Assembly: GCA_037157565.1 (NCBI GenBank)
Contig: JAZHRO010000022.1
Coordinates: 3,472,001 to 3,536,000, forward strand
Direction of reading: 5' to 3'
Source of the DNA: Thalassia testudinum
Taxonomy: Eukaryota > Streptophyta > Magnoliopsida > Alismatales > Hydrocharitaceae
Length of the DNA: 64,000 nucleotides
Below are positions 1 to 64,000 of this stretch, one piece after another. Under the pieces are notes generated by a model. That model saw only the letters and a program-made list of their open reading frames with translations. It was not told the origin of the DNA and did not search any database. Each line of letters opens with the position of its first letter. Within the stretch, counting starts at the first letter, position 1. Made by a program: the position numbers and the translations under genes.

Positions 1-731
1 CTGAGGAATCAGGGAGTACTTTCCCTCCATTCCTCACCGGAGTAGGATTTCTCCCCATTAATGGCAGATGGACCTGTTTGTAAGAGTGGCGAGGAAGTTA
101 GGGGGTCTGTGCAACGGTTTTCAAAAGATAGGGACCAAAATGTAATTGGGTGTACTATTTTGCAAAGTGGGTCAAGATGACCTGTCCTTAGGTCCAAATT
201 TTGTTAAAAACCTAATTTTGATCTAAGGAATCCAGTGGTGAAGTTGGATTTTAGGTTTGACCACGTTTGACTGGATATTTTGCATAAAAACCCAAATTAG
301 GTCAATTGATGAGCTAAGACCCCAATCTAGGTCAAAATAGGTTCTAAATGCCAAATTGAAGGTTTTAAACCCTAGGGGATATTTTTACATGAATTTTATA
401 GGGTTTAGTTGATTTTTATCCTGACCAAAACCTTGTTGAATTAAGCGAGCCTGTTTTAGGGTTACAAGATGTCATTTAATTCCTGGATTGCGCATGAACC
501 TATTTCCAACACACTTTTTATCTTATTTAGATCATTTGACCTATGTTTTGCCTCTGAGAAATCCTGTTTATGTACTGCAATGGTAAAATTACAGTTTTAA
601 CCTTTATTTCATGTTTTCTTCTCAGAACACTTATTCCTTGAATTAAGCCCTTCTCTAGGTTATGTAGGAGCTCTTATTCTCTTTCTTAGGTCAAATTGAG
701 CTAGTTAGTGCTCATGATGAGGCTCTCATCA
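1..731 (-). mobile_element. Partial LTR, Athila-like C-related family
   Basis: The stretch aligns by eye with the last 590 bases of the LTRs of element C (near 30160-30751). Both have the phrases on pre-planned sites such as GGTCAAAATGAGCTAG and the terminal CTCATCA. The LTR ends at 731, and element B sequence resumes at 732 with ATATA, the likely right target duplication. The rest lies outside the window, so a solo LTR and one end of a full element cannot be told apart. No coding capacity is visible. Confidence 0.7.
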
Positions 732-803
732 ATATATCCTCGATTTATTCTACTTTCTCGCTTCTTCCCTGAGTGTTTTGGGAATTATTTGTGCATTTTT
801 GTG

Positions 804-860
804 AGCTGGGCTCTAGACAACTGGCCAATGTCCTATTACCCAGGCAACTTGCCAGCCATA
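804..860 (-). repeat. About 60-bp repeat, copy 1, in element B
   Basis: The unit starts GAGCTGGGCTCTAGACAA and ends CTTGCCAGCCATAC. A second copy lies at 1026-1085. The same pair occurs in A (5113-5170, 5340-5397) and G (43597-43657, 43817-43877). Confidence 0.7.
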
Positions 861-1025
861 CTTGTGCGGTGAAGTGTGGTTTATTTTTCTATTTTTATGT
901 TTCTTCTTTTTCTATCTTTCTTTTTTATTTTTTATTTTTTAGTAACATTTTTTTTTCCTTTTCTAAGTTGGTGGGTTCTTTGATCTAAGATTTACCTAAA
1001 AGCAATAGAATGAGTATGGTCATGT

Positions 1026-1085
1026 AGCTGGGCTCTAGACAATCGGCCAATGGGCTTTTACCCACGATAACTTGCCAGTCATACT
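1026..1085 (-). repeat. About 60-bp repeat, copy 2, in element B
   Basis: This is the second copy of the unit at 804-860, about 220 bp away. Spacing is similar in elements A and G. Confidence 0.7.
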
Positions 1086-1198
1086 ACCCTAGAAAGTTCA
1101 TTAGCTACCTAATTTCTGTAAAAACGTCGAAGAGTGAGTCAGTGCAAATAGTGTGTAGATGCTTAGGCTTAAAGTCCCCTCAAATTAGAGGGCAGGTT

Positions 1199-1217
1199 GA
1201 TAAGTCGTGTACTTATC
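1199..1217 (-). other. Conserved hairpin GATAAGT-N5-ACTTATC
   Basis: A perfect 7-bp inverted repeat with a 5-base loop. It is kept at the same place in A (5514-5532) and G (43992-44010), where only one loop base differs. An RNA stem in the element transcript is an inference. Confidence 0.6.
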
Positions 1218-1900
1218 ACCCCAATTTATTTGCCAAATTAAAATAAAATTACTTGGCGAGGACTCGAGACTAAGTCCACATTCGAGTGGACACCCGGGTT
1301 GATTAAGCCCGAAGAGCTGAAGAGTCTAAGTGTTCAGGTCCTAAAGTATCACTTTCTAAAGTGAATAACTTCCAAATGTCTAAGTTCTCTTCTCCTAATT
1401 TTATTTTTTTCTCTTTTTTTTTATCTTTTTGAATTTTTAATTTTTTTTAAAGAAAAGAAATTCTACAAAGCTAACAAAATAATTTTAGGATTAAGTATCC
1501 ACGCCCCATACGTAAATGATGTAATGTCCTCATTGTAGAAATAAAGACATGAAATAGGCGGAATAATAGAATATCATCTGAGTTTTGTGACAATCCGATT
1601 AGCTTCGCAGAGAGAAGAGAGTATACACACGCGCTAGGTTTAATGCCTTTAGCTAGGCATAAAACACAAACAAAGAAAAGGTTAAGAATTCACAGGTATG
1701 GGTCAGAATCAGAAATAAAAGATCGATCCTTAAATCCATCAGCAGAAGATGTCCACAGATGTGGACTAAGTTATGGTGCAGACCCATGCGCTAGGGTTGA
1801 GTGGTTCTAAGGTTCTGGATGAAAATCACCTAGAACTGAAGATTATTGAGCTTGCGGGGTCGAGCTGCAGTTTTGCAGTGTGCAACCCAAGTCTGAAGAG

Positions 1901-2789
1901 TCAGACAATTGGTAGATCTGATTTACTAGGTTCATATGTCCACTTAGAGTTCATCTCAGAAAGATAATCAATTGTTATGTACTTGAGTTGCACATCCTCA
2001 ATATCAAAATTATTATAAGGGTCTTGGTAGAAGGTAGGTGGTTTCAAGTCAACAGGAACCCTTAAGTCCAAAATTGTATTTCCCTCAGAATTAGCCCCCC
2101 AGATTTTAACTTCCAAATTTCTATCCTCCAACATCAAGTGTTCAGGTTCTGGGACCTTTAGATCGTTGTGCACCCCATCTAAAATATCCAAGTCAAACAG
2201 TTGTGGCTGAATCATGATTGACTTGCGCACAATGATCTCAAAAGTATGATCATTCAGCTCTTTGGGGTGTGGTTGAGGAAAGGGGCCACTGATTGGATCA
2301 TCTAGTAAATGAGGATTCAGATCCTCTAAGTTAGCCCCAACCAGATCACAATCTTTAATAATCGGACTATCAAATGGTTCATCATACTCCTCGAGCCCAT
2401 TTGTCTCACTAAAATCATTTTCCTTAACTTGAAGTGAGACATCACTCAGAGATTCCTCACCCTCATAATTAAAGAATTCTTGATCTTCATTTATATATGT
2501 CTCAAAATCATATGTCATTTCATGGTTCATGGAGACATGTTTTTCGTCTTTCCTTAGCTTAAGGATCTCGGGTGAAGCAATCGGTTCATCCTCAATCGAT
2601 TGCTCTAGACCAACCTGGACACCTCCAGTCTCTGAACATGTATCCCCCTCGACAAGCGCCTGAGCAGATTCAGACATTGGCGTTCCTGAAGGGGGTTCAT
2701 CTTGAGAATCATCCCAAGATTGGATTAGGGCAACCACAAATTTCATCCTCAATCTTGATAATTTCCCAAGTAGAAACTCACCCAGACCC
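1901..2789 (-). pseudogene. Gag-like acidic protein of element B, C-terminal part
   Basis: I recognise no named domain. The open frame extends to 2872, but its first 28 or so residues come from the LTR of inserted element A, so the B coding part starts near 2789. It begins with a basic segment (GKLSRLRMKF) and continues into a strongly acidic region with DEPFDSP and EDLNP motifs, ending in a conserved LKPPTFYQDPY block. The same order of motifs is found in A (5997-6851) and G (44690-45394). The N-terminal half lies at 10225-10813. No zinc knuckle, protease or polymerase motif is seen. A Gag-like structural or accessory role is inferred only from its position directly after the leader. Confidence 0.6.
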
Positions 2790-3504
2790 TGTTGAAGCGG
2801 GAAATTATCCCAAATAGATTTAGGTTTGGAAAACCTGTCATTGTAGAGTAATTTGCGAGAAAAACCCGTCAAAAGATAATTTTAACCGAAACTCAAAAGG
2901 AATTCCGGGTCGAACACAGGGAGGCGGATGTTTGATTAAAAATCGTGTTTGTTTTGTTGTTACGTAGCAGATTTGCTAGTTGAATTGAATCTATATTAGC
3001 TATCTACATAAAGAATAAAGAAGAGAGAGAGAGAACAATACAAATAAAGACAAAATAGAGATGGAATGGACAGGTATTTCTTAATCATTGAATCAAATTC
3101 ATTACAACTATTCATTACACAAGAAAGTAGGAAATCCTACAACTAGAAAGCGGTAAATCTACTCCAGAAAGCAGTAAAAAGAAGGGAGGTGAGAAATTAT
3201 CCTCCTTGACGGCTGCTTGGAGGACGAGCCACCTTGACGGAGCCCCCAGAAGAACATGGTGAGATGCTGGATGAAGGAGAACAATGATGGACAACGAAGG
3301 ACAGAGCAGGGAGATGTCGCAGCGGGATTTGCTTCCTGAATGGTGGTGAGAAGACAACCGCTGGATGCTCCACAAAGGAGGTGTGAAGATGGAAAATTAT
3401 TTTTGTAACTCTAATGGTGCATCTCGAGTTTAGGACTAGCTCGTAGAGCCTTTGAGGGGCTGAGAGAAGAGAGGAAAGGATGAGAAATATGTGGGGGGTC
3501 GGGC

Positions 3505-3512
3505 TATTTATA
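3505..3512 (-). promoter_or_regulatory. TATA box of A-type LTR
   Basis: TATAAATA on the minus strand, about 60 bp downstream of the TGACG inverted repeat. An equivalent sits at each related LTR, for example TATAAAA at 63210-63216 in the plus-strand solo LTR. Confidence 0.55.
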
Positions 3513-3569
3513 GGTGTAGAGGTTGGGGGTAAATAGGTCATTTTATCATGCAAACATTAAATGGGGAAT

Positions 3570-3599
3570 CTTTAGTGACGGATATAACCGTCACTAAAG
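3570..3599. promoter_or_regulatory. Inverted TGACG pair, as-1-like
   Basis: A perfect 12-bp inverted repeat with 6 bases between the arms; each arm contains TTTAGTGACGG. TGACG is the core bound by TGA-type bZIP factors in as-1 promoter elements. Degenerate copies occur near 9597, 40390, 42210 and 56300. Confidence 0.5.
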
Positions 3600-4084
3600 G
3601 ACCTACATCGGTGAAAAATGTGTGTGCGCCTCCGCCTCTTCTTCCATGCACGCAATGCATATGCATAATCGTGCACTCTCAGCTGTTCGATCAAGAGATC
3701 GGACAGGTTAAACACATGCATCGTCGCTTCTTCTTCAACGCCTACGCTCGCTCGAGTGCAATGATGCGTTGGATCATGTGTTATCACGTGCGTGCGCGAT
3801 CCTCAACCATCCATGCTGCCATGTCGCCTGTTCTTCGCCACATGATGTGCATCGCACGGCTGAATTGTGTCACTCCTTGATTTGAGGCACGCGGGGCTTT
3901 GAACCCGCACCCTTTCCTCGCGTTAATGTGCAAGACCATTGTACTGAGGCCGCTGCTTTGACGCGTGAATAGTTTCATGCTTAGCCGATCTTGGCCGTTG
4001 GATCTTCATCCAACGACCGAGATCTCTCATCGCAAGAGTCTTCAGGAGTCGAGCGGAGGGGTGCGACTGGGTGCGGATGGTTGG

Positions 4085-4106
4085 GATGGTGCTACGTGGT
4101 ACCATC
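4085..4106. promoter_or_regulatory. 22-bp palindrome around an ACGT core, A left LTR
   Basis: Near-perfect palindrome of the form GATGGNNCNACGTGGNNCC followed by ATC. Matching copies are at 13506, 41008, 47959, 56842 and 62837. ACGT cores are typical bZIP and bHLH targets. Confidence 0.5.
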
Positions 4107-4560
4107 TTGACCGTCCATTTTCATATGCTTGTAGGTGGTGCCATGGATGTCGAATTGGATCGTTTTTCGCACCATTGAGCTGCGATCGTCTATCCGAACT
4201 CATCAGTGAGGTAGGATTTGTCGTCTAAAGAATGGATTTACACCACTTGACCCCTTGACCTCTGATCTTTCTCGTACTACATTTGATACTATAGAAATCT
4301 GATCGGGGTGATCTTTGAGTCGTTGAACTCCGATCGTCGCCCTGATTAGATCCATATGGTTGGATCTTCCATCTGAGGTTCTGATAAGATATGGCCCTAT
4401 TTCCTAACCACCGAAAAGGAGAAATTAACCTAAAATTTATACAACCTAATCTAAATGCATGATGATGCATGTTATGCAATATTTATAATGTATGATGCAA
4501 CTTTATGTCTAAGAACACGCAAAAATAGATGGTTTATTTGATATAAACACGTTTACATCA

Positions 4561-5996
4561 CACCCCCATGTCTATCTTTTGCTAGTCCTAGCAAAACTAC
4601 ATGTTATTTATAAGATAATTAGAATCAGATTTCTTGGGCAAAAGTTATTTCTCAATACTTAAGGATTTCAACTAAGACCTGAACTAGAGAGACACAACAG
4701 TGCTTGGGTGTCTGCCAAAATGTAAACCGCCTCATGCCCTTACCTTATTCAAAAAAAGGATCTTTTTTTCTTTTCTTCTTTTCTAATTTTTTTGGATTTT
4801 TGAGTTAGGGTTTTGGGGCAACTTTCTATGGCCAGTCAACCCACTCAAGACTCATGAGAACTCTAAGTTCTAAGCATCTTTTCATGAATGTGATAGACTC
4901 ATTGATTGACAATCAGAACGGACTTAAGGTTTCTACACCCCTAGGTGACCTTAAAGGGAATTCTGCCTAAAGGTGTATCTATCCAATTGGTAGCTTTCTC
5001 CCTACTTTTACTTTTATGGGGTCAACACAAGGGTGAACTCAGTGTATATCTCCTCGATTTATTCTACTTCTTTGCTTCTTCCTAACTATTTGGGAAATAT
5101 ATGTGCATTTCTTGAGTTGGGATCTAGACAATGACCAATGAGCTGTTACCGCCAACAACTTGCTAGCCTTACTCGTGCAGTGAAGTGTGGCTTATTTCTA
5201 TTTTTTTCTTTTCTTTTCTCCTTTTCTATTTCTTTTTCTTTCCTTTTTGGATATTTTTTCTTTTTCTTGTCTTTCTTTAAGTAGGTGGCTAGCCTGTTCT
5301 AAGATTTACCTAAAGGCAATAGGAAAAGAATGGCCGTGTGACTAGGCTCTAGACAATCAACCAATGGGCTGTTACCCACGATAACTTGCCAGCCATACCA
5401 CCTTAGAAGGTTCATTAGCCATCCAATTTCCTTTAAAATCGTCGAAAAGTGATTCAGTGAAAAGTATGTGTAGATGCTTAGACTTAAAAACTCTTTAAAT
5501 CAGAGGGTGGGTTGATAAGTCGTGTACTTATCATCCCAACTTATTTAACCAATTAAAATTTGAATTTTGAATGGTGAGGATTCAAGAAACAAGTCCATAG
5601 TTTGGTGGACACCCGGGCTAATTAAGCCCGAAGACTTGAAGGGTCTAAGTGTTCAAGTATACAATTTTATTCTCTAAGATTGAACATTTTCTAAAGCCTA
5701 AGTTCTCTTTCCTAATTCCAAAATATTTTTTTAATAAATAAAAAGAAAATAAAAAGAATCTACAAAGCTAACAAAATAATTTAGAGATGAATATCCGACC
5801 CCCATGCCTATCTAATGCAATGTCCTTATTGTATTAAAAAGACATGAAACGATGTGGAGTAGACTAGAAAATACCTAAATTGCGTGAATAATAGGTCGGA
5901 TCTGAGATAAAAAGAAACTGTACATGTGTTGAATTTAGTACCTTCAACTAGGCACACTATACAAAGAAGAAGAAATAAAGAATCCACAAGCGTAGG
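4561..5996 (-). other. Element A polypurine tract and 3' non-coding region
   Basis: The tract adjoins the LTR; on the plus strand it reads CACCCCCATG. The rest has no credible coding frame. It contains the two 60-bp repeats (5113-5170, 5340-5397) and the hairpin (5514-5532) described for B. Confidence 0.65.
5514..5532 (-). other. Conserved hairpin, element A copy
   Basis: Identical 19-base stem-loop to that at 1199-1217. Confidence 0.6.
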
Positions 5997-7638
5997 TCAG
6001 AATCGGGATAAAAGATTCACCTCAGGACTTGCCAGCAGATGTCCACAAATGTGGACCAGATTGTGGTGTAGACCCATACCCCATGGTCGAATATATCTAA
6101 GGTTCTGGATAAAAATTATCCAAAACCTAAGATTAGCATGCAAGTGGGGTCGGACCTGCGACTTGTGAGGATGCAACCCAAGTCTAAAAAGTCGGATAGC
6201 AGAGAAATCAAGCTCAAAAGGATAATCAATGAATTTATACTTGGGTTGGATATCCTCTGAGTCAAAAATGTCATAAGGGTCCTGGAAGAAGGTTGGTGGT
6301 TTCAAACAAATAGGCACCCTTAGAGTCAATCTTCTACTTCCTTTGGAATTGGATTCCCAAATCTTCATTTCCCAACTCTTATCTCCCACAATCAGGACCT
6401 CAGATTCCGGAACCTCTTGCATAATAATCACCTCATTTAAAATTTTCAAGTCCAAGATTGATGGTTGAATCAAAATTGACTTGGATCTAGTGATCTCAAA
6501 ATCAAAATCAACAATATGCTTAATGAGGTGTGATTGAGGAATGAGGCTTTGAATTGAATCCTTAATAACAGGATCTGAATCTGCCATGCGAGCCCCAATA
6601 GGATCAAATTTGTCAATTTTAGGGCCATCAAATGATTCATCTAATTCCTCAGGCCCAGTCGTCTCACTGAAATCATATGCCTCAAACTCAGGTGAGACTT
6701 CGCATAATGATTCTTCACCTTCAGAATCAAAGAACTCTAAGTTCGCATTAATGTTTATCTTAAAATCATCAATCACTTTTTGTTCTATGGAGATATACGT
6801 TTCCTTGTACCTCGGCTCAGGGATCTCAGGTGAATAAATCAATTCATCCATATTTGATTGCTCTAGAATAACCTGGTCAACCCTGATCTCGTAAAGCGTG
6901 TCCCCCCAACAAGTGCCTGAGAGGATTTTGACATTGGCTCTCCTGATAGGGGTTTATCCTAGGAATCATCCCAAGATTGGACTAGAGCAATCACAAATCT
7001 CATCCTCAATTTTGATAACTTCCCAAGAAAAACTCACTCGGGTCCTTATCCTTAATATCCTGGAGCCAATCCAATAAATACTTGTTAAGATCGTCAATCA
7101 TTTCAATCAGAGGATCCAATTCTTTAGGGCAAGGTGTTGGCTGATCTTCTAAAGAATGTATGGTATTCCTTAAGTTAGCCAACACCTTATCTTGGACCTG
7201 GTTAACCTGAACCAAATGGTTTGGTTCAGGGTTGGGCAGGTTTGGGTTCAGTGTAGGGGAATCAATGAATCGAGGTTCTTCATACCCTCCCTGATAATAG
7301 GTCATTTCAGGTTGTTCATAAAGAGGTGATGACCCATATGCAATGCAATTTGGAGAAGGGTAAGGATCATCATATCCTTCTTGATTATAGATCATATTAG
7401 GTTGTCCAAATGAGGGCGGTGATCTATAATCGATGTAGCTCAGAGAAGGATAAGAATCAAGATCATGGTGTCTAGGGTTAGACCTTTAACACGGAGGTCC
7501 GAAACTGTATTCCCAATTAGGATTATCCCAACTAGAAGATAGATGAGAATAAGTCTAGTTGGAATAATAATCATTTTGGGAATAAGTAGTGGTAGGAGAG
7601 TTGGAGTGCAAGTGCGAATAGGATGTGGAAGGATCCAT
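5997..7638 (-). pseudogene. Gag-like acidic protein of element A, broken
   Basis: The start is taken at an ATG ending at 7638, matching the start region of the G and B copies. The N-terminal part is rich in Tyr, Pro, Asp and Ser, with DYRSPP and IYNQEGY motifs, and holds two in-frame stops. A helical stretch with QVQDKVLANLRNTIHSLEDQ follows. After a frame change near 6850-7020 comes the acidic C-terminal part, with NANLEFFDSEGEESL and CLKPPTFFQDPYDIF. Family and function are unknown. The position after the primer site and leader suggests a Gag-like role. No catalytic motif is visible. Confidence 0.6.
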
Positions 7639-8790
7639 GACAAAATGGAAGGAAGAAAGGTGCTCTGCAATATAAACAATCAAACATGTCCTTAAGTGGG
7701 CTAGCCTAAAGACCTACAGACTCCCAGAACCCATCTTGAGATGAAGAAACAATTTGATCTACTTCTTTCCGGTCAATCCAACCAGTTAGAGGGAGGGGCT
7801 GGGGAGAAAGTTCTTTCCTTGGCTTTCGCCTTAGGTTCCTTTGATACCCCAAATCACGATCATTCGATTCTACTCCCCTAGCTAGACATCAGATTGAATG
7901 GTAGAAGCAGACTAATCGAAAATAATATTGATCTGGGCTCTGAAGAGCGAGTTTAATCCTTAAAGCCAACGCCTACTCTGTTTTAATTAGGATTAGGTTT
8001 GAATGTATTTTGGAATGTGCTAGGTTCTTTATCTAGGTTGTGCCCTTAATGATTAATTGATATGTGTGTGTGCACAACCAATGGTTTTCAAGTCAGATTA
8101 TTTTTAGATGTGGTGAATTTTAGGGTTTAAATCTTGCTTAGTAGCTTTTAGGATTCAACTTTAGGTATATTCAATCAAGTTCAGTTGGCATACCATGTTT
8201 TGAAAGCACAGGTGAAGATGTCTTTAAAGCTTAAAAAAAAAATGTGGAGTGCCTGGTAAATCCCTAAAAGTTGAACCTATGTGGCAGCTACTTGATGAGT
8301 TATTTTTAGTTGAAGTGGTGTGGCCCAAACAACTCAAACAATTGACCTAATGCACCATTTAATTAGGCACATAAGTGATTACTTAATCTGATTTCTACAC
8401 AATTATGTGTTGATGAGTGTACTGGTCCCAAAGATCGGGTTGTCGGTTGAGTATGAAGAATCAGAAGAGGATGTGTACCTCTGTGAGATTTTTTAAAATT
8501 TTTCTTTATATGCGGAGGGTGAGGCGGGTGGAAGTGTCAAACAAACAATCAGAACTAACCTCAGAGTTTATGCAAGCTCCTAGGTTAATTAGGGTTTGTG
8601 GTATTAGGTGGTGGAATGAAATCTAGTGGGTGGGGAGGTGGGGTTACTTACAGATCCTTCAACAACACTTTACTCCAATCTACTGCTTTTGCTCACCTCG
8701 AGAGAGCACTTGCAATCATAATAAGAAAGGAGAGAAGTGAGGTAAATGATCAGTAAGTTAGAAAATGAAAGAAATCAAATAGCGTCGCCT
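7639..8790 (-). other. Element A leader
   Basis: A leader of about 1.1 kb between primer site and gag-like start, with no credible gene. It is colinear with 10814-12053 in B and 46160-47290 in G. It contains an 8-bp inverted repeat (8036-8043 and 8072-8079). Confidence 0.55.
8036..8079 (-). other. Leader stem-loop GGTTGTGC/GCACAACC, element A
   Basis: Two perfect 8-base arms separated by 28 bases. The same arms occur in B at 11224-11231 and 11262-11269. In G the left arm is lost. Confidence 0.5.
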
Positions 8791-8807
8791 CCCTGACAAC
8801 AGCACCA
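8791..8807 (-). promoter_or_regulatory. Element A primer binding site, decayed tRNA-Asp type
   Basis: Plus-strand CCCTGACAACAGCACCA lies three bases from the 5' LTR. It is a mutated form of the tRNA-Asp 3' end CCCCGGCAACGGCGCCA seen intact in element C. Confidence 0.7.
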
Positions 8808-8810
8808 AAA

Positions 8811-10224
8811 TGTTGAAGTAGAAAATCATTGCAAATAGATTTGAGTTTGGAAAACCCACCATTGTAGTGTAATTTGCGAGAAAAATCTGTTAATAGAAAA
8901 TTTTAATCGAAACTCAAAAGGAATTCTAGGTTAAACATAGGGAGGCAGATGTTTGATTAAAAATTACATTTGTTTTGTTGTCACGATGCAGATTAGCTAG
9001 TTGAATTGAATCTATATTTGCTATCTACTTAAAGAATAAAGAATATAAGAGAGAGAGAATAATACAAATAAAGACAAAATAGAGAGAGAATAGACAAGTA
9101 TTTCTTAATCATTGAATCAAGTTCATTACAACTACTCATTACACTAGAAAGCAAGAAATCTTACAACTAGAAAGCGTTAAATCTTTTCTAGAAAGTAGTA
9201 AAGAGAATGGAGGTGAGAAATTATCCTCCTTGACGGCTACTTGGAGGACGAGCCGTGTTGACGGAGCCCCCAGAAGAACGTAGTGAGATGCTAGATGAAG
9301 GAGAATGACGACGGATGAAGGAGAATGGAGTAGGGCGACGTCACAGCGGGATCCGCTTCCCGAATGGCCATGAGAAGACAACTGCGGGATGCTCCACGAA
9401 GGAGGTGAGAAGATGGAAAATTAATTTTGTAACTCTAATGGTGCATCCCGGGTTTGGGACCAGCTCGTAGACCCTTTGAGGGGTTGAGAGAAGAGAGGAA
9501 GGGATGAGAAATATGTGGGGATTGTAGGACTATTTATAGGTGTAAAGGTTGGGGGCAAATAGGTCATTTTATCATGAAAGCACTAAATGGGGGGTCTTTA
9601 GTGACGAATATAACTGTCAATAAAGGCCCCACATCGGTGAAAAACATGTGCGTGCCTCCACCTCTTCTTCCATGCACGCAACACATATGCACGATTGTAC
9701 TCTCTCAACTGTCCGATCAAGAGATCGAATGGCTTAAATGCATGCATCGTCGCTTCTTCTTTAGCACTTGCGTGTACCCACATGTGATAACACGTTGGAT
9801 CGTGCATCATCGCATGGGTGCATGATCCTTGATCATCCAAGCTGCCACGTCGTTTGTTCTCCACCGCACGATGTGCATCTCACGGCTGAATTGCATCGCA
9901 CCTTGATTTGAGGTGTGCGGGGCTTCTAACCCGCTATCTCTCCTCGCATTAAGGTGCAAGACCTCTGTGCTGAGGCCACCACTTTGATGCCTGGATCGTT
10001 TCATCCTCAACTGATCTTGGCGGTTGGATCTTCCATCTGAGGCCTCGATAAGATATTGCCCTATTTCCTGACCACAAAAAAGGAGAAATTGACCTAAAAT
10101 TTATACAACCTAATCTAAATGCATGATGATGTATGTTACGTAATATTTATAATGTATGATACAACTTTATGTCTAAGAACAAGCAAAAATAGACTGTTTA
10201 TGTGAAATAAACATATTTAAATGA
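8811..10224 (-). repeat. Element A 5' LTR (right), with internal deletion
   Basis: It aligns with the left LTR but lacks about 362 bp. The left LTR holds GTTGGATCTTC at 3997-4007 and again at 4359-4369; the right LTR has a single copy at about 10023, so the deletion joined these repeats. The terminal CA has become GA. Confidence 0.8.
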
Positions 10225-10813
10225 GGCCCCTATCTCTAACATCTTGGAGCAAATCCAATAAAGAGCTCATCAATCACTTTGATCATAGGCTCTAATGCTT
10301 CAGTGCATGGTGTTGGCTAAGATTCTAAAGATTGTATAGTGTTCCTTACGTTATTCAACACCCTATCCTAGACCTGGTTTACAGAATGGTTCGGTTCAGG
10401 GTTGGGTGGGTTTGAGTTCAATCTAGGGGAGTCAAGATATTGAGTTTCTCAGGTCCCTCCCTGATAGTAGGTCATTTTAGGTTGTTCAAAGAATGGTGGT
10501 GACCTATATTCAGCATATTCCTGGGGAGGGTAGGTGTTATGGTCAACATATCTTTCTTGATTGTAATCGGGTTAGGTTGATCATCAAAGAGTGGAGATCT
10601 ATAATCATTGTAGCTCTGGGAAGGATAATAATCATAGTCTTGTTGTTCAGGGTTAGGCCCTGGACACTGAGGTCCGGAATCATATCCCCAATCAAAGTTA
10701 TCCCAGCTAGTGGATGGGTAGTCAAAAATCGAGTTGGGATAGTAATCATCTTGAGGATAAGTGTTGGTAAGAGTGTAGTATGGGAAATGTGTGAAAGATG
10801 TGGAAAGATACAT
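10225..10813 (-). pseudogene. Gag-like protein of element B, N-terminal part
   Basis: It starts with MYLSTSF and runs into a low-complexity region rich in Tyr, Asp, Pro and Asn, with TYPQDDYYPN and NDYRSPLFDDQPN motifs that match G nearly residue for residue. A frame break follows near 10570. The remainder to 10225 is readable against the G copy, as the QDRVLANLRNTIQSLE-like helical segment. The gene continues at 2789 on the other side of element A. It is broken by that insertion and by the frame change. Confidence 0.55.
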
Positions 10814-12053
10814 TGGTAAAGTAGGGAGGGAAATTAGAAGAGAGAAAGGTGCTCTGCAGTATAATCAACCAAACCTGTCCTTATGTTGGTAGCCTAAAGA
10901 CCTACAGACTCCCAGGACCCGTCTTGAGATGACAAAAACAATTTGGTCTACTTCTATCTAATCAATCTAACCAATTAGAGGGTGGAGCTGGGCAGAAGGT
11001 TCTTCTTTTGGCTTGCACCTCCGATTCCTTTGATACCCCCAACTGCGGTTATTTGATGCTACTCCCTTAGCTAGACATCAGATGGAGTAGTAGAAGCAAA
11101 TTAATCAAAAAAAATCTCAAGCTTAGTCCCGAAGAGAGAATCAATCCCTAAGGCCAATGTCTACTCAATTTTAATTAGGCTTGGGATGATTGTGCTCTTG
11201 GAATGTGATGTACCCTTTAGATGGGTTGTGCCCTTAATGATCAGTTCAAATGTGTGTGTGTGCACAACCAGGGTTTTCAAACAAGGTTATTTGATGATGT
11301 GTCTTTTAGGATTTAACCTTGTTTAGTAGCTTTTAGGGTTTAATCTTTAGGTGTATTCAATCAAGGTTCAGTTGAACACTCTAGGTTTTGAAAGCACTGG
11401 TGATGATATATTCCTTTAGAAATTAGAAAAAAAAAGTGGAGTGGCTGGTTCAACCCTAAAAATCAACCCTAAGTGGCAAGCTACTTGATGAATCACTTTT
11501 AATTTGAGTGGTGTGGCCTAAACAGTTCAAGCAATTGGCCTATTGCACCACTTGCTAAGGCACAGAACAATGATTGACCTATTTAGATTTCTAGTCACTT
11601 ATGTGTGTGTTGAGTGAAGGTGTACCGGATCCACAGGTCAAATTCCGGTTAAGTGGTAGAATCAATGTAAAGTGGTGCACCTTAAGTAGAGAGTTGTGCA
11701 TGTTAATGTGTCTTTTTCAGTAAATCTCACAATCAGATAACTTTTTTAATTTTTTTTTTTAAATTTATGTGGGTGGGCGAGATGAGGAGAAGTGACAATC
11801 AAACAACTAGATCTATCCTAGCATTTATAAAAGCACCTAGGTTGATTGAGTTTTAGTTATTGGTGTGGTAAAATGAAATCTAGGGAGGGGGTGATGGCGG
11901 TACACTTACAAAACCTTCATCCACACTTTTCTCCGATCTAATTGCTCTGGCCCACCTCAGAAGAGTACCTGCAATCACAATGAGATCAGAGAAAAAGTGA
12001 GATAAAAGTTAAGTAAGCCAGAAAAATGCGAGAAAAACCAATGAGCGTTGCCT
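10814..12053 (-). other. Element B leader
   Basis: Non-coding leader colinear with 7639-8790. It holds the conserved stem-loop at 11224-11269. I see no gene. Confidence 0.55.
11224..11269 (-). other. Leader stem-loop, element B
   Basis: Same 8-base arms as in element A, separated by 30 bases, with a TG-dinucleotide run next to the right arm. Confidence 0.5.
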
Positions 12054-12070
12054 CCCTAGCAACGACGCCA
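12054..12070 (-). promoter_or_regulatory. Element B primer binding site
   Basis: Plus-strand CCCTAGCAACGACGCCA, two or three changes from the tRNA-Asp 3' end, immediately before the LTR. Confidence 0.75.
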
Positions 12071-12073
12071 AAA

Positions 12074-13979
12074 TGATGAGGTAGAGATTCGTCGCGAAAA
12101 GATTTAAGTTTCGAAACTCGTCGTCGTAGTTCGATTCCCAAGAAAATCCATCAATTAGATAATATTTATAATCGAAACTCAAGGTGAGTCCTAGGTCGAA
12201 CACGGGGAGGCAACATTTGATTTTATGAAATCTACGTTTCGCTCTTATTTTTTCTCGTTGTTTTTATGTTTTATAATTTTTTTGGTATTTTTAGTAAGCA
12301 AGAGACCAGGTCAAATATTTTCTATCTAATCTACTTGCAAAAATAAGACAGAGAGAGAGAGACAATCATATATTTCTCATCAAATGTTTACTACAACTAT
12401 GAAAGCGAGAAATCTACACTACAAAAGCAAAAAGATAGAGATAGGTGAGAAGAATCCTCCTTGACGGTCGCTTGGAGGATAGCTCGCTCTGACGGCACCT
12501 CGAAAAAGGTGGTGAGGAGCAAGACTAGGGAGAACGATGACAGAGGATGGAGGATGAGACAGGACGTCATCGTGGCGAGGATCTTCTTCCCGAAGGAGGT
12601 GAGAGGACGGTCGTGGGATGCTCCACAAATGGGGTTGAGAGGTGGGAAAATATTTGATTCTACTCTAAAGGAGCATCCTAGGCTTAGGACAAGCTCTCTC
12701 TAGAGCCTTGGAGGTGGTGAAGAAAGGAAGAAATGGTGAAGAATGGAGAGGGGTAGGTCCTTTTATAGTGGAAGGAAGAGGAGGAATTCGTGTATAGGGC
12801 ATTAGCAACATCAAATGTGTCGCTGAAGATCTGCCTTGGAAGTCACTAAACGGCTGGCTGGTGCTCGCACATGCATGCCCTCCACACACATAGCTGTTGC
12901 GAGGTTGAACCGTTGAGGACCGTCCGATCTAAATCTGATGGCTGATGATTGCGTGGAGCTCGCGCTTGAAATCACGTTGAACGCACGCTTAAGGTTTGAA
13001 CGGGCATGGGCGAGAGGATCGTGGCTGTTGGATGAGTGATGAGTTGCTGAGATTGCTCGAGGATCAGTGTCGCGGATCACGTGCATGTGATCGAGCGTGA
13101 GTTATTACATGAACTACCGCATGCACGCATCACGCGAATTTGATCTCGCCACGTTACTGCACTCTCCGCTGCTTGATGATCCAACGAATGCAATTCGATT
13201 GCACCCGCACTCCACAAGATCAAGCGTTGCGGTGGGGTTAGAAGAGTGGTCCTTGCGTTGCGGGCTTGGACACTACCCAAACGCTACCGACACGGATTGT
13301 CGAGAAGATGAAAGCGTACACACCCTCTCCTGACTGTTTGATCTCAATCTAATGGTTGGGATTTCGTCCCCGCATGTTCTTCTTTAGAGTAGGGCGGCAT
13401 GCTGAGGTGATTCTCAGCCGTTGGATTGCGATCTAATGGCTAGGATCGCGTGATGATACGCCTGCGAGATGGAGCAGTGAGGCTTGGACGGGTTTAGGTA
13501 GCTATGATGGCGCCACATGGCGCTATCATGGTTGTCCATTTTCTTCGCTTTGTAGGTGGCGTTACGGATGTCGGTTTGGGTTGATTCTCTCACTGTTGTG
13601 CTGCAATCATCGATCCGGATCCATCCGTGCGGTTGGATTTGGCGTTTGAGGCTCCAAATTACATCGCCTAGTCCCTCAGCCGTTGATATTCCTCGGATTG
13701 CATATGGTGCACAGGACTCCGATAAAGGCGATTTTAGAGGCGTTGGACTCCGATCGTCGTCCTAATCAGATCCGCATGGTCGGATCGTCAATTTGAGGCC
13801 CTGAAATAAATCTCCTTCCCTCTTGGCTATAAAAAGGACATAATTAGCCTAAAATATACATAAGCTACTCTAAATGCAGAATGATGCATGTTATGCAATA
13901 TTTATAATATAAAATGCATATCTATGCCTAGGAACATGCATAAATAGGCTTTTTAACCTAAATGGATGTGTCTACATTA
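12074..13979 (-). repeat. Element B 5' LTR
   Basis: Starts TGATGAGG and ends near TCTACATTA. It contains a (GA)n tract (12350-12362), a minus-strand TATAAAAGG box (about 12758-12766), the palindrome at 13506-13527, and several CCGTTGGAT-type motifs. Short frames inside are not conserved between LTR copies and are not genes. Confidence 0.8.
13506..13527. promoter_or_regulatory. 22-bp palindrome, B LTR
   Basis: Copy of the palindrome described at 4085-4106, with ACAT instead of ACGT at the centre. Confidence 0.45.
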
Positions 13980-14665
13980 GGAGTGTTCTTCGTTGATAAC
14001 ACGGATGATGAGACGGCAAAAAATTGTATGGAATGTGACGAACAACTGCAAATAGGAGGGCTTTGTGTTGACAGAAGTGTAATCAAAGCTTCTTGATTTG
14101 TTGAGTAGGTCCTAACCAAAGATACGGGGCAAAAGACAAGGAAGTTTTTGAGGTTCTTTCATGGTAATGTGCCAAAGTGGGGTTAATACTTTCTTGGAAG
14201 GATGAACTCTTGGTTGCTGACCTTGGAGTCATTGTCACGGAGAATGTCATCATAATCATTCCCTTCATTAGGAATTTCAAGGAGCTCGGAGATGTAGTCA
14301 GTAGTGATGGTCATTTAATTAGTACCTAAGATAATGGAGGGAAGCTGGAGGTGGTCAGTGGTCTAATCTTCTATAAGATTGACATAAAAGAGGCGAATGA
14401 GATTGAGGTGAATGCCAATACACCCTACACCCAAGTGAAATGCTCAATCAAAGTACTTGAACAGGTGGAGGGTTTTGAAGTGTTCGCAAAGGTTTAGATG
14501 GGAAAAATCTGACCATACAATATAGCAAGGGGATTTAACCCTCGCATTTGTGAACCTATAGAATCTGCCCCTAGTGGATCCACTCCTAAGTTGGTCAGCT
14601 AGGAAAGTGGAATGGGACTGGGAAGAGGATGCCTCAGTCATCTTCCTAGAGGGAGGCATGTGGGA
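13980..14665 (-). pseudogene. Degenerate retrotransposon protein, resembles 'putative plant transposon protein' family
   Basis: Read on the minus strand from MPPSRKMTEASSSQ, one frame stays recognisable to about 13985 despite at least five stops. Landmarks are RGRFYRFTNARVKSP, an LFYVNL segment and DYISELLEIPNEGNDYDD. The pattern of a short LFYANL-like block followed by a segment before ELLGLP is typical of a plant transposable-element protein family often found beside gypsy elements. That assignment is from memory of the family and tentative. The host element cannot be delimited. Confidence 0.4.
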
Positions 14666-15480
14666 ATAGATGGGTTGCATGGATTTGGTTGGGTTGGATT
14701 TGGGTTTAATAGGTTACTTGCAAAACAAATGTACCATAATATTAATAAATGTGCAGAAATTTATCTATCTTAAAAGGCAACACACTTGCCATCAACCATT
14801 CAACCAATCATCAATCACACTCAAGAAAACACATTTGGCAGTACCCTGCTATTCATAATACTTAACAACATCATCAAGATAAATCTAGAACTTATTAGGT
14901 TAGTGCCCCTGCCTGAAAGAAATCATCAACTTGAGAAAAACACCAAGAAAATCATCGAGCTAAATCTTGGATAGATTAGGGCAGCACTCCTGCCATTGGA
15001 CATTCGCAACAAGAACCAGTTGGAAATGGGGTTTCGATGTTGAACATATAGGGTAGAACTTTTGCTTGGATTGAATCAAAACTCAAAGGCATCAAAACCA
15101 CATCGTGGGCAATGCTTCAAAACTTGACTTAGGTCATAAGCCTTAGGTTAATCACGACTTGAAATGAGGGCATTGAAACCCTTTGTAGAGAAAACTCTAG
15201 ACTGTTCATCAAGAAAGGAGTTTTCAAAGGAAAAAAAAGTACTTCAAGAAATCTCAAGAATCCATCAAGGTTTTTGATAGGTCTAATTTAGTGAGTTATA
15301 TAAACACCTAAGGTATTACAATTTTAAGATTAAAGAAGATTGCGAGCACGTATTGTATTGAGAACTTAGTTAAACTTGTACTTTGATGTTCCTACATTTT
15401 TTTATACACCGCATGCATTTATTTTGTTAATTAATGTATATTTATTTATTGACATATTATTTATGTATACATTTTGTTCG
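14666..15480. other. Unassigned repeat-like sequence
   Basis: AT-rich, with no credible coding frame. It contains two loosely similar segments around CTGCCTGAAAG and CTGCCATTGGA. Probably the non-coding part of the same decayed element. Confidence 0.3.
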
Positions 15481-16790
15481 TTATTGTAGGAATTGATTGA
15501 GGGTCAATTTAGGATGACACCTTGGCATTTGAATTTTACTACCTAAAAAATACTCATTTGACACAAGGAAGAAAAATGATGAACGTTTTTTTTTTTTTGG
15601 GGAAGCCATATCTTCTCGATTTCTCTTTCTCTTCGCATCAATCGCAGGCAGCCACTCGCTCCCTCACAGGGGACAAATCCCTCTTGATTTCAATCACTCA
15701 ATTAAATCCCCGTTGACAGCCTTCCCTCGTATTCTTTACGTCTCTGCAATCAACTGGCATCGCACCCTTAATTAAAATACCCCCCTCTCCCTCTCAATAG
15801 ACACACATGACGGCCACACCCCTTCAATATTTCTCTCTCACGTTCTAAACCGAAGCACACCCTCACATCTCCCTGGGACCGCTTCCCCCCCGCCACCCTT
15901 CCTCCTCTCCCTCCCACCTACGTAGTTCCTTTGCATGCGACACCGATTCCCCCTCCCCTTCGATTCTTCTCCGTGCGATTTAGCGCCACCATCAGAGACA
16001 AAACGCTCATGGCGCCCTCATCTCTTCCCCCCTGCATGCACACGCGGCACGCTCACCTTCTCAATTTCTTTCCTCACACCCGACGCACGCAGAGAACAGG
16101 GAGCAGCCCCCTTACCGCTAAACCCCTCACCGCGACCTTCCTCTCCTCAACGGACACTTCCTCCATCCCTCTCTCACACACCACCAGACGCAACACCATT
16201 GCACACAACAGGCCGCGCCCTCCTCCCTACGACCTCATCTCGCTCCCTCTACCCTCCTCGCTTTTCCGTAGCCGTGACGACCGCGACCGTGTGCTCTTCC
16301 TTGACATCTTCTCAATGTGCCCAACGACCGCGCTTCCACTTACCTTGACGCTCCTCTGACCTACACCGTGACCAGCCACTAAGACACCGGCCGTGCTCTT
16401 CCTCGACAACTCCTCATCAACGGTGTTCTCCTCCGCGCTCTCGGCTCACTCTCTCCCTCGAGAGTGGCCACCACTGCGTTACCGCGCCTTGACGTTTCGT
16501 CCTCCATCGTGTCTCTCACAACCGCTGTGACCTCGGTCCTCTCCCTCGAGAGGACAGCCTGCGTGCCTCCGTCTGCGAATCCACCACCTACGACTTCTCC
16601 GAGACCACCACACCATCACCACCGTGCCCGACTTCTTTAGCCTCATCACCGTGACTGCACCGACTACGCATAGGCGAGCGTGGTGACAGCCTCTCGCCGG
16701 TGCATAGCCGTGTCCTCGACGTTCATGTCATCGCACTGCATCCACGACCGCGTATTCCTACCGCGACCACGTCTTGGTTTCGACTCTATG
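15481..16790. other. GC-rich unassigned block
   Basis: C-rich and CpG-rich, in sharp contrast with its AT-rich flanks. Two overlapping plus-strand frames (15931-16359 and 15935-16348) consist almost only of Pro, Ser, Thr, Arg and Leu, which is what C-rich composition gives in any frame. A GC-rich LTR segment like those in D and C is the most likely identity. Confidence 0.3.
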
Positions 16791-17028
16791 TCTGCTTTAT
16801 TTGCCTATCATAGTTGATTTATCTCTCTTATTATTGAAATTATTACTTGCCATCCTTATATTTGAATCTTGAGCCTATTTGCATATATTTGCCTTCCTAA
16901 TAAGACAATATTATTCTATTTGTGATTATTTAGTTGTATGCATGTTTGAATTAAATATATCTTGGATTCGGGCACATTTGAGCATTTGTTGATCTAGAAT
17001 TTTTTCACTACAATTTATATTACGCTGC

Positions 17029-17058
17029 ATTATTATTGTTATTATTATTATTATTATT
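17029..17058. repeat. (ATT)n microsatellite
   Basis: About nine ATT units with one ATTGTT interruption. Confidence 0.9.
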
Positions 17059-17349
17059 TGTAAAAATGAATAATTTCCTTATTAATTTTGCTCAAAACAA
17101 AGCTTGAATTGTGAGAATCTTGAAGAAAGAAGAGGCAAGGAGGTTTATGTTGCAAGTAGAGGAGTCCCCCTGATGTAAGGGAGGTGGCGGCATCGACGAT
17201 CGGATAGTGGGAAGCTCTAGCAGAGCTAGAGCAGGTCGGGGTGATGGCTGATGGAGCTTGGGAAAGGATTTGGGGGTTTTGTTTTAGGGATTTGAGAGGA
17301 GAGGGGAATGTGGCAATAAGGGATTTAAGTGGTTCCAAAGGGGTTGATT

Positions 17350-18440
17350 GCACAATAATCATAGGTCTTAATCAACCTAAATTATGTTAGGACCTGGCTT
17401 AACTTGTAAATATTGCATTCATATTTTGCATATCATGTATTGCATTATTTTATATTACTATACATAAGATAATGTGCGGTTATGCTGCTATTTAATGCTT
17501 TTGTTGTTATTTGCAGGTAATTAGAAGATTCAAATAAAGTCAAGTTATGAAATAAAGTAGAATAAAGCGAGGAATAGAAGAAGAAGAGAAATTGGATCCA
17601 GACTAGAGGAGAGAGGAGGATATTCCTATCCCCACCCTTCGAAACCTTAGGATAGCCTTCCGATACCCAAAACCACTTCCACTAGGATAACCTAGACCTA
17701 GATCCCAAAACATGGATAACACTATCCATGTTCCTATCCCACTATCCATGTTCCTAGCTGTCCTATCCCTAACCCAATTCCCAAAATAGAATCCTGTTTA
17801 GGCTAAGAGCACCCTCAATTGACTCAACCGAAGTCAATTGGCTCGACCACACTCTAATGAGGTTCATATGGACCTGATTGGGCTAACCTATGTCCGATTA
17901 GGCTCACGTGAGACTAATTAGACTTGACCCTACTCTGATTGGGTACACTTACACCTAATTGGACTAACCTACACCTAATTGGGTTCATTACTACCTGATT
18001 TGGCTAACCTAGAATCTATTAGGCTCACTTAGATCCTAATTGGTTCTAATTGACTCACCAACACCTAATTAGACTAGGACCCAGCTAATCTAATTGAACC
18101 AACCTAATTCAACCTAAACCTACACACTTACCACTACGAAATTCGAAACGACACACACATAACCCTTTCTTAATTTACCCTCCCCATAATTATGGTGGAC
18201 AACCTAACTTAATTGCCACCAAGAGTGGCACCTACCTATTTTGAGGAGACACCAAAAGTTGCGACTAAACACAACACACTTCCCACTTTGCCACTCTAAG
18301 ATCACACACTAAAAGAAAAGGCACGACCCATATAAAACCCTTTCCAAAAACCTAGTCGATCATTATCTTCTTCTCAAAGTGGCGACCACCCTCTCCTCTC
18401 CCTCAACACCAACGCCTACCACCTTCATGGGTGATATTTC
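17350..18440 (+). repeat. LTR-like segment 1, plus orientation
   Basis: It opens with an AT-rich part ending in a TTTGCAGGT-type phrase and includes the 20-bp array. Near 18328-18345 is a TATA-like CCATATAAAACCC. The following segment (18441-19990) repeats this order, which suggests two copies or relatives of one old LTR family. There are no coding features. Boundaries are approximate. Confidence 0.35.
17813..18117. repeat. Degenerate 20-bp tandem array, about 14 units
   Basis: Units read like ATTGGACTAACCTACACCTA, with ATTGG, ATTAG or ATGAG at the start of each. Nine of the first ten intervals I measured are 20 or 21 bases. The array lies in a C/T-rich region with no gene. Confidence 0.75.
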
Positions 18441-19990
18441 CATATTTATTTAAGTTAATTAATGCCAAATAATGTTAGTCTAAGGGCAATTTAGGTTAGA
18501 TTGCATTTGGTTAGGTCATATTAGGCATTTTAGGTCATTCTGTAAATAATGCATAATTTTAGGCTTTTGTACAATTTTTTCTGCAATTATATCTGGTACC
18601 TTGATGTGTTTATTTTTATATGTGCAGGTACAAAATTTCATGTTGATCGAAGCAAGGTTGAATAGACTTTCTGATTTGCACTCATTTGGAAGAGAACTAG
18701 CTTAGTTAGTGGACCTATTTGGAGACCCAATTAACCTAGACCCTAACCCAATTTAGAAACCTAAGTAACCCTAGCCTAGAACCTAATAACTTAGCCTAAT
18801 TATCCAATCCAATTGGTTAGCCATGGGCCTTAACTTTATACATAGTAGGGCCAGCCAAGTTAGGGTCATACCTTATTAAAAAAACCCGATGCATAAACCT
18901 AATCCTAAATCCTAATCCAACAAACCTTATTCGGCCACCACTTTTAACCTAAAAAAAATATTTTGGAAGGTCAAAATACACTAACTTTACTCAACACTAG
19001 ATCTAAATCCTCGGGTCCTAAATTGCCTACCTAAATCCCTATCTTTAAACCCTAAACCAAATCCTATTCCTAATTCTAAACTTAATCTCGAAATTCGTAA
19101 TATCATGATGCAACTTTAGTATTTTGGTCATAACTTTTTCATTTCAAATCCAAAAATTGAGTGATTCAAGTTGCGTTTGAAAGATAATTTCAAGGGTTAG
19201 AACTTTGCTTTTATGTGTAACTTGAAATTCAGAATAAAAGGAGGTAAAAAATTTGCGAGAATCATAGTCCTCTATCATCCTCTCAAAGCCATCCCAGCCC
19301 TCCTTCAATTCCAACATCCTACCCATTGATTTGTAGACTCCTAATCCTAACCCTTTATTTTGGTGATCCAAAGGCAACTTGGATCAACCAATCACAAGCT
19401 TTCTTGACCTTTATATAAACACTTTAGCCACCCCCCTTAGGATCATTCCTTGCTGACTTTGGAGATCTTGAGTGTGCCTTTGCATCCACATCTACGCCAT
19501 TGCTTTGGACTTCATCTTCGAAGCCCTAATTCTACATTTCTCTTAGTCTAGTTTTAGTTGTAGTTACATTGTTCTAGTTGTAATTTCCTTCTTCTATAAG
19601 CATGCTACTAGTTGTAGTACTATTTCTACTTGTGCAAAACTCTTATCATATTAAATAAAAATTCTAGTAGTTCCTTTACAACTTGCCTTCAAGTTGTATG
19701 CTTTTTATTAGTATTTATATTAGTTTCCTATTATTAGTTCTAGTTGCATTCTAGTAGTAGTAATCTCATATTCAAATCTGCTCATCTATTGTTTAGTTCA
19801 TTAGAAAAGCGAGCTTTTTCAACTACCTCCCTATGAATGACTCGGTCTCTGTTTTTAAGAACTACAATTTCCATATTTATGAGTTCAACTGAAATAAATT
19901 TAAGAGTTTCTAACGCAATTATACTATGACAAAATGGAATTTTTGCAATCACATTCGTGAGTAGAACAATGGGGTTCCTCCTCATCCTCC
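18441..19990 (+). repeat. LTR-like segment 2, plus orientation
   Basis: Same order as segment 1: an AT-rich start, a TGTGCAGGT phrase (about 18622), loose CCTAATTGG-like repeats, TATATAAAC at about 19412, and a U5-like CTCCCTATGAATGACTCGG near 19827-19845. No gene is supported. The end is taken near GAGTAGAACA. Confidence 0.35.
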
Positions 19991-20414
19991 TCCAAGGCTC
20001 CATGGGCGGCCGCTAAAAAAAGTAGGGTGATCCTTCACCTTTTCTTCTTGGCCAACCTTCTTCCTCTTTGGAAGGTTCATGCCTTCTCTTCTTCCTTCTT
20101 CTTGGATAGCCACAAGGTCCTCCATACCTTGGTTGGTCATCCTCTCTAATTAGTAGGTGTGTAGACAGGTTTGCATACCGAAGGTCTAGCCTACACCCTT
20201 ATGCAAAAGCCGATGGCCTTTGTGGCGCTTCCGACATGAGGGATTTTCTTTTCTTTTTCATATTTTCTTATTCAAGTAGTGCAGAGATTTTATTTGATAT
20301 ATTTGTGATATTTTTTATTGCCTCAATATTATTCTCCGTGTGGATTTTGTGCATGAATGTTGAGATATGATTTTTCTGTGCAAGAATTCACAATTGCCTA
20401 TTCATTGTGAATAC
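19991..20414. other. Unassigned sequence left of solo LTR D
   Basis: It continues to the right of D at 23047. There is no coding frame of note. Probably the internal leader of a decayed LTR element. Confidence 0.3.
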
Positions 20415-22259
20415 ATGCCTGATGGAAACACCATCATAGGCCCTAACTAGACACTTTTTGTTAGGTATTATTGGTAAAAGCTCCTACATGATCATTTGAG
20501 GGTTGTAATTCCATATTATTTTGATTTGAGAGAAGAACTAGAAATTAGGGTTAATTCTATAATTTTAACAGAACATCAGAAACATAGGATAACCATGGGG
20601 TCACTTAGGGGTTAAATGAAGGTAAAATGAGCTTAAAAGTCCAAAAAGTAGGTCAACATAGATGGAAACGGGGTTTCATGCGTTTCGAGAATCGCGACAA
20701 CACACAAAATCCTAATTTTAGACCTACTGAAATTAAAGAGGTTATGGTTAGAATAAAATTCATCTAAACCTCTTAAAATTCATAGAAAAACATTTTAAAA
20801 GATTTGGTACCCTTGGTTTGTCCATCTGAACCTATGTTGACGTAAAACAGAGTCTCAGACGAAATTTTACCCTAATTTGGGCTTTTATGCAAATTTTCCA
20901 ATTAAATGTGGTCAAAACTGAAATCTTACTTTACCATTAGATTTCTTGAGTCCAAATTAGGTTGGTACAAAAATTTGAGCCTAATCAAGTTCATCTTGAC
21001 CTAGTTTGCAATTTGGCCCTTTAAAACTCTTTCTTACATTCACCTTGTTAGGTTTTGAATTATTCACAAAAAGTCCCCTAACTTCTCATCATTTTCTTCA
21101 CTTTGATCCCTGCCATCATTGGTGGTGGGAACGCATCTACAAAGAAGATCAAGGGAGGTTTTCTCCCTTAAATCAGATCCAATCACCTCTAAACTTGGAG
21201 GGAAGATCCGCGAGAAGTTTCCTGATCTGCCAGACCGCATCTCGACCTCCAAATCAAGTTCGTGAGGTCGAGCGAGCTCAAGATTTCTAGGGATTCTTTT
21301 CCTTGAAATTTTGAGCTATTCAAGCTCCTTCCCAATCTTGGAGCTCATCCTTAGCCCTTTTAAAAGGACCCCATTCACTAAATCTATCCTCCTTAGCGTG
21401 GTTGAAGGCTAGAAATACCCTCTTCTCTCTCTTCCTTGGCCTGCTTCGACCAAGCTCCGATGGCCTTTCTACTCTGCCTTCATCGCCCTCTACCACATAC
21501 GATAGGTAGAGGGGTCATCTCCCTCTACTTCGTCCTCTCCTCACCATACCAGCCAGGAGCCCTCAGCCCTTCTCCTCCTTGTCATTTCTTCCTCCGGAGC
21601 TTTCTTCTTCTCCAGCGCCAGCCTATCATAGCTGGTGCCATACTCTCTCTCTCCTTATCTGTAAGCACTCCTTCCCTCTTCTTCTCACTCCCTTGCTTCT
21701 TCCTAATCCTTTAAAACTTAGGTTTACGCCCTACAACACCCATACTACCTTCATCTCCCACACGGTCGATGAAGCTCTGGCGATGTCGCATGAGTGCCAC
21801 AAACCACCAATCTATCTGCCACTGTGTCCATGAGCTCCACCTCGCCTCACTGATCAAAAGCCCCAAAGAAATTTGGGCTTCTAATATCTCACGCACTCCA
21901 CCAACACACGCACTTGCACACACCATCTCCATCGCTGATAGTACTCCTTCGACCACCGCACGCCTTGAAACCACCACCATCATGTTCGCCATCCTACAAC
22001 GAACCTTATGAGCATATCTAACAAGGCCGATAGGCCGTGTTTTCCTTCAGGTATATGCTGGAGTTCAGCCATCACCACCACCTTCTCCAGCTCCATTTGC
22101 AGTTCTCTGACCGATTTCATCCTGTTGCAGCTCCTACTTGACACGGCTCTAGGTCCTAAAGCATCCCAGGTGCCTTATAAGAACATTTCGCTCCTGCAGC
22201 TACTCCAATTTGACACGACCATCAGTTGCAGCTGCACGAAAAGAGAAGATTGTGGGATA

Positions 22260-22300
22260 GTCCCACATCATGCATTGATAACACCCGCACCAAGTATATC
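22260..22300 (+). promoter_or_regulatory. snRNA-type USE plus TATA, LTR D
   Basis: GTCCCACATCA (22260-22270) differs from the plant snRNA upstream sequence element only at its last base. Exactly 24 bases follow, then TATATC (22295-22300). In plant snRNA genes a USE-TATA gap of about 24 goes with RNA polymerase III and about 34 with polymerase II. Confidence 0.5.
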
Positions 22301-22321
22301 ACGCAAAGTTGTCCTTAGCTA

Positions 22322-22486
22322 GTTGCCTTCGAGAGCACAGAGGTGAGATCTCGCTCACATGCTTCAACGCACGTGCCCTCCCCGCAGTTCACGCCACGTG
22401 GGTCTGGGCGAGATCCGATTTCTTGATGACTAGGTTTGTTCTGGTTCTGAAGAGAGAAGAATCTGAGAGGGAGGAGGGGGGTTTTT
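22322..22486 (+). ncRNA. Predicted Pol III-type transcript in LTR D
   Basis: The start is placed about 25 bases past the TATA and is inferred. The first run of four or more T after it is TTTTT at 22482-22486, inside a GGGGTTTTTGC motif shared with the other three LTR families. The start-proximal part can form a GTGAG/CTCAC stem. There is no known RNA family match that I can recognise. Confidence 0.3.
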
Positions 22487-23046
22487 GCTGCCTTGGATTT
22501 CATGCCCCTCTCTCCTATGCTCAAACACTTAGCCTCTGAAGGCTTCATGAGGCCCTTTCTCCCTGCTCTTGTGGGAGCTTGTGCTCCTTTGTTGCTGCTG
22601 TGCCTTAGCCCCTCTGAGGTGTGAAGGCTTAAGGCGTCAGTGCCTTTGTTCTATTGACTGATTGGCTACATTTCTCCTGTGCTTGATTCTGATACTGCAA
22701 TAGATATTTGGGATATTTGATTATGGTTACTGTTCAATTATTTTAGTGGTTATAAGGCTTAAACATTAGGGTTAATTTGGTGATTCAAATTACCATTTTA
22801 ACCCTATTTTTTTGCACTGGCTCTCTGATTTTTATTGAAATATTATTCTGAGTATTACTTTGGTTTCAATTGCATATTATTTTTGATATTGTGATTAGTG
22901 GATTGAATTGCTAATTTACTCCCTGCGAATGACCTCGAGCTCCCTTGTGTTTTTGAGTTTTATAAATTTTAATGCTATTGTGTTTTTTGTTGAGTGTACT
23001 ACAACGCGCATCTCTTAACACTCGACGAATACGCAACAACAATGCC

Positions 23047-24072
23047 CGTTCTACCTTAGTCTTACGATTGTCATCCCATAGGTTAGCCATACCATGCACG
23101 GCCACCACGGCCCCCACTTAAGTGCACATACATAGTCATTAGGGTTTCACTAGTTTAGTTAGATTTAGGTATTATTGTGTAAGCTTTCACTTTCTAAAAA
23201 TAAAAAATCATAAAAAAATCAGAAAAGAGAAAAAAACCAAAAAAAATAGTAGGTCAGATTAAGGTTAGAAGTATTAATCCAAATCTAAATACTTTCTCTT
23301 TATGCCTCTCAGAGATGACCGAGACTCATGAATTAAAAGATAAAATCTATGCGAGTTTTGTAAAACAAATACAAATTTCTTTGATTTGGTTTTTGCACAA
23401 CTATACTACAAACAATGACGATGTATTTTTCCAAATATCAAATCTCACGTGAAAAGACCTTATCAGGGGTCGTGTAAGAATCCCCCCAAAGTTGGGGATA
23501 TTTACCCAGAGAACTGCCCCAAATCAGAGATCGCAGAAGTCAGGTTCTGTAGAAATCAAATGTTTGGTACATTTATCATACATCTAGAAGCAAGAGTCAG
23601 GGATTTTGACATTTTCGCCCAACTATAAGTTGTCTGATTTTTCTATTAGGCATCTAGCCATGGGTCATTAGATGTCTAACATATGAGGTTAGACGTCTGA
23701 TCTATAAAGCTAGGAAGTACTGAGATCAGACCCCAAACCCAAGTTGTCATTTGATCAACTTGATCAGACATCTGTGCTAGACATTTAGACATGGTTCTAG
23801 ACGTCTAAAAATCAATAAATTATTGATTTTAATTTCAAAATCAAGTCGTCTAGAATGCATGTCAGACAGCTAATTGCCAAAAATAAATATTATAGGAAAT
23901 TGTCGATTAGACGTCTGATTCAGAAAGATAAGACATTTGAATTTTTGGTCAGATGCTTGATATTGCACATTAATTAATTTCTGAACTGATTTCTAGGAGT
24001 CCTACTTGATAAAGTCAACAATCCTTCAATGTTCATTGGTAAATAGTATTAACACCTCACACATTAAATTCT
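23047..24072 (-). repeat. Sirevirus 3' region, probable LTR
   Basis: It lies downstream of the copia reading frame at 24073-25061 in the sense of that element. A likely LTR edge is TGTTGACTTTATCAAG read on the minus strand near 24016. It contains the palindrome cluster at 23625-23965. To the left, 23047-23300 also holds A-rich sequence that may belong to the host of solo LTR D. No gene. Confidence 0.4.
23625..23965. repeat. Cluster of AGACGTCT-like palindromes
   Basis: About ten occurrences of TAGACGTCTGA and close variants in 340 bp. A larger cluster of the same motif lies at 61675-62310. Sireviruses are known to carry clustered palindromes near the polypurine tract and in the LTR. Confidence 0.6.
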
Positions 24073-25061
24073 TCAAATATCAGAGAACTTACGTATGCCC
24101 AATTTTCTATTGATAAAATTAAAACAATCATAGTTGAAAGGTTTAGTGAAAATATTGGCAAGTTGTAACTCAGTGCAAATAAATTCAACCTTGATTTTCC
24201 CTTTTAGTACATTATCCCTCAAAAAATAATGTCTAACATCAATATGCTTTGTACGAGAGTAGTGTACATGGTTCTTCGAGAGGTTGATAGTACTAGTATT
24301 ATCACATAATATTCTTATTTTACTAAATATCAAGTCAAATTCCCTTAATGTTTTCTTCATCCATAACACTTTGGAACAAGCTAGTGTGATGGCTATGTAT
24401 TCAACCTTCGTAGTCGATAGGGCTACACTAGATTGCTTTTTGGAGAACTAAGAGACTAATGAATCACCCAAAAATTGGCACATTCCACTAGTGCTCTTCC
24501 CATTGGTGCGACTACCTACTTAGTCTGCATTGCTATAGGCTACAAGGTTGAAATCACTACATCTAGGGTAGAATAGGCCATAATTAGAGGTGTTTACTAG
24601 ATAGCTAGATATTCTTTTTACTATATTTAGATGTGATTATTTTGGGTTAGATTGAAATCTAGCACATAAGCAAGTACTAAATAATATAATCGGCCTATTA
24701 GCAGCCAAATATAATAATGAGCCTATTATATTATAGTAAAGTTTTTGGTTGGTAGGCGTACCTGGTTCATCCATGTCTAATGAAGTGGAAACACTCATGG
24801 GATTGTTTTTACCTTTGCTCTTGTGAATCCCAAATCTTTTTAGCATTTCCTTTGTGTACTTTGATTGGTTCACAAAGGTACCATACCCGAGTTGAGTGAT
24901 TTGCAAACCCAAGAAGAACTTGAGTTCACCCATCAAACTCATCTCGAATTCTTCCTACAATAAATTTGAAAATTCTTGACAAAGAGATTCATTAGTGGCA
25001 CTAAATAAAATATCATCCACATATATTTGAACTAATATAATTGCACCTCTAGTGGATTGCA
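24073..25061 (-). pseudogene. Ty1/copia polyprotein remnant (Sirevirus type): reverse transcriptase end and RNase H
   Basis: Minus-strand reading gives, in order, a VQIYVDDI catalytic motif (near 25010-25030), GELKFFLGLQI, a YYNIIGSLLYLAANRP segment, then the RNase H part with SKKQSSVALSTTKVEYIA, WMKKTLREFD, CDNTSTINLSKN, HSRTKHIDVRHYFLRD-like sequence and IFTKPF. It ends at 24073. These are hallmarks of copia pol, and the wording is closest to the Sirevirus lineage from memory. Several stops interrupt it. Gag, protease, integrase and most of the polymerase are missing, because the sequence switches to the H LTR at about 25062. Confidence 0.85.
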
Positions 25062-25375
25062 CTTCTTGCAAGATTTCTTGGGCAGATACGCTGCTAGGTC
25101 ATTAATGGTGGCTGCCAGTGTCAGCATTTATTGGTAGCTTAGGCCTGCTGTACCCTTCACTGAACCTCCAATGGCTAGATTTCTCTAAGTTCGGCTGTGC
25201 CTGCCTGCTTGTGTGCCGGACGGGTGGACTACCGCATCCGTCTGCTAGGGTTCCTTTGGATGTAGGCGGGCTGGATCTCTGAACTTCATCTTTATCAAAG
25301 GTTTCTTGGGCCAGACCCTCTATTTTGGGCCTATTGTAGAGTTTTAGGTTCGAGGGCATTTTTTGCTCCTCATCA
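25062..25375 (-). repeat. Truncated 3' LTR of element H
   Basis: It aligns with 54139-54454 and ends in the same CTCATCA. About 356 bp are missing at its left end, where Sirevirus sequence begins. Confidence 0.8.
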
Positions 25376-25391
25376 TATTCCCCTTACTCTT
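25376..25391 (-). promoter_or_regulatory. Element H polypurine tract
   Basis: On the minus strand, AGAGTAAGGGGAATA lies directly before the LTR start TGATGAGG. It primes plus-strand DNA synthesis in LTR elements. Confidence 0.6.
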
Positions 25392-25537
25392 GAGCTAGCC
25401 TCTACTTGCTGAGAGAGTAACCCTTAGAGTAGAAACTCCGCGGTAGGTGATGCCCCCAAATGTTGCCTCGGTTCAACCAAGTGGGGGTGCATTTGATATA
25501 CAGTGGGGTTTTCTTTGGGAGGTTGCTTGTTGCACGA

Positions 25538-25938
25538 CCAGCCTTAAGAGGTGGTTTCGGGGTTCATAGCCTTGCTAGTTTGCTTGCCTAAAGAGGTGGC
25601 TCTGAGGCATGTGGGCCCCATATTTCGCTTGCCTTAAGAAGTGGCTCTGGGGCACGTGGGCCCGCTATTTCTCCTGCCTTAGGAGGTTGCTCCGGGGCAC
25701 ATGGGCCTGCTATTTCGCTTGCCCTAGGAGGCTGCTTTGGGGTGCATTTGCCCACTATTTCGCCTGCCTTAGGAGGATGCTCTGGGGTGCGTCCACCTGC
25801 TATGTTGCCTACCTTAAGAGGCAGCTCAGAGGCACGTTCGCCTGCTATTTCGCTTGCCTTAGGAGACAACTCTAGGGCATGTGGTTCCAATATCCTTCCT
25901 TAAGAGGCATCTTAGAGGTGTGTTCGACTGCTATTTCA
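25538..25938. repeat. 45-bp minisatellite, about nine units, in element H 3' region
   Basis: The unit is 45 bases, with landmarks GCTATTTCGCTTGCCTTAGG and GGGGCACATGGG. Because 45 is a multiple of three, the array is open on both strands; on the minus strand it gives 15-residue repeats such as KAGEIAGPRAPEPLL. I regard this as a non-coding minisatellite, not a gene. Tandem arrays next to the 3' LTR are a known property of Tat/Ogre-type elements. Confidence 0.85.
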
Positions 25939-26220
25939 CTGGTAATGGCTAGTTATGCTGGGATAGTGTTGTCTTATCATACGGAGAGATCGGCATTAAT
26001 TGCCGTTTATGATGAGGTGGGGACCAGAATTGACGTGCTGATGGGACCTCCTCTTTTGTTGTGGTAGTGGGAATGTGCACAGGGGCATTAATCATCTATA
26101 ATGACCGTAGATATTTTCTCCACTTTTTGGTAGCTTATTTGGAGTCCATGCTGAATATGGTGGGATTTCATTTTTTTGAATGATGTGCCCCGCAAGGAGG
26201 GAATCGCCCTCCGTGCGAGC

Positions 26221-26228
26221 TATATATA
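26221..26228 (+). promoter_or_regulatory. TATA box for the antisense gene of element H
   Basis: TATATATA on the plus strand, about 115 bp before the open frame and about 200 bp before its first ATG (26430), pointing opposite to gag-pol. Confidence 0.5.
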
Positions 26229-26336
26229 GGGGTGGTGGGTCAGGGTTAATGACCTACCTCCTTGGAGAGCATCTGCGTGGAAAGCTTTTACTTCGGCAGA
26301 GCAGTGTGAAGGGACGCCCTTCATCGGAGTGTCACC

Positions 26337-27944
26337 TTGTCAGGATCCGTTAAAGGAGGGAGCCACCATTTGGGTTTTGCAAACAAGGGTAAGTCTGTTG
26401 CTTCCTCTTCCTCTGGGGTCATTGTCGAGATGAGATCCTTGCATGCTTTTCATTCGGACTTTCTTAATCGTCCCACCATTTCGTCGTTTTTGGGGGAGTA
26501 TGGGCTTGGCGAGGTGCCTTTCGAGGCTTGTGAGTCTGAGACTCGCTTGTGCGTGGACAGGGCAATGGATGTGTTTATCATATGCAAGTATGCCATAGAG
26601 CATGGTCTATGCGTCCCCTTGAATCCTTTTATTTCCTCCTTCCTTTGCTTTTATCACCTTGCCCCTTCACAGCTCAGCCTTAATTATTGGCTATTGTTGA
26701 ATGCTTTTACTACTCTTTGCCTTCATTTGGGGATTGCTCCCCGCCTGGCTTTGTTCCGCATGCTTTTTGGGCTGATGCCCTCGAAGGTGAAGAAAGGCAG
26801 GCCTCCCTCTAGTACTTACACTTTGTACAGCCGGCAAGCTGAGTATCAGATAGTGGACCTTCTTGATATTTTGAAGGGGTAAGACCGCCACTTCTTTTTC
26901 CTTTCTAATATCGAGAAGCTTGGGGTCTCCTCCACTTGGCAAGGTCCACCCGAGAAGGACCAGCTGCCTTGAGCCGAGGATCTTGACCTGTCCGTGTGGG
27001 TGGACATGGAGAAGCTGGTTAAATTTGGTCTGATCGCTCGGTCGGATCTCAAGCGGAAGGAGGTTTGAGAGGCATTGGCATGGACGATAGATGAGTTGCC
27101 GAAGCCATGTAAGTGGGGGGAGGTAGAAAATGACTTCTATATTGTACCTTGTACCTACCCATGACATATGTGATGTTTTTGGTTTGCAACTTTCAAGTGG
27201 TTTGCTCGACTAGGTGCTCCCAAGCGTTGAGGCGGTGTCATTACTCACCATGGCTTGCATCCTGGTAGTGAGAGTGACATGGAACCTGGGGAGGGGAGTG
27301 GTTCCGCTTATTGGTAGGGGTTGAAGCGGAAGGAGGAGGAGGAGGCCCTCGAGGGGGCCGCAAAGGAACTAGAGGTCCCTCTGTGGTAGGGTAGGAAAGG
27401 CCGTTACGTGGAACCTTCACGGGAGGAGTCAGTGATGTCCTCTGTATGAAGTCTGGATGAGGCAGAGGAGGAAGGTGCACCTTCTACTTCGCCAGGCCCG
27501 CTCGAACCACAGGAGGTGATCTCTCTTAGAGACTCCCCTGTGGAGGCACCTCAAGAGCAAGCTTGACCTGAGGGTACCACCGGGTTTATTGCTTCATTGT
27601 GTTATCCAGGGGCTTTTTCCTTATTAGCCCAGGAAGCGGCAAGCGCGAGCGATGCTTTCGCCCAGCCCTACTACCAGTGGAGTTCAACTAGTGCTTGAGT
27701 TTTGGTGGATCCTTCCAGGCGGGGGGACTTAGGGATGATTGGGCGTATCATCAGGTCCGTATTGGAGGGTGCGTCTGGTGGGTCCATGCATGGATCCCAA
27801 ACGGAAGCTCAGCCAGGGGTGTCTAGTAATGACCCTGACTTGGAGAGGTAGATGCTGAAGCACCTGAACGAGGTTGTGTCTTGGGCTACCTCTGGCCCAC
27901 GTGGCATGGATTGGAACCATGTCTTCTTTTACTGCATGCACATG
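26337..27944 (+). pseudogene. Antisense gene of element H, 5' part, Transposase_28-like
   Basis: Frame 26337-26882 is open. Its first ATG is at 26430; the upstream part has no in-frame ATG after a stop. The protein contains HSDFLNRPTISSFLGEYGL and PLNPFISSFLCFYHLAPSQL, followed by NYWLLLNAF and an LFRMLFG block. This order matches the plant family called putative gypsy-type transposon (PF04195, Transposase_28). After a stop at 26881 the frame remains readable through SNIEKLGVSSTWQGPPE and a Glu-rich hinge to about 27944, with several more stops. Such antisense genes between pol and the 3' LTR have been described in Tat elements. Its function in the element is not known to me. The copy is dead. 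Confidence 0.65.
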
Positions 27945-28624
27945 GTAAGCTCATGGGTTACATCTCTGGTTATTATTCGCCTTGCTATTTGGTGGCGACC
28001 TTTCTCTATAGTTTTATTATTCTGTCGTAGTATAGTATAGAGAGGTGATTACCAGTTTAATACAATTTGTTACTCGGAAATAAAGAGTTCCCGAGGTCGA
28101 ACTCAAGGAGCAAGTTATATTCTAGGGGTACAAGTTTCTTTTACAAAAATATTACAAAAATAAAGAGAGAGAGAGAGGGAGAGATAAAAATTTGGTTTCT
28201 TCTTTCTTCCACTTTGTTTTCTCTTCTCTTTGGCTTTTGGTTTTTCTTCTTTGTTTATCTCCTGGTGTTCTTCTTCTTCTGCCTTCTGTTCTTCTTATTT
28301 CTTCTCTTCTTCAGAGCTCCTCATCTTCTTTTCTCTCAGTTCTGCCTTTCTTCAGCTTCTCCTTTCTTCTTTCTGCCTCAAACTGTAAAGCTTTTCTTCT
28401 TGCGATCCCTTGCTCAGTGGCACGGCGTCTTCGTTCTCCTTCTTTCTCTGCAGTCCTTTTACTGCAGGGCGTCGTCTGATTTTCCAATCAGACGACTTAA
28501 ATCGCCGCTGCTACAGTGCTCCACCTTCTTTCAGTCTTCGTCGACCTTCTTCTTCTTCTCTTCTTCCATGGTTCTTCTTCTTTGTTTACCTGTGCCTGCA
28601 CACGTCAAAGTTTACGTCAGTGGG

Positions 28625-28862
28625 CAAAACCTACTCTACCCCCCCCGGCGTCACTCTCTCTCAGAATCCGCTCATGGGATAGCTCTCCCAGAGCTGTCGG
28701 GTAGCCGGGTACGGGTCGCGCCCGGGTCCAGGCCCACCGGCGTGCGTGGTGGGCGAGGAGTGCAGGTCAGTCTAAGTCGGGTCGGGCCAGGTCCGCGGGG
28801 CGTGAGCGCGGACGAGGCCGGCTAATCGGGCGGGTGAAGGGGACCTCACCCCGTGTGCTGAG
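28625..28862 (-). ncRNA. Predicted Pol III-type transcript, C left LTR
   Basis: It starts about 25 bases past the TATA-like box (inferred) and ends at the first T4 run on the minus strand (28625-28628, in GGTTTTGCC). The 238-base span has no earlier T4. Near the start, GGGTG (28832-28836) can pair with CACCC (28847-28851). Confidence 0.35.
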
Positions 28863-28887
28863 GCGATAAGGCTTATTCACAAAAACA

Positions 28888-28929
28888 ATTTAAACGGTGA
28901 AAGAGTTGCGAGGCTTACCGATGTGGGAC
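28888..28929 (-). promoter_or_regulatory. snRNA-type USE plus TATA-like box, C left LTR
   Basis: Minus-strand GTCCCACATCG (28919-28929) is a perfect match to the plant snRNA USE consensus RTCCCACATCG. It is followed after exactly 24 bases by TTTAAAT (28888-28894). Confidence 0.6.
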
Positions 28930-30751
28930 TAAACTGAGGCCTCTCCTCGCGTGCGCCTGCTGGAAGACCGCGGCCTTGCTTCTGCAGCTGCAGCTTCGAT
29001 TTTCGTCGGTTGCTGGCTGGCTGCCTTCGCAGGAGTCTCCGTAATCCGCAGCAGCTGGAGACCTGGAGTCCTCAAGCCTGGAGCGCGGGAGAAGCTGCTT
29101 CAATGTGGCGTTAATGGCGGTTGAGCCTCAGAACCTGTCGGACACGAATATGGCCTCTCGGCTTGATCAAACTACTGGGGAACCTTCGCCGTGGCACGGC
29201 GAAGGTGTTGAGCTGTGCGGCAAGCCGCAAGGCGGTGTCTGGCGGCAGCCCTAGGTCGGACTGCAACCGGAGAAATGGGTTTGTTTGGGGGAGCGTTACG
29301 GAGGTGTGGAGTGGCAGTGGAGGGGTGGGGGGTGCTCAGTGTGATGAGGCGGAGGTTCGGTGAGGGTCGGCGAGGCGTGTGAGGCTGTGGAGCGATGGGG
29401 GCATCTCGCCGGAGGGTGGCCGGAGACGAAGGGGGTGACGATGGTCAGGGTCGGTCGAGGGCTTAATTGAACAAATTGAAACCGGGGAAAGAAAGAGGAG
29501 AGGAAGGGAAGTAGTTCTAACTTACTTGCAGGGACGAAGGGGGAGCAGCAGGGCGACAGTCGTATCGACTGTCGCCGGAGAAGAAGATGCCCAGGGGAAG
29601 GGGCGGCGGCGAGGAGAGGGCTGGAGAGGCGCCAGCTGGGTACGGCGTGGCGTGGGAAGAGCGAGGGGGGGCAACCCTGCAGCTGGTAGTGCGGCAGAGC
29701 GACGAGGAGGAAGAGGAGAGAACCACCGGAGCTGGTGGGCGTCTGCCGGAGTGAGAGGAGAGGAAAGTTGGGGGTTTTCTCCGTCAGATCCGAGCTGCCT
29801 CGAACGGTGGGGCGACGGGGGGTATTTATAGGGTAGAATCAGAGAGGAGGGCGGAGGGAGACGACGTGTCTCCCTCGCCGGAGGACGTCGGAGATGGAAA
29901 CCCATACCGTCCGTGCGTTCGCACGGCCGGTATGGTGGGTTGCAGCGACCAGGGGGGTGTTCCTGCGACGGCTGACGACGCAGGGCACCCCCGGTTGACT
30001 TGCCAGCCCCTTCCCCTCACCCTGCGCGGCGCCATGCTCCGCGCAAGGTCGCCGGAGAATGGTGCTGGCAGGTTTTGGCAGGAGGGACCTGAATGCAAAG
30101 AACGAAGGAGAGTTAGGGGTAGAAATGTGAGGGTTCAAAAGTTGAGGGTCAAAAAGTAAATATATGAGGACCAAAGTGCAAAGTTGGTCAAGAAGGTTTC
30201 TTCTTAGGCTCAAGTTTTTATACATGATTAATTAGGACCTAAGGAATTTGATGGTGAATTTTATTTCTAGATTAAACCTTGTTTGACCGGTCAATTTTTG
30301 CAAAAACCCAAATTAAGTTATTAATTGGGCATGGTTCTCAATGTAGGTCAAAATGGGTTCTGAAGGCCAAATTGAAGGTTCTAAACCCTAGAGATTATTT
30401 TTCTATGAATTTTAGAGGGTTTATTCTATTTTTACTTTGCCTCGAACCTCGTGAATTGAAGTGGGTTTGCTTTAGGGTTACAGATTATCATTTAGTTCCT
30501 TGGAATTGCTGTAGCCCTTATCAGATCATCCCACTTTCCTTCTCATTCGGTTTGTTTGACCTGTGTTTGGACCCTGAATTACCCTGTATGCAGATTATAC
30601 TGGTAAAATTGCATTTTTACCCCTTATGACTTGTTTTCTCCTTAAACTCAGAATTCTCTGAGTTAAGCCTTTCCTTGAGTTATGTAGGAGCTTTTATCCT
30701 TTGTATTGGGTCAAAATGAGCTAGTTATGGCTCATGATGAGGTTCTCATCA

Positions 30752-32290
30752 TACCCCCATGCCTAGCTTTTGCTAGTCCCTTAGCAAAAAACTTAAGGTT
30801 TCAACCCTTGTTCTAGACCATGAAGTTCTTAATAACTTCAGATAAGTGCTTTTTCATTTGAGCTTAGATTAGGTTAGAATGCTGACCATAGGCCTAAAAG
30901 GTACTCTAGTACGAATCAAGATCCAAATCTGTCTAGCTTTAGCCTCAGTCTTTAGCAAAGGTTTAAGGCCCACAAGAACTAACCTAAGGTTTATTGGACT
31001 TTGTGGTTAAAGCACCCGTGCTTGAAATGATTTTAGCCCTGGCTCAGTTCGTAGTGCGTTTTGTAAGAGAGAGATAGAAAGTTATTCTGTTTGGAGAGTT
31101 TTCTCTCTCTTTTTCTTTTTAGTTCTAGCCTAGGATTGGCTTTTCAACACGGTCTGTATCAGATTCCTTGCTCCCATCATCAATCCTCAAGGGTTCCTGG
31201 CAATCGATGCTTCGAGATAGCACCGCCCATGGCAACCCCCGGAACCCTAGCTATTGAGATTTCGAGATAATCCCATCCATGGTGTTCCGTGGCCGAATCC
31301 AGACCCTGGAAATTGACACTTTGAGATAATGCCATCCATGGAATCTGAATCAGCAGAGTGCTTACATGCCCCCAGTAGGATATGTAAATATCCTAAGAGA
31401 CAGGCACCGAGGAGATGATATTTTGTTACGCATCTTCGAGGGGATTTCCCGCCTCTCCGCGCTGGGAACTCGTCCAAATCAACTTGTGTTGATCGGCCAC
31501 TCCTATTCTAGGTGTTCTTTTCAGAATTTTGCGACGCTTCTGCGTGATTTTGATTTTTACGCTTACTGAACCAGGCTGTGTGTGAGGTTAGGGTGCTTAG
31601 GTTACTGAGTCCCGTAAACCAAAAATTAGTTAACGAGGCCAAATACTCCCTAAGCCTTAGACCTAATACTTCAGCTTTTCATTTTCCTCAACCTCTTGAG
31701 GAGTGTCCAGATCTTAATGGGTACTAAGAGTCTATTCAAGAATGCCTAAGGTTTGCGTTCTTACTAATCTCATTATGCACTTTTCAGTTATTTTCTTGAA
31801 TGAGGTCTAGAACTTAGGTTAATTCCTTAGTTCCTTACTAATGACTATCACCTTTTCTTATAATTTTGTGCTCCTTTTTCATTTTGTTTCTCTTCTCCTT
31901 CTCCTTCACAAAATTTCCTTCTCCTTTTATTCTTTTTCGAAAAAATTTTTAATTTTTATGGTGTTTTTGGCATATGTGAATTTTTTTGTTTGAAACCTTT
32001 TCTTACAAGTTTTGCACTTTCATACCCCCCCCATGCCTAAGATTTGCAATGTCCTCATTGTAACCTAGGGGTTTTTATTCAACTAAGTTCATACATTAGG
32101 ATAGCTGTTTTGATGAGTGAATGGGTCGGGGTGACTGTTGCGGATGATTTCTAATCTTAGATGCAAGCACCTGAGGTGGAGTCGGCTGTCCTAAAGTGTG
32201 AACTTCAAGTGCAAAAAGCTGTCAGAACAAGTTTCAGGTTTTCAAAGAGAATGACGGGCTGCCTCCCGTTGAGCGCTAAATTTGATGCCT
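30752..32290 (-). other. Element C polypurine tract and 3' non-coding region
   Basis: Next to the LTR the plus strand reads TACCCCCATGCCTAGC, close to the tract of A, B and G. Three imperfect units of 50-59 bp with CGAGATA and CCATCCATGG occupy 31197-31352. Otherwise T-rich, with no credible gene. Confidence 0.65.
31197..31352. repeat. Three-unit imperfect repeat in element C
   Basis: Each unit has a TTGA/TCGA, CGAGATAATCCCATCCATGG-like core. Units are about 50, 59 and 37 bases. Confidence 0.55.
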
Positions 32291-34363
32291 TCAGCCAAGC
32301 GGGAAATGCGATGGAGAGGGGATGGTCAAATCAGCGGAGTTTTGTAAGACAAGCACCTTGCTTAAGAGCCTGGTTGGTCCAACCAGGTGCTTGTTCAGAT
32401 CAACAGGCTGATGATGCAGCCCAAACCCAATCAATCTGGTGGGTTGATAGATGTGGATAAAAAGGTGTGGAACCCACCATATACTATGAAGCTCAGATAA
32501 ATGTGGAAGTGTAAACGCAGGGTTTGGCTGAGTCGAATCAGCCTGGTCAAAGTAGGGACTCATAGAATAATCAGTGGTTGATGCAGGAACCCTACAGGGG
32601 TGATCAGAGAATGATAGAGCATGGTATGTAGTCTGATCAATGTTCGAAACCCGATGTGGAAATGCAATCGGCTCGGTGAGAGGTGAATCTGAATAGAAAT
32701 TGAGTCCGGTTGCGGGTCGGGGTTTGGGAGAGGTTTTGATCCGTTCTGTGTGTGCGGATGAGGTGGCCATTGTGTACGAGGGCTCTTCTAGAAACAGATG
32801 ATAGGTGGTTTTCTGTAGAGAGTCCTCTGGGTAACTATCAAATGCCGGAAGAGTGTCTGTAGGATGAAAGGAATCGGATTCGAGAAAAAATTTGGATTCT
32901 TGGTTGTAATCACTCTTGGCATTTTCTGTTTTTGGTTCCTGAGGATCGAAAAGGAATGATTCTGTGTTATCAGTGATCTCGGGAATCAGGACCTCAGAGT
33001 CGGAGTCAGAGTCATGTGAACTGAGGTCGTAGATAGTCCTGGCGTGTTCAGGAAGGGGAATCTCTCCGCAATTATAGTCAGATCTGAAATTGTCGGAGAG
33101 TTGGCGAAAATGAGATTCATGATCATGAATTCCACCACAGCAAAAATCATCAGATGTGGAATCAGCAGCCTGACTAGGTTCTAGCCTATATGTCAATTCT
33201 GGGCTCAAAAGCTCTAAGCTGGTAGGATAGACCCCATTAAAACCTTGCTCATCCAACTCCTCAGTTTCTGTATCATAAATTGGCATGTTTTTTGAAAAAT
33301 TGATCAGATTTCCTGAGGATGTTGGAGAGGGATATTCATCAAATAGAGGCCCGGAATCATATTCTGTAAAAATTTGATCTTTCTCATAAGGGGCCTCATA
33401 ATCTTCCCAATAAGTTTCAGATCTAGGTTCTAGGCTTAGGATGTGGGTAGAATTATTAGAACCTAAGTCCGAATAACCTTCGAGGGTCACCTTATCAAAA
33501 TAAGGGGCGAAATTTATACCCTCAGAAGGTTCAGTTCTGATTTCATTATTGCAGGAGTTTTGAAATTCTAAGCTTGACAATTCATGGTCTAAGTTTGGCT
33601 CATCATTGTGTTCTCCTGCAATATCCCAACCTAATTCAACATTGTCTTCTATCTGGGTTGGGATTTTACAACCACTTTGTTCCTCAATCCCGAGATCTGG
33701 GAAACTGGATTGTTCCTTAATACTGTTCCAAGATGGTTCATCCTCTGTTTCTGGTATATACGGGTATTTCTGGTTGATAATTTGTTCTACTGATTTCATC
33801 ATTTCTACCCGTTTCATAAGGGCATCTTGGTGTTGTTCCCAAAGTACAGGATTTGTCAAGCATTGAAGGTATTCAGATTGGTGTAATTTTTCCATCTCAA
33901 TGTATCCTGTCATGAACATATCTCGGGTTGATCCTTTTGAAATTTCAGTCAATAGAATTTGGGCACAGTTTATGATGAAAGCTGTGGTTGTTGGAACATC
34001 AACCTGAATGTTTCCTATTGGTGTTGAGGGTTTATATTTGATTTCATAGATTTCAAGGGCATCCTCAATCATCTTATCTTTCATGGATCTCAGATATTCA
34101 GGTTTTTTACATGGTAGTCTTGCTAGGTAATTAGGCTGCATCTTCGAATCAGGTGGTGGAATCAAGGTAGAATCAGAAGTTTGAATTAATGGAAGAAGGG
34201 GACTTTGTTCAGAATCAGAGGAAAGAGGGGCTATGTGAATGATTTCTGCAAAAATAAGGGAGCCGAGGCTTAGCCTCGGGGAGAGTGAATTTCTATAGGA
34301 AGTTTCAAGGACCTCCTGCAAAGTACTGAAGGGCTGGATGAGATAAGCAGGTGCTGGACCCAA
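32291..34363 (-). CDS. Intact gag-like protein of element C, about 690 codons, unknown family
   Basis: The frame is uninterrupted from near 34363 to a TGA at 32291-32293. The first ATG is about 75 codons in (MQPNYLARLPCKK), so the protein may be about 615 residues unless an upstream start or splicing is used. Residues about 90-220 look helical (SMKDKMIEDALEIYEIKY, ALMKRVEMMKSVEQI). The middle is highly acidic, with DSDSDSEV and YDSGPLFDEYPSP. The C-terminal part is enriched in aromatic and His residues. I recognise no zinc knuckle, protease, polymerase or integrase motif. Place and character match the gag-like genes of A, B and G, but residue identity is low. It is the only long undamaged frame in the window, consistent with the youth of C. 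A Gag-like or trans-mobilisation role is an inference. Confidence 0.6.
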   Translation of the reverse strand: MGPAPAYLIQPFSTLQEVLETSYRNSLSPRLSLGSLIFAEIIHIAPLSSDSEQSPLLPLIQTSDSTLIPPPDSKMQPNYLARLPCKKPEYLRSMKDKMIEDALEIYEIKYKPSTPIGNIQVDVPTTTAFIINCAQILLTEISKGSTRDMFMTGYIEMEKLHQSEYLQCLTNPVLWEQHQDALMKRVEMMKSVEQIINQKYPYIPETEDEPSWNSIKEQSSFPDLGIEEQSGCKIPTQIEDNVELGWDIAGEHNDEPNLDHELSSLEFQNSCNNEIRTEPSEGINFAPYFDKVTLEGYSDLGSNNSTHILSLEPRSETYWEDYEAPYEKDQIFTEYDSGPLFDEYPSPTSSGNLINFSKNMPIYDTETEELDEQGFNGVYPTSLELLSPELTYRLEPSQAADSTSDDFCCGGIHDHESHFRQLSDNFRSDYNCGEIPLPEHARTIYDLSSHDSDSDSEVLIPEITDNTESFLFDPQEPKTENAKSDYNQESKFFLESDSFHPTDTLPAFDSYPEDSLQKTTYHLFLEEPSYTMATSSAHTERIKTSPKPRPATGLNFYSDSPLTEPIAFPHRVSNIDQTTYHALSFSDHPCRVPASTTDYSMSPYFDQADSTQPNPAFTLPHLSELHSIWWVPHLFIHIYQPTRLIGFGLHHQPVDLNKHLVGPTRLLSKVLVLQNSADLTIPSPSHFPLG

Positions 34364-35231
34364 TCAAGACACCCAAAAAATGTTGGGTGACTATAGAGGT
34401 TCGGGGCAGATGGACCCCTTGATCAGAAAGATCGTCCACCTGAGAATTACCTGGGCAGCCAGAGAGGGAGAGTCCCGCGAAGACCCCTACACGGTAGAGC
34501 GTCCCCACGGGTTACAGGGTTTCCCCCACCCGACCTCTCTTGTCACTGCGGTTCCAGGTAGACCAGGATGGGGATCTTGACCTCTTAAGTCTACCAATTT
34601 TAGTTTAAGATCAGGGTGCCTAAAGTTTCACTTGAACTCTTAGGTATTTTGAGTGAGAAAGTGACCTAATTTTAAGGTTGGTTGACCCAAGGAGTCAACT
34701 TTACCTCTTGTTCCTTTGAGAGCTTTTGGGTCCTTTCTTTTTGGGTTCAAGTGTTTAGAGAGCCAATTGTTAAGGGTTTCTCTGAATAAGTATGTTCAAT
34801 CAATGGTTTAGGCACACTTCTTTTGGATTTTCTCCATTCTTGATTTAAGTAGTGTGTCTCTAAAACCCTAATGCTGAATCTTAGGTTGGCTCTACTTGGT
34901 CCAGTTAGTTCTTTGTTGGGTAATTAGGGCTCAAGCAAGAATGTGTTAGCCCTTAAATACCCTTAATAGTGTGCAGGACTAATGAGTTGAAAACATGCAA
35001 CTCTTTATGGTTACTAAGTATGGAAGACAGGTTAGCCCTATATTGCTTGTTCTTTTCTTTTCTTCCTCTTTAGAGTTTAGGGGTTAATAGCGAGAGGAAA
35101 AATTTACCTGTCCTCGGAGTGGTTGTCGTGCGGTTGCTTGTCTTCTTGATTTCCTGTAGCTGCACAAAAGAGGGGAGATTATCAGAAATTAAAAAGAAAC
35201 AGGAATGTTTACCTCTAGAATAGCCGTTGCT
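34364..35231 (-). other. Element C leader
   Basis: Non-coding between gene and primer site, except for a short frame at 34305-34508 that overlaps the gene start in another register. It includes a GC-rich part (34390-34570) and a T-rich part. No function assigned. Confidence 0.5.
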
Positions 35232-35248
35232 CCCCGGCAACGGCGCCA
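35232..35248 (-). promoter_or_regulatory. Element C primer binding site, tRNA-Asp
   Basis: Plus-strand CCCCGGCAACGGCGCCA equals the 3' 17 bases of plant tRNA-Asp. It lies five bases from the 5' LTR. Athila elements use this primer. Confidence 0.9.
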
Positions 35249-35884
35249 AAAACTGGTGGCGACCTTTCTCTATAGTTTTATTATTCCGTCATAGTATAGT
35301 ATAGAGAGGTGATTACCAGTTTAATACAATTTGTTACTCGGAAATAAAGAGTTCCCGAGGTCGAACTCAGGGAGCAAGTTATATTCTAGGGGTACAAGTT
35401 TCTTTTACAAAAATATTACAAAAATAAAGAGAGAGAGAGGGAGAGATAAAAATTTGGTTTCTTCTTTCTTCCTCTTTGTTTTCTCTTCTCTTTGGCTTTT
35501 GGTTTTTCTTCTTTGTTTATCTCCTGGTGTTCTTCTTCTTCTGCCTTCTGTTCTTCTTATTTCTTCTCTTCTTCAGAGCTCCTCATCTTCTTTTCTCTCA
35601 GTTCTGCCTTTCTTCAGCTTCTCCTTTCTTCTTTCTGCCTCAAACTGTAAAGCTTTTCTTCTTGCGATCCCTTGCTCAGTGGCACGGCGTCTTCGTTCTC
35701 CTTCTTTCTCTGCAGTCCTTTTACTGCAGGGCGTCGTCTGATTTTCCAATCAGACGACTTAAATCGCCGCTGCTACAGTGGTCCACCTTCTTTCAGTCTT
35801 CGTCGGCCTTCTTCTTCTCTTCTTCCATGGTTCTTCTTCTTTGTTTACCTGTGCCTGCACACTTCAAAGTTTACGTCAGTGGGC

Positions 35885-36131
35885 AAAACCTACTCTACCC
35901 CCCCCCCCCCCCCCCGGCGTCACTCTCTCTCAGAATCCGCTCATGGGATAGCTCTCCCAGAGCTGCCGGGTAGCCGGGTACGGGTCGCGCCCGGGTCCAG
36001 GCCCACCGGCGTGCGTGGTGGGCGAGGAGTGCAGGTCAGTCTAAGTCGGGTCAGGCCAGGTCCGCGGGGCGTGAGCGCGGACGAGGCCAGGTAATCGGGC
36101 GGGTGAAGGGGACCTCACCCCGTGTGCTGAG
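35885..36131 (-). ncRNA. Predicted Pol III-type transcript, C right LTR
   Basis: Counterpart of 28625-28862, ending at the T4 run 35885-35888. It contains the expanded C run (a G run in the RNA), which could hamper it. Confidence 0.25.
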
Positions 36132-36156
36132 GCGATAAGGCTTATTCACAAAAACA

Positions 36157-36198
36157 ATTTAAACGGTGAAAGAGTTGCGAGGCTTACTGATGTGGGAC
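36157..36198 (-). promoter_or_regulatory. snRNA-type USE plus TATA-like box, C right LTR
   Basis: Same 24-base gap. The USE reads GTCCCACATCA here, one transition away from the perfect copy in the left LTR. Confidence 0.5.
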
Positions 36199-38052
36199 TA
36201 AACTGAGGCCTCTCCTCGCGTGCGCCTGCTGGAAGACCGCAGCCTTGCTTCTGCAGCTGCAGCTTCGATTTTCGTCGGTTGCTGGCTGGCTGCCTTCGCA
36301 GGAGTCTCCGTAATCCGCAGCAGCTGGAGACCTGGAGTCCTCAAGCCTGGAGCGCGGGAGAAGCTGCTTCAATGTGGCGTTAATGGCGGTCGAGCCTCAG
36401 AACCTGTCGGACACGAATATGGCCTCTTGGCTTGATCAAACTACTGAGGAACCTTCGCCGTGGCACGGCGAAGGTGTTGAGCTGTGCGGCAAGCCGCAAG
36501 GCGGTGTCTGGCGGCAGCCCTAGGTCGGACTGCAACCGGAGAAATGGGTTTGTTTGGGGGAGCGTTACGGAGGTGTGGAGTGGCAGTGGAGGGGTGGGGG
36601 GTGCTCAGTGTGATGAGGCGGAGGTTCGGTGAGGGTCGGCGAGGCGTGTGAGGCTGTGGAGCGATGGGGGCATCTCGCCGGAGGGTGGCCGGAGACGAAG
36701 GGGGTGACGATGGTCAGGGTCGGTCGAGGGCTTAATTGAACAAATTGAAACCGGGGAAAGAAAGAGGAGAGGAAGGGAAGTAGTTCTAACTTAGTTGCAG
36801 GGACGAAGGGGGAGCAGCAGGGCGACAGTCGTATCGACTGTCGCCGGAGAAGAAGATGCCCAGGGGAAGGGGCGGCGGCGAGGAGAGGGCTGGAGAGGCG
36901 CCAGCTGGGTACGGCGTGGCACGGGAAGAGCGAGGGGGGGCAACCCTGCAGCTGGTAGTGCGGCAGAGCGACGAGGAGGAAGAGGAGAGAACCACCGGAG
37001 CTGGTGGGCGTCTGCCGGAGTGAGAGGAGAGGAAAGTTGGGGGTTTTCTCCGTCAGATCCGAGCTGCCTCGAACGGTGGGGCGACGGGGGGTATTTATAG
37101 GGTAGAATCAGAGAGGAGGGCGGAGGGAGACGACGTGTCTCCCTCGCCGGAGGACGTCGGAGATGGAAACCCATACCGTCCGTGCGTTCGCACGGCCGGT
37201 ATGGTGGGTTGCAGCGACCAGGGGGGTGTTCCTGCGACGGCTGACGACGCAGGGCACCCCCGGTTGACTTGCCAGCCCCTCCCCCTCACCCTGCGTGGCG
37301 CCATGCTCCGCGCAAGGTCGCCGGAGCATGGTGCTGGCAGGTTTTGGCAGGAGGGACCTGAATGCAAAGAACGAAGGAGAGTTAGGGGTAGAAATGTGAG
37401 GGTTCAAAAGTTGAGGGTCAAAAAGTAAATATATGAGGACCAAAGTGCAAAGTTGGTCAGGAAGGTTTCTTCTTAGGCTCAAGTTTTTATACATGATTAA
37501 TTAGGACCTAGGGAATTTGATGGTGAATTTTATTTCTAGATTAAACCTTGTTTGACCGGTCAATTTTTGCAAAAACCCAAATTAAGTTATTAATTGGGCA
37601 TGGTTCTCAATGTAGGTCAAAATGGGTTCTGAAGGCCAAATTGAAGGTTCTAAACCCTAGAGATTATTTTTCTATGAATTTTAGAGGGTTTATTCTATTT
37701 TTACTTTGCCTCGAACCTCGTGAATTGAAGTGGGTTTGCTTTAGGGTTACAGATTATCATTTAGTTCCTTGGAATTGCTGTAGCCCTTATCAGATCATCC
37801 CACTTTCCTTCTCATTCGGTTTGTTTGACCTGTGTTTGGACCCTGAATTACCCTGTATGCAGATTATACTGGTAAAATTGCATTTTTACCCCTTATGACT
37901 TGTTTTCTCCTTAAACTCAGAATTCTCTGAGTTAAGCCTTTCCTTGAGTTATATAGGAGCTTTTATCCTTTGTATTGGGTCAAAATGAGCTAGTTATGGC
38001 TCATGATGAGGTTCTCATCACTATTGTTTGTTGACGTGCTGGTGGCTTGTAG

Positions 38053-39108
38053 GCGAAAATGCTTAGCTCACGCTGCATTCCTCGTGGTGGTGTTCCCTTG
38101 GACCTTCCTGCCCTAGCTAGTTTGAGCAACTCAGCAGACTTGGTGACTCAGTGGGTCGTCATAGCCAAAGCGGAGCATTGACAGTTACTCTGGCAAGTGG
38201 TAGAGGCTATTGTTGCGTAGGAGAGGGCAGAGAAGGTGGCGAGGGAGGCAGAGTGATGTCTCCATTCGTAGAGGGAGGTCGCCAGCCACGCGGTCTGCTT
38301 GGAGGGTGAGTTGAAGAAGACTCGCTCCCTACTATGGAGAGTTGTTGTCATCAGGGACGAGCTGGAGAGTAGCTCATGGGGAAGCACCAAGCCCACCTGG
38401 CGGCCCTAAGGAATGTGTCAGAGCACCTTTCGGCTGCATGGACCGAGGTTACCTTGTTGAAGGAGGAGGTTCTAGTGCTCAAGATCGCACATTCTTCTTC
38501 CGTAGAGCTGTACGAGAAGGCCCTTGAGGTGGAGAGTGTCCGACTGACCGTGCCCATTAGTGGACTCACTTCGATGCGTGCAAGTCGGGAGGAGGTGGAG
38601 GCGGTTGCAGCAAGACTGAGGGCAGACCTCGCTGAGGCCCAGGGTCTTGCGAACGAGCAGGACTCGGAGAGTGCGGGGGGACCGGAGGATGGGGAGGTGG
38701 GGACAAACCTGACTATGGATGTGGTCATGGCCTTTTATGCACAAGACCCGTCTATGGGTCTAATCTAGGATGAGCTCGCTCATGACATAGAGCAACAGAC
38801 CCTAGATTCCATCCAGGCCCTTGCCGAGGGGAAGGGACTTCTTGTCGAGGAGGTGTGCGGCTGGTCGAACGCCCGCCTTGTCTCGGAATATGACTGGTTG
38901 AAGGGGGTTGGCCCTAGTGTCAATAGTGGCCCTGCTCATGGAGCCTTCGTGCAACACAGGGGTGGACCAGGTGGTCACCGAAGGGGCCGTGCCACTGCCT
39001 GTTGTGGGGGGTAGCTCGGCTGAGGCTACTAACCTGGATGCAGTAGTTGGCAGTCCACTTCACCTTTCGCCTTCGGTTGATCCAGAGAGATTCGAGTTAT
39101 GGGAGTAG
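38053..39108 (+). pseudogene. Antisense gene of element H, 3' part, coiled-coil
   Basis: Continuation of 26337-27944 after element C. Frame 38376-38768 is open, and its flanks are readable with stops. The protein is rich in Leu, Glu, Ala and Lys in heptad-like order, for example VTLLKEEVLVLKIAHSSSVEL and EVEAVAARLRADLAEAQ, which suggests a long coiled coil. A C-terminal helix DELAHDIEQQTLDSIQALAE follows. Transposase_28-type proteins usually have such a coiled coil after the conserved domain. The gene ends near 39108, before the integrase tail on the other strand. Confidence 0.55.
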
Positions 39109-39219
39109 AACCCTCTTGTCATCACCCCACTGCTTCAATCCCCCACCCCCCTTTTATTTTTTAAGATGTAATTAGACAGCACCTTTTTTTTTTGGAATGA
39201 AGGGAAAAGATTCTTTTCT

Positions 39220-39633
39220 TTATTGTTCTTGGGCTCTGTATGTATGATACCTTCGTAAGTTGCTCGCATTCCATGTGCGAGGGATATCCCTGCCGTCTAG
39301 GGATTGTAGTTCGTAGAAGTCGCCTGGATTGTTGTTACGAATTTTGTAGGGCCCTTCCCATGTTGGGTCTAGCTTTCCACCTAATTGGGTTGGCATGGAG
39401 ACTTCACACATATGAAGGACAAGATCTCCCTTAGAGAACTTTTGGGTCTTGATGCACTTATTGTATGAGGCGGCGGTTGCCTCTTTACGCTTGAGAGCCG
39501 TCTGAGAGGCTTTGTCCCTTAGCTCATGTAGGAGGTCTAGGGCCAAGTGAACTTGGTCATCGTTGGTGGTCAGGTCGTATAGCTGTGTCTTGTAGGTGGG
39601 GAGGACAGTTTCTATGGGTAGCCGGGCTTCCAT
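39220..39633 (-). pseudogene. Element H integrase, C-terminal part
   Basis: Open frame starting MEARLPIETVLPTYKTQLYD, followed by a helical HELRDKASQTALKRKEA region, FSKGDLVLH, LDPTWEGPYKI, and ending DIPRTWNASNLRRYH. This is the GPY-type integrase tail usual in Tat-lineage gypsy elements. It continues the core at 48438-49110; the two are separated by the solo LTR and element G. The break falls just before the conserved Met-Glu-Ala. Confidence 0.85.
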
Positions 39634-39635
39634 AA

Positions 39636-41476
39636 CGTTGTTGAACGGAATTGGTACGCGAAAAGTTTGAGTTTTGAAAACCCGTCGTTGTAGTTGCGTA
39701 AAAATTCGTCAAATCGATAATTTAATCGAAACTCTGGTGAGACCCGTGTCGTACATGGGGAGGCAAACGCTTGATAAAAAAAATGCGTTTATAATTATTG
39801 TCATGAAGCAGATTAGCTGGTTGAATTAAATCTCCGCTAGCTATCTACTTAAAAAATACTTAATAGAAGAGATGGAAAGAATAATACACATAAAGAGAAA
39901 ATAGGGAGAGAATGAACAAGAATTTTATAACCATAGGTTTATGTCTATTGCAACTACTTGCTACACTAGAAAGCGGGAAATTTATACTAGAAAGCGATAA
40001 AAGAGAAGGGGATCAGAAGTTATCCTCCTCAATGGCTGCTTGGAGAATGAGCCGCATTGATGGAGCACCCAGACAAGAGTGGTGAGATGCTGGACAAAAG
40101 AGGACGAGGATGGACGATAGAATAGTGCAATGCCACAGCGGGATCCGCTTCCTGAATGGTGGTGAGAGGACAATAGCAGGATGCTCCACGAAGGAGGTGA
40201 GAAGATGGAAAATTATTTTTATAACTCTAATGGAGCATTCAGGGTATGGGACCAGCTTGTAGAGCCTTGGAGGGGGTCAAAGAAGAGAGAAAGGGATGAA
40301 GAAAATGAGTGGTTGGGGCCCCCTTTCATAGTTGTAGAGATTGGGGGCAAAAGGGTTTTTTAAGGCCTTAAACATTAAGTGCTAGGGTCTTTAGTGACAA
40401 ATATAACGGTCACTATAGGTGAACATCGGTGAAGGTGCACCTCTTCTCCTTTAGTCGTTCCTCGTGTGCGCCCACGTCCACACAATCTCAACCATTTGAT
40501 CAAGAGATCAAACGGCCTATGATCACGCACACTACTTCACCTTTGGTTGTTAAGCACGCTCGTGTGCGATGGCACGTTCAATCGTGTGTCATCGCACGTG
40601 TGTGGCGTGATCTCTCATCTGGTACATGAGGAAGAGCCACACGGCCATTGCACCATGCCCATTTGATGTTGATCGTGTGGCGCAATTTCAATTGGGTGCG
40701 CCTTCAACGAATCTGCATCCACGTCGTAATTCGAGCTTGCATCACACGTCATGCGTAAGGTGCACGATCGCTATGCTATGCTCGACTCTTTGTCGAGTTC
40801 TTGTTTTAAGGGCTATTTGCTCTCAACTGTTGGATGGAAATACAACGGTCAAGATCAACCGAGCCCTAGCCTTCAAAAGATGTTGCGTGGCTTGGGGTGC
40901 AACGTGGCGTGTTCTCAGTTGTTGGATTGATGATCCAACACTTGAGATGCATTGATCATTGCTTAAAGAGGTGGAGCAGGAGGCTTAGGCTGATGTTGGG
41001 CAGCTGGGATGGCACCACGTGGCACCATCCTGGTCGTCGATCTTCTCTAACTTGTAGATGGTGCCATGGATGTCATATTGGATCGATTTTTACATTATTG
41101 GGTTGCAATTGTTGATCTAAGCCCATCTGTGCAGTTGGATTTGTTGTCCAAGGTACGAATTTAACACCACCTTGGCTCTTAACCTCTGATCTTTCTCAGA
41201 CTCTATCTGATGCTACGAAAATCTGATTGCGGCGATCTCAGAGTCATTGAACTCTAATCGTCACCCTGATCAGATCTATATAGTTGGATATTCAATCCAA
41301 GGTCCCGATAACTATCACCTTGTCCCTAGCCACAAAAAGGAAAAATTAACCTATAATTTGTACAATCTAACCTAAATGCATAATGATGCATGCTATACAA
41401 TATTTATAAGGATGAATGCTTCTATGGCACTAGAAACACGCATGAATAGACATTTTAGGCTAAGTAGATATATACA
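39636..41476 (-). mobile_element. Solo A-type LTR inside H integrase
   Basis: It starts at or just after CGTTGTTGAACGG and ends TATATACA, with flanks CATAA (39631-39635) and CATTA (48438-48442, after element G), a 4-of-5 duplication. Element G sits at its very end. It holds the inverted TGACG remnant (about 40390) and the palindrome at 41008-41029. Confidence 0.75.
41008..41029. promoter_or_regulatory. 22-bp palindrome with CACGTG core, solo A-type LTR
   Basis: The best intact version outside G: GATGG CACCACGTGG CACCATC is perfect except at two arm positions and contains the G-box CACGTG. Confidence 0.55.
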
Positions 41477-43022
41477 GATGAAGTGAAAATTCTTTGTGAA
41501 ATGATTTGAGCTTAGAAACCCGTCGTTGTAGTTTGATTAGCAAAAAAATCCATCGATTAGATAAAATTTATAACCGAAACTCGAGGTGACTCCCAGGTCG
41601 AACACGGAGTCGAATGTTTGGTTTGAAAAATCTACATTTCATTTTTTATTAGTTTTTATCATTTTATCTTTTATAATTTTTTTGTATTTTTATCAAACAA
41701 GAGATCAGGTCGATGAAAACTTTATCTACCTACAAAAATAATGCAAAAAGAGAGAGAGGAATAATCATATATTGATGAACAAATGTTTCTACAACTATGA
41801 AAGTATGAAAACTATACTAAAAAAGTGAAAAGATAAAGATAGGTGAGAAGAATCCCCCTCGATGGTCGCTTGGAGGATGGTTTGCTTTTACGGTGCCCGG
41901 ATGAAGGTGGTGAGGAGCGGGATGAAGGAGAACAGCGACGGAGGGAGGAGGATGGGACGGGATGGCATCATGGTGAGGATCTACTTCCCAAAGTAGGTGA
42001 GAAGATGGCCGCGAAATGCTCCACGAATGGGGATGAGAGGAGGGAAAATATTTGATTCTACTCTAGAAGAGCATCTCGAGCTTGGGACAAGCTCTCTATA
42101 GAGCCTTGGAGGTGGTGCGGAGAAGAAAGGAAGAGATGAAGAAAAATGGGATTGGTAGGGGTCCTTTTATAGTGTAGGAAAGGACCAATTTCGTATGCAG
42201 GATATTTAGTGATGGTCATAAACGTCGCTGAAGATCTGCTGCAAACGTCGTTGAAGATCCTTCTCACACGTCCCACGCGCAGTGCCTGCACGTGCCCATT
42301 GCACTGGCTGCCTCCATTGGCACGCGATCCGAGCGCCCGTGTTACATGCCTCAGCATGCTACACACCCACGTGCTACCTTGAGCGCCCGCTGCAGTACTG
42401 CGCTACGCGCTCACTACCTTGTGCACCCCCATGTGCTTCTCACTGTGTTGGCTTGCTCACTGCTGCACCTCCACACATGCGTTTCTCCGCACGTGGATGT
42501 GCCTGTGCTGCTATGCACGTGCAGTGGCACGTGTGTGCGCATGGGCACCCTGGGTTGCACCACATGGCGTGATCTGGGGCATCCATCTTCTTTCCTTTGT
42601 AGGGGCTGCTACAGAAATCGGATTGAGTCGATTTTCACGCCATTAGGCTATGATCATCGGCCTGAATCCATCTGTGCGATCAGATTTGTCGTTTGAAGCT
42701 TCGGATTGCATCACCTAGTCCCTCGACCATTGATTTTCCTCAAACTGCATATGGTGCTATGGGACTCTGATTAGGGCGATTTCAAAGGTGTTGGACTCCA
42801 ATCGTCATCCTAATCAGATTCGTATGGTTGGATTGTCAATCAGAGGCTTCGAATTAAATCTCCTATCCTGGTCATAAAAGGATGCAATTAACCTAAAATA
42901 TACACAAACTACTCTAAATGTAGAATGATGCATGTTATGCAATTTTTATAATATGGAATGCAAATCTAAGCCTAGGAATATGCATGAATAGGCATTTTAA
43001 CCTAAATAGACGTGTTTACATC
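41477..43022 (-). repeat. Element G 3' LTR (left), B type
   Basis: It runs from GATGAAGTG to GTTTACATCA, with a (GA)n tract near 41750, a minus-strand TATAAAAGG (about 42165), a degenerate TGACG pair (about 42210), and a degenerate palindrome (42554-42575). Confidence 0.8.
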
Positions 43023-44689
43023 ATGCCCTCATGCCTATCTTTTGCTAGTCCCATGCAAAATCAAACTATATGCTATGTATAAAATAGAATTAGGGCTCGA
43101 TCACTTAATGTATTAGTTGTTTATTAACAAAAGGAAATTTTGACTAAAGGCCTAAACTACGAAGACCCAACAGTGCTCGGGTGCCAGCCAAAATGCAGAT
43201 TGCCCAAGTAGTTGCCTTATTTGAAAAGGGAAGATACATGTTTTTGCTTTTTCTTTTTTTCTAATTTTTTTGGAATTTTGGAGTTTGAGAGTTTCAGGAT
43301 AAGTTTTTATGGCTACCTGACCCGTCCAAGACTCGAAAAGGATTTTAAGTTCTAAGCATCTTGTGAAAGAGTGATAAACTCACTAGGCGACTATAAAACA
43401 GATTTTAGGTTTCTACGGCCCTAGCTGACCTTAAGAATTTCTGCCTAAAAGTTTATCTTTCCGATTGGTAGCATTTTCCCTAGTTTTTTCTTTTTTTACG
43501 GGGTCAACACAAGGGCGAACCCAGTGTATATCTCCTTGGCTTATTCTACTTCTCCACTTCTTCCTAAGTGTTTAGAAATTATTTATGCATTTTTGTAAGT
43601 TGGGTTATGGACAACCGGTCGATGAGCTATTACCACCGACTACTTGCCAGCCATACTGATGTGGTGAAGTGTGACTTTATTATTATTTTTCTCATTTTCT
43701 CCTTTTTTTCTATTTTTTTCTTTTTTCTTTTTGAGCATCATTTTTTTTCTTTTTCTTAGTAGGTGGCTTCCCTGATCTATGATTTACATAAAGGTAGCAA
43801 GAAGAGAATGGTCATGTGGCTGGGCTCTGGACAACTAGTCAATGAGCTGTTACCACTGACAACTTGCCAGCCATACCACCCTAGACGATTCATTACCTAC
43901 CCAATTTTCGTAAAAACTACTGGAAGGTGAGTTAGTGCAAATAGTGTGTAGATGCTTAGATTATAAATTCCCTCAAATCAGAGGGTGGGTTGATAAGTCA
44001 TGTACTTATCATCCTAATTTATTTACTAACTTTAAATAAATTTAACTTGGCGAGGACTCGAGACCAAGTCCACATTCGAGTGGACCCCCAAGCTGATTAA
44101 GGCCGAAGACCTGAAGAGGTCCTAAAGTATCATTTTCTAAAGTTAATAACTTCCAAATGCCTAAGTTCTCTTCTCCTAATTCTTTTTTTTTGTAAGGAAA
44201 ATAAAAGAAATTCCATGAAGTTAACAAAATGATTTCAGGATTAATTATCCACCCCCAAGCCTAAATGATGCAATGTCCTCATTGTAGAAATAAAGGCTTG
44301 AAACGGCCGGAATAACAGAATATCACCTGAGTTGCATGACAATCCAGTTAGCACCACAGAGAATGTGGAATATACACACGTGCTAAGTTTAATGCCTTTA
44401 GCTAGGCATAATATACATACAAGGAAGAAATTGAGAATTCACAAGTTTGGGTCAAGTTCAAAATAAGAATATTAATCCTCAAACTCGCTAATAGAAGATG
44501 TCCACAGACGTGGACCAGATTATGGTGTAGACGCATGCCCCAGGGTCAAGTGGTTCTAAGGTTCTAGATGAAAGTCACCCAGAACCTAAGATTGTTGTAT
44601 TTGCGGGGCCGGGCTTGCGGTTTTGCAGTATGCAACCCAAGACTAAAGTGTTGTACAACGGGTTGATCTGATTCACTAAGTTCAAATGT
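43023..44689 (-). other. Element G polypurine tract and 3' non-coding region
   Basis: Colinear with B and A. It holds the repeat pair (43597-43657, 43817-43877) and the hairpin (43992-44010). No gene. Confidence 0.65.
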
Positions 44690-46159
44690 TCACTTAAAAT
44701 TTAGCTTAGAAAGATAGACAATAATTCTGAGTTTAGGTTGCATGTCAAAGATATCGTAAGGGTCTTGGTAGAAAGTAGGTGGTTTCAGGTCAACTAGAAC
44801 CCTTAGATCCAAAATCATAGTTTCCTCAGAATTAGCTTCCCAGATTTTAACTTCCAAATTTCTATCCTCTAAAATCAAGGTTTCTGGGACCTCCAGATTG
44901 TTGTACACCCCATCTAATTTACCCAAGTCCAGAAATCATGGCTGAATTAGAATTGACTTGGGCACAATGATCTCAAAATTCTGCTCTTCATGGTGCGATT
45001 GAGGAATGGGGTCACTAATTGAATTATCAGGATTCAGATCCTCCAAGTTAACTCCAACCGAATCAAATTCCTCTATTATCGGGCTATCAAATGGTTTATC
45101 AGATTCCTCAGGCCTATTTGTCTCACTAAAATCATCTTCCTTAAGCTCAAGTGAGACTTCACCTAAAGACTCTTTACCCTCAGAGTCAAAGAATTCTTGA
45201 TCCTCATTTACATATGTCTTAAAATCGTATGTCATTTCATGATCCTTGGAGGCATATTTTTCTTCGTTCCCTGGCTCGGGGACCTTGGGTGAAGCAATGG
45301 GTTCATCTTGAATCGGTTGCTTTAGACCAACCTGGTCATCTTTGATCTTCGAACATGTATCCCCCCCAACAGGCACCTGAATAGGTTTAGACATTGGCTC
45401 TCCTGAAGGGAGTTCATCTTGAGAATCATCCCAAGATTAGACTAAGGCAACCACAAATTTCATCCTCAACCTCGACAATTTCCCAAACAGAAACTCACCC
45501 GGGCCCTTATCCCTGACATCTTGGAGCAAATCCAATAAAGAGCTATTCAACTCATCAATCATTTTGATCATAGGCTCCAATGCTTCAGTGTATGGTGTTG
45601 GCTGAGCTTCTAAAGATTGTATGGTGTTCCTCAAGTTAGCCAACACTCTATCTTGGACCTGGTTCATGTGAATCGACTGGTTTGGCTCAGGGTTGGATGG
45701 GTTTGGGTTCAATCTAAGGGAGTCAAGGTATTGAGGTTCTCGGGTCCCTCTCGAATAGTAGGTCATTTTAGGTTGTTCAAAGAATGGAGGTGACCTATGT
45801 TCAACATAATCCTGGGGAGGGCAGGTGTTATAATCGGCATATCCTTCTTGGTTGTAGATCTGGTTAGGTTGATCATCAAAGGGTGGAGATCTATAATCAT
45901 TGTAGGCGTGAGAAGAATAGTAATCATAGTCTTGTTGTCCAGGGTTAGGCCCTAGACATTGAGGTCTGGATTCATATCCCCAATCAAAGTTATCCCGGCT
46001 AGTGGATGGGTAATTATAAGTCAAGTTAGGATAGTAATCATCTTGGGGATAAGTGGTGGTAGGAGGGTAGGATTGGAATTGTGTGTATGCTGTAGAAGAA
46101 TACATGATGAAGTGGAAGGGAAAAATAGAAGAAAGGTGCCTTGCAGTACAATCAATCAC
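44690..46159 (-). pseudogene. Gag-like protein of element G, near complete
   Basis: The best copy of the A/B/G protein. The frame starts at 46159, or more likely at the internal Met before YSSTAYTQFQS near 46105. Order: a Tyr/Pro/Asp-rich low-complexity N-terminus with TYPQDDYYPNLTYNYPSTS, then a putative coiled coil VQDRVLANLRNTIQSLEAQ and LLDLLQDVRDKGPGEF, then a basic GKLSRLRMKF. A stop follows at 45437; the acidic region goes on in 44936-45394, and after another stop at 44690-44926 with LKPPTFYQDPYDIFD. Only two breaks are needed to disrupt it. There are no enzymatic motifs and no zinc knuckle. Role inferred as Gag-like. Confidence 0.6.
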
Positions 46160-47290
46160 TCCTATCCTTAAATTGGGTAGCTTAAGGACTTATGCTTCAG
46201 AAATGAACTTTGACCACACAACGAATTTGGTGTTGTCCTCACTTCCGAAGGTGGTAAGGTTGGGCTGGCGAAGCAGGGGGAGTGTGTCCCGAGGGCCACT
46301 AATTATGCCAAACCCCTGCTTGCTTAAGTCATTTGACATTTAGGCCCCCCAACTTAGCACCTTTTGAAGTAAGCAGACGTCATTAATTCGACATGTGTTC
46401 AAGAAAACACCCTGAAACGAACTCAATGAATCCTAGGGCCAACGTCTACTCAATTATAATTAAGGCTTAGGATGATTGTGTTCTTGGAATGTAATGGGCC
46501 AAATGTGTGTGTGTGCACAACTAAGGTTTGAAAACAAGGTTATTTGATGATGTGCCTTTTAGGGTTTAACCTTGTTTAGTAGCTTTTAGGGTTTAATCTT
46601 TAGGTTCGTTTAATTAGGTTCAATGGAACACCCTAAGTTTTGAAAGCATTGGTGATGATATATTCCTTTAAAAATCAGAAATAATGTGGAGTGCCTGGTT
46701 AGTCCCTAAAAATTGAACCCTAAGTGGCAAGCTACTTGATGAATCAATTTTAAATTGAGTGGTGTGGCCCAAACAAATCAATCAATTGGCCTATTCTCCC
46801 CACGGATTAAGGCACACAAGAATGTTTGACCTATTCAAATTTTCTACTTACTTATTTGTGTGTTAAGTTGAAGGGTACTGGGTCCATAGGTCAGATCCCG
46901 GGTTAAGTGGTAGAATCAAAGTGATTGTGTGCCTTAGGATGAGAAATTATGGGTGTTAAGTGTGTCTCTTTTAAGTTAATCCCACAAGAAGAGAAGAATT
47001 TTTTTCCCATTTTTAATTTATATGGAAGGGTGAGGTGAGGTGAAGTGACAATCAAACAATCGAGATCTAACCTATGGTTTATGCAAGCACCTAAGTTGAT
47101 TTGAGTTTGAGCTATTAAGTGATGGAATGGAAACTAGGGTGGGGATAAACTTACAAAACTCTTTAACCACACTTTACTCCAATCTATCCGTTTTGGCTTG
47201 CCTTGGAAGGGTACCTGTAATCACAGAAAGAAAGGAGCAAAGTGAGCTAAAAAGTTAAGGAAACATGGAAAAAAACAAGGAGCGTTGCCT
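46160..47290 (-). other. Element G leader
   Basis: Non-coding, colinear with the A and B leaders. The GCACAAC right arm of the leader stem is kept, but the left arm has been lost by a deletion near 46495. Confidence 0.5.
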
Positions 47291-47307
47291 CCCCGGCAAC
47301 AGTGCTA
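47291..47307 (-). promoter_or_regulatory. Element G primer binding site
   Basis: Plus-strand CCCCGGCAACAGTGCTA, three changes from the tRNA-Asp 3' end. Confidence 0.75.
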
Positions 47308-47323
47308 AAATGATGAGGCAGTA

Positions 47324-47774
47324 TAATGTAGGCACATCTATTTAGGTTAAAATGCCTATTCATGCATGTTCCTAGGCTTAGATTTGCATTATATATTATA
47401 AATATTGCATAACATGCATCATTCTGCATTTAGAGTAGTTTGTGTATATTTTAGGTTAATTGCGTCCTTTTATGGCTAGGAGAGAAGGAGATTTAATTCG
47501 GAGCCTCGGATTGACGATCCGACCACACAAATCTAATTAGGATGATGATCGGAGTCCGATGCCTCCGAAATCGCCTTGATTAGAGTCTCATAGCACCATA
47601 TGCAATCCGAGGAAGATCAATGGCCAAGGGACTAGGTGACGCAATCCAAAGCTTCAAACGACAAATCCAACTACATGAATGGATTTTGGTCGATGATCGC
47701 AGCCCAATGACGCGAAAATTGACTCAATTCAACTTCTGTAGCAGCCCCTAAAAAGAAGATGGATACCCCAGATC
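47324..47774 (+). repeat. Inverted-repeat arm 1
   Basis: Reverse complement of 47977-48432 along its whole length, with scattered mismatches and small gaps; for example it opens ATGTAGGCACATC against GATGTAGACACATC. Confidence 0.85.
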
Positions 47775-47958
47775 TGTGTGCCCGTGTCGTGCGCCTTTGC
47801 ACGCTACGCACCTACTGTTCCCTTACAAGCCTGCTGCTGCACTGTGCTACGTGCTCACTGCCTTGCATGCCCCCATGTGTTGTGCATTGCGTTGCTGCAC
47901 GCGCGCGCCCTTGCTGCCGTGTGCGTGCGGTGACGCGTGCGTGTGGATGGGTACCCTA

Positions 47959-47980
47959 GATCATGCCACGTGGCATGATC
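47959..47980. promoter_or_regulatory. Perfect 22-bp palindrome with G-box CACGTG
   Basis: GATCATGCCACGTGGCATGA plus TC is its own reverse complement. It lies at the inner edge of arm 2. Confidence 0.6.
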
Positions 47981-48432
47981 TGGGGCATCCATCTTCTTTC
48001 CTTTGTAAGGGCTGCTACATAAGTCGGATTGAGTTGATCTTCACGTCGTTGGGCTGCGATCATCGACCTGAATCCACCTATACGATCAGATTTGTTGTTT
48101 GAAGCTCCAAATTGGGTCACCTAGTCCCTTGGCCATTGATCTTCCTCGGACTGCATATGGTGCTACGGAACTCCGATTAAGGCGATTTCAGAGGCGTTGA
48201 ACTCCGATCGTCGTCTTAATCAGATTCGTATGGTCAGATTGTCAATCCGAGGCTCTGAATTAAATCTCCTTCTCTCCTATCCATAAAAGGATGCAATTAA
48301 CCTAAAATATACACAAACTACTCTAAATGAAGAATGATGCATGTTATGCAATATTTATAATATGGAATGCAAATCTAAGCCTAAGAAAATGCATGAATAG
48401 GCATTTTAACCTAAATAGATGTGTCTACATCA
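47977..48432 (-). repeat. Inverted-repeat arm 2
   Basis: The normal-orientation end of the B-type LTR, ending TCTACATCA. Confidence 0.85.
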
Positions 48433-48437
48433 ATACA

Positions 48438-49110
48438 CATTAGTCGTACACCAAACTGAATGGTGTGTGGCCATTGGAAGTCCTTTGGCAAGTCCTGTAG
48501 CCCCAAAGGACATCGGGGAGTTCCTCCGCCCATCTCCCTTTGGTTGAATCCAGCCAGCGTTTGTGTGCTGAGATGATGGTGCGGTTGGTAACTTCAGCTT
48601 GTCCATGCACCTGGGGATGACCTACTGTGGTGAAGCATAGGCGGATATCCCAACTGGTGCAAAATTCCTTGAAGTTTGTGTAGGTGAACTAGGTTCTGTT
48701 GTCCGTGACTATGCAGCGAGGTATCCCATAGCGAGTTATGATACTCTTTTGGATGAAGGAAATGAACCTGTCAGTCGAAGGGTTGGCCATTGCCTTAGCT
48801 TCGACGCACTTGGAAAAGTAGTCGACGGCTACCAAGATGAATCGCTTCTAAGCTGGGGTAGGCGGGAAGGGACTTATGGAGTCCATGCCCTATTTTGCAA
48901 GGGGGATAGGTGACATGATGGGCACCAAGTTCCCGGGTGGAAAGTGGTGCAGGGTGGCAAACCATTAGCACTTGTCGCACTTGTGCACGAAGGTCTTGTA
49001 GTGTTGCTTCATCTAGGGCCAGAAGTAGCCCACCTGGAATAGTCTTGCGAGGAGTACCTTGTGGCCGTCATGGTTTCTGCAAGTGCCCTAATGGGCCTCC
49101 TGAAGGGCTT
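48438..49110 (-). pseudogene. Element H integrase: zinc-binding end and catalytic core
   Basis: On the minus strand, HYKTFVHKCDKC belongs to the HHCC zinc-binding domain. Core motifs follow: FILVAVDYFSKCVEAKAMA (first Asp, about 48821), CIVTDNRT (second Asp, about 48690) and HPQVHGQAEVTNRTI (Glu, about 48570), in the DDE order of retroviral integrases, then LLWGYRT-like VLWGYRTCQRTSNGHTPF. Several stops interrupt it. Its tail is at 39220-39633. Confidence 0.85.
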
Positions 49111-49505
49111 GGGTTGCCTTGTCCTCCGTTAGGCAACGTAACAGGGGGTGGAGTACCCCTGCTTGTACAACCACCCTTCAAAGAGAGTGTACCGATAGGC
49201 CTTGAAGGGAAAGGCCTTAGGCTAGGGTTCTCCTGAGGGAAGCTTGCCGGAGCTTAAGTAAGTGATGGTAGGTGCCATCCAAGAGGTGGATGGCTCAATC
49301 GCAAGCGTTTTGGGAGTGAGGACTGTTGGCTCTTTAAGGGTCTAGAGGTAGATGTCTTCATCTTGCCCCGAGGGATGGTGGCGGCAAGTTTTGCTAATGC
49401 ATCAACTAGGGGGTTATCTGCCTGGGGTACCTAGCTGATGGAGGCAGATTTGAAGTCCACTAACTATTCCTTAACTTTATCAACGTATAGCATCATTTTC
49501 GGATC
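49111..49505 (-). other. Element H, spacer between RNase H and integrase, degenerate
   Basis: Pol linker in which only short fragments can be read. No independent gene. Confidence 0.4.
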
Positions 49506-49808
49506 TCAAGCCTGGTATTTGCCATTTATCTGGTTGGTGACCAACTGAGAGTCTGTGTGAATCTCCAACGAGGCGATCCCCATGTACTTCGCTACCTGGA
49601 TGCCCGCCATGATAGCCTCATACTCTGCCTGATTGTTGGATGCAAGGAAATTCAATTTTATGGTGTACTTGTGAGTAGCACCATCTGGGGCGGTTAGGGC
49701 TATCCCTGGCCCGGCCCTGGCTATCATGGATGAGCCGTCGACGTAGAGTCGCCAGGGGAGTGAGAGGGAGACGTTGGGGTTGGTGAATTCGATGACAAAG
49801 TCCACCAA
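49506..49808 (-). pseudogene. Element H RNase H
   Basis: Open segment of 100 codons: WRLYVDGSSMIARAGPGIA contains the first catalytic Asp, NNQAEYEAIMAGIQVAK the Glu, and IHTDSQLVTNQINGKYQA the next Asp. The DGSS / AEYEA / DSQLV wording is that of the extra archaeal-type RNase H of Tat-lineage gypsy elements. It degrades the RNA strand of the RNA-DNA hybrid. Confidence 0.85.
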
Positions 49809-49849
49809 GACTTGTGCCTTGATCGCCCTTCATAGATGATATTCAATGT

Positions 49850-51060
49850 TGGATTCTGCCAGCTCCATAGCCCATTTGATCTGTCGTGCTGACCTGTGGG
49901 CCTGTGGAGCATCCTTCGGAGGGGGTGGTTCGACAAGACCCTTATTGCATGTGCCTGGAAGTTTGGGTGTAGCTTTCGAGTTGCAGTAACAAGAGTTAGC
50001 CCCAATTTTTCGATAACTGTGTACTTGGACACAGTACCTTGGTAGGTTTTACTGACGAGGTACACGGGGCATTGGGTTCCATCTTGGTCTCTGACTAAAA
50101 TGGTGCTGATGGTCGAGGTCGAGGCGGCTAAGTATAGGGAGAGGACTTCTCCCGGTTGAGGAGCTATCAGGATGGGGGGAGGACTTTAGAGTGCATCCTT
50201 GACTTCTCTAAGTCCCTTTGGCAATCGAGAGTCCAGCGGGCGACGTTGTAGCCATTTCCCTTTTTTACACACTCGAAGAAGGGTAGGCATTTGTCGGAGA
50301 AACTGGACAAGAATTAGCCTAACGAGGCGACCTTGTTGACCAACGACTGTAACCCCTCCTACGTGCCTGGCAGCTGCAGGTCATCAATCACCTAGATCTT
50401 TTCTGGGTTGGCCTTGATCCCTCGGCTAGAGACCAAGATTGCCAAGAACTTTCCAGCCGAGACCCCGAAGGTGCACTTGTCAGGGTACAGGCAGAGGCAG
50501 GTGTTCCTTAGAATTTGGAACACCTTAGCCAAATACTCTAAGGGTTGCAAGAAGTTTGATCCCTTCACAAGCATATCATCGATATACACCTCAAATGATT
50601 TTCCTATTATTTTTGTGAAAATCAAGTTTACAAGAACTGCTACATGGCCCTAGCATTTTTTAAGCTAAAAGGCATAACCCTATACTGGAATAAGCCCCTG
50701 TCGGTGATGAAGGAGGTGTGGGGCTTGTTGGTTAGGTGAGGCTAATTTGGTGGTACTTGCTGTAGGCATCCAAAAAGGACATGTGGGACTAACCGCTATA
50801 GGAGTCTACCAGGGAGTCGACCCTTGGCAAAGGGAACTCGTCTTTGGGGTAGGCTTCATTGAGGTTGGTGAAGTCGACGCACATAGGCCATTGGCCTTTT
50901 TCAGCATCATGACATTTGAGAGCCAGGCCGCGTACAGGGATTCTTTTATGAATCCTGCATTTAAGAGTTTCTGCACCTCCGCCTCAGCCGCCTACCACTA
51001 CTCTGCTGACTTGTGCTGGTGTGACTACTTGATCGCGTGGGTGCTCACCTGAATATTGAG
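49850..51060 (-). pseudogene. Element H reverse transcriptase, degenerate
   Basis: The clearest piece is 50392-50625, with VYIDDMLVKG (catalytic YxDD, about 50567-50590), LRNTCLCLYPDKCTFGVSAGKFL and GIKANPEKI, standard gypsy RT text. Flanks to 51060 read as RT with many stops and frame changes; for example ESQMS and CGYAF-like pieces match the region before the active site. Not functional. Confidence 0.8.
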
Positions 51061-52002
51061 ACGGTGTTGGATCAGGGATGAGTCGACTCCAGGCAGGTTG
51101 TTGATAGACTAGGCGACCGCATTGACCCTAAGTAGGAGCAGCAATTCTCGAACTTCAGAGGGTGCAAGGTTCGCTCCGACTTGGATGAGCTTAGCAGCAT
51201 CATCAGGATATAACTGTATGGCCTTGGCTGACGAGCTTGGCTGTAGCCTTGGGGTTGCCGGCTGCTCCTCAGGAACGACCTCTCGTTGGGCCTCCTGATC
51301 CTAGTTTCTCTTCTTCCCCCACTTTCATGCTTTGGGAGGTTGCGGCTCTCGAGTTCATTCCATCTCGATCCAGAGGAGTTTTCACCTGTCCGACTGATCT
51401 CCGTGAACTATCCCTATTCTACGTGGGGACTAGAAAAGTGAAAACTGGAAGTAGGAGGAAGGGATCAGTTTGAGGGCATGGATGGAGGGGCGACCTATAA
51501 TGTTGTTGAAGGCTATCAGCAACTTGACTACTACGAATGTGGTCGTATGGTTAAGGTGCTTTTCCTCATCGCAGGGATAAGGGGGGATTGATTTCTACCT
51601 TAGGCATTACTTTGTGGTTGCTGAAGCCGACCATTGAATGAACTAAAGCTGATAGGTACTCTTCCAAGAATCCTAGTTGGCACTGGGTTCAGAGGAAAAG
51701 GATGTCCACCGTGCTTCCTTCATCGACGAGGAGCTGGGGTTACCAGTTTTCGGCCAGCAACAACGTCACCAGGAGTGGGTCGATGTGTTCCACCGGGTCG
51801 TGGAGAGAGGTGAACAGTAATGAGGCCACTTGCTTGAAGGGGCCCCGCTCGCCCCGCTAAAGAGTGGGGAAGGCTGCAAGGGCCGGGAGTCTAGAGGGAC
51901 TGGATTGCCAGCTTTGGTCAGAGTTGACACCAAAGATGACTTCGACCTTCGCGGCTATGAAGGAGGGAAGGTGAGGGCATTGAGAGGCTCCTGGCATGGC
52001 CG
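51061..52002 (-). pseudogene. Element H protease region, degenerate
   Basis: The only firm landmark is LLVDEGSTVDILFL at about 51690-51735, the aspartic protease active-site block (normally DxGSSADIL) of Tat polyproteins. The rest is readable only in fragments. Confidence 0.6.
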
Positions 52003-53738
52003 CTAGGACTTGGCAATGGTATTCACTCGGTGGGAGTAGGGGAGATACTGCCTGCTCAAGTTGGCGGGTGGAAGCATTGCAAGGATTAGGGGCTTAGGCG
52101 ACCACCACATTGGCCCCACGGAGGTGCCGAAGCTTCTCCTTGTGGTAGTCCTCCGGGCCCTCAGTAGGGCCCTTGTATTTATCCTGGCCCTCGTTGCATC
52201 TAACAAAGTGGGCCAGGTTCTCGTGCCAGATTTGGTACTCGATCTGGTCGTGCAGATCGTGGCAGTCCTCTGTGGAATGTCCCTGGGCATTATGGTATTT
52301 GTAGTAGGGCTAGGTGTTGATCTCTTTCTTCATCGGTTTAGGCGGGGGAAGTAGGTCTTTGTCCATAGACCATACTTCCGCTAGTATGTTCACCTGGCTC
52401 ACGGTTAGGGGAGTGTATTCTTCAAAAGACTCCCACCTAGCTTGGCAGGGTCCATTGTTCCGGCCTTTGCTGGGCTTGTCGCTCCTCTGTTTTGGGAAGC
52501 TAGCCTTACGCTTGTTGAAGTGGTCGCTCTCACGTGTGGAGGTGGAGTGGAAGTCACCTAGGGCTCGCCTCTCCCTGGTTGGGCTGGCATCCTCCTCCAA
52601 TCCTTCAGCGAGCCAATTGCAGGAGCGGAACGAGTCGTCTTGCTCTGCGATCCTGGTGGCTTGACCCCAGAGTTCCACCATGTCTCTGGGCGGGAAGTCG
52701 TTGATGTCGTACCAGAACCTCTGGGTTAGAAGACCTAATTTGAAGTACTGGATGGTGATGGAGTCGTGAGGCGCTTGTAGTTGAAGTACTGGGTCTTGAA
52801 TCAGTCCAAGTATGACTGGAAGGGTTCATTTCTCTGTTGTTGGATCTCGGAGAGCCTCTCAGAGTTATCCCTAACCCTTTGCTGTCCAGCGAAGTACTGG
52901 TAGAACTTATCCGCCAGTTCCTGGAAGCAAGAGATTTGTTCGGCTGGTAGTTTGTTGAACCACTCGTGGGCCATGCCGGACAGATAGGATGGGAATACTT
53001 TGCAGAGTACTTTGTCGAGGCAACCGTGCACCAACATCATTTGGCGGTAACTCCCAATGAAGCTATTGGGGTCCACCGTTCCGTCATATGGGGCCATGAT
53101 AGGCTGCTTGAATCTTTTGGGCAGGAGGGTCGTCATTACCTCCTCGGTAAAGGGGTAACTGGTGACGTAAGCCTAGGGGCGCATGCCCCTCATAGCCTGG
53201 GTAACTTGACGGATGATCTCGAGGATCGATCCCCCGCTACCGGTAGCAGGGGGTTGAGCTCCGGAGATCTCCTTCGAGGTAGGTAGGTGAGGAGCCTTAG
53301 GTGGGCCTAGAGGGGCTTCACCCTTTTGGCTACTGAGCTCGCGGTTTAGCCACTCAAGCTGTTCACATAGTCAGCCATTCTCATCCTCCACCTCCCGGTG
53401 CCACCTCAGCTGCGGGTTTCCCCTTGCTGGGGAGGACCGAGCTCTTGGACTTGCCTAATCTCCAGGAGTTTCTCGATAATGGAGATTTCCTTCACCTTGA
53501 GGGCTGCCAACTTTGCCTGGAACTGCTCTTTCCTTGCCTATAGATTAGGGAGGGGGATGTGCTCATGGTCCTCCGACGGTGGTGCAGGGGGTACCTGCTT
53601 CTCCTTCATTGGTTCGGTCGGCTGAGGGCGTCGTTTGGACACTGACACGCTCGACTCGGCTCGATCCGGTACCTTATCAGGTTCGACGCGAGAGGAGTTG
53701 CGGGTGGTAGGAGCCATTGTCAGGACCTTAAGGAACAA
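52003..53738 (-). pseudogene. Element H gag
   Basis: The likely start is MAPTTRNSS, with ATG ending at 53717. The segment 52801-53136 is the capsid-type retrotransposon gag domain: KRFKQPIMAPYDGTVDPNSF, VFPSYLSGMAHEWFNKLP and FQELADKFYQYFAGQQR. Further on, near 52200-52340, a frame reads KYHNAQGHSTEDCHDLHDQIE, the His/Cys motif that Tat gags carry in place of a standard zinc knuckle. At least four frame changes or stops break it. Confidence 0.85.
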
Positions 53739-53760
53739 GGAGTGTTATCAGCGATTATCA

Positions 53761-53779
53761 CTTCCCATAGATGGTGCCA
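53761..53779 (-). promoter_or_regulatory. Element H primer binding site
   Basis: Minus-strand TGGCACCATCTATGGGAAG, a variant of the TGGCGCCGTCTGTGGGAA site of Tat-type elements, three bases from the LTR. Confidence 0.7.
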
Positions 53780-53782
53780 ATT

Positions 53783-54454
53783 TGATCGGCTCCTTTGTGG
53801 AGACAAAGGATCCAACTAAAAAGAGGGGTGGATCAGACTCCCTAGAACGAGTAGTCCGATGGTGCAATCACACAAAAGAAAACACGAGGGTTGGTTACCC
53901 AATTCCACCCTAAGGGGTGTACGTCTGGGGGGAGATGAGACTCCCAACTATGCGCTAGAATTTTCTTAGTTTACATGGTATACAATCACTCTATTTTCAC
54001 TTGAGTTCCTTGGGGCGGGGGGGGGGAGACACTCACTCTTCCCACCTATCTATATAGTCTCGTGGGGGTGGCTCTCTTGCTCAAATCTCCTCAGTTGATC
54101 AGGCTCGGACTCTTATCACGATTTCTTCAGCAGATTGCGCTTCCTGTGAGATTTCTTAGGCAGATATGCTACCAGGTCATTAATGGTGGTTGCCAGTGTC
54201 AGCATTTATTAGTAACTTAGGCTTGCTGTACCCTTCATTGAACCTCCAACGGCTAGATTTCTCCAGGTTTAGCCATGCCCGCCTTCTCGTATGCTGGCCG
54301 AGTGGACTACCGTGTTCGTCTACTTGGGGTTCCTTTGGATGTAGGTGGGTTGGATCTTCGAACTTCATCTTTATCCAAGGTTTCTTGGGTCGGACCCTCT
54401 GTTTTGGCCCTATTGCGGAGTTTCGGGTTTGAGGGCATTTTTTACCCCTCATCA
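53783..54454 (-). repeat. Element H 5' LTR
   Basis: 672 bp, TGATCGGC to CTCATCA on the plus strand. A minus-strand TATA box, GACTATATAGATAG, lies at 54046-54059, next to a 10-base G run. Confidence 0.85.
54046..54059 (-). promoter_or_regulatory. TATA box of element H LTR
   Basis: ACTATATAGATAG on the minus strand, in the expected promoter position of a 672-bp LTR. Confidence 0.5.
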
Positions 54455-55160
54455 CTTACCATCGCAAGGGAATCTACCTCCTCTATCACCGTCGCTTCCC
54501 ACCACCGAGCCTTCATCTCCTCCGGTGTTGGCCAATCAAAGTCGGTGTGGATCTCCCTCCTCTTCGTGCATAGTTAAGTTATTCCTCCTCCTCTCCTTCT
54601 TTAGGTTAGATTCCACCTCTTATCTCCCTAATTCAACCGAAAAACCACTCTCTTCCCTGTCATCTTCTCCATGACCGGCGACGCCTCCGGGGAAGCTGCG
54701 CCACCACTACACCACATGAAATCGCACACTATCGCCACCAAAACCTTCACCTCACCTCCATGAGTAAAAGCCCCAACATCATTTGGAGCTTTGATCTTCT
54801 TTTCACTTTGTTGGACAACCCACCTTCCACTTGCATAGTTCGACTTCGTCTGACCACCATTCACCTCCAAAATCCACATAAACACCACCATCACCTTCCT
54901 TAGACCTAGGCAAAGCTTGTGAACGTATTAATTGGGGCCATGAGCCTGTATTTTGGATTGCAGGTGTTCACCGGATCTCTGCTTCACGTCGCCTCCGTCC
55001 GCCATTTATTGCCGACCACTAACTCCAAGGTCACCCCCAGCAGCTACGGCTTGGCTTGGAAAAACCACCTGCGTCGTAAATCAAAGAAAGAAGCTGTAGC
55101 AGCAACCTCGATTTCACGAGGACATCCACAGCTGTGTCGAAGAAAAAGGAAGCTAGTTTA

Positions 55161-55205
55161 GTCCCACATTGTGGGCACCAAACCTCGCACAGCACATAAA
55201 TAAAT
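55161..55205 (+). promoter_or_regulatory. snRNA-type USE plus TATA, LTR E
   Basis: GTCCCACATTG (55161-55171, one change from the USE consensus), 24 bases, then ATAAATAAAT from 55196. Confidence 0.5.
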
Positions 55206-55225
55206 TCTCTTCCAAGGGCTCACTG

Positions 55226-55377
55226 CCTCCACACGAGAGGTAAGGTGCCTCTCACACCTTACTCTCCACTCCTGACCCGTGATACATTGCCTATGGGTCT
55301 GGTCCCCTTTCCGGATCCGATAACCCGATTAGTGCTCTGATTAGGTAGAGTATCTGAGGAGGGTAGGGGTAGGTTTT
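55226..55377 (+). ncRNA. Predicted Pol III-type transcript, LTR E
   Basis: The start is inferred. It contains the stem GAGAGG (55235-55240) / CCTCTC (55248-55253) and ends at the first T4 run, 55374-55377. Confidence 0.35.
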
Positions 55378-55552
55378 GCACCTCAGGCCTCGTGCCTGTG
55401 GAAGCCTAACACTTAGTGTCTCTAAGGCAAGTTTCTTCTTTGTGCTTGGCACCCTTGTGCCTATTTTGAGGGTTTAGAAGTTGAGGCTTCTGAGGTTTGC
55501 CTCCGACATCTAATTGTGGCATTGGTTAAGAAACTGTGGACATATTGGCTAT

Positions 55553-57316
55553 TGATGAATGGAATTTGGTACGCTAAAAAGTTTGAGTTTTGAAACCCTG
55601 TTGTTGTAGTGTGTAAAAATCCATCAATTAGATAAAATTTACCGAAACTCTGGTGAGTCCCGGGTCGAACACGGGGAGGTGAATGTTTGATCAAAAATCA
55701 CATTGGAATTATTATCACGAAGTAGATTAGCTGGTCGAATTAAATCTACCCTAGCCATTCTACTTAAAGAATAAACAATAGAAGACAGAGAAAGAATAAT
55801 AAAAGAAAGAGAAAATAAAGAGAGAATAAACAAATATTTCATAATGATAGAAACATGTTCATTACATTTATGTGCTACACTAGAAAGCAGGAAATCTATA
55901 CTAGAAAGTGATAAAAGAGAAGGGGATGAGAAATTATCCTCCTCGATGGCTGCTTGGAGGATGAGCCACGTTGATGGAGCGCCCGGACAAGTGTGGTGAG
56001 ATGTTGGACAAGGGAGAACAAAGACGGAGGATGGAACAGGGCGACGTCACAGTAGGATCCGCTTCCCGAATGGCGGTGAGAGGAAACTTGTGGGATGCTC
56101 CACAAAGGAGGTGAGAAGATGGAAAGTTATTTTTATGACTCTAATGGAGCATCCCAGGTATGGGACTAGCTCAAAGAGCTTTGGAGGGGGTGAGAGAAGA
56201 GAGAAAGGGATGATTTACAAAGGGGAGTGTAGGGTCCTTTATATAATTGCATACATGGGGGCAAAAAGGTCTTTTGAAGGCTTGAAATTGATGGCAGGGA
56301 CTTTAGTGATAGATATGCACGTCGCTGAAGCCCCCATATCGCTAAAGCCATGCCTTGATCTCTGTTGTTTGCCTTTGATCCCAGCGCCCACGATGCGCCA
56401 CGTCGACGTTGCCTGATCTTCATGTGTTAGGCATGCCCTCACATTCAAGTGCTACTAGCAATCTGATCAAGAGATCAGACGGCTTAAAATCCACGCTCGC
56501 CACTTCAAATTCAGATGTTCCACATGCCTACATGCAATCGCATGTGGATGCCCGCGTCATCGCGCATGTATGCTTGCTTTCGTATCTAGTGCTGCCACGT
56601 CTACACTCAATTGGCCGCCTGCGCTGCATCCAACAGCTGAATTTAGCCACATCTGCTCCTTCACCTGATTTGAGGTGAGGTGGGGCTTAAACCTGCGCCT
56701 CCCTCTTTATAGATGTCCTCTGAACCAACGCGCTACGCTTAAGTTTGTGTTGCATGCTCATGACCGTTGGATCGAGATCTAACGGTCGAGATCGTGCGAC
56801 CTTTGATGAGGAGGAGATGGCCAGGGTTGTTGGGTGGCAGTGATGGTACCATGTGGTGCCATCATGGCCGTCCATTTTCTTTAACTTGTAGATGGTGTCA
56901 GAGATGTCAGATTGGACTGATTTTCATGTCGTTGGGTTGCGATCGTCGATCCGAACCCATCCGTGCGGTTGGATCTTTCATCTAAGGTTTGAATTTTACA
57001 CCACCTTGCCCCTTGACCTTTGATCTTTCTTGGACTGCATCTAATGCTATGGAAATCTGATAGGGGCGATCTCAGAGTTGTTGAACTCCGATAGTTGCCT
57101 TGATCAGATTCGTATGGTTGGATCTTCAATATGAGGCCTCGATAAATATTGCCTTATCCCCTGACCACGAAAGGGGAAAATTAACCTATAATTTATACAA
57201 TCTATCATAAATGCATGATGATGCATGTTATGTAATATTTATAATGATGAATGCTTCTATGACACTAGAAATATGCATAAATAGGTATTTTAGGTCAATT
57301 AGATGTGTACACATTA
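55553..57316 (-). repeat. A-type LTR of element Q
   Basis: It starts TGATGAATGG and ends GTACACATTA, followed by the A-type polypurine tract. The palindrome is at 56842-56863, the degenerate TGACG pair near 56300, and a CCGTTGGATC inverted pair at 56763-56785. Confidence 0.8.
56842..56863. promoter_or_regulatory. 22-bp palindrome, Q LTR
   Basis: GATGGTACCATGTGGTGCCA plus TC; the centre is ATGT instead of ACGT. Confidence 0.45.
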
Positions 57317-57928
57317 CACCCCCATGCCTATCTTTTGCTAGTCCCTAACAAAAGGATATGCTATTTATAAAAGAATTAGGATCAGATTTCTTGGGCAAAA
57401 GTTATTTTTCAACACTAGGAAATTTCTACTAAGACCTGAACTGCAAGAAAACAACAGCACCCAGGTGTCTACCAAAATGCAGACCACCCATACCATTGCC
57501 TTATTCAAAAGCAAAAACATCTTTTTTTCTTTTTCTTCTTTTCTAATTTTTTTTGGATTTTTGAGTTTAGAGTTTCCGTGTAGCTTTCTACGGCTACCCA
57601 ACCCACCCAAGACTCGAAAGAACTCTAAGTGCTAAGAATCTTTTTTTATGAAGTGATAGACTCATTGATCGGCAATTAGAATGGACTTCAGGTTTCTACG
57701 CCCCTAGGTGACCTTGAATAGAAGTTCTGCCTAAAGGTGTATCTATCTGACCGGTAGCTTTCTCCCTACTTTTTATTTTTATTGGGTCAAACAAGGGCGA
57801 ACCCAGTGTATATCTCTCCAGCTTCTTCTACTTCCTCTCTTCTTCCTAAGTGTTTGGATTTAAATGTGCATTTTGTGAGCTGGGTTCTGGACAATCGGTC
57901 GATGAGCTATTACGACCGACAACTTGCC
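57317..57928 (-). mobile_element. Element Q internal remnant (polypurine tract and first repeat)
   Basis: Colinear with 4561-5170 of element A, up to the phrase GACAACTTGCC, where it stops abruptly inside the first 60-bp repeat. The rest of Q is missing. Confidence 0.75.
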
Positions 57929-58172
57929 TCAAAGGGTAGGCTCTAGATTCGAAAGGTTGAAAATTAAGGGTTTGCCACTCCATCTGAGGTCGAGGGAGGT
58001 GGTTGCTTTGATGATAGCAGGGTTTGCAAAGCTGGCAGAAGATGAGGAGGTAGGCCTATGGGATGGGGATGCCTGCACTCTATGTGTGAATGTGGATGTC
58101 TTTAGGGGGGATTTGTTGACAGTGTGAGTGGTCATCTTTCAAGGAGGAAAATGCTTGCATCGTAGTATAGGG
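57929..58172 (+). pseudogene. LINE ORF1 fragment (DUF4283-like)
   Basis: The frame reads FERLKIKGLPLHLRSREVVALM, then CTLCVNVDVFRGDLLTV and a stop, and the sense goes on for about 10 residues. The KGLPLHL...VNVDV pattern is that of the DUF4283 domain in ORF1 of plant L1-type LINEs. No poly-A or target duplication is seen, so how it came to lie between Q and LTR F is unclear. Confidence 0.5.
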
Positions 58173-58404
58173 TGACGAAAATCGCTTTACAACATTTAAA
58201 TTTATAGAGTGCTCAAAAATAAAAAATGAGTCTGAGATCGTTCACAGGGAGAAAATATGGAATTTATGTACTAATCTCAATATAAATCAATGAGCACAAT
58301 AATAAGATGTTCAATGAATAATATTCTACTCAAAATGATATGCAATTGTATCACAAGTTTTTGAGATAAAACTAAATCAGAAATCTAAAAAATGGTGATT
58401 TGAA

Positions 58405-58657
58405 CTGGCATGGGTTTGGTATGAGAGAGAAGACACATGTGCATATGGCTGTCACTCTCTGGTGTGTGTGGAAACCGAGAAATGCGAGGCTTTTTCAAGA
58501 GAGACTGGTGTGTTGTGAAAAAATTGTAAGAGAGTGCTGGTCCCTCATACATATGTGGGGATTTGTTTTGTAATTCCTCTTACTTGTTTATATAATATAC
58601 CTCTCCGGATTGCTATCGTAAGATGACATCTTTCCTTTTTGTTTCAAAAAAAAAAAA
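58405..58657 (+). mobile_element. 5'-truncated LINE (L1 type) with poly-A and target duplication
   Basis: The frame gives MAVTLWCVWKPRNARLFQER and IVRECWSLIHMWGFVL before a stop, the end of plant L1 ORF2 (the WxIWKxRNxRxF motif). A 3' tail of about 95 bases follows, then a run of 12 A. The flanks AAATGGTGATTTGAA (58390-58404) and ATGGTGATTTGAA (58657-58669) are the target duplication, so this is a 5'-truncated insertion of about 250 bp into LTR F. Confidence 0.88.
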
Positions 58658-58968
58658 TGGTGATTTGAATCACCACTTAATCCCTCAACTTAAGCATATA
58701 TCCCAAATATAAATTAACTCAAATTTTGCTACAGCGGTATCAACCAATTATGCCTCAAGTCCACATCAGATAAGAGCCTTAAATAATTCCGCAGTACCAA
58801 ATCAGAAGTTTGCCACAAGGGGCATGCGACTTAATTGTTTAAAGCTCAGAACAAGGAACAAGGCCTTAACAACTTAGAAGTAAGCCTTAGCACAAGGCTT
58901 CAGAGCACCACCCTCAGAAACAGCTAAGTATAAAGCATATGGGAACGTTTCCCAAGGTGGAACAATGC

Positions 58969-59127
58969 AAAACCCACCTCTACGCTCCTTAGAAATTCCT
59001 CTTTATTTCTCTAATTAGGCTCGCAATCGGGTAATCGGATCTGGGTAGGGGTCCAGGCTCACCGGGTGTGCAAGGTGAGCGAGGAGTGTAAGGCAGGGTG
59101 AGTGAGGGGCCTTACCCCTCATGTGAA
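58969..59127 (-). ncRNA. Predicted Pol III-type transcript, LTR F
   Basis: The start is inferred about 29 bases past the TATA. Stem GAGGGG/CCCCTC at 59104-59120. The first T4 run on the minus strand is at 58969-58972, in GGGTTTTGC, giving about 159 bases. Confidence 0.4.
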
Positions 59128-59155
59128 GAGGCAGTAAGGCTACAACACATTTTCC

Positions 59156-59197
59156 TTTTATACGGTGTTTGTAGTTCACCCACATACGATGTGGGAC
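59156..59197 (-). promoter_or_regulatory. snRNA-type USE plus TATA, LTR F
   Basis: Minus-strand GTCCCACATCG (59187-59197) is a perfect USE, followed after 24 bases by TATAAAAGG (from 59162 down). The clearest case in the window. Confidence 0.65.
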
Positions 59198-61012
59198 TAT
59201 GTTCCCTCCTCTTTCATGAGCAGTTGCAGGTGAAATGTGAGCGATTGAAGCTGCTACGATTGGGTGCTTTTCCCAATTGGGAGCCTGGGAAACTTCTTGG
59301 GAGTGGTCCACATCGATTGGGAGTAGTGCGTGGTCGGAGGAAGGAAATCGATGACAGAGGAGTTGCGGTGATGAATGGTGGTGACATGATGTTCGGCGAA
59401 ACCTGAAATCCACGAAAATGGCCTCTCGACCTGATTAAACACGTTCAAAAGCTTCACTTTAGCATGGCGAAGGTGTTAGTGGTGTTTTGGCGACGGTTGG
59501 CAGCTGGAGGAGGCCTGTTGGTGATGGAGAAGATGATCTGAGGTGCGTGTGTTCGGTGGGGTTCTCAGGTGGTCGTAAGGCAAAATTAGGTGAGGGCTTT
59601 TGATGGTGGAGTCGCGTCGGAGCTTCTAGCGACAATGGCTGGGTGTTTGGTGGCCGGTGATGATGGCACGGGCTTGTTGGAGCATTTGTCAGAGGCGGAG
59701 AAGATGAAGGGGGAAGGGTGATTCGTTAGCCGAATTAAGGTTGTAGTGGGTGGAATCTACGCTAGGGAGAGAGAGAGAATATACCTAAATTATGGATGAA
59801 AAGGGGGAGGATCATGCCAGCTTTGATTGGCCAGTGTCGAGGAAGGTGAAGTTCTCCGGTGATGAGAACGATGAGGAAGATGGGGTCTGGAAGCCTCTGC
59901 TTGGTACGACAAGAGGTGGAAGAAAGAGAGGAAGAAGATCCCCCTTCCTATCATACCTGGTAGAGGGCAACGACGGAGGATTGAGGAGCTCGCTGGAGTC
60001 ACGGCGGAGGTGGCCGGAGGATGAAAAAGATGAAGAATTTTAGGCCAAACCAGACTAGTTTTGGTCACTGAGCTATCTAGAGCTTATATAGAGCTCATAA
60101 CCGAGCTCTAATTGAGGAAAGGTGGCCAATTTGTTCAGAAATTGGGAAACAAGAAACCCACGTATTTCATGGGTTCGCTGGGGCTCAATATAGTGAATTG
60201 GAAGCCAAGATCTTGCTAAAATGATTCTCTACAATGTGAACACTAATCCCAGCAAATTTGGTGGGATTTGGAGTCGATTTGATAAGGTTTTGAGATGTTC
60301 AAAGCTCATCTATAGGTCGGTTGACCTAACAATGGTGGCAAGGACTAAAACGTGAAGAAGATGAGAAACTAGGGGGCTAAATGCAAGACTTTTGAAAGTA
60401 AGGGTCTGATTGTGAGAAATAGAGATTTAAGTGACTAAAATGCAAACTGGGTCAAAATGAACTCTGATTGGACCCAAATATTGGCCTTAACCTAATTTTG
60501 ACCCAAGGAATCTAACGATTAAGTTGGATTTGAGGTTTGTCCAAGTTTGACTGGGAAATTTGCATAGAAGCCCAAATTAGGGTAGAATTCTGTCCGAAAC
60601 TTTGTTCTAGGTCAAAATAGGTCTAGATGGTCAAATCAAGGGTATAAAACTGCTTAAAATATGTTTCTATGAATCTTAGGATGCTTAGATGAATTTTATC
60701 CTAACCAGAACATGTTCAATTTGAGTAGGTCTGAAATTAGGGTTTTATGTGCTGTTTTAGTTCTCGAAATCCGCAAAACCATGTTTCTGTCTGTGTTGAT
60801 CCACTTTTTAGAATTTAATGCTCATTTGACCTTCAATTAACCCCTGACAAACCTCATGGTTACTCTGCATTCATGATGTGATGATAAAACTACATAATTA
60901 ACCATTTTTAATGATTTCATCTCAGAATGGATTTGCATGGAATTACTGTCCTCAGGTGATCATTTAGGGGCATTTGTTCCTTGATTTCAACTAATTCAAG
61001 CTAGTTATTGAA

Positions 61013-62383
61013 ATTGAACTAGAAGGCAGATGAATAGTGAATTTAAAAAATATTGTAAGACAAAAACACAATAAAAAAAAGAGGTATAAGATTTTTAAGT
61101 GGAAACCCAAATCGGTTGAAAACCACCACTTAAGCCAATCCCTTGACTTAGGATTTTCGATCACAAAGTGATCAATCCACTAACCACACTACGTAAACAA
61201 GGGTAGTGTACTTCAATTACAAATTCCATCTCCTATCCCTAAACGGAGGCTTCTCCCTTTACAATGAAGAGATGGGGACCCGACAAGCTGGATACCCAAA
61301 CTACAATAATAGAATAAGAATGAAACAACACCTATTGAACACCCCAAAATATTAATGACTTCCTTATATATTAAGCATAAAAAGAACTCCCTAAGAATCA
61401 GCAGAATGAAGTGCACCGGGAATGTTGATTTGCCTTTTGATCAGAGTGTTGGCTCAGCATAAGGGAAATAGGAAGCAAGGAGTAGTAAGTGATTTTCTAG
61501 GGAAATTGTATCTCAAGAAGTGTGTTTTGCCAAAGAAGGATTGTAATCTATTTATAGGCAAGTTTAGAACCTTCAAGAAGACTTTGGAGAGGTCTCCTAG
61601 ACATTGGAGGCAAGTTCTAAAAGATTGGGACGAAATCCAACACAAATCAAAGCAATTATGATTCCAACAGCAATATCAGACATCTGATTTTTGGGTCAGA
61701 CATCTTATAGGACATCTGATTCTATTAGTCAGGCTCACTGTTTTCATTGGATTGAAACAGGGCCGTCTGATATATTCATATAAGATGTCTGATACAAATA
61801 TTGGACGTCTAATTATAAGTGGGTTCATTCCTGCATTCCTGTTTGACCAGATCCAAAAAGGGTTCTAAATTTCAAGGAACAGACGTCAATTTGGACATCT
61901 GCCATGTTTTCTAGATGTCTGGAAAGAGATTAATGACATGCTTTGGAAATCTAAGTGTCGAACTTTGGTTTTTGATAAGTGTGCTCAAAATAAATGGGCA
62001 ACGGTCCATTGTTAGACATCTGGTGATATGTCCAGACGTCTTAAAGTGTATTTTCCCATTATACTAACACACCAGAGAAAAAATGGGCATTAAAGTCTAA
62101 TAGTTGGTTTAAGGATGTCTAGGGTATGTGTTGGACGTCTAGATAAGGCTATGAACGTCTGATATAAGATTGCTTCAACTAATGCCTAAGAGTTGAGCAT
62201 GTAAAGGCAAGGCTATGGGCAATTAGACATCTGAAACATTGATCAGATGTCTTAAAGTTGAAAATCAGACGTCTGACAGTTGTGCTGGATGTCTGATTTG
62301 TGTCTTAGTGTTAGGTTTTTGTTTCTAATTTATCCTAAGTGTAGAGAGCCTAAGTTAGCTATTTATAAGTTATGTTTGGGGGC
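61013..62383 (-). repeat. Sirevirus-type LTR remnant
   Basis: No credible gene. Read on the minus strand, the 61070-61130 part (GGTTTTCAACCGATTTGGG and on) is typical of the end of Sirevirus LTRs. The right half holds the palindrome cluster 61675-62310, like that at 23625-23965. It is cut at 62383 by the solo LTR. Confidence 0.4.
61675..62310. repeat. Cluster of AGACGTCT-like palindromes, second block
   Basis: Roughly twenty occurrences of CAGACGTCTGA, GACATCTGAT and variants in 635 bp. Confidence 0.65.
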
Positions 62384-62836
62384 TGATATAGACACATCTA
62401 TTTAGGTTAAAATGCCTATTCATGTATGTTCCTAGGATTAGATTTGCATTTCATGTTATAAATATTGCATAACATGCATCATTGTGCATTTGGAGTAGTT
62501 GTATATATTTTAGATTAATTAGGTCCTTTTTATGGTCAGGAGAGAAGAAGCCTTATTTCAGGGCCTCCGATGGATGATCGGACCGTACGGATCTAATTAA
62601 GATGACGATCGGAGTCGAATGCCTCTGAAATCATCTAGATCGGAGAATTGTAGCATCGTATGAAGTCCGAGGAAGATCAACGGCCAGGGGGCAATGCGAC
62701 ATTCATATGGGTTTCGGATGGAAAATTCGATAGTATGGATGGATCCAGAGCGACAATCGCAGTCCAGCAACGTGAGAATCATCTCGATCTGAGCACTGTG
62801 GCACCCTCTACAAAAGAAAGAAGAATGGATGGGCCA

Positions 62837-62858
62837 GATGATGCCACATGGTGCCATC
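62837..62858. promoter_or_regulatory. 22-bp palindrome, solo B LTR
   Basis: GATGATGCCACATGGTGCCA plus TC, centre ACAT; about 370 bp upstream of the TATA box. Confidence 0.45.
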
Positions 62859-63204
62859 CAAGCCGCCCAACGTCGGCCAGTAGCAGTGCACGTGCACAGT
62901 CGCAGCCGCATGCAGTGCACGCGCGCAGCACAACTGCCACCACTTACAGCTCAACCGCGCACAGCAGCAGCGCAGCACATGCCAGCGCACTCATGTGCAT
63001 GGCGTAGGGAGAATGGGTCGTGATGTGCACGCCAGCGGGGCAGGCGCAGATCTTCAGCGACGCGCGCCTTTATTGATGCTTGCAGTTGTCACTAATGGTC
63101 TACGTGCGCCAACAAGAGGATTTAAAGGGAAGATCTTCAGCGACAGCTGCTGTGATGTTTATGGACGTCAGTAATGACCCAGATGCGAATTTGATCTTCA
63201 TCCT

Positions 63205-63218
63205 CTACTATAAAAGGA
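63205..63218 (+). promoter_or_regulatory. TATA box, solo B LTR
   Basis: CTACTATAAAAGG, colinear with the TATA boxes of the B and G LTRs on the other strand. Confidence 0.6.
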
Positions 63219-63920
63219 CCTACCCACCACCATTCCAAATCATCTCTTCCTGTCTTCCTCTCACCACCTCCAAGGCTCCAGAGAGAGCTTGTCCCAAGCC
63301 TGGGATGCTCCTCTAAAGCAAAACCAAATAGTTTTCCCTCCCCTCATCCCCATTCGTGGAGCATCCCATGGCCATCCTCTCACTGCCCTTCGAGAAGAAG
63401 ATCCTCGCCGCGGCGCCATCCAGCCCCATCCTCCGTCCTCCGGTTCCATCCTCCTTCATCTCGCTCCTCACCACCTTTCTCCAGGCGACGTCAGAGCGAG
63501 TCGTCCTCTGAGCAACCGTTAAGGGGGATTTCTCTCACCTCATTCTATCTTTTTACGCTTTCGTAGTGTAGATTTTCCGCTTTCGTAGTGTAACAAACAA
63601 TTCTTCATGAATGGATGATTGTTTCTCTCTCTCCTTCTCTCTCTCTCTTTTATATTTGCAAGTAGATTAGCTAGATAAGCATTTGTTGATCTGATCTCTT
63701 GCTTCCTAAAAATACAAAAAAAATTAGAAAAGATAAAAATGACCAAAAACAAATAAAATCAAAGCGCGGTTTTCAATTAAAGTAAACATTGCCTCCCTGT
63801 GTTTGACCCAAGACACACTTTTCGAGTTTCGGTATAAATTTTATTTGACCACGCAGTTTGCAACTATGACGACGGGTTACTTGTAACCCTGATTTCAAAC
63901 TCACGAAACACGTGCGATCA

Positions 63921-64000
63921 GGGGCTCTTTACAACATCTTTAGACTCAAATAAAATAAAGATTACAACCTTTGAAAGTTTACATAAAAAGCCTATGACCC
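63921..64000. other. Right flank, nothing recognised
   Basis: Begins with the target duplication GGGGC. It should continue the Sirevirus-type remnant interrupted at 62383, but 80 bases are too few to confirm this. Confidence 0.4.

Follow-up and report, generated by a model that had tools for sequence, protein, structure and literature searches.

An snRNA-type promoter signal, probably of the RNA polymerase III class, nested in the long terminal repeats of retrotransposons in Thalassia testudinum

The window analysed here is a stretch of 64,000 nucleotides from the T. testudinum genome (C13:3472001-3536000; assembly of 4.26 Gb in 237 contigs), in which the long terminal repeats (LTRs) of four groups of retrotransposons, C, D, E and F, carry the USE motif of plant snRNA genes followed, after 24 bases, by a TATA-like box. 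A sequence-only reading of this DNA had described the arrangement, and its coordinates and boxes are borne out at all four places. In F, which lies on the minus strand, the exact USE GTCCCACATCG (59187-59197) is followed after 24 bases by the box TATAAAAG (59155-59162) and, 65 bases after the start of the USE, by a conserved GCCT that represents the predicted start (59129-59132). The first run of four Ts (T4) after this predicted start, GGTTTTGC, is found at 58969-58972, and a distal TATA box, TATATAAG, is located 893 bases upstream of the USE (60083-60090).

C is a complete element on the minus strand, whose LTRs are 98.6% alike and which is flanked by the target site duplication AATAG. Its 5' LTR occupies 35254-38020 (with AATAG adjoining at 38021-38025) and its 3' LTR 27990-30751 (AATAG at 27985-27989); one LTR alone measures 2.77 kb, the USE lies 1,822 bases into it, and the two USE sites are 7.3 kb apart. 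The 3' LTR carries an exact USE (28919-28929), the box TTTAAATT after 24 bases (28887-28894), a first T4 after the predicted start (28626-28629) and a distal TATA box, TATAAATA, 901 bases upstream of the USE (29823-29830). In the 5' LTR, the USE (36188-36198) has CG changed to CA, at position 10 of TMCCACATCG, and the same distal box TATAAATA is present at 37092-37099. The primer binding site TGGCGCCGTTGCCGGGGA (35231-35248, minus strand) presumably resembles the tRNA-Asp site of Athila, which would be a possible likeness to Ty3-gypsy elements of the Athila/Tat type. A 690-residue open frame within C (32294-34363, minus strand) gave no Pfam match and no homologue among 6,852 candidates at E 0.001, and its position suggests that it is gag.

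D and E are on the plus strand. D carries a USE with one change, CG to CA (22260-22270), the box TATATCAC after 24 bases (22295-22302), GCCT as the predicted start (22325-22328), a run of five Ts (T5) as the first T run thereafter (22482-22486) and a distal TATA-like box, TTTAAAAG, 901 bases upstream (21359-21366). The USE of E also differs by one base, CG having become TG (T at position 9; 55161-55171), and its TATA-like stretch CATAAATAA (55195-55203) can be read with a gap of 23 or 24: ATAAATAA is at 24, and CATAAATA is at 23 when E is aligned with the other LTRs. GCCT follows at 55225-55228 and the first T4 at 55374-55377; a distal TATA box was looked for in E and not found. The distance from the start of the USE to GCCT is 65 bases in D, F and both C LTRs, and 64 in E. 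All of the one-base variants of the USE (22260, 36198 and 55161; three of the five sites) are changes of CG to CA or TG, as decay of a methylated C would give. In F (59181-59197) and E (55163-55175), the USE overlaps an inverted repeat (CCCACAT..ATGTGGG, CCCACATTGTGGG).

With up to one mismatch, the motif occurs six times in the window against 1.24 expected, a number reached in none of 100 shuffles. The sixth match, GCCCCACATCG at 9626 on the plus strand, is in another repeat and is without a TATA at 24; it belongs to one member of a repeat family whose blocks, 70-88% identical and in several orders and orientations, lie at 2790-14000, 39638-48430, 55552-57928 and 62383-63844. A Pfam scan that covered ten window frames assigned 26310-26879 (plus strand) and 49727-50185 (minus strand) to other elements, through matches to Transposase_28 (PF04195) and to the reverse transcriptase RNase H families PF17919 and PF17917. 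A 45-base tandem repeat of 6.5 copies, which fits also as a unit of 90 or 135, is located at 25574-25865.

The four LTRs had been taken for separate families, and this view does not survive alignment: D and F are 61.7% identical over 2,392 bp (E 2e-168), C and D 61.1% over 689 bp, and E and F 59.8% over 988 bp. By these alignments, which run along the LTR, C, D, E and F are one homologous lineage, so that their shared spacing within the window comes by descent and not from four independent origins. The indel-free gap in these four LTRs is not telling on its own, because gap-free windows are common in the alignment (40% of 24-column and 26% of 43-column windows), and E is shifted by one base. 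The USE itself behaves differently. In the four-way alignment, where 22% of the columns are invariant and ungapped, TAGTCCCACAT forms an invariant run of 11 columns; the next longest is 5, and a run of 11 was reached in one of 20,000 column shuffles. The stretch between USE and TATA is only 25-43% identical, as compared to 46-55% overall. The USE is thus the longest invariant block of these diverged LTRs, and on the evidence of the alignment it is kept beyond what descent would give. Selection, which had been argued from shared spacing, is backed by the invariant USE and by the genome-wide spacing described below, but not by the gap shared among the four window LTRs, which is not significant by itself.

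At the scale of the genome, GTCCCACATCG occurs exactly 53,017 times, against 391 for a reversed-pattern control. HWTAAA follows the USE after exactly 24 bases at 27,969 places (reversed control, 0), whereas the 21 gaps from 25 to 45 sum to 791 (control, 9), some of which also have a box at 24. These genome-wide counts cover gaps of 24-45, and shorter gaps are covered by a sample consisting of the first 100 exact matches among those listed, all from contig C1 and with near-copies included. In that sample, 75 of the 100 listed matches have a TATA-like box at 24; the stricter pattern [TC][AT]TAAA is found at 24 in 57, at 23 in two, at 29 and at 32 in one each, and at 33-36 in none. A peak at 24 in a broad set of copies had been set beforehand as the test of the arrangement, and within this genome it is clearly present. 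Among viral contigs, the motif with a box at 22-26 gave four scattered matches, which were taken as chance. Two listed matches (L022 and L069), along with some of the copies counted genome-wide at longer gaps, represent a minor third group, with CTATAAATA-type boxes, GTGGCCTATAAA for example, at gaps of about 29-33, a spacing nearer that of RNA polymerase II (Pol II). Another four of the 100 listed matches (L016, L054, L061 and L078) are in a different repeat that has the exact 11-mer with no TATA at 24.

Clustering of the 100 listed matches gave groups of 69 (lineage 1), 13 (lineage 2) and 4 (no box), with small rests, several of whose matches align to the group of 69 over more than 1 kb. Across 37 representatives, information is concentrated in the USE and the TA preceding it, in the box (columns 35-42) and in GCCTC, which occupies columns 65-69 after the USE start; the GCCTC columns reach 0.70-0.78 and begin 29-30 bases after the first base of the box. 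Lineage 2 has TCAGTCGTC where lineage 1 has GCCTC. Although the two lineages cannot be aligned around the site, the gap of 24 bases is common to both. Profiles of the lineage 1 flanks had no significant match among 14 lineage 2 loci (best E 0.27 upstream and 0.88 downstream), and a weak similarity of about 60-64% is seen from +330 to +800 downstream. This weak similarity, together with their alike distal TATA boxes, makes it probable that the two lineages are distantly related and did not arise independently. A profile of the downstream unit run on the fetched loci recovered, beyond the five of the window, a single displaced match (L073); since it brought no further unselected unit, it does not allow the rate at which the USE is retained to be estimated without bias.

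The distal TATA box is also a shared feature. In 55 of 78 loci of the lineage 1 type, [TC][AT]TAWAW is present at -935 to -860 of the USE, while other 75-base bins hold at most nine. All four lineage 2 upstream stretches that were read carry CTATAAATACCC or CTATAAATAGCC at -2087 to -2135, and their left LTR edge is near -2.87 to -2.90 kb. The distance to this box therefore varies by more than 1 kb, from about 0.9 to about 2.1 kb, while the gap between USE and proximal TATA stays at 24. Pol II transcription of the element's own RNA most likely depends on this distal box.

Family C offers a record of where this RNA begins. In its 3' LTR, a segment with the ends GTAAGCC...TGTGCAG (28596-28918, minus strand) begins right after the USE and comprises the TATA box and the next ~240 bases, and so the downstream unit with its covarying hairpin and conserved T4 (see below); the same segment is found in the 5' LTR (35855-36187, minus strand), and it is absent from spliced relatives. 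Precisely this segment, from GTAAGCC to TGTGCAG, is missing from both members of the LTR pair L035/L036, 10.6 kb apart. The exact spliced junction was counted 203 times genome-wide (control, 0), and 83 of the 100 spliced junctions listed form same-strand pairs 4.6-14.7 kb apart, mostly at 6.9-7.0 or 10.5-10.7 kb, the former class fitting the window element C minus one intron. The length of the intron is 321-334 bases in six unspliced copies, and one copy (L060) has AT, not GT, at the donor. In a tree of 22 spliced and 9 unspliced rows, built on the 1,000 bases that precede the USE, the two kinds of copy are mixed, with six changes of state, at least four of them forced by well-supported branches, and a single spliced clade is rejected (AU p 2e-64); the spliced pair L105/L106 groups with the unspliced pair L019/L020 at >99% identity. 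A real intron has thus been removed repeatedly in family C, its loss being inherited by both LTRs. Recombination between LTRs could have spread the loss among copies, but splicing is still needed, because the ends of the loss are exactly GT..AG. One all-spliced branch of four rows (support 100/100) hints that copies without the TATA have multiplied, and that the unit may be dispensable in cis. The copies with intron loss are also a natural experiment, in which the same LTR exists with and without the TATA and the unit.

Since the loss is present in both LTRs, the template RNA of family C must have begun upstream of the USE and crossed it; a start downstream of the proximal TATA would place the USE in U3, and the loss would then not ordinarily reach both LTRs. 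This bears on the view, put forward before, that the USE-TATA unit is the promoter of the element's own RNA. For family C, intron loss in both LTRs contradicts it. In the form in which RNA polymerase III (Pol III) would transcribe the element from the USE-24-TATA site, the idea draws on the spacing peak and on the precedent of Cassandra, as given in part of PMC10886601, and we regard it as highly improbable, given the many C-family elements that are without the intron in both LTRs, the T runs between the site and the LTR end, and the conserved canonical TATA box upstream.

The proximal site has features of a second promoter. A gap of 24 bases between USE and TATA is the figure for the Pol III class, and monocot type 3 Pol III promoters want a further upstream element. 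As in type 3 U6 and U3 genes of plants, which combine the same RTCCCACATCG USE with a TATA-like box at the shorter spacing and a start about 30 bases after the TATA (28-30), the present units have a box at 24 and a predicted start at GCCT; they differ from those genes by their place within LTRs, in a transcribed region of a Pol II-type unit, and by their tens of thousands of copies. According to the sections of PMC9845283 drawn on here, the USE of U6 and U3 promoters is one helical turn nearer the TATA than in snRNA genes transcribed by Pol II. By its spacing only, and under a class rule that comes from published papers and general knowledge rather than from this genome's own U6 genes, the USE-24-TATA unit is probably a Pol III promoter. 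The proposal of a Pol III-type promoter is thus upheld as to the arrangement, which recurs in two lineages and tens of thousands of copies, and goes as far as the spacing as to the polymerase. The portion of PMC12268498 consulted reports that a 70-base promoter comprising USE and TATA is enough for Pol III in dicots and that the intervening bases may vary, describes the TATA of plant Pol III promoters as loosely defined, refines the USE to TMCCACATCG and holds that A at position 10 inactivates the HbU6.2 promoter. In the window, the USE is intact in F and in the 3' LTR of C, and D and the 5' LTR of C carry A at position 10.

The proximal unit could instead be a second Pol II promoter that uses the snRNA-type factor and yields a capped RNA with a shorter leader, for example for protein synthesis. 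LTRs with two TATA boxes are known (BARE, in the part of PMC3485330 covered), some of the boxes at 24, TATAAAAG among them, are good Pol II boxes, and runs of four or more Ts are frequent from about +600 on, so that an RNA reaching the coding part could not be made by Pol III. An ordinary Pol II LTR promoter, however, needs no USE; the gap is 24, none of the 100 listed matches has its box at 33-36, and the Pol II class of snRNA genes has the longer gap (PMC9845283, same sections). We consider this alternative rather unlikely.

If the proximal unit is a Pol III promoter, its product would be short. In 27 of the 37 representatives, the first T4 occurs at +213 to +255 from the predicted start, mostly as AGGTTTTGC, and in lineage 2 a T4 or T5 is located at about +270 to +290, within a small inverted repeat in most rows. 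T4 is a weak terminator. Its first occurrence precedes that in shuffles of the following 500 bases (mean 232 vs 358), and T4 is not depleted at +1 to +160 (six runs against 5.3 expected from shuffles). In many families, the 3' splice site TGTGCAG is just downstream of the T4, which may therefore be its pyrimidine tract. With no depletion and a possible splice tract, a T4-free unit closed by a terminator is a hint only. The unit has RNA structure, with mixed support from folding. Folding of 29 of 31 lineage 1 representatives (L053 and L086 were dropped) gave a consensus fold with z -9.5 relative to column shuffles, with a conservation index of only 0.18. Hairpin H3 covaries, with 20 double-change cells against a shuffle mean of 5.0, and none of 500 shuffles reached 20; the seven double changes of H2 (2.5 in shuffles, reached by 15 of 500) are modest, and H1 and H4 have none beyond shuffles. 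This structure could equally fit the leader of the element RNA.

The latter point is one of three that speak for a reading in which the site is no promoter now, and the block is kept as an element of leader RNA or DNA (as neighbour of a splice donor or as a protein site), or was merely amplified with successful LTRs: the downstream structure fits a packaging leader, all window copies belong to one homologous lineage, and in C the USE abuts the splice donor. We find it quite unlikely, in view of an exact 11-base snRNA element whose TATA is spaced exactly as in the class, also in a second lineage, of a gap whose sequence drifts while its length stays, and of other families in which no splice donor follows the USE.

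We thus favour, at a probability of about 0.6, LTRs with two promoters, of which the proximal one would be a nested snRNA-type promoter, probably for Pol III, that serves a predicted short structured RNA; the polymerase, start, end and very existence of this RNA we infer from the DNA. The distal TATA, which precedes the USE by about 0.9 kb in lineage 1 and by about 2.1 kb in lineage 2, would give the element RNA by Pol II. That RNA would read through the USE, and in family C the intron adjoining the USE on its downstream side would sometimes be removed by splicing. The proximal USE-24-TATA, spaced as in the U6/U3 class, would be a second promoter kept by selection, from which a short structured RNA would begin at GCCT (lineage 1) or TCAGTCGTC (lineage 2) and end some 240-280 bases on, at the conserved T4 or T5. 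As a guess, such an RNA might serve as a stand-alone copy of the structured leader that aids packaging, or as a decoy for silencing.

A bolder version, which we hold only tentatively, would make the intact LTR a double gene: a Pol II leader holding a U6-type Pol III gene, in family C within its intron, for a structured RNA of about 240-280 bases that has spread in tens of thousands of copies and acts in trans. In that case the RNA could act as a mimic in packaging or dimerisation, as a silencing decoy, or through a draw on the snRNA promoter factor, and one genome would have received tens of thousands of snRNA-type promoters by the spread of a retrotransposon.

In the literature covered, LTRs carry Pol III signals only in the form of internal 5S or tRNA promoters, and only in short non-autonomous elements. 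Cassandra, Helenus and Ajax (TRIMp3) are short elements with internal 5S or tRNA promoters, and for autonomous LTR elements the source reasons that Pol II is required, long RNA being beyond the reach of Pol III (PMC10886601, in the part covered). The present LTRs fit this rule for autonomous elements, the Pol III-type signal being, on our reading, an extra. They share with the TRIMp3 elements the presence of Pol III-type promoter signals inside LTRs; those elements, as the same part of the source describes them, are short and non-autonomous, up to about 1.3 kb, and their 5S- or tRNA-derived promoters are thought to make the template, whereas here the LTR of C measures 2.77 kb, 7-11 kb separate the LTR sites (~10.9-11.0 kb between the USE sites of the pairs L019/L020 and L064/L065), the signals are an upstream-type USE and TATA, and in family C the template would be started elsewhere. 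Searches of the window with Rfam (gathering score) and ARAGORN gave 0 matches each, both for a known structured RNA as the identity of the unit and for 5S- or tRNA-derived sequence in the LTR. The long LTR, early TATA and long R of Retrosat2 and the two TATA boxes of BARE are further likenesses, and the portion of PMC3485330 consulted describes neither a USE nor snRNA-type spacing for them. No description of a USE in LTRs was found in titles and abstract openings of the open-access literature; subscription journals were mostly outside this scope, so that it is no proof of novelty.

If our reading holds, these large LTRs would be built differently from those described, with a type 3 promoter lying within their transcribed part and a Pol II promoter preceding it. 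Such a design would raise the questions of whether the small RNA is made, what its role would be, and whether the USE copies compete with host snRNA genes for their factor. The copies in any case offer a large natural collection of USE-TATA promoters that vary while their spacing is fixed, and the sharp peak at 24 bases needs an explanation even if the short RNA is absent.

Near-identical USE neighbourhoods recur at G000:C1:477902-525780 and 6027010-6185025, in steps of 28.4 kb (L004-L009) and of ~52.7 kb (L079-L082); these are segmental or tandem duplications. At G000:C4:33301717-33312137, seven USE matches on the minus strand, several of them about 1.3 kb apart, resemble a tandem array.
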